Source: Physcomitrium patens (lineage: Eukaryota > Streptophyta > Bryopsida > Funariales > Funariaceae). Taken from it: DNA of 64,000 nt. Positions 1 through 64,000 of the stretch are shown piece by piece. Position numbers and translations under genes: made by a program. Within the stretch, counting starts at the first letter, position 1, and every line of letters starts with the position of its first letter. The stretch lies in NCBI RefSeq assembly GCF_000002425.4, contig NC_037265.1, forward strand, positions 13,367,123-13,431,122, written 5' to 3'. The notes beneath the pieces were generated by a model. It was not told where the DNA came from, searched no databases, and saw nothing but the letters and a program-made list of their open reading frames with translations.

Positions 1-229
1 TAGTGCTGCATTGGTTTCTTTGCTTTCTTGCAGTTTTACTCCCAAGCTTGAAAGCCTGCACTCAACCTTAAATAGAAGCGTAGTATCTCAACGTTCTGAA
101 CGGTCGAAGAGCTCATCGTTCTTTTGAGTGGAAGACTGTGGCTAGCTAAGTATCGTAACAATATCTTACAGCAAGGCTTTGAATGACTGAGAAACATAAT
201 CTCTGACCACCGTCTGTTGTTTCGTGCAG

Positions 230-648
230 TTGTTGGCACCTCTTCCCATCGGATTTGCAGTGTTCCTGGTGCACTTGGCCACCATTCCCATCACTGGTAC
301 AAGCATCAACCCAGCTCGCAGTCTCGGCGCTGCAGTGATTTGGAACAGAGATCAGGCTTGGAACGATCATGTAAGCCTCCACCTCCTTTGTCCCATCTAT
401 CCAAACTATGTCCCAATGCACCTAATTCTTGCTTTCAACTGAAATGCACCACGAACACAGTTTCTTCGAGTTTTGTCGCTGCTGTCTTGCTGTTCAACAG
501 CCGAAGCAAATTCATTTTTTATTGTTCTTCTGGTTTTTTGTTGTGACAGTGGATCTTCTGGGTTGGTCCGATTTTGGGAGCCACTTTGGCGGCCATGTAT
601 CATACTTTGGTGATCCGTGCCATTCCCTTCTCTGCAAACCGAGCCTGA
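230..648 (+). CDS. PIP: Plasma-membrane aquaporin (PIP), last two exons
   Basis: This is the C-terminal part of a plasma-membrane intrinsic protein, a tetrameric water (and possibly CO2 or H2O2) channel. The two exons are 230-370 (47 codons, phase 0, after an AG at 228-229) and 550-648 (32 codons plus TGA, after an AG at 548-549); the donor GTAAGC starts at 371. The first exon encodes [10 protein letters not shown], the [10 protein letters not shown] helix and the second NPA motif within [11 protein letters not shown]. The second encodes WIFWVGP, the last membrane helix, and a short tail ending IPFSANRA. The 141-nt exon and both intron positions match the usual PIP gene structure. Bases 1-229 look like the preceding intron, so the 5' half lies outside the window. 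The short tail is more PIP1-like than PIP2-like, but the subclass is not secure. One oddity is Ser where most PIPs have Gly before INPAR. The 3' UTR probably runs to about 900. Confidence 0.93.
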
Positions 649-949
649 AGGATTAAAAGTATCAACATTCTATTATTTGGCTTTATATCAACATTTGGAG
701 ATGGAATGCCACCAAATTGCCGTTTTTGTCTAATATAAGCTGGCTTTTGCAAAGCTGCAAAAAAGAGCTGAATTCATTCGCTTTTACACTTGACACCATG
801 GGCATGCAATTTGTAGTTAAAATGTTCTCTTGTTGTTGTACTTGTGGGTGTTGGATAAGGAAGGTGTCATTTTGAAAATCCTCTGAGAAAATCAATTTGA
901 GTTAATAAGAAAATAACTATTGAATTAGAAATTGATGTTCTTGATGGAA

Positions 950-2442
950 AGCGATTTGGTTTTATAGAAGAATTTCATGAGTTGCCACTTTTAAGGTTAG
1001 AATGAAACTAGAAGCAAACTTGTGAGGTTTTGTGAACCTATATTAATATTCTCTTCTAATAAGTTATATTCTCTGGTAAATTTAATATCGACATTTTATT
1101 ATTAGTGTATATGTATTTTCTTTTGAAATTTTACTGTGTTTTTCTTGCATAATACTCACTGTTATGAATGTTACATATTCAATTCTGAAAAAATCTTATC
1201 ATTTGAAAAAGACTATATGCAATCACAAAAAGAAGTTATAGCAATTGATGAATTTAAAGAAATCCATTTGCAGCTAATTGTTTAGATAATTTGGATAACT
1301 TCACATAAATTAAAATATAAAAATAGAATATTTTTTGGTTTAAAAAAATTCAAGTAATAATTGTTAGACTTTTCAATTGTAATTTTTTTCCTTATGAATT
1401 ATCAATAATATTACAATTGAAAAGTTTTCAATTGTTTCTGACCTATCATTAAAAAAAACTTGTTAATTTTGTATCAACTTAGACTGAAAAATTATATTTA
1501 TTTATATAATTTTAATATGCAGAATTTGTGGACTTAATTTAATATTTTTATATTAAATATAAGAATTAATATCTGAAATTTTGATAAAAATTTGATAACA
1601 TTTAGTGAATTATCTTTTAAATAAAAAAATCTAAAATAATATGATAAAACGTGCTATTTATGCAAAAATACTTAAATTAATTTTTTTTACATTTTACTTA
1701 AATTAATTTAAGATCTACGTTTTAATGATATTATTTAAATTAATTATTAAGATCGATTTAATAATTACTTTTAAAATTAGAAATAGACATAAAATAAAAA
1801 GATAGAAGAAAATATAAGAAATTAAAGAATACAACTCTTTTTTGCAAATTGGAATGTGAGGTAAAATATAAAATGCATAAATAAAATATTTTTTATAAAA
1901 ATATTGTATTAATAGTTTTTTAAATATAAAATTATTTATTTTTGATTTAAAATAAATCAAATAAATTTTATTTCATAAAAATGTGTATTTATTTAAAATA
2001 AATTTAAAATAAATTTTATTACAATTACAACAATCTAAATTTTTAAGTTTTTAAAGTATTTATATCTTTCTATTAATTTTTTTAAAACTCTCATAATAGA
2101 AAAAAAAATCAATATCAATAGATTCAACTAATTTCTGAATTACTAGATATTTACTAGAATATTTCAATGTTAAATATAAAATTATTTTTTAAAAAAATAT
2201 AAATTTATTTTTTGTAATATTAATATTATTCAAATAATATATTCCTTATTTATTTGAATAATACATGGTATATGATTATTTTTTTAGTTTTGGTAAATAA
2301 ATGTTTTTATTAATATATTTCAATAAGATGTACTTTGAAGTTATTGGCACAATAATTAAAAATTAAGATAGATATGATATGAAGACCATTGATATTTAAT
2401 TTTAAAAATATATATTTCTATAATTTCAATAAGAATTATTAG

Positions 2443-2484
<42 letters not shown>

Positions 2485-3460
2485 TGTTAATTATAAGAAG
2501 ATAAATAATTTAGAATTTTAATATAAGATCAAATTATTTTTATTTAGAAATTTTAAAGAAATAATTCTTAAAATCATTATACATAGGAAAAGTTTTGATT
2601 AATCAAAAATTAATAGCTTGATTTTTTAATGCATAAATTATATTAAAATATTGAAAAAAATATTTTTTTTTCCTTAATTAATTATTTGATTATTTATTTT
2701 TACAATAGGTTATTTAATTCATATTTAATGCATGAACATGTACATTCAATCAACAACCACGCCTACAATTACTTGGTACTAACAGATTCATTCTAATAAG
2801 TTAATTCAACTTCAAGCCATTAATACATAATTAAAACATTACATCTCAACTACAAAATTGTAATATTATAATCAAGACTTATATATCTTCTTGACAATTT
2901 TCATGTCAAAATTGTTCTTAGTGTGACCACATCTAAGATTTTAAAAAATATGCTTCATCTTATAAATAGTAAAAGTTGAAACAATTTATACAGTTGTTCA
3001 ATGATTGCAACAAAGAAAGTTTAAGTGTTGACTTTAAAAATTCTATAAAAATCTTCTAATATGACATATTATAATAGCAAAGACAAGACTAAAAGACCTA
3101 AACTTATAAAAAATTAAAAAAATATTAATATTTTTTAATTTTTATATTTATGCATATTATCATAAGAAGTTTTTTTAAAGCCTTTTTTTAGAATCATTAA
3201 AACATTTTCTATAAAAATTCTTGTAATTTTCTATAATATTAGTCAAAATTCTATAAATTCATTGTACGTTGTACTATATATATATATACTCTTAAAGATT
3301 AATAAAAAGCATAAATATTTTTTAAGTAAGAATTACTGAAGTTCTTTTTTAATCAAAAGTAATTAAATCAAACCTATGATTAATCGTTTAGAATTTTATT
3401 TCTAATGCATACATCACAAGATTCAATAAATTCTTTATAATTTCCTAAATTTTTGATTTG

Positions 3461-3501
<41 letters not shown>

Positions 3502-4026
3502 GTGTGTGTGTGTGTGTGTTTTTAAATTAGAGAATTTTTCAATATAATATTATGTTAGAATCAAAGTTAAATTTACTAACTCTTGAGATGAAGTAAATTC
3601 TTATTTAAATTTAAAAACATCATTTATACAACCACATCAGTTCTTTAAAAATATTTTGTTAATATTTTGGGACCATATTTTGGCACCATAGGATTTTATT
3701 TTATTTCATTGTTTTGTTTTGTTTTGTAGGGGACTTTGAAAGCTAGCATCAATACTGTATTTGATTTGAATAATAAATATTTATTTAAATTTAACAGCGT
3801 TTCCTTTAAATGTTATTACAATTTACAAAAAAAGTTATATGATTTTTAAAATTTTTTTAGAACAATACAATATCAAACTAACACAATTTTATTCTACTTA
3901 GTTGTTCATTCAAAATCAATATGCTCGTAATATATTATAAATAATTTCAATTTATATATTTTGGTATTGTATGTTGAAATAAACATACAATATCCTTCTT
4001 TAAGTAAACACTTATCACCAAACAGC

Positions 4027-4069
<43 letters not shown>

Positions 4070-6600
4070 TTTCATATCAAAAAAATATTTATAAAAAATA
4101 TATAGGCGAACCTTGCTATTGTTGCTGTATCATAAAATCATCAAATAATTAAAAACTGAGATGAAATTTCTTTCATTTTTTTTTTTTTTTTTTTTTTTTC
4201 TTTAAATTTTCAAATTTTATTATCAATTTTATACTTCATTTATTGAAATTAGTATTAATGAAAAATTATCCAAGAATATCTTTTCCTTAGATATCCCTTA
4301 TTTTTATATTATGTTCTTATTAATTTTATTAATAGAATTGTAATTTTGACAATGTTTTTGATTAAGATTCATGTTCAAATTTATTAAATCTATAAAAAAA
4401 TTATTTATGTTTTGTTGATGAATTCTCTTCCACTATAATATTATATTTTATTTATTTAATTGATATATATTTTTAAATTGGTGCAACGTAATGAAAAATC
4501 TAATAAATAATAGGTATCAGAGATGTTTTTTCTAAGGTGACATATGATCCTTGTTCTTATAGTTTTTATAATATTAGACATATAAAGCTCTTAGAAACTT
4601 CTTTGTTCTTGTAATATTACAATACGTTATTTATAATGAAATTAAAAAAATAGAATATTTCTAAAATATCAATTTGTATTTTATGATAAGTTACAAGTAT
4701 TTTTTTACTCTTGAAAACATAATATTATATTAAAAACTAATTATATCTTATAAGAACTATTAAATATTATTATTATTATTGAAATCATTTTTATAAAATT
4801 TAAAAACTTCTTAAATCAATTTTTGTAAAGTACTTTTCTTTTTTAAATATCTGTGATAATCTAAATTTCTTAGGCTACTATGCATGATCTTTTATAATCA
4901 ACACACATATTCACCTATTCATTAATAAATAAAATAAATGCTTATGCAAATAACTTCAATTGCCAAGTAAATAATTTTTTGACATTTTTATTCGTAATTG
5001 CTATAAATTTTATATAAAAATTTTAAATTCTATTAATAAAATTGAGATATGCTATATTAAAATATGATTTATTTCTAATAAATTTTAAAAATAAATTATT
5101 TTTTATTTTAGAAATAGTTTAATTAAATTTTTAATATTTTATATAATTTTATTTTTTATATGGATTCTTTATTAAAAAAATCTACAATTACAATATAATT
5201 TAAGGGATTTGAATTTCATTAATAAACATTCAAACAACTTTTAAATTAGAATAAATAATTTATAATTAAAATTTACATAAATTCAGATTCTAATATCTCA
5301 ATTTGCTTCAATAAGCTTGAATAAAGAATAGGACAAGCACAAATATATAAGACAAAACATTCAAAATTTTATTTGAACTTTCTAAATTCTAATGTATTTG
5401 ATAAGAAATGTCTATTTGTATAACATCTATTTAAAAGTAGGAATATAGAACTTTTTATTTTAATAATTTTTTATAAAATAAATGAGACCTTATGAAAATC
5501 TAGAAAATATAAGATTTAATGGAAATATTTCTATAAAAATGTATTTTAGTTTTGATAAAAAATTATATTCCGATATTAAAATTAATTGTTGTAATGCATG
5601 CCTTCAAATTATTTTTAGATAATATTTTATAGCCAAAAATCCTAATTTCCTTAAATATATCAATTATGTTAAGTTTTTGGTAAAAATAGAATATTTTTTA
5701 ATTTTATTTATGGAATTATTTATTTGCTTTTGATTTTTTTTTAAAAAAGGAAAAAAGGTTAAATTTTGACTTTGGTATTTTTATTTTTTATTTCTTCTAT
5801 TTTTTAAAATTTATTTTTTTTATAGGCGATTTTAGATTTTAATATAAAAAAATTATTTAAAATAATTTATGTATTTAAACACAATCATGTTCATAATAAT
5901 ATTAATTTTTTTCCTAATAATTTAATTTTTTTTAAATATTCTTTTAATATTTACTAATATTTAGATTTATTTTATGTATTATTTCTAATATCAATTTGAT
6001 CTATAATTATTGGCATAAACTACTAGCTAATGTGATAATAACTTTTTAAAACCAATAAAGTAACTAATATTTATTTATTTACTCCTATGCACCTAAGTTT
6101 TAATATCTCTGTTAATAATCTTGTATATTTTTTTATAATTTTATATTGTTGCATATTAAGAAGGAGATGCACAATGTTTACATCTAAAAAAATGAACACA
6201 ATTGTTTTTTTAATTAACATGATCTTCTTTTTGTACATTTTACATCTACTCCTATATAATATTTAAGTTTTAAAGAATGTTACAGTATTGTTGTATAGGC
6301 ACGAGTAATATTATGGATACCAATTTAGTATATATTTGTACATACATGCATATAAGATGTAGAGTTCAAAAATATAATTATTGATATTGTGTTTCTTTAA
6401 AAATTAAGTATATAATTTACAATAATTCTTTAAAGAAAGTTATTCTTAAACTTATAAATATACTGAAATTAAAATTATTTTAATAATTAAAAACAATGAT
6501 ATTTTTAATGAAATGTGTTTTCACTGAAGTAAATAAGAAAATAAGATCAGATGCACTAAGATTCTTTCCAAGCATACTTAAAAATGTGATTCATCTTGTA
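950..6600. other. AT-rich intergenic DNA with microsatellites
   Basis: I see no gene or recognisable transposon here. Base composition is extremely AT-rich, and the open frames are short and low-complexity. Simple repeats are (AT)n at about 2445-2481, a compound (TA)n then (TG)n at about 3464-3520, (TA)n at about 4033-4065, and a T-run at about 4176-4199. The stretch separates the PIP gene from the CTL gene. Confidence 0.8.
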
Positions 6601-7227
6601 ACATGGTTTCTACTTCATTGTGTGATAACAAAATTTGTTCTCCAGTTTAATGAGCCTGGAAAATGCTTCGTAATTTGCCAGCTAACTTGTTTTTGCTGTT
6701 TGGTGATTGACTACAAACCAACGTACACTAATAGAGATTTATACAAAAATTAACGTCCTTGCATTAGCACGAGGCATGTCTGTAGCCCATGAACTTCTTT
6801 CCTAAATCAGAGGCCATTGTGGCTTGCGTACAAGCACAATGTTAACATGCATAAAATCCACACCAACTTTATTGCAGAAGTCGCTGAACACCATCTTACG
6901 TAGAAAACTTGTGATGTACAACGTTGGATTTCCTCTCAGAGATTGTGCTTGTGTTGCCAGAAAATCACACCTACCAAAAAGCTTTCTTTCAATTTTGGCT
7001 ACAGGATAACATTCAATCTCGAAATTGATACCGTGTGACGATACCCACAGATGAGGATACTTGCAAAAACAAACTGCTACAGATCACAAGAGTCACATGG
7101 CAAGTTCACTTCGTTTCTATCATGCCTTCATTCCTATCCATTAAGTAAGAAGAAGTTGTGTGTCCAACTCCTCGAGGTTATTATCTCAGAATTGCAAAAA
7201 TACTTCATGTGGAGAAGAAACAGTATG

Positions 7228-8713
7228 TTATACTAATGCATATTCCAATTGGACTACTTGCTGCGATGCACAGTCCACATGCTTGCCTGGATCTGTGAGG
7301 CCGAAGTAATCATGGAGGAAGCGAACGTAGTGCCCGATGCGGTCGTGCATTTGGAGGTCGTCGCCATGGCCACACTCGCTTTCACTAGCCCTTATGTTGA
7401 TGGTCATTCCAAACCCAGGCAAGCGTTTAGCCAGAGTGTCGTTTTTGGTTGGCACCCACTTACCAACCATAACTTGATGAGGAGAGGGCCTTGTCTTCCC
7501 GGGAGTCATCCAGTACCAGATCGCTGCCTGCCATGCGACCGTTTCGTTGTACGACAAAATCTCGGGATGATTTAATAAGTCCTGCTTCAACGCCGCTCCC
7601 GTCGCGCCATAATTGAAGTTCCTGAACAGTTAAATTGAAATTTAGAAATGAAAAACACGGCCACTGAATGAAAAAAGTTGCCTGATACGGTATTGTATTT
7701 GTATTCCTGCGTTTAGTGTGCGCATTGGCAGTGAAGATTTCATGATAGGCTAACCAATCGACCCACCAGTAGAGAGGAAAAGCTCCACGACCGTGGTAAG
7801 AAGCGCCAGGAGCACACGGGTAGAGGAGTTCGTCTCCCTTGCAGTATTCATAGGTAGGTGAGAGCTCTCGGTTGTAGCAAAGCCCCCATGCGTATGGGGA
7901 ATCTTTCGCTCCAGGCCACCCACCTGCGGATTGTCACATGGTCTCTCACTTCAGAAGACTGGTGTTGATAACTCATTTCTGAGATGATTGTGAGAGCTCT
8001 GGCATCTGGCGGCGAGGAATTGACAAGATATCTCACACACCATAATGTGTGCGAAGCGAGCATTACGTCTTTCCATGCCATTGTGAATTATTGTTCTATT
8101 GTTCTAGTGTTCTATTCCAGATACACTAGGATATAATAGATACAATAGAACACTCACGGAATCGGGAATACGTGGTAGAAGGGTTGATATGGCAAGAAGC
8201 CGCGAGTTCCCTATCCGCGACACCCACCTCCCCATTTTTGTGTGTGTTGGTTGGCAAACGTCGCTAAGTCGCTAATGATGTTGTGAGAATGCAAGAACTG
8301 TGCGAAATTGGAATTATCGAGATCTTTAATAGAAGAAATCACTACAAGAACAATCGCTGGATTAAATACTCACATGAGGTTTCATGAGCTACGTGAGCGA
8401 AGAACGCAGCAAGCTCCTTCTTCTGCGTGTCATCCCCACCTACTGAACCGAAGCCGGCAGACTGGAACATCTTGGCGGCGGTCATGAACCCGCCGTAACT
8501 CCAAAAGCCTTGCGCATGCGCCATCCGACCGTTCCGGTGCATGAACATCCCCTCGAACATTCCCTCCGTGAACAAATCGCTTATGGTTTTATTGCACCCT
8601 TGGTCCTTGTAAGCTTTACTGCACACGAGCCCTTCCACTCCTAACATTCCATGGTCCCCTGTCATGCTCAACCCCAGCACCAACGCTACCACTACCACAA
8701 TTGTCCCCGCCAT
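7228..8713 (-). CDS. CTL: Chitinase-like protein, GH19 family (CTL type)
   Basis: This is a complete three-exon gene on the minus strand: exon 1 at 8713-8374, exon 2 at 7923-7767 and exon 3 at 7621-7228. The joined length is 891 nt (296 residues plus TAA), and all introns have GT donors and AG acceptors. The product is a secreted GH19-fold protein. It has a hydrophobic signal peptide (about residues 1-27), no hevein chitin-binding domain, then GCNKTISDLF, FFAHVAHETSCGW, AWGLCYNREL, YHGRGAFPLYWNFNYG, AAIWYWMTP and PTKNDTLAKR. CNxTISD, GRGA.P.YWNFNYG and PTKNDTL(A/S)KR are hallmarks of CTL1/CTL2-type proteins, which in angiosperms act in the apoplast or Golgi in cellulose assembly rather than chitin digestion. 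Unlike Arabidopsis CTL1 as I recall it (SKTSCG), the general-acid Glu of HETS is kept, while the substrate-loop residues are CTL-like. It may therefore be catalytically active or intermediate. The 3' UTR probably extends to about 6640. Confidence 0.92.
7924..8373 (-). other. Intron 1 of the CTL gene with a small hairpin
   Basis: This 450-nt intron lies between codons for HETS and GW. It contains a short inverted repeat (arms AGTGTTCTATT at about 8106-8116 and AATAGAACACT at about 8145-8155). The arms could be a relic of a tiny MITE or chance. No other feature is seen. Confidence 0.6.
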
Positions 8714-9058
8714 CGCTGAGATTCACTGCAATGCCTCTGAAAATTCGCAATGTACTCACGAAGAAGCGTCAGACTTCTCTCTTATCTGAACTCTGTACAT
8801 CAATAGATACAAAGTACAACGCTACTACCAACGTGATTCGTTCAGTTCGGCAACTCTAGTAACCCATCGTTCATGTAGGTGTGCTCGTCCCTACTCTTGT
8901 TCGAAGTCGAAACTGCAGTCCTCTCATGAACACGTTGATGTAGAGAACAGAACGCAGGTGGCGATGCTTTTCATTCCAAAAGCATGCATGCATGCAGCGC
9001 TAATCTCCCCCTGTACTCATTCCCTCATTCCCTACGAACAGGCAGTCATGTCAACCTT

Positions 9059-10190
9059 TTAGATCAGTAACCGGTCTGCAAATTGAATGAGAGGCGACGA
9101 CGACATGATCATGAAAAAACAGAGTCCTTGAGTAGAAAGTCTCAGTCCCCAATTATGAGAAGCTTCAGCATCGTAATCACTGCAGCAGTGATTTAAACCA
9201 AACATGAGAGTAAAGCGATCGGCAAGGCTCTGAACTTTTAAAATCCACTCAGAAACTTCTCCTAGAATCGACCCTGCACAGATATCCAAAGGGCATGGAA
9301 TCCTCGTTGCACTTGAAGCAGCCGAAATTGAGCACATCATATCCACAAACGTCTCATAAGACCATCGCATAGGATCAAGAAAACGTGGTGGAAACCCTAG
9401 AATCCTGAGTTAGGCCGAAGGGTTAAAAGAACTTCAGTAAGACCGGGCTTCGATGATTCCATACTCTCACAAAAGATCAAAACGGTATGCAATCCTGCAA
9501 TCTGCTGCCAAACAGTCCCCCCAAGCAACCAATCGTCCGTCTTTTGCTTCTTTGTTTCTGGGAGATCACAAGTGACGAGTGCTTTGGCCCAGTGAAAAAT
9601 AGTCGACCGTTCTTGAAGGCAATGTAGCATTAAGAAAATACTTGGCCAGCTCTCATTTACGCTTCAAGTGGTTTGCGAATCTCTCATTTCAGCGGTATTC
9701 CGGCGACGGAGGAGGTGAGGACTGAAGAAATGAGTGAAGCTGAGGAGTTTGATTAGTAGAATTCGAAGTGGAGGGTTTGTGATTTGCACTTGACATACGC
9801 GCCGAATGCGCACGCCTTTGCACTGCTTTGCGGTCACGACTTCAAAATGGGTGTAATTCCGATAGTGGTTAGATTGATGTCGCAACAGCAATTTTTCGTG
9901 TGAAATGTTGCCAAGCAAACCGCAGTAATCTCCAACATCAATAGTATTGGAGCTATCTAACACAATAAATGTCATCCACAGGACTGATGAATGTCAACAG
10001 GATTCCTCAGTGTGAAGAGGGTCCATTGGGGATGCAGGCGCAATGGCGAAATACGTCCTTCAAGGGCGCCGGCGTGATACGTCATGAACGGTAATCGCTG
10101 CTGGGCACCGGTGATCATGCAATCGAAGAGTTCCCTAGAATGATATGGAACCCGGTTCGATTCTCTGTCGGAGTGAGAACCAGGTGCCAT
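9059..10190 (-). other. Moderate-GC block, possible unrecognised gene remnant
   Basis: Composition here is clearly less AT-rich than the surroundings. Three consecutive minus-strand open frames occur: 9975-9664 (103 aa), 9630-9397 (77 aa, containing WLLGGTVWQQIAGLHTVLIF) and 9370-9059 (103 aa, containing CPLDICAGSILGEVSEWILK). I do not recognise a family in any of them. They could be exons of a small host gene upstream of and co-oriented with the CTL gene, a decayed gene, or untranslated leader and promoter sequence. AG/GT-like splice signals are present but not decisive, and no function is assigned. Confidence 0.3.
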
Positions 10191-10504
10191 ACCAGGTGGA
10201 ATAGGTCAGATGGTTAGACGTTTCAGCTCAGTTGGTTAGAGGAGGGCAGAGCGTGTGAGGGCGAGCGAGAGCAGTGAAGGAGCGGAGCGGCGGAGGAATT
10301 AGTACGGGGGGAACGACCCCTCGATTATACCTAGCACTGGATCACGAAATGTAGTACAGCAAACCCTCCGTCCCATCAAATCAGTGTACGCAGTCGGCTA
10401 TTACTATCAGTTCGTGAGATGGGTAGTCGGCTAATCTCCAAGGTCACTTACCCACTAAAACATGGTTAGGAAGAAATTAATACGGCACTAATACGGAAGA
10501 CCTA

Positions 10505-11000
10505 ATGGCGATAACCCAGAGAACTACCCCACCTCGAAGGACCAGTGTCCGAAGAACCAGCCAAGGCCACACCCGAGTAGTAACCCCAATCACATCAGAG
10601 CCCCCGTACGGCACCACAGAAAGCAACACTGACTAGATGCCTGCGCAACCCAGCCACCCACCGACCAACGTTGCCACATAGTCAAAGTGCGACTTAGACA
10701 CGCTACGGATTACCTTTTCTCCAGAGGAGCGTCAACTCATTGAGACAATCTGCAACAAAACGATGCAACACACAGTCATCGCCTACATCGCAGGCACCAG
10801 CCCAAGACAACCAGCCCTAGCACATTGGGCTGCCTCAACGCTTCACCACATCCTGAAGACCTGCACCCTAGTCAACAACGGCTTCTTCAAAGCCACCTTT
10901 TCCAACACGGAGGGCGTTCAATACACCCTCAACATCCCGGTCACTCATGAAGGTAAGGAAGTATCCTTCATCCCCTGGACCCTGTTATTTTCAGCAAATA
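10505..11000 (+). mobile_element. LINE ORF1 fragment (L1-type)
   Basis: An open frame starts with ATG at 10505 and is rich in Thr, Pro and Arg. It then shows SPEERQLIETICNKTMQHTV, VNNGFFKATFSNTEGVQYTL and GKEVSFIPWTLLF. This resembles the RNA-binding (DUF4283-like) part of ORF1 in plant L1-type LINEs, where an 'NGxFxxxFS...PW' pattern precedes the C-terminal region. Two in-frame TAG codons (10634 and 10679) lie before the in-frame Met at 10763; both would fit CAG-to-TAG deamination. The element is cut off near 11000 by minisatellite DNA, and no reverse transcriptase follows. GC content is much higher than in the other LINE of the window, so it is probably a younger or differently methylated insertion. 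Confidence 0.55.
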
Positions 11001-11003
11001 ATA

Positions 11004-11325
11004 GGGAAACATACAAATTCTCTGCAGTCTTGATTTAATTTTTAGGACTGAGTCTTTACATGCAACAAGAGCCCTGCCTCCGGATCTTAGCCTCTAGACT
11101 GGGAGAAGGGAAACATACAAATTCTCTGCAGTCTTGATTTAATTTTTAGGACTGAGTCTTTACATGCAACAAGAACCCTGCCTCCGGATCTTAGCCTCTA
11201 GACTGGGAGAGGTACTACATGCAACAATAGCCTTGCCTCCGGATCATAGCCTCTAGAGTGAGAGAGGTACTACATGCAATTAGAGCCCTACCTCTGGATC
11301 ATAGCCTCTCGACTGGGAGAGGTAC
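11004..11325. repeat. Nested tandem repeats (104 bp and 55 bp units)
   Basis: A 104-bp unit beginning GGGAAACATACAAATTC occurs at 11004-11107 and again, almost unchanged, at 11108-11211. Its distal half (TACATGCAA... GAGAGGTAC) is repeated as 55-bp units at 11161-11215, 11216-11270 and 11271-11325, with growing divergence. The block starts just where the LINE ORF1 homology ends. It may be the 3' UTR of that truncated LINE or an independent minisatellite. Confidence 0.8.
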
Positions 11326-12398
11326 TGTTCATAGAAGAATTCTCCTCCTATATATACAAAATAGCATGATTAAGAGTCAAAAACAAAGTCCCAAACGTAA
11401 ACAAGCTTTTGTCCAAAATTAATTTATTAAGTATCATGGACATATACATTTATTCCAATAGTTATTTATATAATTAGGGAGGAGTATGTAAATATAGATT
11501 AATTTCTTAAAATCTTCTACGAAACCTTTTTAAAAGCTTTTTAGATGTATTTATAGAATAGAAACTTGGCCAACAAATTAATCATATATTGATAGCTTGT
11601 GGAACAAGTTAATTCACTATAGTAGCTTGTGGAACAAGTTAACTCCATATAGTAGCTTGTGTAACAAGTTAATTATGTGCCATATACATAGATAACTTGC
11701 CTTGCAAGTTAATATATGAAGCTAACAAAGTCAACACGTTTTAGAGTCCTAAGGACATTGCCACATAGCTCTTAATTAAGAGTATATATGGAGGCAAGAG
11801 TGAAGCATTCTTCACTCTTGTCAATGCATTCCTAGTCCTTAGTCTTATTCCAAGACTTTCTAGTCTTCTTATCTTTGGCAATAGCCATTCTAATTCAATA
11901 ATATATCATTTTTGAGTGACTTTCTAGTTCTTTTCAGTGACACAAGAGTGCATTGAGGATTTTCTTTCTTTGAGATTCATGTCCTTGACAATTTGACAAG
12001 AGTTCTAACATACTATTTCTATCTTATTTTAGAAGTGAGTGGATTATTCTACTTCTATTGTTGTATTTTGAAGGTTGTAGACTATCTACCTTTAAATAAA
12101 AAATCTTCTTTTTTAACACTGATTTTTTCTTTAAAGAAAATGAATTACTCTTTTTTGTGGAAATTTTTATTAGAGGTTATGGATTATCCTCCTCTAATTT
12201 AATTTTTTGGATTTGTTTGAGTTGTTTATGGAAGGAAAGATTATGGATGCTATTTATAGTAAAAGTGAGAATAGATTTGTAACTATTGCAAATCTTCAAG
12301 AATTTGTCAATATTTTTAGGGTAGAAATTTCACCCATTACCAATCTCAATGATGGGAGCACTACTTCTATATATATGGAAGAAGTCCAGAGTCTACAT

Positions 12399-13543
12399 TA
12401 TCATATTGTAATTGCTTATAGTATGTAAAAATTAGTTAGGACATATAACATGTTCAGAAGTCTTGGTGTATGTTAGAATGGTTAATAGATTAATTTAAAG
12501 AGAGTGGATATAAAAAAGTTTATTTTGAGTTTTATCTATTTTGATTATAGCATTTAAAAAAAAATTTGGACCTAAATATTTAATATGAAGCCTTGAGAGG
12601 AGATTAGAGCCTAAAGAAGAAAATCTTAACTACTAGAGGCTTATTGGGACGGATGAAAGCAAGACATAGTTGGATGAAGGCAAAGAATAGGGATCTTCAT
12701 TTCTATTGGTCAAAGGCCATGTCCAATAGGCTTCAAGGAGACTGCTCAAGGCCTTATTAAGAATTAAGGTTTATCTTTTGAAGTCATTTGAGCTTTGGAG
12801 GCTAAGATCAGCAAGTTTAGGATTTTGGGTACAGATTGGATGTAAATTTTGTGTGATTTGGAGTTTTAATGAAGGAATAATTGGTGCTCAAAGATAAGGT
12901 GTCAATTTCATACCTATTGTCACTCTTTGGGGCATAACATACATTTACAAAGAGCAACAACAAATCAAAGACCATAGTTGGAGAGAATGCTTTTTTAAAT
13001 ACATTTTTTATATATTTTTTGATGAATTTGGATTTTGGATGAAGAAGTTATAGAAGGTTGTAGTCAGCACATCCAAATCAAAGGCAATTAGTAAGTGACT
13101 TTGTTCATAGTAATGGTTGGAGCCATATCTTGAGTTTTTGGACAAATTTTGGACTCAAACCTCTTGGAAAAGATAGATTATTGTATGAAGAAGCTATATA
13201 TATAAATTTTGTGGCATTTGAATGCTTAGTTTATGAGATATGAAAAAAATTACATACAAGTGTATAAAAACTAGGATTTGAAGCTATTATTAGGATTTTC
13301 GTGATATCTTAAGATCCACAATAAATTTCAGTTGCAATTTGTTGTAATAGTTGTTAGAAGTACATAAGTACTTCATATAAAATTTGAGTTTATTTAGACA
13401 GTCCAATTAAAAGATATAAGTTTTTGAAGTTTGGGAATAATACCCCATAAGGATGTACAAGGATTTAGAATTTTTTTAATCATATTTTGGATGTTTTGGA
13501 AACTTAAGACTTATATATTTGGTGTAGTTGCTCCTAAAAGTGT

Positions 13544-13578
<35 letters not shown>

Positions 13579-13665
13579 GTCTTTCTTATATCAAGACTTG
13601 ATTGAGTAATTAGTGGCTACGAAGAGCCCAATGCTTTCTTGAGGCAAATTTTCTCTACCTTGACA
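12399..13665 (-). mobile_element. Solo LTR D1 (about 1.27 kb family)
   Basis: This block of about 1.27 kb recurs at 26604-27871 (opposite strand), in pieces at 42595-46681, and at 44341-45671. On its own sense strand it begins TGTC-like and ends with a complement of TATCATATT; no coding capacity is seen. It interrupts the gag of A1: the uninterrupted relative at about 39284-39340 reads straight through the site. Flanking ACATT/ACATC suggests a 5-bp target duplication. Length, termini and lack of genes fit a solo LTR whose internal region has been lost by recombination. Confidence 0.7.
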
Positions 13666-14346
13666 ACATCAAGAAGTTTTACAATTAAGGAAAACAAGTT
13701 GATTAAACTGACAACTAAATTCAGGGGGTCTTGCATCTATAAGCTCAAGAGAGGCAAGAATTAGTATGCCCGAAAAGTTTGATGGAATAAGATCAAAATT
13801 TTGAGGGTTTTTATAATAAGTTTAATTCTACTTAAGATTATGCTCTTTCCAATACGCGGATGGATTTACTTAAGTTGACTTCATAGCTACACTTCTATCT
13901 CAAAGTGCTCTTTCTTCGTTTATACCTTTGATAGAAAATGATTCACGACTTCTTTATGATTTAGATTCATTCTTAGAAGTGTTTATGGCTACATTCAGAA
14001 AAAGTAATTGAGAAGGAGTAGCAAAGACCAAAATTTTATTTTTATGACAAAAATCATGATCACAGACCACATATGTTGCTAAATTCTAAAACCTTGCTTG
14101 CAATGTAGACTGCAATGACAAAGCACTTATCAATTTATTTCAATAAGGATTAAAGGATAGCATCAAAGATTTGTTATTAACAATTTCAAAAGTAGAATCT
14201 TTGAAATAATTTATTACTCAAGCCATTACATGCGACAATTAATTATTCAAAAGGCATCAAGAACAAAGAATTGGTTAGAAAGGAATAAGTCGAGTAATGG
14301 TTGTAGTTCCCACGTTTTTTGAAACATATTCATTAAGGCCATAACC

Positions 14347-17300
14347 TGTAATAGATATATACATTTAAGTGAGCAATTACCTATATAAATAGATAGAAGT
14401 AAATAAAAGTAGTTAAAAGTAAGTTAAATCTATAATATCTTCTATAAAAGCTTCTTAAAAGCTTTAAAGATGCTAATTTGACTTTATAGGTGTCTATAAT
14501 TGATATTTTAGGTTAAAAAAGTAGTCAACAAGTTGGCCATGTACCACACATATTGTTAGCTTGAAGACCAAGATAACTATTTGGTCCACACATAGAAAAA
14601 CTTCTTTTGTAAGTCAAAGCATGAATCCTAGAAAGTCAATACATATTGGAGGTCCTTTAGAACATCACCATGTAGCCTCTAGTTATATAGTATATATAGA
14701 GATAAGAGTGAAGCCCTCTTCACTCTTGTCAATTCTTTTCTTGCTTCTAGTCTAGTTTCAAGAGTCTTAAGTTTTTTTGTCTTTTGACAATAAGCCATTC
14801 TAGTTTCTTTTTAATATACGTACTTTCTTATTTCTATTTTGTTACTCTTTCTTTGATATGGATTTCATTCATTTATGCATCATCTTTTAGTTCATATCTT
14901 TGACTGATTGATAAGAGTCTACTTATAATATCAGAGCTTTGTTTTGTCTTGATTAAGAGTAGATTTCCTCTTTCTCATGATAAGACATAAGCATATTAGA
15001 AGTTGCAGATTACCCTCTTCTAAACTGATATTGTGCTTAGTATTTTCTTTCTCTTCAAGCCCTTTCTTCTACTTCTCTTGAGTTGTATTAGATATTTTTT
15101 TGAGTATTATTATGGCATAGCTTATTGAAATAAAGAGTGCAATAGCACAAATTCAAAAGCAATTGAGGGAATTGATGCTTGCGATGCATCAACTTAGCTT
15201 ACGATAATAAGGATCAACAAGAATGGCAGGAAGTGAGGATATTGAGATGATTAGAGATACTTCAACATCTACACCAAATCATGTCCCTCCACCCATGATG
15301 GAATATCCTTCAAGTATTAGAGAACCAAGAATTGCTTTATCTTAGAAGTTTGATGGTACAAGATCCAAATTTTGAGGATTTATCAATAAAGTACAACTTT
15401 TGATTGAACTTCAACCTCAAAGCTATCTAATTTTAAGATCTTAAGTTAGATTCATTGGTATACTTTTTTTAGGTTTAGTACTATTGTTGTTTTTATCTTT
15501 TCTTAAACGATGAGATCCAATATTAGATAATCTAGAGACATTTTTGACAAAATTCTAGTCCATGTATGGAGAATATGATGTAATTCGTGTTTCAACCAAT
15601 AAAATTTGTATTTTGCAACAAGGCAATCAATTAATAATGTTATATGCTTCATAGTTTCGACAACTTACAACTAATATCAAGTGAGATGATGCTGCACTTA
15701 TTAGCCAATTTTTCTATAGATTATAATATGAACTTATCTAATCTTCAAACATTGAGTCAAGTAATTAATTTTGCTGTGAAATGTGAAAATTAACTTTTTG
15801 AATTTCAATTTGAGAGTTGCATAAATGGGCCTCAACATTACTACAATTCGATGGCAACACCAACATCTCTTCAATTCATACATGTAAAAATAGAAGATAT
15901 ATAAATTAATACAATACGTTTTAAATCTCTTATTGAGCAAGAAAAGACTCATTGCCATTAATAAGGATTATGCTTATATTATGAAGAATCTAAATACATT
16001 GCTCAAAATTGTCCAAAGAAGTGACAAAATTACAAATTGAGGAGCATATCTATCAAAGAAGACAATATATCAAAAAACAAATTTGTCTAGCTATAATAGG
16101 GATCGTGCGGCTGAAATCTTGTATAATTTTTAATGAAGGTCCTATCTTCTCTTCAGAATCCTCTCCTTGTTTTATAATATATGTACGTTTAGGACCTAAT
16201 AATTATAAAGCCTCTGCCTTGATAGATTCAAGAGCCTTAGCTTGTTTCTTAGACGTAGAATTTATTAAAAGTTATAAAATATCATTAGTACAAAAAACCA
16301 AATCTATTCATATAGAAGTCATAGATAGTCATCTATTGTCTTTTGGAGATATTATTCATGAAACACTTCCTATAGATGTAGCAATAAATGATTAAAGTAG
16401 TTACGTAATCTTTAATATAATTTGATCTCCTTCTAATCCAATCATTTTAGGTTTATCATGATTAGAAAAATATAATCCTTGTATAGATTGGATTTCTCTT
16501 ATCCTTGACTTTTCTAAAAGTATAATTAAGAGTAAAATTAAGCTAATAGAAAGTCATAAGTCTAATTCAATTAAACCTATATTTGTAGGTATAAGAGCTT
16601 TCTTGCATGTTGCAAAAGAAGGATCACCTTGTGTCATTTACGCCATACTTGTTTTTAATGATACAAAGACTTCAAGTGGCATTCTCAACTAACATCAAGA
16701 ATTATGTATTCATTATCGAGGATTCATCAAAATCACCATCAAGAATAGGTACCCTCTACGTTTGATATCCGGACTTCTTAATTGATTGAATCAAGCTAAG
16801 ATCTACACAAAAATAGATCTATGAGGAGCATACAATTTAGTACGTATCAAAGAAAGAGATAAATGATATATTGCATTTTTATAGATGATATCCATCAAAA
16901 TCAAGATGAAATCTTCCATGTAAAAGAAACAAGATCTAGGCAAGATAACATTCTACTTTCAATCTTTATTTGTAGCTTTTTTGTATTTGTAACCCTAAAG
17001 AGATGGAAAGTCAACAATTAGCTGATTCGGTTGAAGAACCTTTATTTGGTGACTTGCCGGACAAGACATTGTGATTGTGACAACCTTCAAGATAATGCAA
17101 TCAAGATGAAGATCCTCAAGAACGACATTTTTTTCTTCAAATAGATAATGAGATTCAACGCATTTGATATCACAACCTTAGAAGAAACTCTCGATGTTTG
17201 GTAATTTTATTAGAGGTAGGAATTCTTTCTGATGGTATTTCAAATATTTTATTTGAAGGAAGTTATGAAGGCCTTAACAATTATCAAATAACAAGGAGGT

Positions 17301-18025
17301 CTTTTTGCCCTAGTATAGAATACTATCAATGGTTGAGAGGCCTTATCAACCATCTTTGAAGAGAACAAAGATTTGAGTATGTGGCAAATACAATTCATCG
17401 CATCATAGATTTCCACAACATATGATAACCACTCCTTATAAAATTTGTATCTAGAAGGGAGAGAAATGTCATGGACATATACATGTAAGTCAGTAATTAC
17501 TTGTATGAATATATAGAAATAAGTAGAAGTAGATAAAAGTAAGTTAATTCTATAATATATTCTATAAAATCTTTCTAAAAGCTTCATAGATGCTGCTTTG
17601 ACTTTATAGGTGTTTATAATTGATATTTTAGGTTAAAAAAGTAGTCAATAAGTTGACCATATGCCATACACGTTGTTAGCTTGAAGACCAAACTAAATTT
17701 GTAGCCCACACATAAAAAAACTTGTCTTATAAGTCAAGACATGTGTCCTACAAAGTCAACACATATTGGAGGTCCTATAGAACATCGCCATGTAGCTCTT
17801 AGTTTGATAGTATATATAGAGATAAGAGTGAAGCTCTCTTCACTCTTATCAACTCCTTTCTCGCTTCTAGTCTATTTTTAAGAGTCTCAATTTTCTTTTT
17901 CTTTTGGCAAAAAGCCATTCTAATTTCTTTTTAATATACATACTTCCTTATTTCTATTTTGTTACTTTTTCTTTGACACAGATTTTATTGGTTTATGCAT
18001 CATCTTTTAGTTCATGTCCTTAACA
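14347..18025 (+). mobile_element. Ty3/gypsy chromovirus A2 with internal deletion
   Basis: The 5' LTR is 14347-14905 and the 3' LTR 17467-18025, both 559 bp. They share the TATATATAG box and hairpin but are clearly diverged (by eye roughly a tenth of sites), so this is an old insertion, into the gag of A1. Internal parts are leader, gag (from about 15112), zinc knuckle and protease (to about 16650), a short piece of reverse transcriptase, and the extra 3' ORF region (about 16997-17427). Most of pol is missing. The element is broken many times. Just after the 5' LTR it keeps the TTGATAAGAGT sequence complementary to its LTR hairpin arm. Confidence 0.85.
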
Positions 18026-19652
18026 AAACTAATGTAAATTGATACAATATGTTTTAAACCTCTCATGGAGCAAAAAAAGACTTAGTTCTGCCAAGAAGGT
18101 TTGTGTTTATATTATAGAGAAGCTAAGCACACTGCTCAACATTATCCAATGAAGTAAATGTATCAAAAAATATACTAAACTTATATGCATCTACTTTACT
18201 AAGAATACAATTACAAAATAAAGAGCACAATTACCGAAGAAGATAATGTATCTAAAATAAATTTTTTCAATTACAATAGGAGTCGTGTGGCTAGAATCAT
18301 ATGCAATACTTAGTAAAGATCTTATTCTCTCATCAAATCCCTCACCTTATATTATAATAGATGTGTGTTTAGGACCTAAAAATTACAAAATCTTTGTCTT
18401 ATTAGATTCAAGAGACTCAGCTTATTTTATAGACAAAGATTTTGTCAAAAATCAAAAAATATCTTTAGTCAAGAAAACTAAATCCATACATGTATAAGTC
18501 ATAGATGGTCATTTATTGTCTTTTGAAAATATTATCTTTGAGATTGTTCCTTTAGATGTAACAATTAAAGATCATAACAATGTAGTAATATTTAATGTAA
18601 TAAGATCTCCCTCTAATCTAATTATTTTAGGATTATCATAACAAGAAAAATATAATCTTCAAATAGATTGGATTTCTCATAACTTTAATTTTTTTTGATA
18701 GTATAATCAAAGATCTTGTTAGTAAAGTAGAAGTACATAAGTTTAGTATTTCCAAACCTTTGCTAATAGGTACAAGAACTTTTATGCATACTGCAAAAGA
18801 AAGACCATCTTTTGTTATATATGCTATGTCCATTTTTTATGGTGGAAAAACATCAAGCCATATTTCTAGCTAATATCAAGAATTTTAAGATGTTTTTGAA
18901 AAGAAGAATGTAGATATTCTTCCAGAGCATTGACCATATGATTGTTCAATTGATTTGCAAAAAAGAGCTCAACCACCATTGAGATCAATCTATAGCTTAT
19001 CGCAAAATGAGTTGGCAACATTAAAAGAATATATTAATGAGAACTTAGCAAAGAATTTCATATGCCATTTTAAATTTCTAGCCAAGGCTCCTATCTTATT
19101 TGTGAAGGAGAAAGATGCATCTATGTAAATGTGTGTAGATTATCGTGGACTCAATAAGATGACCATCAAAAATAAGTATCCTTTGCTTTTGATTTCAAGA
19201 ATTCTTGACCAACTTAATCGAGTAAAGATCTATATCAAAATAGATCTATAAAGAGCATACAACTTAGTTCGTATCAAAGAAGGAGATGAATAGAAGACTA
19301 CTTTTCGAACTAAGTATGGATATTTTGAATATAATGTCATGCCTTTTGGACTCACAAATATATTGGCTATTTTTTAAGATCTTATGAATGATATTTTTTA
19401 TGAGTTTCTTGATGATTTTGTCGTTTGCTGTTTAGACAAAATTCTAATCTACTCTAAGAAAACAAAAGAATATGAATTTCATGTTTGTCTTAAACTATAG
19501 AAACTTAGAGATGTAGAATTATATGTGAAGTTGAAAAAGTGTATATTCTATACTACTCAAGTTGACTTTTTAGGATACATCATTTTCAATGAAGGCCTTA
19601 TGATAGATCCCAAGAAGGTGTTAGGGACATATTCCTTAGAACTTTTTAGAGA

Positions 19653-19872
19653 GAAGTTTCTAGAACCTTCTAGAAAACAAGCCTCTGGAACCTTCTAGAA
19701 GAGAAGCCTCTGGAACCTTTTAGAGAGAAGTTTCTAGAAGCTTCTAGAAAGGAATCCCCTGGAACTTTCTAGAAGCTTCCTAGTTAATAGAAGTAGCTCG
19801 AGAAGTTTCTAGAACCTTCTAGAAAGGAAGCCTCTGGAACCTTCTAGAAGCTTCCTAGTTAATAGAAGTAGC
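19653..19872 (+). promoter_or_regulatory. Array of perfect heat-shock elements in the B 5' LTR
   Basis: The LTR upstream of its TATA box is packed with alternating GAA and TTC triplets at exact 5-bp steps, the binding pattern of heat-shock transcription factors. At 19653-19675 five contiguous perfect units occur (GAA-gt-TTC-ta-GAA-cc-TTC-ta-GAA). Similar runs of three to five units follow through about 19870, for example GAAgcTTCtaGAA and GAAccTTCtaGAAgcTTC. Three perfect contiguous units already form a standard HSE. The TATA box (TATATATAG) is at 19896-19904, directly downstream. This strongly suggests heat-inducible LTR transcription; no expression evidence is available. Confidence 0.85.
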
Positions 19873-19907
19873 TCGAGAAGCTTCCTAAGTAGGAGTATAT
19901 ATAGGGA

Positions 19908-19938
19908 TCGAGGCTGAAGAGTTCTTCAGTCTCGACAA
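19908..19938 (+). promoter_or_regulatory. LTR hairpin and predicted self-primer, element B
   Basis: Arms TCGAGGCTGAAG (19908-19919) and CTTCAGTCTCGA (19924-19935) pair with one G-U around a 4-nt loop, just after the TATA box at 19896. The predicted transcription start, about 32 nt after the TATA box starts, falls near 19928. The first 11 nt from there (AGTCTCGACAA, 19928-19938) are exactly complementary to TTGTCGAGACT at 20066-20076, two bases beyond the LTR end. Confidence 0.7.
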
Positions 19939-20065
19939 CACATCTCTTGGAGTTCTAGCTCACCTTTCTGGTGTTGTTCTTGTACTCATCTGTTTAATCT
20001 AGTTCTGCAACTTCTTCTTGAACTTCTTGTTAGATTTCAAGTCTGTATTTTGTGTCCGTGATAGT

Positions 20066-20076
20066 TTGTCGAGACT
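20066..20076 (+). promoter_or_regulatory. Candidate self-primer binding site, element B
   Basis: TTGTCGAGACT begins 2 nt after the 5' LTR (ending at 20063) and is the exact reverse complement of the predicted RNA 5' end (19928-19938). Tf1-group elements prime minus-strand DNA synthesis this way, with an 11-nt duplex. A TATCAGAGC string (20091-20099), matching part of the initiator-tRNA-Met primer site but lacking the TGG that pairs with CCA, lies 15 nt further on. Confidence 0.65.
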
Positions 20077-23000
20077 ACACTAACTTGAGATATCAGAGCT
20101 AGTTCTTTCTTAGTAGAGTGTGGATTACCCCTCTACTTGAAGGTATACTAGCATTTTTTAGAGGTTGCGGATTACCCTCCTCTAAACTGATACTTCTTCT
20201 GTTATAATATTGGAGTCTTATTCTTCTTGGAGAGAGTGGATTACCCCTCTTTTTGAAATTCTTAAGGCTTTTTATAGGTTGTGGATTACTTTCCTATAAA
20301 CCAATATTGCCTCTTATAGGGTCATTTTTGTCCTTCTTTTAGAATGGCCGGAGGTCACGACATTAGTATGACAGAAAGTTCGGAGTCTAAGTTAGATACT
20401 ATTATGAATGCCCTCGCTACGTTATCACAAAGAACTGCAGAGATTGAAGGAGTGGTGGCAAGGCTTCATAATGATGGAGTATCTGGGATAGCACAATCTA
20501 AACTACACCAGCTTCAAATTTCGGCACTTGAAGAAACAACTTTACCTCACGTTCGACAAGAACCACTAGTTCTATAACATAAGGAGCCTCGAGTTAGCCT
20601 TCCAGATAAGTTTGATGGAACACGTTCCAAGTTTCGAGGATTCGTCAATCAAATCAGGTTGATAACAGTTTTACAGCCTCAACAATATCCAATGGAGGAG
20701 TCACGTGTTGGGCTTGTTGGAACCTTACTTACGTGACAAGCTCTATCATGGTTTGATCCTTTGTTTGAAAAATGATCATCCATATTAAACAACTTCGAAA
20801 CCTTTTTGGAAGCATTTGCGGAAGCATTTGGTGAACACGATAAGGTTCGATGGGCTACAACAAAGATCCAGTCGCTACGACAGGGGATGCATTCTACATC
20901 AGTCTATGTTTTGGATTTCAGGCAATTAGTATGCGACATCAATTGGGATGAAGAAGCGTTGATGAGTCAATTCTATTGGGGTTTAAGAGATGATGTGAAG
21001 GATTTGCTGTTAACTCTTCTTGATCCACGAATGCTCAATGAAGCCATTAGCCAAGCTGTAAAGTGTGATAATCGCCTATTCCAATGTCGCCAAGACCAAC
21101 GCTCAAGACAACATACAATTCACCATGCTCCACCTATGTCGGCAAGCAGTGTGAATTCGCATTCAGAGGTGGAAGACATGCAAATTGATGCGGTACGTAT
21201 CAAATCTCTTACTATAGAAGAAAAAAAGCAACGTATGGAGGAAAATTTATGCTTGTATTATGGTGGAGAAGGCCACAAAGTCAAAAACTGCCCCAAAAAG
21301 CAAAATCGAGGCATAGTCAAGAGTAGGGAAGTATTTGTTCAGGAAAACGAGGATGCCCAGCCATAGTAGGAACCGTGCGGCTGGACAATGAAATATCCCA
21401 ACAACAATCAGGTTCCTTTCTTTCTGCCCAACTTGTACTTTGTTTTACAATCCCTCTGTTTATCGGCCCTCAAAAACTGAGAACCTTAGCACTACTAGAC
21501 TCAAAAGCATCTGCTTGTTTTTTAGACGAAGAATTTGCAAAGCGTCATAAGATCTCTTTAGTACAAAAATCAAAACCTGTTCATGTTGAGGTCATAGATG
21601 GGCAACCTTTATTGTCTGGTAGCATCACCCATGAATCAAAACCTATAGAAGTAACGTTTAAAGATCATAGTAGTCATATTATTTTTAATATTATTAGAAC
21701 TCCATCAAATCCTATTATTCTTGGTCTTTCTTGGTTGAAAAAACATAATCCATTGATAGATTGGAGGTTGCGAAAGATGACTTTTCCCACAAAACCACCC
21801 AAGAAAAAACCTAGTAAAAAACCTCGAAAAAAAAAATCCTTATTCATTGGAGCAAGAGCGTTTATAAGATCATCTAAGGAAGGCACTCCATTTGTCATTT
21901 ATGCGGCTCCAACTACTGAGGAGAAGATCTCAACAGCAAGTATACCGGAGCAATATAAAGATTTTGAAGACGTGTTTCAAAAGAAGAACGTTGACATACT
22001 ACCGGAACACCGACCATATGCTTGTGCCATAGACTTGCAAGAAGGAGCACAACCACCTTTTGGCCCAATCTACAATCTATCGCAAACAAAGTTGGCAGAG
22101 TTACGAAAGTACATCGATGAGAATCTAGCCAAGAACTTCATTCGTCATTCAAAATCATCAGTTGGAACACCCATCTTATTTGTGAAGAAGAAAGATGGAT
22201 CATTATGGATGTGTGTGGACTATCAAGGCCTCAACAAGATAACAAAGAAAAATCGTTACCCATTACCATTGATTTCTAGTCTCTTAGAACAACTTGGACG
22301 TGCAAAGATCTTTACAAAAATTGATCTAAGGGGAGCTTATAATCTCGTACGAATCAAGGAAGGAGATGAGTGGAAGACAGCATTCCGTACAAGGTATGGT
22401 CATTTCGAATATAATGTCATGCCTTTTGGTCTTACCAATGCTCCAGCGGTTTTCCAACATATGATGAATGACATCTTTCGAGAACACCTCGATGATTTTG
22501 TTGTCATCTACTTGGACGATATTCTAATATTCTCTAAAAACGAGGAAGAGCATGAGGAGCATGTTCGTTTGGTCTTGGAGAAACTATGCAAGCGAGGACT
22601 ATATGCCAAATTAGAAAAGTGTTTATTTCACCAGACGGAGATGGAATTTTTGGGGTTCATTGCGACTACAGAAGGTTTGAAGATGGACCCCAAGAAAGTA
22701 GAAGCAATCATGTCTTGGAAGGTTCCAAAGACGGTTAGAGATGTACAATACTTTCTTGGTTTTGCTAACTTCTATCGGATCTTCATCAAGAATTATTCTC
22801 AAGTTGCTGCTCCTCTCACTTGATTAACATGCAAGGATAAGTTGGAATGGGGACCTTTAGCGGAGAAGGGGTTTTAAGACTTGAAGACAACATTTCTTAT
22901 AGCTCCAATTTTGGTACATCCAGACTTTACAAAGGCCTTCTATTTAGAAATTGATGCTTCAGATTTTGCTTTGGGAGCTGTGCTTTCACAAATGAGTGAA

Positions 23001-24961
23001 GATAAGAAGCTCCATTCAGTTGCATTCTATTCTCGGAAGTTCTCTGCTGCTGAAATCAATTATGACATCCACGATAAGGAACTTCTTGCTATAGTGGATT
23101 CTTTCGAAGAATGGCGTCGCTTTCTTGAAGGAGCTGCACATCCGGTAACCGTATATACGGATCACAAGAATTTGGAGTATTTCATGACGGCTCGAGTTTT
23201 AAATCGGCGTCAAGCTTGGTGGAATATGTCGCTATCTAGATTCGATTTTGTTATCACTTATCGATCTGGAAGGCAGCAAGGACTATCTGATGCTTTATCA
23301 AGGAGATCGTATCTTGCACCAAAGGCTGGAGAAGCAGCGTTTGATCAACAATGTACAACGTTATTGAAGCCAGAGAGATTTCAACTTTGTGCTACTATTG
23401 TATCATTTGATGCTGACTTCCTAAACCAGGTACGTGCTATGACCATTAAAGATTCAGTAGCCATTGATATCAAGCAACATACCAATGACGACAAGTTCAA
23501 GGTGGAGGGAGATCTTTTATACTTTGAAGAGCGATTGTACATTCCAAAAGGACCTGCACGACTCCGAGTTCTTCAATCTCGCCATGATTTTCTAGCTGCG
23601 GGACATTTTGGATTCAACAAGATCTTGGAGCTTATTTTCCGAGATTTTTGGTGGCCCCAAATGTGGAAGGATGTGAAAGATTTTGTCCTCTCTTGTGACA
23701 TCTGTTCAAAATCTAAGAATCTTCGGCATCGCCCTTATGGACTTCTAAATCCATTACCAATTCCACGTCCACCATGGTCTTCAATTTCTATAGACTTCAT
23801 CATGGACTTGCCATCATCAAACTCATTTGACAGCATCTTTGTCGTGGTAGATCGGCTTACAAAGATGGCACACTTTGTTCCTTGTAAGAAGACATCGTCC
23901 AGTGAAGTCACAGCAAGACTCTTTCTCGATAATGTGTATCGATATCATGGACTACCAGATGATATCATATCAGATCGAGGTACCTAATTCGTATCAAAGT
24001 TTTGGAGATCTCTCTTTGGGATATTGAAAGTGGATATCAAGCTTTCTTCAGCTTTCCATCCTCAAACTGATGGCCAAACGGAACGGGTGAACCAAGTCTT
24101 GCATCAGTACTTACGATGCAGCATCAACTATCAGCAAGACGATTGGACTGCATATCTATCGCTAGCCGAGTTTACATATAACAACACCCTCCATGCGTCG
24201 ACTCAACAAACACCATTCTTTTCCAACTATGGATATCATCCGAAGCTTGATTTATTGAGTCCGTCAACAAATAACAATCCAGCAGCTGAAAGATTTGCGA
24301 AGCAACTATCAGAGCTTCAAACTATGTTGAAGCTTCAATTACAATCCGCTCAAAAATCCTATAAGACGTCTACAGATAGATTTCGAAATCCAGCACCTAC
24401 TTTCAAAGTTGGAGACAAAGCCTGGCTTCTTCGACGAAATATCAAGACCAAGTGACCATGTGATAAGTTGGACTATCGAAGATTGGGACCATTTATCATC
24501 CAGAAGTAAATTAATCCAGTGGCATACTGGCTGGAGTTACCGGCTTCTATGAAGGTACATCCAGTCTTTCATGTTTCTCTATTGGAACCTGATCGAGAGT
24601 CATCTTTTCCTGGAAGAGTGCAATGTCCGCCACGTAGTATTGAAATCGAGAACCACGAAGAATACGAGGTTGAAAAGGTATTGGATTCACGGTGAAGGTG
24701 GAGAAAGTTAGAATATCTTGTTCATTGGTGCGGCTATGACATTAATGAGCGAACGTGGGAGCCAGCTGAAAATCTTGCGAATGCGCCACAAAAAGTACAG
24801 GAGTTTCATCAACGACATCCCGATAAACCTAAATCAATTCGACGATAGCTTCTTTCTGAAGCTTGTTCTCCCAACAATATAAGAAAAGGGGAGAGCACCA
24901 ACAAAATTCATAGTTGATGTAGTTATTTTCTCCAAGATAGATCGTAGTTTGGTCTTTTGAT

Positions 24962-25315
24962 ATGGATAGCCAAGAGATAGATACTATGCCAGTCAGAGTA
25001 TCGCAACCGAGTAGCTCACGAAGGGGACCCCGAGATGAAGAACTACATGTACCACGACGACGACGGAGGATACCGAGTAACCGATCACTGGTGATCGTAT
25101 TTGAGATCGAGCCTGCTTACGATGGTCAACCAGAAGGCGTGTTTGCAAGACAATTTCACAATGAGGACATGGAAGTTCATGCTTGGTCAGAAGTCAAAGG
25201 CGTGGGCCACTACCGTTGGCTTCAAGGGTCGATGAACCACTTACCTCGTGAACAACAGTTTGAATTCATAGCAGAAGTTATGGGACAGATCTTCATTTTC
25301 TTGCGTTGGTACTGA
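24962..25315 (+). CDS. Extra 3' ORF of element B (GHYRWL protein)
   Basis: This open frame of 117 codons lies between the chromodomain and the polypurine tract, where most Ty3/gypsy elements have nothing. The N-terminal third is basic and Ser/Arg-rich (RRGPRDEE, PRRRRRIPSNR). The C-terminal part has SLVIVFEIEPAYDGQPEGVF, then GVGHYRWLQG, NHLPREQQFEF and IFIFLRWY. The same order of motifs occurs in A4 (53121-53543), A2, A3 and the fragment at 63668-63930. No membrane segment, signal peptide or known domain is visible, so it is not an envelope. The function is unknown; a basic tail plus a compact folded core could suggest a nucleic-acid-associated or host-interaction role, which is only inference. 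Confidence 0.7.
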   Translation: MDSQEIDTMPVRVSQPSSSRRGPRDEELHVPRRRRRIPSNRSLVIVFEIEPAYDGQPEGVFARQFHNEDMEVHAWSEVKGVGHYRWLQGSMNHLPREQQFEFIAEVMGQIFIFLRWY

Positions 25316-25381
25316 TCAACAACATTGCTTCTCAGAGACCTCGAAGCTAAAGGAGGGGGTGATGTTAGGAACATATTCCTT

Positions 25382-25656
25382 AGAACTTTCTAGAGAGAAG
25401 TTTCTAGAACCTTCTAGAGAACAAGCCTCTGGAACCTTCTAGAAGAGAAGCCTGTGGAACCTTTTAGAGAGAAGTTTCTAGAAGCTTCTAGAAAGGAAGT
25501 CTTTGGAACCTTCTAAAAGAAAAGTTCTAGAAGCTTCTAGAAAGGAATCCCCTGGAACTTTCTAGAAGCTTCCTAGTTAATAGAAGTAGCTCGAGAAGTT
25601 TCTAGAACCTTCTAGAAAGGAAGCCTCTGGAACCTTCTAGAAGCTTCCTAGTTAAT
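25382..25656 (+). promoter_or_regulatory. Array of perfect heat-shock elements in the B 3' LTR
   Basis: This is the same GAA/TTC lattice as in the 5' LTR, expanded by one extra tandem unit. Runs include GAAgtTTCtaGAAgcTTCtaGAA and GAAccTTCtaGAAgcTTC; at least six separate perfect three-unit HSEs can be counted. The TATA box follows at about 25689. Because the 3' LTR could read outward, flanking DNA might also be driven by heat. Confidence 0.85.
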
Positions 25657-26603
25657 AGAAGTAGCTCGAAAAGCTTCCTTAGTAGGAGTATATATAGGGA
25701 TCGAGGCTGAAGAGTTCTTCAGTCTCGACAATACATCTCTTGGAGTTCTAGCTCACCTTTCTGGTGTTGTTCTTGTACTCATCTGTTTAATCTAGTCCTG
25801 CCACTTCTTCTTGAACTTCTTGTTAGATTTCAAGTCTGTATTTTGTGTCTGTGACAGAAGGTCTAAGCTATTATAAATTGAAAGATTCCAAAGACAATAT
25901 GAAATGTGTAATTTTTTTGGACTTTGCTAATTACTATCAAATCTTCATCAAGAACTTTTTTCAAATTGCAGCTCCACTTAAACGTTTGACTTTTAAAGAA
26001 AAACTTGAGTGGAATAAAAAAACAGAAGCAACATTTGATGTTTAAAAGAAAGAATTTATTTTTGCACAAATCTTGTATTATGTTGGCTTTTCTAAGATAT
26101 TTTTTTTTTATAGAAACAGACATGTCAAAATTTGCTATGGGTGTCATGTTCTCATAAATGAAAACATATAATAAACTCTACCTAGTAGCTTTCCATTCCA
26201 AGAAATTTTCAGCAACGAAGATTAATTATGAGATTCATGACAAAGAACTACTTACAATCATAGATTCATTTTAAAAATGGTGTCATTATTTAGAAGATAC
26301 CTCAAGTCCAATCACTGTATGTATGGATCATAAGAACCTCAAATATTTTATGTCAACACGTATTGTCAAAGACAAGAACTTGATAAAAATAAATAAACAA
26401 GTAAAAAAATTTTCAAAGAAAGATGAAGAAATAAAAATAACTAAATATGTATATTAAGAAAGAAACTAGAATGGCTATTGCCAAAAGACAATAAAATTAG
26501 AGACCCTTGAAACTAGACTAGAAGCAAGAAAAGAGTTGACAAGAGTGAAGAAGGCTTCATTCTTGCCTCTATATATACTATCTACCTAGGAGCTATGTGG
26601 CAG

Positions 26604-27682
26604 TGTCTGGTTAGAGAGAGTTTGCCTCAAGAAAACGCTGGGCTTCTGGCTGTCACTAATTATTCAATCAAGCTTGAAAATAAGGGAGGTCCTAAGTTTA
26701 TATATAATTTTTCTCTTTTTGAGTAATTACACCAAATACACAATCCTCGAGTAACCCACAACTTCCAAAATATGATAAAATCTTCTAAATCCTTGTTTAT
26801 TCTTAAGTGAAGATTTTCCCGAACTTCAACACCTCATATTTCTTAATCCGACCGTCCAAACAAACTCAAATTTTACACGAAGTACTGATGTATTCTTATT
26901 AACTTCTACAAAAAATTTCAACCGCAAATTCATTGCAGATCTTGAGATATCTTGAAATCCCTAACAGCCTTTTCAAACCCTTGTCTTTATACATCCGCTT
27001 GCAATTTTCTTCATATCTCACAAAATATAAGCTCAAATGCCACGAAATTTGTATGTATAGCTTCTTAACACAAAATTTTACATTCTCCAAAACATTTGAG
27101 CCAAAAATTCGTCCGAAAACTCAAGTAATGGCTTCAACCATTACTACAAACAAACCCGCTTACTTACTGCCTTTGATTTGGAAGCATCGCCTTCAACTCA
27201 TTACAATTCCTTCATATGAACTCTAAAAGCAATAATTTTTTCGTAAAAGATGTAGGCCTTGAAATCTCCATTCGAATCGCTCCTTCTGATCTTCAAAAGC
27301 TACTGTAAAATTTGTACTCTCAAAAGAGTAACTGTATGTCTTAAATAAACACCTTAATTTCAAACGGTTATAACTTTTTCATCCTAACTCCAAATCCTCT
27401 AATTTTTGTACACAAATTGTTCTCCAAACCCTAAACTTTACAACCCTAGCTTCTAATCTCCGAATGCCTTCTTTGAAGTCGCCGAAATCCTTCTTAAGGT
27501 CGCGGACTGCCTCCTCAAAGCCCATTGGGCATGGTATTCGACCAATAGGGATGAAGATCCTCATTCCTTGCCTTCATCCGACCATGCCTTGCTTTCATCC
27601 CTTCCAATTAGCTTCCTACTAGTTTAGATTTTCATCCTTAGGTTTCCACCTTTTCCCAAGGTTTCATACTAAACATTTAGGT

Positions 27683-27716
<34 letters not shown>

Positions 27717-27871
27717 TGTCAAAATCAAAAGAAATAAAGAAACAAAGTAAAGTTTCTTATACCAACTCCTTTTAATTTAATCTACTAGCCACTCTAACAT
27801 ACATCTATATTTATCAACATATAATATGTTTTAACTAATTTTTACATACTGTAAGCATTTACAGTACGACA
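26604..27871 (+). mobile_element. Solo LTR D2
   Basis: This is a 1.27-kb copy of the D family, beginning TGTCTGGTTAGAGAG and ending ACAGTACGACA, so with TGTC...GACA termini. It sits in the 3' LTR of A3. It contains a (TA)n tract at about 27686-27713, and no coding sequence is seen. Confidence 0.7.
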
Positions 27872-29776
27872 GTTGCATTCGATAGGACCTCCAAAAATGT
27901 ATTGACTTTGCATAACACGTATCTTAACTTATAAGGTAAGTTTATTATGTAGAGACCACATAGTTAGCTTGTTTTATAAGCTACCAACATGTGTGGCATG
28001 TGGTTAACTTATTGACCAAGTTTCTAACCTATCAATCAAGTATAAATATATGTAAAGTCAAATCAGCATCTATGAAGCTTCTAGGAAGTTTTTCTAGAAG
28101 ATATTATGAAATCAATCTACTTTTACTTATTTCTACCTAGTCATATTACCTAGATAATAATTATAGTAAATATATGGCTGTGATATTATCTCCCCTTCTA
28201 GGAATGAGTTCTATAAGGAATGGTGATCATATGTCAAAGAAGTCTAAGATGTCACAAATTATATTTGCCACATACTCTAATCTTTGTTTTCTTTGAAGAT
28301 AATTGATAGGACCTTTCAACCATCGATAGTGTCCCATATCAAGGTGAGAAGACCACCCAATTATTTGATCGTTGTTGAGACCTTCATAACTTCCTTCAAA
28401 TAAAATATTTGAAACATCGTCAAAAGTTATTCCCACCTCTAATAAAATCATCAAACATCAACAATTCCTCCCAAGGTCATGATACCACATGTGTTGTATC
28501 TCGCCATCTATTTAAGAAAAAATTTGTCATTCTTGAAGATCTTCATCTTAATTGCGTCATCTTGAAAGTTGTGATGATTGTAATGTCTCGTCTGGCAGGT
28601 CAACATACAAAGGCTCTTGAGTCAAATCCACTGCTTGTTGGTTCTTTATCTCCTCAATGTTATAACTACAAAGAAGCTACAAATAAGAATACAAAGTAGA
28701 ATGTTATCTTGCTTGGATCTTGTTTCTTCTATAAGGAAGGTTTTCTTCATGATTTTCATGGATGTCATCAATGAAAAGCCTCTACCACCTTTTTTGCATT
28801 TGTAAGATTCTTTATTGGTTCCCATGTGGATTCACTAATATCATATCCATGCCAATGGACAAGATATTTCAATTTATTTTGGTGCCACCTGGAATCTAGG
28901 ACTTCTTCCACTTCAAACTCTTTATTATTATCCACTTCTATAAGAGGAGGTAGAACTTAGCTTCTTCTTGATATATCCACTATCTTATATGATTCAAGAA
29001 GAGATATGTAGAATATTGGCTTGATTTTTATTGATTTTGATAGGTATAAATGATATGCAATTAGATTGATTTGTGTAGAAATAGAAAATAGTCCAAGCCT
29101 TTGATAATCCAACTTATCACAAGAACAAGTGGTCTTGATATTCTGATGAAGTAACCATACCTTGTCACCCATGTGAAATGATAGTTGTTCCGTTTGATAG
29201 ACATCTGCATTGATCATTTGTAGTTCTTGAGCTTCTTTTAATTGTGCCTTTATTGTTGCATGTACCTCTGATAAATGATTTTTCAAATCTTTGGCCATAG
29301 GATTATCAGCTTTTAAAAAGTCAAAAGTATCAAATCATGGATGATAACTAGAATTGATTAAGAAAGGTGTTTGTTTTGTAGAAGAATGTACCATATTAAT
29401 ATAAACAAACTGTGCCAATGGCAAAAGAGTTGTCCAATCATCTTGTTGGTAGTTGATGGTATATCTTAAATACTACTCCAAAACTTAATTAACACACTCT
29501 GTTTGCCCATGAGTTTGGGGATGGAATGTCAAAGATAGTTTTATATCTACTTTTAGAATCTTGAAAAGAGTGTGCCAAAATTTTGATACAAACTGAGTTC
29601 CCCTATCTAATATAATATCTTTAGATAATCCATGATAGTGATAGATATTGTCAAGAAAGATCTTAGCTATTTTTTTACTTGTGATAGATTTTTTATATGA
29701 TATAAAATGTGCTATGTTGATAAAACAATCTACTATCATGAATATAGAGTCATAAGAGTCTGAGATTGGAAGATTT

Positions 29777-31098
29777 GTTGTTGTATGGCATGATCTGCTA
29801 TCTAGAAATACACTAGGTATCTAGTTATAGAGAGTTTAACTTAAATCTTTATATGAATCTTGTCTTAGCTTCCAAAACTCCTTTATTTTGCATAAAACTC
29901 AAAATATAACAAAATCCCTTCAAAACATATTTTTTCTATGAAGGATTTTCTTGTCTCAAATTTTAGAAATTTATAACTCTTGATCTAGCTATTCAATTTT
30001 TCTCAAATTCATAGAGTAGGTAGAATTCATCCTTAACTTTTATTACAAAAAAAACAAACTACAAATTCATTCCTCATCTTTAAGTATCTAAGAAATCCTA
30101 GCAGATGCTCTAAACCCTAATTTACAAGTACTTGAGCACTATTTTCTTCATATCTTAAGAATTCAATACTCAAATATCATAAAAAATATATTAACATGAA
30201 ATTATACATTATCTGAAATTCTGAGCCAAAACCTTCTCAAATTGCTCAAGATATAACTCAAGACACAACTACTAGTAAATCGAGTCACTTACTATCCATA
30301 GATTGCATGTGTTGACTTCAAAATCAAATAATTCCTTCATTCCAACTTGAAATCTAGCAAGCAGTATAAAAAAAGTGTAGCCGTAAAAGTGTTCTCTCTA
30401 ATTGCAGTCGCTAATCCTCAATTGCCTTTCGTGTGCGTGCAGTATGTCAAAAATAGTGACAGTAGCTCCCAAATCAATACCTTAACTATGAGCACTTGTA
30501 TCTCCTTCATATAAACTCCAAACCATACAAAATTTGTATCAAAACCATAGCCAAAAACCTAAACTTATTGATCCTAGCCTTCAAAGCTCGAATGACCTTG
30601 AGAATCTAATCCTATTTCCTAATATGGCCTCGGGCACCATCCTCAAAGCCCATTGGTCATGATTTTTGACGAATAGGAATGGAGATTTTCATCATCCATC
30701 TCCATTCATCTATATTGATGCTCTAATTACTCTCTTTGCTACCAAAACCCTTCTTCAAACCTTTTTCTTATAATATTTACATAATTTACATTCTAAACAC
30801 CAAATAAAAGAACCAAAATAAGTTTTCAAAGGTCACCAATATCTAACAATGGTGACTCTAAATATTTAGAAGTTACTATCAACCAAAATCAATCTTAAAA
30901 GCCACTATCAAAAAGAAATTAAAGTTATAAAAATTCTATAATAATCTTTTTAAAAAACCTCTTCTCAAAGTAATAATCAAATTATATTCTACAACTAACT
31001 AAAATCTACTAACATGGCTCTCATTATGTTTCTTAATAAATTATATATTAAATACATAATTACATTATTTTCATATAGTAGCCAAATCACAAAATAAC
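29777..31098 (+). mobile_element. Solo LTR, diverged D subfamily, in A3 integrase
   Basis: About 1.3 kb interrupts the integrase region of A3. It begins TGTTGTATGGCATG-like and ends near AAATAACA. Inner segments (for example AAAGCCCATTGGTCATGA near 30640) resemble the D LTRs, and its start resembles 36130-36206 and 41700-41765 on the other strand. No genes are seen. Ends are approximate. Confidence 0.6.
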
Positions 31099-34000
31099 AC
31101 CGTGATGAAATCTATAGAAAAAAAAGATTAGGATTGTTCTGGAATGGATAATGGCTTAAGAAGTCTATAAGGTTGATGATGAGGAGTTTTTGAACTTGAG
31201 CAAACATTACAAGATTGTACAAAATCTTTGAGTGCCTTCTACATTTGGAGCCACCAAAAATCCTTGGATATTAGTTCCAATGTTTTATTGTACCTAAAAT
31301 ATCCACCTACTGGAAAGTCATGATAAACTTGAAGAACATGTAATTGAGCTTCACCTTTTGGAACATATAGGTGTCTCTTGAAATATATTAGATTGTTCTT
31401 GAATTCAAACTTGGAAGTATCATGAGACTTTGAAGGATTTCCCTTAATATCACAAATAAGAGGATTAGAAGACATACTTGACTGAACTTGCTTAATTAAA
31501 GTTGAATCAATAGTTAGTGTTGATTTCATTGCTCAAAAATGAAGATACTTTGGCTTCAAGAGAATTATTTGTTACTGATTAAATACAACATCTCCTTCTT
31601 TTTGTATAAGGTAAGATCATCTAGAGAGTGCATCTAACAAACCTTGTTGTTTTCTTGGTTGATAAGTGATCTTGAATTTGAATTTTGACAAAGACATACT
31701 CTAATAGGCTTGGCAACGATTCAAAATACGTACTGACATAAAATATTCAAGGTTCTTGTGTTCAGTATATATGGTGACTAGGTTAAAAGCACCTTCTAGA
31801 TAATGGCACCATTCTTGAAACAAATCCACAATTATAAGAAGTTCTTTGTCGTGGATCTTCTATTTGATCTCGACTACTAAAAAATTTCTCGAATGAAAAG
31901 CTATTAGATGAAGTTTATCATCTATTCCTACTTGTGACAATACGGCACCCAAAGCAAAGTCTGATGCATTTGTTTCCATAAAAAATGGCTTAGAAAAATC
32001 AATGCAATATAAGATTGGTGCAAAAATAAAAGCTATCTTTAAAGCTTCAAATGCTACTTTTACTTCTTGATTCCATTGAAGTTTTTCTTTACAAGTCAAA
32101 CGTGTAAGTGGAGCTGCAACTTAATAGAAGTCTTTGTGAAGATCCGATAGTAGTTGGCAAATCCCAAAAAGTATTAGATATCTCTTATTATTTTTGAGAT
32201 CTTCCAATGTATAATAGCTTGAACTTTCTTAGGATCTATTATAAGTCCATCATTTGAAATGATGTATCCTAAGAAGTCGACTTGAGTAGTGTGATATATA
32301 TACTTTTTTATATTGGCATAGAGTCCCGCATCTCTTAGTTTTTGTAACACACGAATAACATGAAGTTCATATTCTTCTGAGTTCTTAGAATAGATTAAGA
32401 TGTTGTTCAGGCAACAGACAACAAAATCATCTAAAAACTCTCAAAAGACATCATTCATTAGATGTTGGAATGTTGTTGGTACATTTGTAAGTCCAAAAGG
32501 CATGACGTTGTATTCAAAATATCTATAACTTATTCAAAATGCAATCTTCCATTCATCTCCTTCTTTGATGCATATCATATAATATGCTCTTTATAGATCT
32601 ATTTTTATATAATTCTTAGCTTGATTCAATTAATCAAGGAGTCTTGATATTAAAGGTAGTGGATACATATTCTTAATGGTGATTTTATTGAGTCTTCAAT
32701 AATCAACAGACATCCGCAATGATCCATCTTTTTTCTTTACAAATAAAATTAGAACTCCTACTGGAGATTTAAAATGGCGTATGAAGTTATTGGCTAGATT
32801 CTCTTTAATATACTCCTTGAGTTCAACCAACTCATTTTGTGATAAATTATAGATTGGTCCAAACGACAATTGTGCTCCTTCTTCAAGGTCAATTGAGCGG
32901 TCATAGGAATGATGTTTGGAAAGAATATTCACATTCTTTTTCTCAAATACATTTAGAAAATCTTGATATTGGCTTAGATTGCTACTTAAAGTCTTTCTAC
33001 CAATAGAAATAGGTGAGATAAAAATGACATAAGGTGATCCTTCTTTTATAGCATATAAGAAAGCTCTTGCACTTACAAATACAGGTTTAATTGTACTAGA
33101 CTTATGACTTTCTACTTGATTCACTATGCTCTTAGTTATACTTTCAGAAAAGTCAAGACTATGAGAAGTCCAATTTATTTTAAGATTTTATTTTTCTAGC
33201 CTTAATAAACCTAAAATAACTGGATTAGAGACAGAACTAATGATATTAAATATTACAAAGCTACCATGACCATTAATTGCTACTTATATAGGAAGGATTT
33301 TATGAGTAACATCTCCTAAAGACAACGAACGACCATCTATGACTTCTATATGAATAGGTTTAGTTTTCTTCACTAAAAGTATGCTATGTCTTTTAGCAAA
33401 TTCTTCATCTAAGAAACATGCTGAGGCTCCTAAATCTAACAAAGTAGAGGCTTTGTGATGTTTAGTTCCTAAAATAACATTTATTATAAAAAAAAGAGAA
33501 GATTTTGACGAGAGAATAGGATCTTTATTAGATGTTGTACAAAATTCTAGCCGCACGATTCCTATTATAGCTCGATAAATTTGTTTTTTGACATACTATC
33601 TTCTTTGATAGCCATACTCTTTATTTTATGGTTACATTGCTTCTTTGGGTAATATTGAGCAGTGTGCTTAGGTTCTCCATAATATAAGCACAATCCTTCC
33701 TGATGACTCTGAGTCTTTTCTTGCTCAGTAAGAGTTTTGAAATATATCACATCAATTTGCATATCCTCTACTTCGAATGTATGTGTTGAATAGATGTTGA
33801 TATTGCCATTGAATTATAGTAATGTTGAGGTCTACTTATATGGTTCTCAAATCTAAATTCAAAAAGATGATTGTTGCACTTCACAACAAAGTCAATTTCT
33901 TGACTTAATGTTTGAAGATCAGGTAAGTTGAACATTAATTTTTTTACCTCATATTATAATCCATAGAAAAATTGGCTAATAAGTGTAGCATTATTCTATT

Positions 34001-35134
34001 TGATATCAGTTACAAGTTGTCAAAATTGTGAAGCATACAACGTTACTGATTGATTGCCTTGTCGCAAAATATGGATCTTGTTGGTTGTAATACAAATTAC
34101 ATCATGTTCTCCATACATGGATCAAAATTATGCCAAAAAAGCCTTCAAATTATCTACTATTGGATCTCGTCATTCAAAAAAAGATGAAAACTATGATAAT
34201 ATTGAACTTGAAAGAAGTATAGTAATGAATTTAACTTGTGATCCTAGAGTTGGATAGCTTTGGATTTGAAGTTAAATCACAAATTATACTTGATTGATAA
34301 ATCCTCTAAACTTTGATCTAGTGCCATCAAACTTCTCAAATAGGGCAATTTTTGGTTTTCTAACATTAGAAGGATGTTCTACCATAGGAGAAGGGATATG
34401 ATTTGGTGTAGATATTGAAGTAGCTCCAATCATTTCTATATCTTCACTTCATGCCAATCTTGTTGCTTCTTGTAGTGGTAAATTGAGTTGATGCATTACA
34501 AGCATTAACTTCCTCAATTGCTCTTGTATTTGTGCCATTGAACTCTTCATTACAGCAAGTCCTGCCATGAGAATACTTAGAAAAGAGAAGATGTCTAATA
34601 TTGCTCAAGTTAAATAGAAGAGAAGACTTGAGAACAAAGAAAATACTAAGAACAATATCAATTTAGAAGAGGGTAATCCGCAACTTCTAATATGCTTATA
34701 TCTTATCAAGAAAAAGGGGTAATCCACTCTTAATCAAGATTAGACAAAGCTCTGATATTGTAAATGCACTCTTGTTAATTTATTAAGGACAAGGACTTGA
34801 TAAAAATAAATAAATAAGTAAAAATTTTCTCAAAAAAAGATGAAAAAATAGAAATAATTAAATATGTATATTAAGAAAGAAATTAGAATGGCTATTGCTA
34901 AAAGACAAGAAAATTAGAGATCCTTGAAACTAGATTAGAAGCAAGAAAAGAGTTGATAAGAGTGAAGAAGGCTTCATTCTTGCCTATTATAGAATTAACT
35001 TACTTTTATTTATTTCTTCACTTGAAATAGATTTTGTACCAAATATTATAGAATTAACTTATTTTTATCTACTTCTACTTACTTCTACCTATTTATACAT
35101 ATAATTATTAACTTACATGTATATGTCTATGACA

Positions 35135-36206
35135 GGTTTTGATGCAAATTTTGTGTCATTTGGAGTTTATGTGAAAGGGATATAGGCGCTCAAAGTTAGG
35201 GTGTTGATTTTGTATCTTTTGTCACTCTTTTCAATATAACGTATGCGTATAGAAAGTAATAGAGGATGAGTAACTAGGATTGAAAAAAGCACTCTCTCAG
35301 CTATACTTTGTGCATACTGCTTGATGAATTTTGACCTAAGATAAAAGATTTATTAAAAGTTGAAGTCACCATTTGGAATCTAAAGAGTTGTAAGTGACCC
35401 AAATTTCTAATAATTGGATTTTGACCTATATCTTGTGAAATTTGATAAGATTTTGGCTAAAAATTTCTAAAAATATATATTTTTATATTGATAAACTTTA
35501 TACATAAGTTTTATAAAATTTAGATTTTGGATTTGTAAGATATGAAAAAAATAGTACTTAGGTATTTGTGAATTAGGGTTTTAGAGCACCTCCTAGGATT
35601 TTTAAGATGCTAGACGATTAATAGTGAATTTATGATTGAATTTTCGTAAAATAAAGCTTAAGAATGAATTATATAATATTTGTAAATTTAAAAAAATCTA
35701 AATAATTGGATCAAGAGATATGAATTTCTAAATCTTGAAAAGAAGAAATCATTTTCGGGAATATTATATTTTCAAGGAACTTTATTATAACTTGAGCATT
35801 TTATACAAAATAAAGGAGTATTTTGGAAGCCAAGACTTTATATGTATGTTGAAGATGGATATATAGAGCTATAGTTGAATTATTGTATAAAGATGAATTT
35901 TTAAAAAGAGATTGTAGATTTCTTTTGAAGTTATTGAAAATCTAATCTACCAGCAAATGATTAGCTATGATTTGATATAGCCAAAAATGTTAGAATTTTT
36001 TTAGATATTTTAGAAAGCCTTATGTATAAACCTTCTTAAATATAAAAAGATTTATTAATACAATATCTTTTTGATATTGTAGTATTTATTTATCTTTTAC
36101 TTTTAAGATTAAATAACTTATTAGAGCTTGGTCAAAAAATTAAAACTAAATTCTTTACAATTAAGTATCTAGTGTATTTTCAGATAGAAAACCATGCAAT
36201 ATGACA
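35135..36206 (-). mobile_element. Truncated solo LTR, diverged D subfamily
   Basis: On the minus strand this starts TGTCATATTGCATGG (36206 downward) and matches the start of the 41655-41765 fragment and of the 29777 copy. The other end is cut where element A3 begins at 35134, so the copy is incomplete. No coding potential is seen. Confidence 0.6.
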
Positions 36207-39040
36207 CTTTTTGCATTGCCTATGTCATGTTAATGATGAATTCAATATAGAATGACACTCCAATAGTACTGCTAGAAGTTGCTTCATTGAAATAGAAGGT
36301 TGAATAGTATCCTGATCTTTTAGAATGTCATAAGGCTCCATGTTTAAAGCAATTTCCAATGCTTCTTTTTTTTCATTTGTTTCATCTTTATTCCTTGAGG
36401 TAATATATTTTTTTTTCCTCAACTTGGAATTAGAACAACTATAGGAGCTTTCTCAGAATGTCTGTTTATGAGAAGATCTTTTAATGGATAAGACGTCTCC
36501 TGAAGTTGTACAGAGGATAGAACTTGTTTAGGCTGAGCCGAGACCTCGGTGGTTAGGACCTCATTAATTTGTGTAGATGGACCAGATCTCATCATTGGTA
36601 AGATGCCCATTATAAGAACTAGATTTGATATTTCCATAATTGGGTTGAATTGGTCCTTTGCAATTGATTCACTCAAGTGTTGAATTGGTCCTTTCTCCTT
36701 ATTTTAGCTCTTGGTAAGTATGGCTTTAACACATTCCATCCAATTTATCAAAAAATCTTGAAAATCTTGATTATTATTATCGATCTTATTTTATAGCTAG
36801 ATATGTTCATCACGGTTGTTGAAATTGAATGAAGCATTACACTATTGATATGTATGCCTCAATTATTTATAATTTCTACAAACTGGAATATAGTCATCAC
36901 TGGCTCTTAGATTAAGACATTCACTAGTATAATGATCAATCTGCCTGCAATGATAACAAAGAAGTGGTCTTCTTCCACCTCCATTAAGCATATTGGATGT
37001 CTCCACCGATATATACGAGCTAGGCCTATTCCAAGTTGAATTAGTAAATGATGCCGATTGTCCTATTGATACGAAAGAAATTAAAATTGATTGCAGTGAT
37101 GGAAAATATTGCTCTTATCTTGGTTGTTTCTTGTTATAATTATGGAAGTTCGTTACACAACCTAGATTATAATTTGGACCTTGAAGGTTATCAAAGTCTC
37201 AATTTTATCTATTTGAATAATTCTCGATGAAGCCAAATATATTTTCTATTTAAACTTGATTGATATCCCATTGAGTAGGTGGAATCATAGTTTGATTACC
37301 AAATTAGTTCAAATAGTTACAATCCATTGATTAATATGGAGAATACAAAAGACTTTGATATTTGATGATTTAGCCACTTGCAGAGTATATCTGCCTTGTA
37401 GCCATAATACGATTCTATTGCCTCTCTTGGACTTATTTTTCTATTTAATAATATTTTTTAAAGATTACCTTCAAAACTAATTAGAAAAAGATGGATTAAA
37501 AATGTATTCTTCAATGCTTTCCAATTAGAAAATTAATCCATCAGTTAGCAATTATATAATTCAAATGTCATATCTTTTAAGGTAATTGGCAGCCATCGCA
37601 ACCAAATATCTTCAGTTCTGCCATTATTGGCTATACATGTGATCAAGAACTGAGACAATTATTGATCTGGATCTGAACTTGGCAAGCCCTTAAAAATAGG
37701 TAATGGAGCCACGCTAGTTGTGCAATTATCCACGTCACCCATTTGAATTGCTATTGGAACTATTGGACCACTTGTTGTCATTAAAGAGGACAATGTGCCG
37801 CTTAATCTCTTATTAAAATAACCATTGCCTTCCCCAAATATCTTTTCTAAACTCTCAATCTCCTCAATTTATTATTAATATCCCTAAATGAGTTTATTGA
37901 TTGAATTGAAGGTAAAAACAATAGATTTTGAAACATGCTGAATTGGCCTTTATTGGCAATAATTTATGTCATTCTACAACATTAGTTTTGATAGAATCAT
38001 CAATTTTTACTATTGAAAAGGTATCCGATGGAGTATCCAATTCTTCTGTATTTCTTTCACTTGTAGTTAACGAGCTCAAGAGATACACTAAGCTATTTAC
38101 AAAAATTTCCACAAGTCCTCTTGGTAATTTTCTTAAAGAAAAATATGTTTGAAATATTAGAGGTCGGTCAGCTTCTAGGTATGCTCGGATATACTGACAA
38201 GCATGCAATCATAGCTTAATCCAACTTTTTTGAGGCTTCCTTCTTAACTTACATTCTTGCTTATTTTGCAATAATTTTCTTGCTTGCGCACTCTCTTATC
38301 TTTCATTCGACTAGAATGTTTTCTTTATTGCAATGTTTTCATTCTTTATAACCACAATCTTTCATTATATATTGCTGAATTTGCTTCCTATATCTTATTT
38401 AACTATAGAATTTTCTTTACTTTCAAATCAATTTTGATTTTATAATGTCTTTGCGCAACATCCAAAACTTATGCATTTGATAGTTAATTCCTAATATTTA
38501 ATACTATTGTCGATCCCCAGAAGTGGTACCAAAATATGATTATTATTTTTCTTATTTTATAATTTTTTTTTAGAATAAACCTATATATGGGGATTCAAAC
38601 GCAGAGAAAGAATAACCACATGAGCTTATACCTTAGGGTCACACAATTAATCATATTTTAAACTAGTAAAAACACCAAAGAATGCTACAATGCTTTCTCT
38701 CACTAATAATACTCCTTCATCAATTGATAACAATAAAATGTAACCCTAAACTCTCAAAAGATCGCTCAAAATATATAAGTTCCATCCAACACCAAAAATA
38801 ACAAACTTCCACTCCAACCAATCTCGCTTCACACAATTTTCTTAAGCACAAACTTCTTCTCTCAAAACAGACACAACTCTCAAGAAATAATAATCATAAT
38901 CTTCTATCATTGCTATATACTTAGCCTTGAAATTCCAAATTCTAATTCTCATTCTCTACTTAACTGATTTTCACAACTAATTCAATCATCCAACCTACTG
39001 AATGACTACCCTAGGAATGATTAATCTACTTTACTAATAT
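36207..39040 (-). mobile_element. Gypsy-type element C, gag region and probable 5' LTR
   Basis: This minus-strand remnant is distinct from families A and B. A zinc knuckle CYHCRQIDHYTSEC lies at about 36915-36965, and upstream a retrotransposon-gag-like block (WLRWLPITLKDMTFELYN) lies near 37540-37620. A sequence TTGGTACCACTTCTGGGG at about 38517-38534 on the minus strand looks like a tRNA-type primer site, so the AT-rich stretch 38546-39040 is probably its 5' LTR, with a TATA-like motif near 38770. No pol is present before the solo LTR at 36206. It is heavily broken and old. Confidence 0.55.
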
Positions 39041-39054
39041 CTTACAAAAACAAA

Positions 39055-41654
39055 TTTCTATCCATTCTATAGTAGCTTGCAGAATAAGCTAACCATGTAG
39101 CATATATATAAAAAATTTACCTTGCAAGTTAAGATATGAATCTTGCAAAGTCAATATGTTTTAGAGGTCCTATAAGACATTGCCATGTAGCTCCTAATTA
39201 AGAGTGTATATGAAGGCAAGAGTAGAGCCTTCTTCACTTTTGTCAACGGCTTTTTAGTCTTAGTCTTATTTCAAGTCTTTCTATATCTATGGAAGAAGTT
39301 CAAAGTCTATGTCAAGAAATTATGCAATTGAGGAAAATAAGTCTATCAGCCTTACAACTAAATTGTAAAGAATTTGCTTCTATAAGTTGATGAGAGTTAA
39401 GAATTAGTATACATAAGAAGTTTGATGGAACAAGATCAAAGTTTTGAGAGTTTTTACAACAAGTTAAGCTCTACTTAAGGTTACATTCTTTCCAATATGT
39501 AGATGGATTTACTTAAGTTGGCTTTAAAAATGTACTTCTATCTGGAAGTTCTCTTTTTTAGTTTACACCTTCAATAGAAAAGGATTCATGACTTTTTTAT
39601 GATTTAAACTCATTCTTAGAAGTGTTTACAGTGACATTGAAAGAAAATGATTGAGAACGAGTAGCAGAGACCAAACTCTTATCTTTATGATAAGGGTCAT
39701 GATCAGCCACCACATATACTATTGAATTCCAAAACCTTGCTTACAACATGAATTAGAATGATAAAGCACTTATCAATCAATTTTTATATGGATTGAAGGA
39801 TAGCATCAAAGATTTGTTATAAACAATGCCAAAAGTAAAATCTTTAGAACAATTTATTGCTTAAGCCATTACATGCAACAATCGATTATTTGAAAGGCAT
39901 CAAGAACAAAGACTTGACTAGAGAGAAATAAGTCAAGTAATGGCAATAGCTCCCTAGTTTTTTCAAACATTGTTGTATTGTGTATTGTTCTAATTGAGAA
40001 TGCATTGAACATCTAGTTGTAGAAGGTGGGATTGTGTGATATAAATATCCAAAATTCCTAATATATTTCACCCTAATAAGAAGAATATAGTTTGAATTTT
40101 AATTATAAAGTGCTTAAATTCAATACAAAGCACTAAAAAATATTCTTCTTAATAATGTCAACCATACATAAATTCTAATTGCCTAATTACTTCAATAGAT
40201 AGGCAATTTTGAACTTTCTTTACAAACCTTAATTCTAATCAGCAAGCTTTAACAAACTATAGCTTGTGATCTAACTATTTACTTGGAGCAAAATTTTGCA
40301 TACAAATGCCATTATAAGTCTTATATTTGCTTAATAAGAATTCACTCCAATCCAACTTACAAATTGTGAAAAAATGCATGAAAACCACATTGATGTTACT
40401 TGGCTACCAACTTGAAAGTTGATACAAATGTTCCAGCAATGATTTCTCTTTATTTAATTATTAACTTTAATTCAAAATTTGTATGTAGCTTGATTTTTAA
40501 ATCTTTCAATACCATGGCAAATTTTACCTTGATCCAAGTAGTACATCTTTAGATATCATAGAAATCCTACCTAATTCCAAACTTCCAACTTTGAGTACAA
40601 TCTAGTACTAAAATCTAGATATCTTTTAATTTCACCATTGGATTATTACATAATTTTATATACACTAAGTACACCTAATTAAACAAGCATTACCAAAATT
40701 TAAACCATAGATATGACACCAATTTTATAAATTAGCCAAAAGATAGAACTTTTTTTTTAGAAGGTAAAAGTACTAACTAACCTTCAACTCACTAATTATT
40801 AAGATAAAAAAATAATTTAAGATACTTTTATAAAAGCCATATTTAGATATCTTAAATTTTTATTGAACCAAGATAATTAGATATTAATTAGAAATTCAAT
40901 TTTGATTATAATTTTACTATATATAATCATATTATATCATGAAAATGTATTCATGAAGACCAAAATCAATTCAAATTGATACAATACATTTTAAATCTCT
41001 CATGGAGTAGAAAAAAACTAGATGTTGCCAAAAAGATTTGTATTTATATTGTGGAGAAGCTAAGCACACTACTCAACATTATCTAAAGAAGCAACACAAC
41101 TACAAAATGAGGAGCACAATTACCAAAGAAGATAATATGTTAGAAAATGAGTTTCTCCAATTACAATAGGGATTGTGCGGCTTGAATCATGTGCAATATT
41201 TCATAAAGGTTTTATTCTCTCTTCAAATCCCTCACCTTATTTTATAATAGATGTGTATTTAGGATCTAAAAATCACAAAGTCTTTGCGTTATTAGATTCA
41301 TGAGCCTCAGCTTGTTTTATAGACAAAGATTTTGTTAAAAATCAAAAGATACTTATAGTCAAGAAAAATAAATCCATACATGTAGAAGTCATAGATGGTT
41401 GTTCATTGTCTTCTAAAAATATTATCCATGAGACTATTTTTTTAGATGTAGTAATTAAAGATCATAACAACATAGTAGTATTTAATGTAATACAATCTCC
41501 CTTCAATCTGATTATTTTATAATTATTGTAGTTAAAAAAATATAATCCTCAAATAGATTGGATTTTTCATAACCTTAACTTTTTTATTAGTATAATCCAA
41601 GTTTTTGTTTGTAAAGTAGAATTATATAAGTCTTATAAATCCAAGCCTTAATTT
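39055..41654 (+). mobile_element. Ty3/gypsy chromovirus A5 fragment
   Basis: A partial A-family LTR (about 39055-39283, with the TATA and hairpin region recognisable) leads into gag (39284-39970). A repeat of about 1 kb follows (39971-40946), then the gag zinc-knuckle region (about 40965-41160), the gag-pol junction motif and the protease region (to about 41640). Both ends are truncated. Its gag resembles A1 more than A4. It is heavily broken. Confidence 0.75.
39971..40946. repeat. Unclassified AT-rich insertion in A5 gag
   Basis: About 975 bp separates two parts of A5 gag that are contiguous in other copies. It begins TGTTGTATTGTGTATTG and has no coding sequence. The LTR-like start suggests another solo LTR, but the far end is unclear. 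Confidence 0.45.
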
Positions 41655-41765
41655 CCTACTTTTAAGGTTAAATAATTCATTGGAGCTTGGCTTACAAGTT
41701 AAAACTAAACTTTCTATAGCTAGGTATCCAACAAATTCTCTAATAGAAAATCATGCAATATGACA
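41655..41765 (-). repeat. Small LTR fragment, diverged D subfamily
   Basis: This stretch matches the 3' side of the copy at 35135-36206, including the shared CATGCAATATGACA end. It lies between the A5 fragment and the LINE. Confidence 0.6.
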
Positions 41766-42849
41766 ACAGCTCTACAATAAATACAAAAAATAAGCATTAC
41801 ATTAAAAAAAGAAAAATGATAAGATATGGTCGAACCTTATCTTGAAGTCGATTTTTTGCAGTCAAAGAAGTGGAGAGTATCATCAAAGAAAACTGGACAG
41901 ACTTTGAAGCATGGTCTAGCCTCATTAAAGTCCAAGCCTCTTTAGAAGAGACTTAATGGAAAAAATAAAAATAAAATAAAAAACATAAAATAAAATAATA
42001 GCATTTTGGATCAAGGTTGGTGATAGATGCTTGAAGGAATTTTTTGAATTCTAAAAAAATAAATATACAAGGACCAATATTGGAAAATTGGTCACTATAA
42101 ATGATAGGAATCTAATAACACAAGCCAATATAGCCAATCACATCCTCTAATTCTATATTATTCTATATATGAATAATCCCAAGGTCTAAAATAATCAAGT
42201 AATATAAGATCGTTGCTTATTGAGCATCCTACCAAGGATCACTTGTACACAAAAGAATAAGCTCACCACCTCTATCTTTATGATAGATGTACACAAAGCA
42301 GTGAAATACCTCCCAAAGAATAAAGCTGCAAAAAAAGATACTCTTTTTATAGAATTCTTTATTAAAATATAGAACATGGTAGGCTAGGACATCACTACAC
42401 TCATCAACATCACTTTCAATAAAAGGTACCTCTATAGAGCCCTCAACATTAAGCTTATCAATCTCCTATTGAAAAGAAAAATAGTGTCAAATATCAAGAA
42501 TTACTGCCCCATCATGATGCTGACAATCACATACAAACTAATAGCCAAAGTCCTCGCCAACCAATTCCAACTAGTGTTGCCAACTTGCATCCGCTATCAG
42601 AGTAGAGAGAATTTACTTCAAGAAATCATTGGGCTTATGGTTGTTACTAATTCCTCAATCAAGTCTTAAGATAAGAAAGACTAATTTTTATATATATATA
42701 TATGTCACTTTTAAGAGCAATTATACCAAATATATAAATCTTAAGTTCCCAAAAATATCCAAAATATGAGTAAAAATTCTAAATCCTTACATGTCTTTAT
42801 GAGGTATTATTCCCGAACTTCAACAAATCATATCTTCTAATTAGACCAT

Positions 42850-44340
42850 TGTCGTAAAAGTGGCATTTGGCTTGAGAATGCACAAAGCACTTAGCTATGG
42901 AAGATAAAAGAAAAATTACAACAATAAGTCCTAACAACTCTAATAGATTCTTAAACAAATTATAATTAAAGATTAGCAAGTATAATCAAACATCAATCAA
43001 ATTCAATCAAAATTGCAAAGGAATTACATAAAAAATACAAAGTATTCTTAAAGATCCTTTAAAAAAATCATAAAGAAATAACATAGAAATTCAAAAATAT
43101 ACTAAAATAGAAATCTTAATAAAATATTAAAATAGAAAATTTAATTAAATTTTAGTCAAATTTTAACCAAATCCTAAATAAATCCTAATCAAATCCTAAA
43201 TAAATCTTAATCAAATCCTTATCAAACCTTAAATAAATCCTATTCAAATCCTAGTCAAATCCTAAAAAATCCTAATCAAATCCTAAATAATTTCAAGTAA
43301 TTCCTATAGCAGATTTAAAATTCAATAATTAATGAATGAACCATTGATTTTAATTCAAATTTTTTACACCTCTTCACAATTAAGTTGACAACAAGTATAA
43401 TTTTTTTGAAGAAGATTGAACTCACCAAAAAGATAATCGATCCTAATATTTGCATGGATGTTGGCTCGCATCCTTCTCCAATTTAAATGTTGAATTTCTA
43501 GTACCAATATCTGCATATTGAAATGTTTAATTGGTATAAAATTTTTCATATATATAAAAAAAAAAGTCTACAATCCACATACATAATTTTCATTTCAATC
43601 CAATTGATAGATTTCAAGAAATTATAGAAATTCTTAGTAGACCTAAAATTCTACTTTTTGAGACCTTAATCCACTTAAATCTCAATAACTCTTGATTCAA
43701 CTCTTTTATCCAGCTCAAATTCACAAAATATATTGAACACATATAAATCCATAAATCTTTAAAATTTTATTTATAGATCTTTTGCTAAACTTATAAAATT
43801 TTCTAAAAAGTATCACCTACTTTATTTTATAAATCCAGAGTCATTCAAAACAAATGCCAAATTTGCAAAGCTCTTACAAAGTCAATACAAATTCAAATCA
43901 TCTAAAACCAATACTCATCAAAATTTTATCAAGTTTTATCTCTAATTTCACCTTTGATCTTCCAAAGAATCCCTAAATCATCATTGGAGCTCTGTTTTGT
44001 GCCTCGAGATTTGATTTTGATCTTAGTTTATAATTGGTCCTTTTTGAGTATCAATATCTAATTTTTCATGATATTTTTTGCTGAAAACTATTCTTAACTT
44101 CTTTCCAAAGGTATCTGTATTATTAATTTTTTTAATCTACTTTATTTTGCTCTATTTGTAGTTCTACAAAGTGGATAGAAGGCTATTTTGTAAAAAGGCA
44201 ATATTAGCACTTTTAATTTTTTTATCCCTTAACTATTATCTATTTTTCTAAGATAATTTATTACAATATAATTAAAATTAGATCTTCAAAAATATAATAT
44301 TTTCTTCACCTTTTTATTTTTTAGTTATTTTATATCATAA
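42850..44340. repeat. Unclassified insertion inside D3, with 11-bp minisatellite
   Basis: The insertion begins TGTCGTAAAAGTGGC right after ACCAT, and ACCAT recurs at 45677, so this is a target duplication around the inserted block. No coding sequence is seen. From about 43160 to 43300 it contains roughly ten degenerate copies of an 11-bp unit (consensus AAATCCTAATC or AAATCCTAAAT). Its class is unknown; an LTR-like start suggests another solo LTR. Confidence 0.45.
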
Positions 44341-45482
44341 TATCATATTGTAATTGATTATAGTATGTAAAAATTAATTAGAACATATAATATGTTCATA
44401 AGTCTTGGTGTATGTTAGAATGATTAATAGATTAATTTAAAGAGAATAGATATAAAAAAAATTATTTTGAATTTTATCTATTTTGATTATAGCATTTAAA
44501 AAAATTATAGGATCCAAATGTTTAGTATGAAGTCTTGAGAGGAGATTAGAGCCTAAAGAAGAAAATCTTAACTAATAGAAGGCTTATTGGGAGGGATAAA
44601 AACAAGACATGGTTGGATGATGGCAAAGAATAGGGATCTTCATTCCTATTGATCAAAAGCCATGTCCAATGGGCTTCAAGGAAACTGCCTAAGGCCTTAT
44701 TAGATATTAGGATTTCTCTTTTGAAATCATTTGAGATTTGGAAGCTAAAATCAGCAAGTTTAGGGTTTTGGGTACGGATTGGATGCATTTTTGTGTCATT
44801 TGGAGTTTTAATGAAGGAATAATTGGTGCTCAAAGGTAAGGTATCAATTTCATATCTATTGTCACTCTTTGGGGCATAACATACGTTTACAAAGAGCAAT
44901 GGCAAATTGAAGACTATGGTTGGAGAGAGAACTTTTTTTACTACACTTTTTATATAATTTTTGATTAATTTGGAGTTTGAATGAAGAAGTTATAGAAGGT
45001 TGCAATCAACGCATCCAAATCAAAAGTAGTTAATAAGTGATTTTGTTCATAGTAATGGTTAGAGCTATATCTTGAGTTTTTGGAAAAATTTTGGACTTAA
45101 ACCTCTTGGAAAAGATATTATTATGTAAAGAAGCTATATATACAAATTTTGTAGCATTTGAATGCTTAGTTTGTGAAATATGAAGAAAATTACATGCAAG
45201 TATATAAAAATTAGGATTTGAAGCTACTGTTAGGATTTCTGTGATATCTTAAGATCCACGAAAAATTTGAAATTGAAATTTTTTATAATAGTTGTTAGAA
45301 GTATATCAATACTTCATGTAAAATTTGAATTTATTTGAACAATCCGATTGGAAGATATGAGTTTTTGAAGTTTGGAAATAATACCCCACAAGAATATACA
45401 AGGATTTAGAGTTTTTTTAATCATATTTTGGATGTTTTGGAAACTTAAGACTTATATATTTAATTTAGTTACTCCTAAAAGT

Positions 45483-45516
<34 letters not shown>

Positions 45517-45671
45517 ACTTTTAGGAGTAACTAAATTAAATATATAAGTAACTTAATTATATATATATATATATGTATAAATTTGGTCTATCTTATCTCA
45601 AGACTTGATTGAGCAATTAGTAGCAACTAAGAGTCCAGTACTTTCTTGATGCAAATTTTCTCTACCTTGAC
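44341..45671 (-). mobile_element. Solo LTR D4 with palindrome
   Basis: This copy is closely related to D1 throughout, with ends ATCATATTG and CTACCTTGACA and flanks ATAAT/ATGAT. It carries an extra inverted arm beside a (TA)n tract (45450-45549) that D1 lacks. No coding sequence is seen. Confidence 0.7.
45450..45549. repeat. 100-bp palindrome centred on a (TA)n tract
   Basis: The left arm ACTTATATATTTAATTTAG continues through TTACTCCTAAAAGTTG into (TA)n, and the right arm is its exact reverse complement ending at 45549. Arms are about 35 bp outside the TA core, and the whole could extrude as a cruciform. The matching site in D1 (about 13517-13580) has only one arm. Confidence 0.85.
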
Positions 45672-48110
45672 AATGATACCATTCAAATACACTCAAATTT
45701 ACACAAAGTATTGATGTACTTCTTAAAACTACTACAACAAATTTCAACTGCAAATTCATTGCAAATCTCAAGATATCACCAAAATCTTGACAGTAGCTTC
45801 AAATCCTTGTTTTTATACACTCATGTGTAATTTTCTTCATATCTCACAAATCAAGGACTTAAATGCCACAAAATTTATAGATATAGTTTTTTAATACAAT
45901 AACATACCTTATTTAAAATATTTGAGCGAAAAATTCATGTGAAAACTCAAGATATGGCTCCGACCATTACTATGAACAAAATCACTCACTTACTGCTTTT
46001 GATTTGGATGCACTGAATCCAGCTCTCTATAACTTCTTGATTCAAACTCCAAATTCATCAAATAGTATATGAAAAGTGTAGGTAAGAAAGTCCTCTCTCC
46101 AACTCCAATTGCCAATTCTTTGTTGCTCTTTATAAGCATATGTTATGCCTTGAAGAGTGATAGTAGATATGAAATTAATACCTTAACTTTGAGTTCCAAT
46201 AACTCCTTCATAAAAACTCTAAATCATACAAAATTTTCACCCAATCCCTATCCAAAAATCTAAATTTTTTGACCTTAGCTTCCAAAGGTCAAATAAACTT
46301 GAAAGAAAAACCCTAATTCCTAATAAGTCCTTGAGCAACCTCCTAGAAGCCCATTAGGTATGACATTCAACCAATAGGGATGAAAAATTTCACTCTTTAC
46401 CTTCATCCAATCACACCTTCCTTTCATCTTTCCCAATAACTTCGTAATAGTTTAGACTTTCATCTTTAGACTCCAATCTCCTATTAAGGCTTTATACTTA
46501 ATATTTAGATCCTATAATGTTTTTAAATACTATAATCAAAATAGATAAAATTCAAAATAAAGTTTCTTATATCCACTCTCTTTAAATTAATCTATTAATC
46601 ATTCTAAAAGATACCAAAAATTATAAACATATTATATATTCTAACTAATTTTTATATATTATAAGCAATTATAGTACGACATCACCTTACACAGGTATGA
46701 TTTGTGAAAGAACAATATATCCTAAATAAGATACTATTAGTCTAAGAATTAATCTACTAAGCCAAAAAAAACCAAGAAAATATAGTATACTACTAATTGA
46801 CTTTAAAAAAGTATACGATAAGATCAATTTAACCTTCATTTAGCAAATAATGAAAAAACTAAGATTCTCAAAGGAATGGATGAAATAGATAGCTATATCA
46901 TACAACAACATCTAATTAGCCATCCTAATAAATGGATAAAGAAATAAAAAATTCACACTTGAAATGCCGATCAAACAAAGATATCCTCTAGTACCTTACT
47001 TATACATGTTCATATCACATGTGTTATCGCATATGATCAATGACTCTACCTATGCAGTACATGGCCTTTGCCTCTCCAACAATAGCACGACCTACAACCA
47101 ATGCTTCACAGATGATACAACCCTCTACCTTAAGGAAACTCTCAACAACCTAGAACGTACATTTGAGGTACTTAAGCTATTCTATGTGGTCTTGGGATCA
47201 ATGCTCAATTAAAACAAAAGAAAGGTGCTGTGGATTAGCAACGACCTAAGGCCATAAAACTAAGAAAAAAATAAGGGCTTCATATGGCTTGCTCAAGGCA
47301 TACATATCAAATATCTAGGCTTCATCTTTGGAGATGAAGTAATCTAATATAACAAAGATAAAGCAGTTATTTATCAAATCCCAAAAAAACTAGTACAATG
47401 GTCAAATAAAAGGCTTTCTTTCTCAACTTGGATGCTCATATCAAACTAGGTCATATTTGAGAGCATATAATATCTAGCATCATGTAATGACATCAAACAA
47501 AAGATCTTGATAAGGATAAGAACCATCATCTGGACTTTTATATGGACATTAGATTTGAATAGGAAGATGAGAGTCAGAGTAGAATGAGACATATCAATTA
47601 ATCTAATGGCCAAAAGAAAGATCGAGGCATTTGATCCACTTGGCCAAACGAGAGTCTTTTGGCCAAGATGATGTTAAGAGTCCTAGTCTAGAAAAAAGAG
47701 CCCTGAAAATCCCTTATCCTATATAAGATCCAAAATACACAACTCCATAACAACAAAGACTAGAGCAAACATGCAAGCTGTCACGGACATACATATAATT
47801 ACCTATATGAATAGATAAAAGTATGTAAAAGTAGATAAAAGTAGGTTAATTGTGTAATATCTTCTAGAGAAGCTTCTTAGAAGCTTCATAGACGCTGCTT
47901 TGACTTTATAGGAGTCTATAGTTGACTTTTAGGCTAGAAACTTGGTCAACAAGTTAGCCATGTGCCACACATGTTGGAAGCTTAAAGAACAAGCTAACTA
48001 CGTGGTCCATCCATAGAAAACTTGCCTTGCAAGCAAAGGCATGTGGCCTAGAAAGTCAACATATATTGGAGGTCTTATAGAACATCGCCATGTGGCTTCT
48101 AGTTAGATAG

Positions 48111-48152
48111 TATATATAGAGGCAAGAGTGAAGCCCTCTTCACTCTTGTCAA
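48111..48152 (+). promoter_or_regulatory. TATA box, LTR hairpin and predicted self-primer, A4
   Basis: TATATATAG at 48111-48119 is followed by arms GGCAAGAGTGAAG (48121-48133) and CTTCACTCTTGTC (48138-48150) around a CCCT loop. A start about 31 nt after the beginning of the TATA box falls near 48142. The 11 nt from there (ACTCTTGTCAA, 48142-48152) are exactly complementary to TTGACAAGAGT at 48319-48329. The hairpin changes in step in A2 (GATAAGAGTGAAG with CTTCACTCTTATC), which supports pairing. Confidence 0.75.
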
Positions 48153-48318
48153 CTCCTTTCTTGCTTCTAGTCTAGTTTCAAGGGTCTCTAGTTTTCTTGT
48201 ATTTCAGCAATAGCCATTCCAATTTCTTTCTTAATATACATATTTCTATTTTGTCCTATTTCTTTGAGAAAAGTCTCACTTACTCTTTAGCTTTCATCGA
48301 GTTCTTGTCCTTGACAGA

Positions 48319-48329
48319 TTGACAAGAGT
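48319..48329 (+). promoter_or_regulatory. Candidate self-primer binding site, A4
   Basis: TTGACAAGAGT starts 2 nt after the 5' LTR end (48316) and is the exact reverse complement of the predicted RNA 5' end at 48142-48152. A1 (11993-12003) and A2 (14908-14918) have the equivalent site at the same 2-nt distance. A weak tRNA-Met-like string, TATGAGAGC, follows at 48340-48348. Confidence 0.7.
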
Positions 48330-48528
48330 ACACTTACAATATGAGAGCTTTGTCTTTTCTTGATTAAGAGTGGATTACCCCTTTTTCTTGATAAGACATA
48401 AGCGCATTAGAAGTTGTGGATTACCCTCTTTTAAACTGATATTGTTCTTAGTATTTTCTTTGTTATCAATTCCTCTCTTCTATTTGTTTTGAGCGTTATT
48501 AGACATCTTTTCTTTTCTAAGTGCTACT

Positions 48529-49536
48529 ATGGCAGAGCTTGTTGAAATGAAGAGTGCAATGGCACAGATGCAAGAATAATTGAGGGAGTTACTGCTTGCG
48601 ATGCATCAACTCAATTTACCACCACAAGGAGCAACAAGAATGGTAGGAAGTGAAGATATAGAGATGATTGGGGCTCCTTCAACATCTGCACCAAACCATG
48701 TCCCTTCTCCCAGAATGGAACACCCTTCGAGTGTTAGAGAACCGAGAGTGGCCTTGCCCGAGAAGTTTGATGGTACCAGATCCAAGTTTCGAGGATTCAT
48801 CAATCAGGTCCAATTAGTGATTGAACTTCAACCCCAGAGCTATCCAACTCCAGGGTCACAAGTTAGATTCATTGGTACACTTCTTTCAGGTTCAGCATTG
48901 TCATGGTTTTCATCTTTTCTTGAACGACGAGATCCAATATTGGATAATCTGGAGGCTTTTTTGGCGGAGTTTCGATCCATGTTTGGAGAACATGATGCAA
49001 TTCATGTTGCAACCAACAAGATCCGTATTTAGCGACAAGGCAATCGATCAATAACATTATATGCTTCACAATTTCGACAACTTGCAACTGATATCAAGTG
49101 GGATGATGCCGCACTTGTGAGTCAATTTCTCTACGGATTACAATATGAGGTAAAGAAATTGATGCTTAATTTACCTGATCCTCAAACATTGAGTCAAGCA
49201 ATTGACTTTGCTGTGAAGTGCGACAATCGACTTTTTGAATTTCGATCCGAGAGTCGTATAAGTAGGCCTCAACGTTACTACAATTCAATGGCAACACCGA
49301 CGTCTCCTCAACACATACCTTCAGAAGTAGAGGATATGCAAATTGATGCGGTACGTTTCAAACCTCTTACTGAGCAAGAAAAGTCTCGTCGTCGACAAGA
49401 AGGATTGTGCTTATATTGTGGAGAACCTAAGCACACTGCTCAACATTGTCCAAAGAAGCGACGTAACTACAAAATGAGGAGTACGGCTGTCAAAGAAGAC
49501 AGTATGTCGGAAAACGAGTACGTCCAGCTACAATAG
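48529..49536 (+). CDS. gag region of A4
   Basis: This is the structural polyprotein region of the chromovirus, which forms the virus-like particle and binds genomic RNA. It opens with a short helical leader (MAELVEMKSAMAQMQ), then a capsid-like retrotransposon-gag domain (KFDGTRSKFRGFINQV, SALSWFSSFLE, SQFLYGLQYEVKKLML). A single zinc knuckle, CLYCGEPKHTAQHC, lies at about 49408-49450, followed by a basic segment. The region is part of a broken element and is given as one approximate range. Confidence 0.85.
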
Positions 49537-49551
49537 GGACCGTGCGGCTGG
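49524..49551 (+). promoter_or_regulatory. Conserved gag-pol junction hairpin (A4)
   Basis: CCAGCT (49524-49529) can pair with GGCTGG (49546-49551) around a 16-nt loop containing the end of gag and the motif GGGACCGTGC. In B the same place has CCAGCC (21357-21362) and GGCTGG (21379-21384) with the same loop length. CGTGCGGCT or a near match is also kept in A1, A2, A3 and A5. It may act in the gag-to-pol switch that Ty3/gypsy elements use. Confidence 0.5.
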
Positions 49552-52500
49552 AATCTTGTACAACTTCTAATGAAGGTCTTATCCTCTCCTCAGAACCATC
49601 TCCTTGTTTTATAATAGATGTGCGTTTAGGACCTAATAATTACAAAGCCTCTTCGTTGATAGATTCAGGAGCCTCAGCTTGTTTTTTAGATGAAGAATTT
49701 GCTAGATGTCATAGAATATCATTAATACAAAAAACTAAACCTGTACACGTAGAAGTCATAGATGGTCGTCCGTTATCTTCTGGAGATGTAACGCACGAAA
49801 CACTTCCTGTAGATGTAGTAATAAATGGTCATAGTAGTTGCGTAATTTTTAATATAATTAGATCTCCCTCTAATCCAGTAATTTTAGGCTTATCATGGTT
49901 AGAAAAGTATAATCCTCGAATAGATTGGATTTCTCGTAAACTTGATTTTCCTCAGAGCATTAGTAACAGTTCTATTAATCAAGTAAAAAACCATGAGTCT
50001 AGTATAGTAAAACCCGCACTTATAGGTGCAAAAGCATTTATACACGCAGCAAAAGAAGGATCAACTTTTGCTATTTATACTGCACCTATTTCTGAAAGTG
50101 TAAAGACTTCAAGTGGCATTCCAAGTCAATATCAGGATTATCAAGACGTTTTTGAGAAAAAGAATGCAGATATTCTTCCTGAGCATCGCCCATACGATTG
50201 TTCAATCGATCTCAAGGAACTTAGCCACCATTTGGACCAATTTACAGTTTATCGCAAGATGAGTTGGCTGAACTCAAGACATATATTGACGAGAATTTAG
50301 CGAAGAATTTCATACGCCATTCAAAATCTCCAGCAGGAGCTCCAATTTTATTCGTAAAGAAAAAAGATGGATCTTTACGAATGTGTGTTGACTATCGAGG
50401 ACTCAACAAGATCACAATCAAGAACAGGTATCCATTACCTTTGATATCAGGACTCCTTGACCAGTTAAATCAAGCTAAGATCTATACAAAAATAGATCTA
50501 ACAGGAGTATATAATCTAGTACGGATCAAAGAAGGAGATGAATGGAAGACTGTGTTTCGAACCAGGTACGGACACTTTGAATACAATGTCATGCCTTTTG
50601 GACTCACGAATGCACCAGCTGCTTTTCAACATCTCATGAATGATGTATTTCGTGAATTCTTAGACAATTTTGTCGTCTGCTACCTAGACGATATTTTGAT
50701 TTATTCTAAGAATGTTGAAGAACATGAAATACATGTTCGTCAAGTATTACAAAAACTTAGAGATGCAGGATTGTACGCCAAGATAGAAAAGTGTGTATTT
50801 CACACTACTCAAGTTGACTTTTTAGGATACATCATTTCAAATGATGGTCTTATGATGGATTCTAAGAAAGTCCAAACAATCATGGATTGGAAGATTCCAA
50901 AGACTGTAAGAGATGTCCAATGTTTCTTGGGATTTGCCAATTACTATCGGATCTTCATCAAAGACTTCTCACGAGTTGCAGCTCCACTTACACGCTTGAC
51001 TAGTAAAGATAAATTCCAATGGAATCAAGAAGCGGAAGCAGCATTTGAAGCCTTAAAGACATCGTTTGTCTCTGCACCAGTCTTATATCGTGTTGATTTT
51101 TCCAAGGTATTTTTTATGGAAACAGACGCATCGGATTTTGCCTTGGGTGCAGTTTTATCACAAATGGGAACCGATGACAAACTTCATCCTATAGCTTTTC
51201 ATTCAAGAAAATTCTCAGCAGCCGAGATCAATTATGAGATCCACGATAAAGAACTTCTTGCAATCGTGGATTCTTTTCAAGAATGGCGTCATTATCTAGA
51301 AGGTGCTTCTAGTCCAGTCACTGTGTATACAGATCACAAGAACCTCGAGTATTTCATGTCACCACGCGTGTTGAATCGTCGTCAAGCTCGTTGGAGTATG
51401 TCTTTGTCAAGATTTGACTTCATTATCACTTATCGGCCAGGAAAACAACAAGGTTTGTCCGATGCCCTATCTAGACGTTCTTATTTTGCACCAAAAGAAG
51501 GAGATACAGCTTTTGAGCAACAAAGAATGGTCCTCTTGAAACCGGAGCAATTTCATCTCCGAGCAGTGAAATCAACACTGACTGTTGATTCAACTTTTCT
51601 CAAGCAAATCCAGTCCAGTATGTCCTCAGACCCTCTTGTTCATGATATCGAGAATAATTCTTCCAAGTCTCATGATTCTTCTAAGTTCGAGTTCAAGAAT
51701 AATCTATTATATTTTGAAGGACGCCTATATGTTCCAGAAGGAAAAGCACGTTTGCGTGTTCTTCAAGCACGTCATGACTTTCCAGCAGCAGGTCACTTTG
51801 GATATAATAAGACTCTGGAACTCATATCAAGAGATTTTTGGTGGCCACAAATGTGGAAGTCAGTCAAAGACTTTGTACAATCATGTGATATTTGTTCAAG
51901 ATCAAAAATTCCTCGACATCGACCTTACGGACTTCTTCAGCCATTACCTATACCAGAACAACCATGGTCTTCTGTTTCTATGGATTTCATCACAGATCTT
52001 CCAAACTCAAGATCTTATAATTCTATATTTGTGATAGTAGATCGTTTCACCAAGATGGCACATTTTATGCCATGTACAAAATCTATCACAGGTGAAGAAA
52101 CAGCTAAGATTTTCATTGATAATATCTATCGCTATCATGGATTACCTAAAGATATCATATTGGATAGGGGAACTTAATTTGTGTCGAGATTCTGGAGGAC
52201 TCTTTTCAAGATTTTAAAAGTGGACATAAAGCTACCTTCAGCTTTCCATCCTCAAACTGATGGACAAACAGAGCGCGTAAACCAAGTCTTGGAACAGTAT
52301 TTAAGGTGTACCATCAACTACCAACAAGATGATTGGACAATCCTTCTGCCATTGGCAGAGTTTGCTTATAATAATACAGTACATTCCTCCACGCAACAAA
52401 CACCTTTCTTTGCCAATTATGGCTATCATCCACGACTTGATACTTTTGATTTTTCAGAAGTTGATAATCCTGCAGCAGAAGATATGGCAAATCGGTTGTC

Positions 52501-53026
52501 AGAGTTACATGCAATAATGAAGGCGCAGTTGAAGAAAGCTCAAGAACGACAAAAGATAAATGCAGATGTATATCGTAAAGAGCAACCACAACTCAACGTG
52601 GGTGATAAGGTATGGCTACTTCGTCGCAATATCAAGACCACTCGACCTTGTGACAAATTGGACTATCGTAGGCTTGGCCTCTTTTCTGTTTCTGAACAGA
52701 TCAATCCAGTTGCATATCGGTTACATCTACCGGAGTCAATGAAGATCCATCCTGTATTCCACGTGTCTCTTCTTGAACCATATAAGATAGTGGATATACA
52801 AGGAAGAAGACAAATGCCACTGCCTCCTATAGAAGTAGATAATAATGAAGAATTTGAGGTGGAAGAGATATTAGACTCAAGGCGGCGCCGAAATAAGCTG
52901 GAATATCTTGTTCATTGGCGCGGATATGATATTAGTGAGCGCACATGGGAGCCATCCAGGAATCTAGCAAATGCATCAGCTAAAGTCAAAGTTTTTCATC
53001 AACGACATCCATCAAAACCAAGATGA
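49533..53026 (+). CDS. pol region of A4 (PR-RT-RNase H-IN-chromodomain)
   Basis: The domain order is that of a chromovirus. The aspartic protease (DSGASACFLD) is near 49662. Reverse transcriptase has [26 protein letters not shown] and catalytic YLDD at 50681-50692. RNase H has FMETDASDFALGAVLS and YTDHKNLEYF. Integrase has an HHCC zinc finger (HFGYNKTLELI..., CDICSRSK) and the catalytic core. The C-terminal chromodomain (EYLVHWRGYDISERTWEP) lies at about 52850-52990. Chromodomains steer integration to marked chromatin, which fits the nested clustering seen here. The region belongs to an element with a few breaks, and an approximate range is given. Confidence 0.9.
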
Positions 53027-53120
53027 AAACCTCTCTTATAAAAGAGACAAGATTGAGGCAAGATAACATTCAATTTCCTATCTTTGTTTGTAACTTCTTT
53101 GCATTTGTGACGCTAATTAG

Positions 53121-53543
53121 ATGGAGAGCCAACAACCAGCGGATTCAACTCAAGAACCTTCGTTTGCTGACTTACCGGATGAGACATTGCGATTGTCACA
53201 ACCTTCAAGACGACGCAACCGAGATGAAGACCCTCAAGAACGACATGTTCTTCCTCGAATAGATGGTGAGATACAACGCATTTGGTATCACGACCTTGGA
53301 AGAGATTCTCGATGTTTGGTGATATTATTGGAGATAAGAACGACTTCTGATGGTGTTTCAAATGTATTATTTGAAGGAAGTTATGAAGGCCTCAACAGTG
53401 ATCAAATAACAGGGTGGTCTTCTCGCCCTGGAATGGGACACTATCGATGGCTAAGAGGACCCATCAACTATCTTCGAAGAGAACAAAGATCAGAGTATGT
53501 AGCAAATACAATTCGCCGCATATTAGATTTTCTCAATATATAA
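53121..53543 (+). CDS. Extra 3' ORF of A4 (GHYRWL protein, 140 aa)
   Basis: This complete open frame follows the chromodomain and ends shortly before the polypurine tract. It is acidic and Ser/Gln-rich at the start (MESQQPADSTQEPSF), then basic (SRRRNRDEDPQERH). The C-terminal core reads LVILLEIRTTSDGVSNVLFE, then GMGHYRWLRGPINYLRREQR and EYVANTIRRILDFL. Alignment by eye with B (24962-25315) shows a shared LVI(L/V)(L/F)EI...DG, G(M/V)GHYRWL, N(Y/H)L.REQ and A...I..FL pattern in two families whose LTRs are unrelated. No transmembrane or envelope feature is present, and the function is unknown. Confidence 0.75.
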   Translation: MESQQPADSTQEPSFADLPDETLRLSQPSRRRNRDEDPQERHVLPRIDGEIQRIWYHDLGRDSRCLVILLEIRTTSDGVSNVLFEGSYEGLNSDQITGWSSRPGMGHYRWLRGPINYLRREQRSEYVANTIRRILDFLNI

Positions 53544-56236
53544 TCACCGCTCCTCGTGGAACTCGTCCATAGAAGGGGGGGTAATGTCACGGACATACAT
53601 ATAATTACCTATATGAATAGATAAAAGTATGTAAAAGTAAATAAAAGTAGGTTAATTATGTAATATCTTCTAGAGAAGCTTCTTAGAAGCTTCAAAGACG
53701 CTGCTTTGACTTTATAGGAGTCTATAGTTGACTTTTAGGCTAGAAACTTGGTCAACAAGTTAGCCATGTGCCACACATGTTGGAAGCTTAAAGAACAAGC
53801 TAACTACGTGGTCCATCCATAGAAAACTTGCCTTGCAAGCAAAGGCATGTGGCCTAGAAAGTCAACATATATTGGAGGTCTTATAGAACATCGCCATGTG
53901 GCTTCTAGTTAGATAGTATATATAGAGGCAAGAGTGAAGCCCTCTTCACTCTTGTCAACTCCTTTCTTGCTTCTAGTCTAGTTTCAAGGGTCTCTATTTT
54001 TCTTGTATTTCGGCAATAGCCATTCCAATTTCTTTCTTAATATACATATTTCTATTTTGTCCTATTTCTTTGAGAAAAGTCTCACTTACTCTTTAGCTTT
54101 CATCGAGTTCTTGTCCTTGACACAAGCTCGATATTCATGACCTCCAAAATGTGGCCACAAGGCTCAAGCCTTTGGTAAGCAATATGGATTGCATGGACGA
54201 TGATCAAAAAGAAACTTATCAAAGTACTTCCCAACATATACACCAAAAAGATGTGTTAGTCTCTGTTTTTGAATTTTAAAATTACCACAAATGATAACTT
54301 CAATCTGAAAATAAAGGCCAACTTAAGGTTTTATACATGATCCATTAACGGAGTCAACATGGTGGAAGACATTTAGAACAACCATTGATACAACTAGCAC
54401 ATCAATCAAGCATTGAGATATAACATAAGATTTGAGAAGATCAAAATGTTCATATAAATTATATATGAAGTAGTAAAATGGAACCTCACACAACCTAACT
54501 CCTCGATTGAAGGAGAATAGGTAATGTCAGGCCCCGAGACATCAGTCTATCACATAACAAAAAGAAAACCTAAAAGGTGGAAGGACTCTCAATATACAAG
54601 AGTAAGCAAAATAAACCAATTTGATAGGATTGATAACTACATGATAATACTTGTAGATGCAATAGAGGAAGTAAAAATTTTCATAAGAAATCAATTGGAG
54701 AAGGTAATGGAATTCAATCTAATTGACTCCCTGGATTGGACTTGCATAATATAGATGCAGTGAGATGGCTTGATAAAAGGACTCAAAATTAACCCAAAAG
54801 AATAGACATGGTGCAAATAAGGCTTAATGTTGACTAAAAAATTGTTCAACTAAACCACAAAGAAAAGATATAAAATCATCCTAATGTAGCAATATAGGTA
54901 GACGGAATTCAATAGAACCATGGCAAGCCACAGCTACTCTCTAGTCCAAAAAATATAATATTTTATTATAATATGGCATCTATAGCTCTCCTACAAGATC
55001 CCTGCCATGGTATGGCTCTTAATTATAGAGGGCCTTTTTATTAAAGAATAGAGGCCCAAAATATAGTAAGACAACTAATACAACCTCTATGCCAGCTAAA
55101 TTCCAAAGATAATAGACACACATTTTTTTCTTGTCCACATATTGCACTAGCTTGAAAAAAATATGCAACTATTAAGAGATTCTCGGATCTGATCACCTCC
55201 AACATCACATGGGAGGCCACACTCCATGGCACCTTTTCAATCTTACTAACCAACAACATAAATGCATAGGACAACTCTACATTTTGGGACATGGATAGCT
55301 TGTATTCCATTACCAAGAAACACTATGAGACATCTTGTGATATGCCATCATTTGATACATATGATGCCAAAATTACAAACATGACCTCAAAAAAAGGCAA
55401 TTCTACCTTAAGATGACATTATATTGAGTATGGTAGAGTACAGTCTAAATAGCCATGGGCGCATAGACAGAGCTACAAAAATATAAGCATTGCCACTCAT
55501 CCGAGTGCCACAGCAAAATAGAATCCAAATTTACAATAATATAGGTGCAGGGAAATATATTTAGTAAGACAATACACTCTTCCAAATAAAAATTGATCAC
55601 CCATTTTAACTTCGTTCCTAGAGACCTAACGAATCCACTACAAACCATCTTGACATCCACTGCAAACTGGACACAATCACAATAAGAACCACGAAACAAA
55701 GCCTCACCTTAACAAAATATAAAACAAACTTGCACAGTCTATCAAATATTTGGAGGCCCAACCATGCTCTAACTCTTTATCACGAGCCAAAGACATGAGA
55801 GAAAAATTTGTATACATAATAACAAAGGATATCCTAGCACAAATTATAGGTGATATCAAATACTCAGAGAAAGATCAATCCTCATAAGACAAGCCAAACA
55901 AAAGTCCTAAGTACATGCCAATACATACAAATGATATATTGTAGTTAGCCGAAAGAGACTCAAACTTCCAAAAACAAGCAACTAGTTATCAAACATGAAT
56001 CAAAAAAATACCCAATATGAATTTAGATATCTAAATCTAATAAGATAGGACAACACCTTTTAGAAGCTCAGATACTCGGATCCAACAAAGTAAAAACCTA
56101 GACAATACTTGACTAATTGTGTAATAGGATATAAAGGCTTCAAACTAAGAATCCTTTACATGGCACACTTTGTATGCCAATGTGGATTTTTTTAATCTAT
56201 TATAAGATTTATTTACTTTCAATACAAGCCATTTTG

Positions 56237-56310
56237 GCACATTTTAACTCAAATGGTTGAAGTGTGTGGTTGTTAACTATAAGGTTGGAGGTTTAATCCC
56301 TCCTTGTAGC
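56237..56310 (+). pseudogene. tRNA-Asn(GTT)-like pseudogene or SINE head
   Basis: The 74 nt follow the tRNA layout: a D-arm (CTC AAATGGTT GAAG), an anticodon arm TGTGG-TTGTTAA-CTATA with anticodon GTT, a variable region AAGGT, and a perfect T-stem GGAGG/CCTCC around TTTAATC. It closely resembles plant tRNA-Asn. Most differences are C-to-T or G-to-A, several leaving G-U pairs. The acceptor stem pairs poorly and there is no clear Pol III terminator immediately after, so it is probably dead. It lies at the 3' end of the old LINE and could be a tRNA-derived SINE head. Confidence 0.6.
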
Positions 56311-56479
56311 ATATCCCAAGCATCTCCTTCTACCCCCTACTTCTATTTTGCCAACCTTCTTTCCAACGCTATTGAACTCCTTCACATTTCCATCACTAAT
56401 GCCTCTATTCTACTCTTCTTTTCCACATTGCTTCCATCAATTCCATTCTTCTTTACAAACAAGCATCCTACTTGACATA

Positions 56480-58990
56480 TACTCTCTCAAAATTCCTCAT
56501 GTGTTGTGTACATTTATTGTTTAAAGAAATTGCTCACTTTTTATAATCTATATTTGATTTTTTACTTACAAAATATTGTTATTTTTATTATTAAAATGTT
56601 TAATGTGAATAAAAAGATGTTTCTATGTGCATGCATGCATGTGTTGTGTTTGGTTGTAGAATTCTTCCTCCATTGTAGTAAACTACGTGTTGTTTAATAT
56701 ATGATTATGTTGTTCTAGTAAGATAATTCCTTCTTCTAATGGTGGATCAATTCATATCATTGTTATTCAAATTGTTGTGTAAGAATATGTGTAGATTATT
56801 GTAAGCAATGAGTTTTAAAATCATATAATATTATTTTTAAAATTGGATTTTTCACAAAATACTAGTTGAGTTTTCTTCCGAGCATTGTCTCAAATGCCTC
56901 CAATTTTGTCTCATTCCACGAGCGTTGTTATATGAAGATCCAAATTGGAGGGATCATTTGTTTGTCTTCTTGTTTATTTGTCTTTTCATTTGTTTGTTTT
57001 TCTTTTTGTTCGTTTGTCTTCTTATTTGTTCATACATATGTTTTATTATTGATTGGTTGTTTGTCTTTGTATTGAAATTTAATGTATTAAAAATAAGATG
57101 ATGCAAAATACACTTTACATGATATATAACTTTTTGTGTTCATAAATTTCAATGAGGCTCTAATAAAATATGAAGAAAAAATTAAAGTGGTTAGTCACTA
57201 ATATAAAAATAATATTTTTCATAGTTAAAGTTATTGAAATTCTTGAAAAATGAGAGTAAAAAATCTTGAACTTCAAAAAAATAATTAAAAATTTTTAAGT
57301 ATAAAATAAATAATGATAATATGATAATATAATATAATTTAATTTTTTTTAAAAATGAGAAAATAAAAAAATATATTAGCTAAAACAAAACTGATTTGAA
57401 AAATAATATGTTTTAACATTTAAACTTTTCAAAATTGAATTTTTCACAAAAAATACTTTAATATATAATTTTTTTGCATCAAAAATTTTAAATATATTGA
57501 TTTAATCTTAGAGCTCTTCATTTTGATGCTTTTCATTGTTAGAACAAATAAGTTGGTTTTTTGTAGCAATAAAATTTTAAATTCTATAATTGTCTAGTAA
57601 TTGTTATTACATCTAAAACAGCAATACTGCTTGATTTCAAAATCTCAACTCAGTAGGATTGTTATCTCTCTCTTCCTCTCTCTTCTTCTCTCTATATATA
57701 TACACACATACAAGACTATAATTTATCAAAGCATTACCATATTATAGATAATTAATTCATAAATTCTAATTTTAAACTTTTCATTTAAAAATATTTTTAT
57801 ATAAAAAGAAACGATTGTTACCATTTTTAGTTATTTAAAACTAATTTATGTATGTAAATTAGTTCATAAGAATTATACCAGAAAAATGAAACATACTTGG
57901 ATAGTTGTGCTCAAATACATAAAACCTTGTAAGGAAGAGGACTTCAAGAAGAAATTGATATTTTTGAAGATTATATCCTATCAATTTTTTTTATTCTAAA
58001 TACATTCTAGACCTCAATGACTTATAATCCAAAATTCAAAAATCAATAAAGCAAATTATTTCAAAATATGAATAAAAAAATATAAAAAATAAAAGTAATT
58101 TGTATTCAATGTTTTATTACTTTATTGATTATTCTAAATTCACTGATTTTTTGTAAAAAATTATAAGAAAGTGTATCTTAGTAGATTTACAATGCATTTT
58201 AAATTTCAAAAAATGTTCCTCATTTAAAAGCTCTTCAATATCTGAATTGTCATTTTTGAATGATTCCTTAATTTACTAAATCTTTTAGTCTACCTTGTAA
58301 TAATCTTTTGTGATACAGTTATTTAAATTAATTAGAATTTCTTTTAGTACCACTTTTTAAACTATTTTTCGACCAAATGCACAAATAATCAAATGTATTA
58401 TAAAATTAAAGGCCTTATTTGAAAATAAAATAAAATAAAATAGTACATACACAATTTGTTTGTTTGTTTGTTTGTTTGGTTATTTAACGTTAAAATGGAT
58501 CATTATCTTAGTGATTGCATCCATCAAGAAAAGTCAAAGGTTATAAGGTTGAAATTTGAACCACCAAAGATTGTGTCATCTTTTAGTAGTTTAAGAACAT
58601 TTTCAGCCACTTTTCTTTGTCTTTTTACATTTTCATAAAGTTAAATTTGGACCATTGTCATCAATAAAAATGATCTAAAATAACAAACAACACATTCCAA
58701 AACATGAAAGGTGTGGAATTTCAAGCAAATTTTGTACTTCTAACCACACTCACACACCACTATTTATTGCCCCCCTCCCCATTAACTTTCCAACTCACAC
58801 ATTCCTATCCCAACTATTCAAGCACTGACAACATACAAAACGAAAATTGCACAACATTCCAATAATTAAACATAGTTGGGTTTGCGTCTTAAAATTGATA
58901 CTACTCCAAATCAGTCAATTGGGTAACTCAAGTAGTTTTATAAAAATATAGTCCTCTTAAGTACAACACTCACAATCTCAGAGACCGAAC
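56480..58990. other. AT-rich intergenic DNA
   Basis: No gene is seen. There are low-complexity TTTGT-rich stretches near 56950-57070, a (TC)n tract then (TA)n near 57668-57705, and (GTTT)n at about 58456-58480. Open frames are short and repetitive. Confidence 0.75.
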
Positions 58991-59392
58991 CGAGTTTGCC
59001 TCAACATGTAATGCAAACAGAAAACAGAAAGTCATTCTGAGTCCATAATCTAGCTTATATGCTTTGTCACATAAAGATTGCTGTGCTGCGAAATATCTAG
59101 ATCGGTCTTTGTCGCCAGCGCCGGTGTCGGTAAAGCGCCGAATCTATATCGGACACTAGGATCCGATGCCGATCGCGCATATGAATCGGTTCGTACCATG
59201 AGATTCACGGCATCGTTATCCTCGGAACTTGGGGACCGTGAAGTATATCACTAGTACTGATTCCTGCAGCGAGTGCTGGTGTATCGATGCGCTCGCTAGG
59301 CATTTATGATCTGTGAAGATCAGAAGTAGTGCGATGCACCGCAGGAGGGCTGTACATAACCTTTGATTTCTGTGTTGGAAGTGATCGTTGCT

Positions 59393-59800
59393 CTAGGACT
59401 GCCACAGCAGCTCCTCAAAGACCGCTGCCTCGCATGCGATCCGCAAGCCGCCTTCAGATTCAAATCCGTATTCCTCCTCAGTTTTCTTAAGTAGGTCTCG
59501 GAAGACTTGCTTGTGTAGGAAGGTGGTATGGATGACAAAGCGTCGCATCTCTGGGCCGACGTAGACCGCGAAGCATCCCTGGGGAATGCCTGCTGGTGCA
59601 TCGTTGTTCCAGTCGTCTGAGTCGGAGCCGCTGCTTGAACGGCTCTCCCCCGACCGGTGACTCCAGGAGCGGGATGAAATTGAGAAGTTTCCTGACCACC
59701 AACGTTTCAGACTTCGGGTATTTGCCCACGGGCTGCCATACTCTGGCACTCCTCTCATAAACTTCTTCACCAGCTTTCCAATCCTCTTCCCCGAAATCAT
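59393..59800 (-). CDS. SAUR: SAUR-family small auxin-up RNA protein
   Basis: This is an intronless minus-strand gene of 135 codons. I chose the start at 59800 (MISGKRIGKLVKKFMRG), because this basic N-terminus is typical of SAURs; an in-frame upstream Met at 59902 would add 34 residues unlike the family. A Ser-rich linker (about residues 35-65) leads to the SAUR core: AGIPQGCFAVYVGPEMRRFV, HTTFLHKQVFRDLLKKTEEE, YGFESEGGLRIACEAAVFEE, LL. SAUR proteins inhibit PP2C.D phosphatases and so activate plasma-membrane H+-ATPase and cell expansion. Position -500 carries one TGTCTC auxin-response core on the minus strand (60300-60305), which could be chance. The 59040-59390 region is probably its 3' UTR and 59801-60750 its leader and promoter. 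Confidence 0.92.
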   Translation of the reverse strand: MISGKRIGKLVKKFMRGVPEYGSPWANTRSLKRWWSGNFSISSRSWSHRSGESRSSSGSDSDDWNNDAPAGIPQGCFAVYVGPEMRRFVIHTTFLHKQVFRDLLKKTEEEYGFESEGGLRIACEAAVFEELLWQS

Positions 59801-60780
59801 CGTGAGTTCCAGTAGCGGACCTAAGGACGTTGAGAAGATTATTTCCAAGAGGACAGAACCAAGAATTTTGTTAGTGGCGGTTGATTCAGGGTTGCCTTTC
59901 ACACGGCCTTGCCCTGCACGAAGTCAGTGATGCATATCTCTGGGTCGCCATCGATCGAGTTCTCCACTCAGAGGCACTGCTGAAGGGTCAATTCTGGACA
60001 GAATTGTGTCGCCCCTGTCATACACTACGAAGGATATACCAGACGACCACTTGGGTTAAGAAACGACAAAGAGGGGGAGCTTCACGTTCTGCTGCCTAAA
60101 CGCGAAGCAAGAGCATCGATCCACAGCAAGGGCCTGAGTTTTGGGAAGGATGCTGAAAGGGAGGAGGACCCAGTCGGAGGCAGCTAATTGTTTGCCATCT
60201 AGCGATTGCAGTCACTTCACCTTACCCCGCGTAGTGCTAAGAGATGTAGAATTTCAGAAACTCGACGAACCTAGGACGAATTGCAAGCATACCACCGCTG
60301 AGACACAGCACAAACACCATCAGTATGCAGAGCCAAAGAAGGTCGCTAGAGAAGCTGAAAGGGAGATGGCAAGGTGGGGAAACAGCCTCAGAGGTGAATA
60401 TTCAGACAGGGGCAACGCATTTATGTTCACAGTGCACAGCCTGAGCTCCACCTGGTACAACAAATAGGCAGATAACTAAGCACAAAAACAGTCGAAGTCC
60501 TGCCAGCCCTACACTGGACAATGCAGAATGCCGTTCTCGAGACTGCTTTTCTTTGACCAACACGTAAAACCCACACACTCGCACACAGAGAGACACACGT
60601 TATTTTAGAAATCACAATGGAGCAGCTTTTCTTCCTTTCAGCAGCCATAGCCTGGGCATGTCTACACAGAGTCCGATATTTCGTAGCGACATTTGCTGAG
60701 CCCCCATTGAAAACACTGCATGATTCTGGTGTCATGTCAGTTACTACAAAAAGTGGCGAGCACCATATAGCAAAATGAAA
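59801..60780 (-). other. Moderate-GC upstream region of the SAUR gene
   Basis: This island of ordinary composition between the SAUR start and AT-rich DNA probably holds its leader and promoter. Open frames on both strands are short, overlapping and unlike known proteins. The only recognisable motif is the TGTCTC core at 60300-60305 (minus strand). Confidence 0.45.
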
Positions 60781-62306
60781 AGTTTATGTTGAGGGAATAA
60801 TATTCTAAGGGCCATGGGATGGAGATTCTTTAGTATTAAATGGTTCTTAATGTGAAGTCATAAAAGCATAAGCAAGGTACCTGAAGTCATGAAGGCACAC
60901 CAATTTATTTTTTATTCAATTTATGTTTCTATAATTTTCTTTTAATTTAATTTTGTGTAAATTAGCTCATGGGTTCCTTACAGTTTTCAATTTTGATCGA
61001 CATAAGTAGCTAGACTGTACTGTCCTCATGGTGATCGGTAGATCCATAAATAGAAATAACATATTCCTGGTTACTATTGGAAAATTTGGCCGGTTTTAAT
61101 TTGCAGAGATACTAAAAAAATAATTTACAAGATATTTTTTTTGATTCGAGCAAACTCTTGCTGCTAGTCAAGAATCTTTAAAAAAAAACTTACCTTGGTG
61201 TGGAACTGAGTGTTATACGCTATTGTTATCTGATAATTGCACAAATCTCAACAAAATCATCACTTGTTTCACTAAAATAAGATGTAAGGAATTTATGTCC
61301 TTCACAAGATTGGCATTTTCAAAAATTCATGTGATTTAAAGGTTCTAAATCATTGTCATTCGTAGTGATTTCTAATCTTTTATCAACACCTATGACTGTT
61401 TGATTGTTTTATTTTAATCTTTTGCATGAATAGTTTATGTAGATAAATTTTAGAAATTCTTATAGTTTTTATAATATATATATATATATATAACATGAAA
61501 TTCTTAAGTTTTACGTTAAAGTCTTCTTTATTATTTCAGTCCAATAAGCAAAACTTGTTAATAATTGGATAATATTTTTATTCTTTTATTGTAATTTAAA
61601 TTTTATATTGCTTTTAAACAGATAAATCAAGTAGAAGAAATGTCTCTTATTAAAGTAATAAGATTTGATAATGAAAAATCCTTATTAAAAGTTGTAGACG
61701 AAATAGAATTTAAAATAAATAATTTTTTAAACAAAAGTAACTGTTTTCAGACTAATGCATGAAAGTTTTACTTTTAGAAGTATAAAAATATTGGTTGTTT
61801 ATAAACTTTAAATAATATATTTATATCAAAAATAATTTTTCACATGTATATTTTTTTAAAGTAAAAAAATTGTATTTAAAATTTTGATTTTTTATCCAGA
61901 AAATATCAAATTTTGAAAATATATTACAAAAATTTTAAAAAATAAAAATAAAAATAAAAATAAAAGAAAAACAAATTCTAACATGAGGTACAGAAACACT
62001 TTAGTTTCCAAAATATTAATTATTAGGAAAAAATCTAAAAAAAATTCAAAATTTTCTATAATTATAAATTAATTATAAAAAATAAAAAATAAATTTTACC
62101 ATTGGAAGGAAGAATAGTTTAATTGTAAAGACTATGAATTGAAGTTAAATTTTATTATTTTAAAAAACTTGTTTAATATTTATCTATTGAAGAAGAGAAG
62201 ATAAAGTTACTTGTAAATGTCACTTGTATATTTGTACAAATTCATGCATACACATCATAAAATACTAATTTAAAAGAATTCATAAAATACATAGAAACTA
62301 AATAGG

Positions 62307-62349
<43 letters not shown>

Positions 62350-63127
62350 TTATATTAGCTAAATTATTTTCTGTTTATAGGAATTTTAAATCTAAGATTT
62401 TTTATCTTAGTTTTTATTTGTTGTTTGCATAAGCTAGCCATAGCTTGCTTACAAAAATTGTCACCAAAATTTCTTCCATGTCTTACCATCCAAGTTTTTC
62501 AAAGTCAAAATTTGAATCTATTTCAAATAATTCTAACTTTTAAATTTTACATGTTATATTAAAAAAAGCTTCAAATTTTTTTATATATCCAAGTTTATGA
62601 CATAATTATTAGATTTTAAAGCTAAGAACTAAAAGAAATAATATATAAAATATTTTACTATAATTCTATATCTTTATGCATATGCATTGTAATTTATTTT
62701 ATGAATATTATGTTTTTTTAAAAGTTAAAAGTACTACATTGATTTTTTAATTTAAAAAAGATGTTGAAAAAATAAAAATATTATTTTTCATATTTTTTTC
62801 AAAAAATAAGGAATTTTCTTGCAATGAATAGTATATTACAAAAAAAGAAACAAAAATTCTAATTTTTTTTTTAATATATAGCATTTTTAAGCTTTTATGT
62901 ATACAAAGGAAAGGTTAAATTTCTCTTTTTTAAAAAAATTATATTAATTATTATGCTTGAATATTATATTGATTGAATAATTAATTGGTCAATAAAACTA
63001 TTTCAGTTAATAATATGTATGATTACAAAACGAAAACATAGAGTTATTGTTTAGTATGTCTAAGGTCCAAACTCTCATACTTTGGTTCAAAATCTAGTAG
63101 ATTGAAAAGTTCTTAGACTTGGCTTTG
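60781..63127. other. AT-rich intergenic DNA
   Basis: No gene or clear transposon is seen. A (TA)n tract occurs at about 62311-62345 and a smaller one at 61475-61492. Confidence 0.75.
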
Positions 63128-63935
63128 TGTCACGGATACAGAATACAGACTTGATATCTACCAAGAAGTTCGAGAAGAATTGGCAAGAACTAGATTAATC
63201 AGATGAATACAAGAACAACATTAGAGAGGTGAGCTAGAGCTCCAAGAGATGTGTTGTCAAGATTGAAGAACTCTTCAGCCTCGATCCCAATATATACTCC
63301 TATTTAGGAAGCTTCTCAAGCAACTTCTACCAACTAGGAAGCTTCTAGAAGGTTCCAGAGACTTGCTTCTAGAAGATTCTAGAAACTTATCTCTAGAAGG
63401 TTCTAAAGACTATGTCCCTAACATCTTCTACCAACTAAGAAGCTTCTAGAAGGTTCCAGAGACTTGCTTCTAGAAGGTTCTAAAAACTTGTCTTTAGAAG
63501 GTTCTAGAAACTTGTCTCTGGAAGGTTCTAGAAACTTGTCTCTAGAAGGTTCTAGAAACTTGTTTCTAGATGGTTCTAGAAACTTGTCTCTAGAAGGTTC
63601 TAAAGACTATGTCCTTAACATCACCCCCTCTTTTAGCTTCGAGGTCTCTGAGAAGCAATGTTGTCAATCAGTACCAACGCAAGAAAATGAAGATCTGTCG
63701 CATAACGTCTGCTATGAACTCCAACTGTTGTTCAAGAGATAAGTGGTTTATCGGCCCTTGAAGCCAACGGTAGTGGCCTACTCCAACTTTTGACCAAGCA
63801 TGAACTTCCGTGTCTTCATTGTGAAATTGTCCTACAAATATGCCTTCTGGTTGACCATCGTAAGCAGGCTCGGACTCAAATACAATCACCAGTGATCGGT
63901 TACTTGGTATCCTCTGTCGTCATCGTGCTAAATCC
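63128..63935 (-). mobile_element. 3' end of a B-type chromovirus (LTR plus extra ORF)
   Basis: The minus-strand 3' LTR is 63128-63620. Upstream of its TATA box it carries a long GAA/TTC heat-shock-element array (about 63310-63610), in a different tandem arrangement from B. A polypurine tract (complement of CACCCCCTC) lies next to it, followed by most of the extra ORF (63668 to about 63930), with LEFIADVMRQIFIFLRWY and GVGHYRWLQGPINHL. Homology stops near 63935, so the element is truncated there. The remaining bases to 64000 are unrecognised. Confidence 0.8.
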
Positions 63936-64000
63936 AATACTAATGGTGATACAATCTAAAATGGGCTGCACTGCCGTCCTTAAGAAAAACCGTGAAGAAA

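What the first reader, a model, noticed from the sequence alone, without database searches (positions are those of the whole stretch)
48111..48329. Tf1-like self-priming of reverse transcription in a plant chromovirus
In A4 the 11 nt at the predicted RNA 5' end (ACTCTTGTCAA, 48142-48152) are exactly complementary to TTGACAAGAGT (48319-48329), two bases past the 5' LTR. A1 has the same match (11814-11824 with 11993-12003) at the same 2-nt gap. In A2 the post-LTR site TTGATAAGAGT (14908-14918) matches the 3' LTR copy ACTCTTATCAA (17842-17852), a covarying pair. Yeast Tf1 is known to prime minus-strand DNA from an 11-nt duplex of its own RNA 5' end. Plant Ty3/gypsy elements are normally thought to use a host tRNA, so a self-priming plant chromovirus would be notable. 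That these families use it is inference.
Basis: partly seen in the sequence, partly recalled or inferred. Interest (0 to 1): 0.95.

Follow-up and report, generated by a model that had tools for sequence, protein, structure and literature searches.

The report
Self-priming moss retrotransposons with primer lock
Mobile elements in a moss genome appear to start copying their RNA into DNA with a scrap of their own RNA instead of a host tRNA, a habit already predicted for this group, and they carry a hairpin that might hide the spare copy of that primer.

Summary
The window is from a moss (470-Mb assembly); the elements are Tf1/sushi-like chromoviruses, probably Tcn1 clade. In A4, A1 and a second family with different letters (B, 19619-25856), the 11 nt about 31-32 nt after the TATA box are exactly complementary to the 11 nt starting 2 nt past the 5' LTR. 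Of 80 copies sampled by a leader motif, 76 were measurable: 45 pair 11/11, none at slides of 1-4 nt, none has a tRNA-type TGG. Classes A and B differ at three primer positions and the PBS compensates all three. 3614 exact class-A pairs occur genome-wide. Self-priming is the best explanation (0.9), but not new: Neumann et al. 2019 predicted it for moss and club-moss Tcn1 elements. The A2 'covariation' is weak; within-class changes may be decay.

In full-length RNA it can form only at the 3' end. I propose it locks the 3' R copy so that only the 5' copy primes. The structure is well supported as sequence; the function is inferred.

The parts
47779..48316 (+). A4 5' LTR (TG...CA), flanked by 5-bp duplication CAAGC at 47774-47778
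   Evidence: 99% identical over 538 bp to 53585-54122; edges read
48111..48118 (+). A4 TATA box (TATATATA), 31 nt before the predicted RNA start
   Evidence: read; same spacing in sampled copies
48121..48150 (+). A4 U3/R inverted repeat: U3 arm 48121-48133, loop 48134-48137, 3' arm 48138-48150 (CTTC + first 9 nt of R); 12 WC + 1 G.U pairs
   Evidence: conserved in the sample
48142..48152 (+). A4 predicted RNA 5' end / self-primer ACTCTTGTCAA
   Evidence: start site inferred from TATA spacing
48319..48329 (+). A4 primer-binding site TTGACAAGAGT, 2 nt past the LTR
53572..53581 (+). A4 polypurine tract, 3 nt before the 3' LTR
   Evidence: read
53585..54122 (+). A4 3' LTR, followed by duplication CAAGC 54123-54127; U3/R inverted repeat 53927-53956 with R copy from 53948
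48580..53026 (+). A4 gag-pol remains in several frames: DUF4939/gag, protease, RT, RNase H, integrase, Tf2-1-like SH3, chromodomain
11814..11824 (+). A1 self-primer; inverted repeat arms 11793-11805 and 11810-11822
11993..12003 (+). A1 primer-binding site
14722..14918 (+). A2 5' LTR self-primer 14722-14732 and PBS 14908-14918 (10 WC + 1 G.U)
19619..20063 (+). B 5' LTR, preceded by duplication GAAGG 19614-19618; inverted repeat arms 19907-19919 and 19924-19936
19928..19938 (+). B self-primer AGTCTCGACAA
20066..20076 (+). B primer-binding site TTGTCGAGACT, 2 nt past the LTR
25363..25856 (+). B 3' LTR, followed by duplication GAAGG 25857-25861

Best explanation
These are Ty3/gypsy chromoviruses of the Tf1/sushi (probably Tcn1-like) type in a moss. 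Their genomic RNA would start at the A about 31-32 nt after the TATA box. Its first 11 nt fold onto a site 2 nt past the 5' LTR; RNase H would cut after nt 11 and the new 3' end would prime minus-strand DNA, as reported for yeast Tf1. Shown: the sequences, their register, repetition, between-class compensation, and the absence of a tRNA-type site. Inferred: exact transcript start, cleavage and priming. Further inference: the U3/R inverted repeat folds at the 3' end of the RNA only, where it ties up 8-9 of the 11 primer nt of the 3' R copy, so that the 5' copy alone reaches the primer-binding site.
For: 11/11 complementarity in A4, A1 and B; 45 of 76 sampled copies perfect, 56 of 76 with G.U, 0 of 76 perfect when slid; class A and B primers differ at positions 2, 6, 8 with compensating PBS letters; 3614 exact class-A pairs against 0 reversed controls; PBS present after the 5' LTR in 10 of 10 and absent after the 3' LTR in 6 of 6 young copies read in query orientation; no TGG within 12 nt of the LTR, 0 of 76; RNAalifold picks the primer:PBS helix in both classes; chromodomain, gag and SH3_Tf2-1 matches. 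Lock: 72 of 77 copies pair at least 11 of 13, slides give at most 2 of 77; folding competition in 74 copies.
Against: No transcript ends or cDNA were seen. The window copy of B alone folds otherwise (primer:PBS probability 0.24-0.43). The full three-duplex 'pretzel' was not demonstrated. Within class A the two 11-mers largely look as if they drift separately in old copies. Novikova 2010 found neither priming type in Selaginella SM-Tcn1 (PMC2864245). For the lock: with the window's own A4 pieces the modelled effect is small; in double-changed copies the U3 arm mostly did not follow R7; the 13th pair is A.C in 23 of 35 class-B copies.
Confidence: 0.9

Rival explanations
1. A host tRNA (or half tRNA) primes, as in other plant chromoviruses, and the 11-mer match has another role. 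The leader carries TATCAGAGC about 20 nt past the PBS, which resembles the tRNA-iMet site (recalled) without its TGG.
For: TATCAGAGC lies within 50 nt of the PBS start in 61 of 76 sampled copies.
Against: It lies far from the LTR end and lacks the TGG that pairs with CCA; TGG within 12 nt after the LTR in 0 of 76. It does not explain why primer and PBS letters change together between classes. Half-tRNA matches were not searched for.
Confidence: 0.05
2. The U3/R inverted repeat is not a primer lock but a DNA-level promoter palindrome (bound by a dimeric protein), a source of small RNAs, or an aid to minus-strand transfer.
For: It lies between TATA box and predicted start in the LTRs. In 43 orientable double-changed copies the U3 arm mostly did not follow R7.
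Against: Pairing is kept between classes through changes on both sides at pairs 6, 10 and 12, though a palindrome-binding protein could select that too; 8-9 of its pairs are primer nucleotides; folding predicts that the 3' R competes for the PBS without it.
Confidence: 0.5
3. The matched 11-mers are only inherited family sequence, alike by descent within two families, with no priming role.
For: Copies are related; class A and class B amount to one contrast with three compensated pairs, so cell counts overstate independent events.
Against: Descent explains the repetition but not why two sites about 140-190 nt apart are complementary in both classes with different letters, at the fixed positions required by the Tf1 scheme.
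Confidence: 0.05

Closest known systems
Tcn1-clade chromoviruses of mosses and club-mosses (Neumann et al. 2019, PMC6317226; Novikova et al. 2010, PMC2864245)
   Same: Moss host, chromodomain, RT nearest by identity among named hits to a Tremellales (Cryptococcus order) protein, no tRNA PBS, complementarity between the 5' LTR and a site just past it.
   Different: Those papers report predicted self-priming or no PBS; the passages I saw mention no U3/R inverted repeat and no between-class compensation test.
Tf1/Tf2/Tj1/Tosmo and sushi elements (Tf1/sushi group)
   Same: 11-nt RNA 5' end complementary to the PBS (PMC7175516, passage).
   Different: Fungal or vertebrate hosts; the three-duplex 'pretzel' (PMC10085805, passages) was not demonstrated here; whether they have a U3/R inverted repeat is unknown to me.
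TAR lineage (Houba, Osr-1), Ty1/copia
   Same: Plant elements predicted to self-prime (PMC6317226, passages).
   Different: Ty1/copia superfamily; the window elements have Ty3/gypsy order (RT before integrase) and a chromodomain.

Membership tests
Tf1/sushi group of chromoviruses | RNA 5' end complementary to a PBS just past the 5' LTR | tested here: met
   the RNA 5' end itself is predicted, not mapped
Tf1/sushi group of chromoviruses | Chromodomain at the end of integrase | tested here: met
   PF00385 E 1.1e-15 in 52178-53023
Tf1/sushi group of chromoviruses | Three-duplex 'pretzel' in the 5' RNA | tested here: inconclusive
   central duplex and a small U5-end stem found; other duplexes not shown
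Tf1/sushi group of chromoviruses | -1 frameshift between gag and pol (non-fission-yeast members) | tested here: inconclusive
   overlapping ORFs 49033-49536 and 49467-50300 are in -1 relation, but A4 is damaged
Tcn1 clade | RT phylogeny with Tcn1 and moss/club-moss relatives | tested here: inconclusive
   22-row RT tree: moss rows with three unnamed database proteins 99/96; nearest named is Tremellales (68%); backbone unresolved, no named Tcn1 row
Tcn1 clade | Non-seed plant or fungal host | tested here: met
   moss: SAUR hits Ceratodon and Physcomitrium
tRNA-primed plant chromoviruses (Tekay, CRM, Reina, Galadriel) | PBS starting TGG, complementary to a tRNA 3' end, close to the LTR | tested here: not met
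   0 of 76 copies
Self-primed retrotransposon (demonstrated) | Cleavage after nt 11 and cDNA attached to the R-derived primer | not testable with these tools
   needs RNA and cDNA

The most novel reading that the evidence does not exclude
The U3/R inverted repeat is a primer lock. A self-priming element has a problem that tRNA-primed elements lack: its primer sequence occurs twice in the RNA, at the 5' end and again in the 3' R, and the 3' copy could occupy the PBS or be cut by RNase H. A stem that needs U3, and so can exist only at the 3' end, hides 8-9 of the 11 nt there and leaves the 5' copy free. Primer, PBS and U3 arm then form a three-way coupled set.
Probability: 0.35. Interest if true: 0.72.

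Novelty: new variant of a known kind. Interest (0 to 1): 0.52.

Why it matters
In the papers I saw, plant self-priming rests on sequence predictions. This moss carries thousands of class-A copies and a second class whose primer and PBS changed together, a natural test that supports the prediction and offers material for an experiment in a plant. The U3/R inverted repeat, if it is a lock, would answer how a self-primed RNA avoids using its second R copy, and gives a signature to look for in Tf1, sushi and Tcn1 LTRs.

Tried and rejected
Rejected: a full-tRNA PBS (no TGG); chance (slid controls; reversed-pattern controls 0). Set aside: A2's R/PBS pair as proof of covariation. Genome counts (gap 155-185): R7 G with PBS5 C 3614, exactly one changed 435+459 = 894, both changed 171. 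With an even split of the 894 the odds ratio is about 3.1. Sorting the listed rows by eye into A4-like and A1-like LTRs (19 and 31 of 50; 69 and 31 of 100; 48 and 2 of 50) gives about 2.4 and about 0.8, the latter resting on two rows; these ratios are hand arithmetic, not a call. An age control with an unpaired double change (asked) did not complete. Weak hint against pure decay: in double-changed copies the U3-arm C, in the same local context as the PBS C, is T in 4 of 43, against 3 of 33 in unchanged class-A copies.

Led nowhere: a scan of viral contigs for relatives (7 stretches, none confirmed by tblastn); Lin and Levin 1997 and the Tf1 review not held. Rows dropped: of 80 sampled copies, L075, L080 and L083 gave no R start by the rule and L041 no LTR end, leaving 77 and 76. 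L046 was sorted into class A by my one-letter rule although it is class B with a mislocated site (3 pairs); it stays in the 76 and, and was left out. L111 was left out on a suspicion that one search does not bear out (its site reads 10 of 11). thus used 74 of 76. Seven of 50 double-changed sites could not be oriented. Half-tRNA priming, gag CCHC motifs and Rfam were not examined.

Full report
What the window is. It lies in a 470,438,890-base assembly of 101 contigs (G000:C13). A SAUR gene at 59396-59923 (-) has Ceratodon purpureus (60% identity) and Physcomitrium patens (57%) as its best named hits, so the host is a moss. No call names the species.

Observation. All coordinates in the finding are right. 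A4 has LTRs 47779-48316 and 53585-54122, 99% identical over 538 bp, a 5-bp duplication CAAGC on both sides and a polypurine tract before the 3' LTR. The LTR ends in CA at 48316 and the PBS starts at 48319. Young copies confirm this edge: the six 3' LTR copies readable in query orientation (L013, L028-L030, L033, L034) go from CA straight into unrelated flank, while the ten 5' copies (L005, L006, L008, L009, L012, L016-L018, L020, L021) continue with GA and the PBS. A TATATATA box starts 31 nt before the primer.

A second family with other letters. The element at 19619-25856 (B; duplication GAAGG on both sides) has primer AGTCTCGACAA at 19928 and PBS TTGTCGAGACT at 20066, 11 of 11. It differs from class A at primer positions 2, 6 and 8, and the PBS compensates each.

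Sample chosen without the PBS. The leader motif GTGGATTACCC, about 40 nt past the PBS, occurs 3243+3296 times in the genome, against 16+16 for the reversed control. From the 100 places listed (contig C1, 0-4.5 Mb) I merged neighbours to 80 element starts and fetched 511 bases each. In 77 the R start was found by a rule that ignores the PBS (TATA box, pyrimidines, then A), and in 76 the LTR end was found by its own context. R:PBS pairing: class A 25 of 41 perfect WC (32 with G.U), class B 20 of 35 (24 with G.U); mean 10.38 WC; slides of 1-4 nt give means of 0.63-3.47 and never 11. TGG within 12 nt after the LTR: 0 of 76. The exact class-A pair at this spacing occurs 3614 times genome-wide, the reversed control 0, and at the shorter spacing another 16. 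Class B was not counted genome-wide.

Folding. The A4 RNA from 48142 forms the complete 11-bp primer:PBS helix as MFE, pair probabilities 0.53-0.83; A1 0.64-1.00; the window copy of B prefers another fold (0.24-0.43). RNAalifold on 40 class-A and 34 class-B rows chooses the primer:PBS helix as the long-range helix in both, plus a small stem at the U5 end. The 'pretzel' described for Tf1 relatives (PMC10085805, passages) was not demonstrated.

Genome counts: neither 3614, exactly one 894, both 171. Pooled, doubles are about three times what independence predicts, but sorting listed rows by eye gives about 2.4 in A4-like and about 0.8 in A1-like copies (the latter resting on 2 of 50 unchanged rows), and copies differ in age. 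I do not claim within-class covariation. Of the first 50 listed double-changed copies 43 could be oriented; the U3-arm base opposite R7 is C in 35, T in 4, A in 3, G in 1. If the doubles are templated changes, the PBS followed R while the U3 arm did not, as copying of the primer into the daughter's PBS would do; this is a lead, not a result.

The U3/R inverted repeat. Upstream of the start, U3 holds GACAAGAGTGAAG or GGCAAGAGTGAAG (class A) or GTCGAGGCTGAAG or, more often, ATCGAGGCTGAAG (class B), then 4 loop nt, then CTTC plus the first 9 nt of R. Mean pairing is 12.34 of 13 (WC+GU), 72 of 77 copies have at least 11, and slides of the 5' arm give at most 2 of 77. Between classes, pairs 6, 10 and 12 change on both sides and pair 7 becomes G.U in B; within B pair 2 is G-C instead of A-T in 2 copies. 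The 13th pair is A.C, not a pair, in 23 of 35 class-B copies (A.T, a change on the other side, in 1). Hairpin energies are -16.3 (A4), -18.9 (B) and -19.7 (A1) kcal/mol, against -14.4, -16.2 and -14.4 for the isolated primer:PBS duplexes. In a two-piece folding model of 74 copies (39 A, 35 B), with each copy's own 5' LTR U3/R standing in for its 3' LTR, barring the U3 arm from pairing raises 3'R:PBS occupancy from 0.0013 to 0.546 (A) and from 0.0005 to 0.309 (B) and lowers 5'R:PBS from 0.702 to 0.235 and from 0.368 to 0.161; barring another 13-nt U3 stretch leaves 3'R:PBS below 0.001 and 5'R:PBS at 0.541 and 0.387. With the arm free, 3'R exceeded 5'R in 0 of 39 A and 1 of 35 B copies; with it barred, in 28 of 39 and 19 of 35. 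With the window's own A4 pieces the effect is small (3'R 0.000 to 0.065; 5'R about 0.1 in both settings), with B larger (3'R 0.000 to 0.256; 5'R 0.695 to 0.287). The model ignores the kilobases between the ends and any protein.

Mechanism. Shown: sequence, register, abundance, between-class compensation, no tRNA site, a robust U3/R inverted repeat. Reported for Tf1 by others: the first 11 nt pair with the PBS and RNase H cuts between nt 11 and 12 (PMC7175516, passage; the two primary or review texts I asked for were not held). Inferred here: transcript start, cleavage, priming, and the lock. That TATA boxes lie about 30 nt before plant start sites is recalled.

Relation to known systems. Gag matches DUF4939 and Retrotrans_gag; pol has protease, RT, RNase H, integrase, Tf2-1-like SH3 and chromodomain matches. 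In an RT tree of 22 rows the two moss rows and three unnamed database proteins form one clade (99/96); the nearest named row by identity is a Tremellales protein (68%), while two Tanacetum chromoviruses sit together on a long branch; the backbone is unresolved. Neumann et al. [quoted passage not shown] Novikova et al. 2010 found neither mechanism in Selaginella SM-Tcn1 (PMC2864245, passages). So the mechanism is a known prediction; the strength of the evidence and the U3/R inverted repeat are what is added. I found no description of such a repeat with paper searches (listings) and in passages of PMC3601003, PMC4600332 and PMC10085805; subscription papers on Tf1 and sushi were not available, so it may be in print.

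Noticed in passing
leaders of sampled copies L035-L114; window about 20087-20100 and 48340-48350: TATCAGAGC, like the plant tRNA-iMet primer site (recalled) without its TGG, lies within 50 nt of the PBS start in 61 of 76 copies: relic, second contact or coincidence.
   Followed up: partly
window 48371-48430 and 20119-20290: The leader motif GTGGATTACCC is repeated in these leaders and occurs 6539 times in the genome against 32 reversed controls; its role is unknown.
   Followed up: no
window 18962-19618: Sequence just upstream of B resembles A4's RT region, so B seems to be inserted in another element; the downstream side was not checked.
   Followed up: no
window 48529-49032; loci L005-L021: A4's gag has two premature stops although its LTRs are 99% identical; of 8 young copies read, 4 have none before the end of that frame.
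   Followed up: partly
window 12399-13541 and 44341-45482: Two stretches 87-91% alike, the first lying downstream of A1's leader; possibly another repeat family.
   Followed up: no
window 7228-8722 and 59320-59923 (-): Host genes: a chitinase class I (GH19) fragment at 7463-7933 and a SAUR gene at 59396-59923.
   Followed up: no
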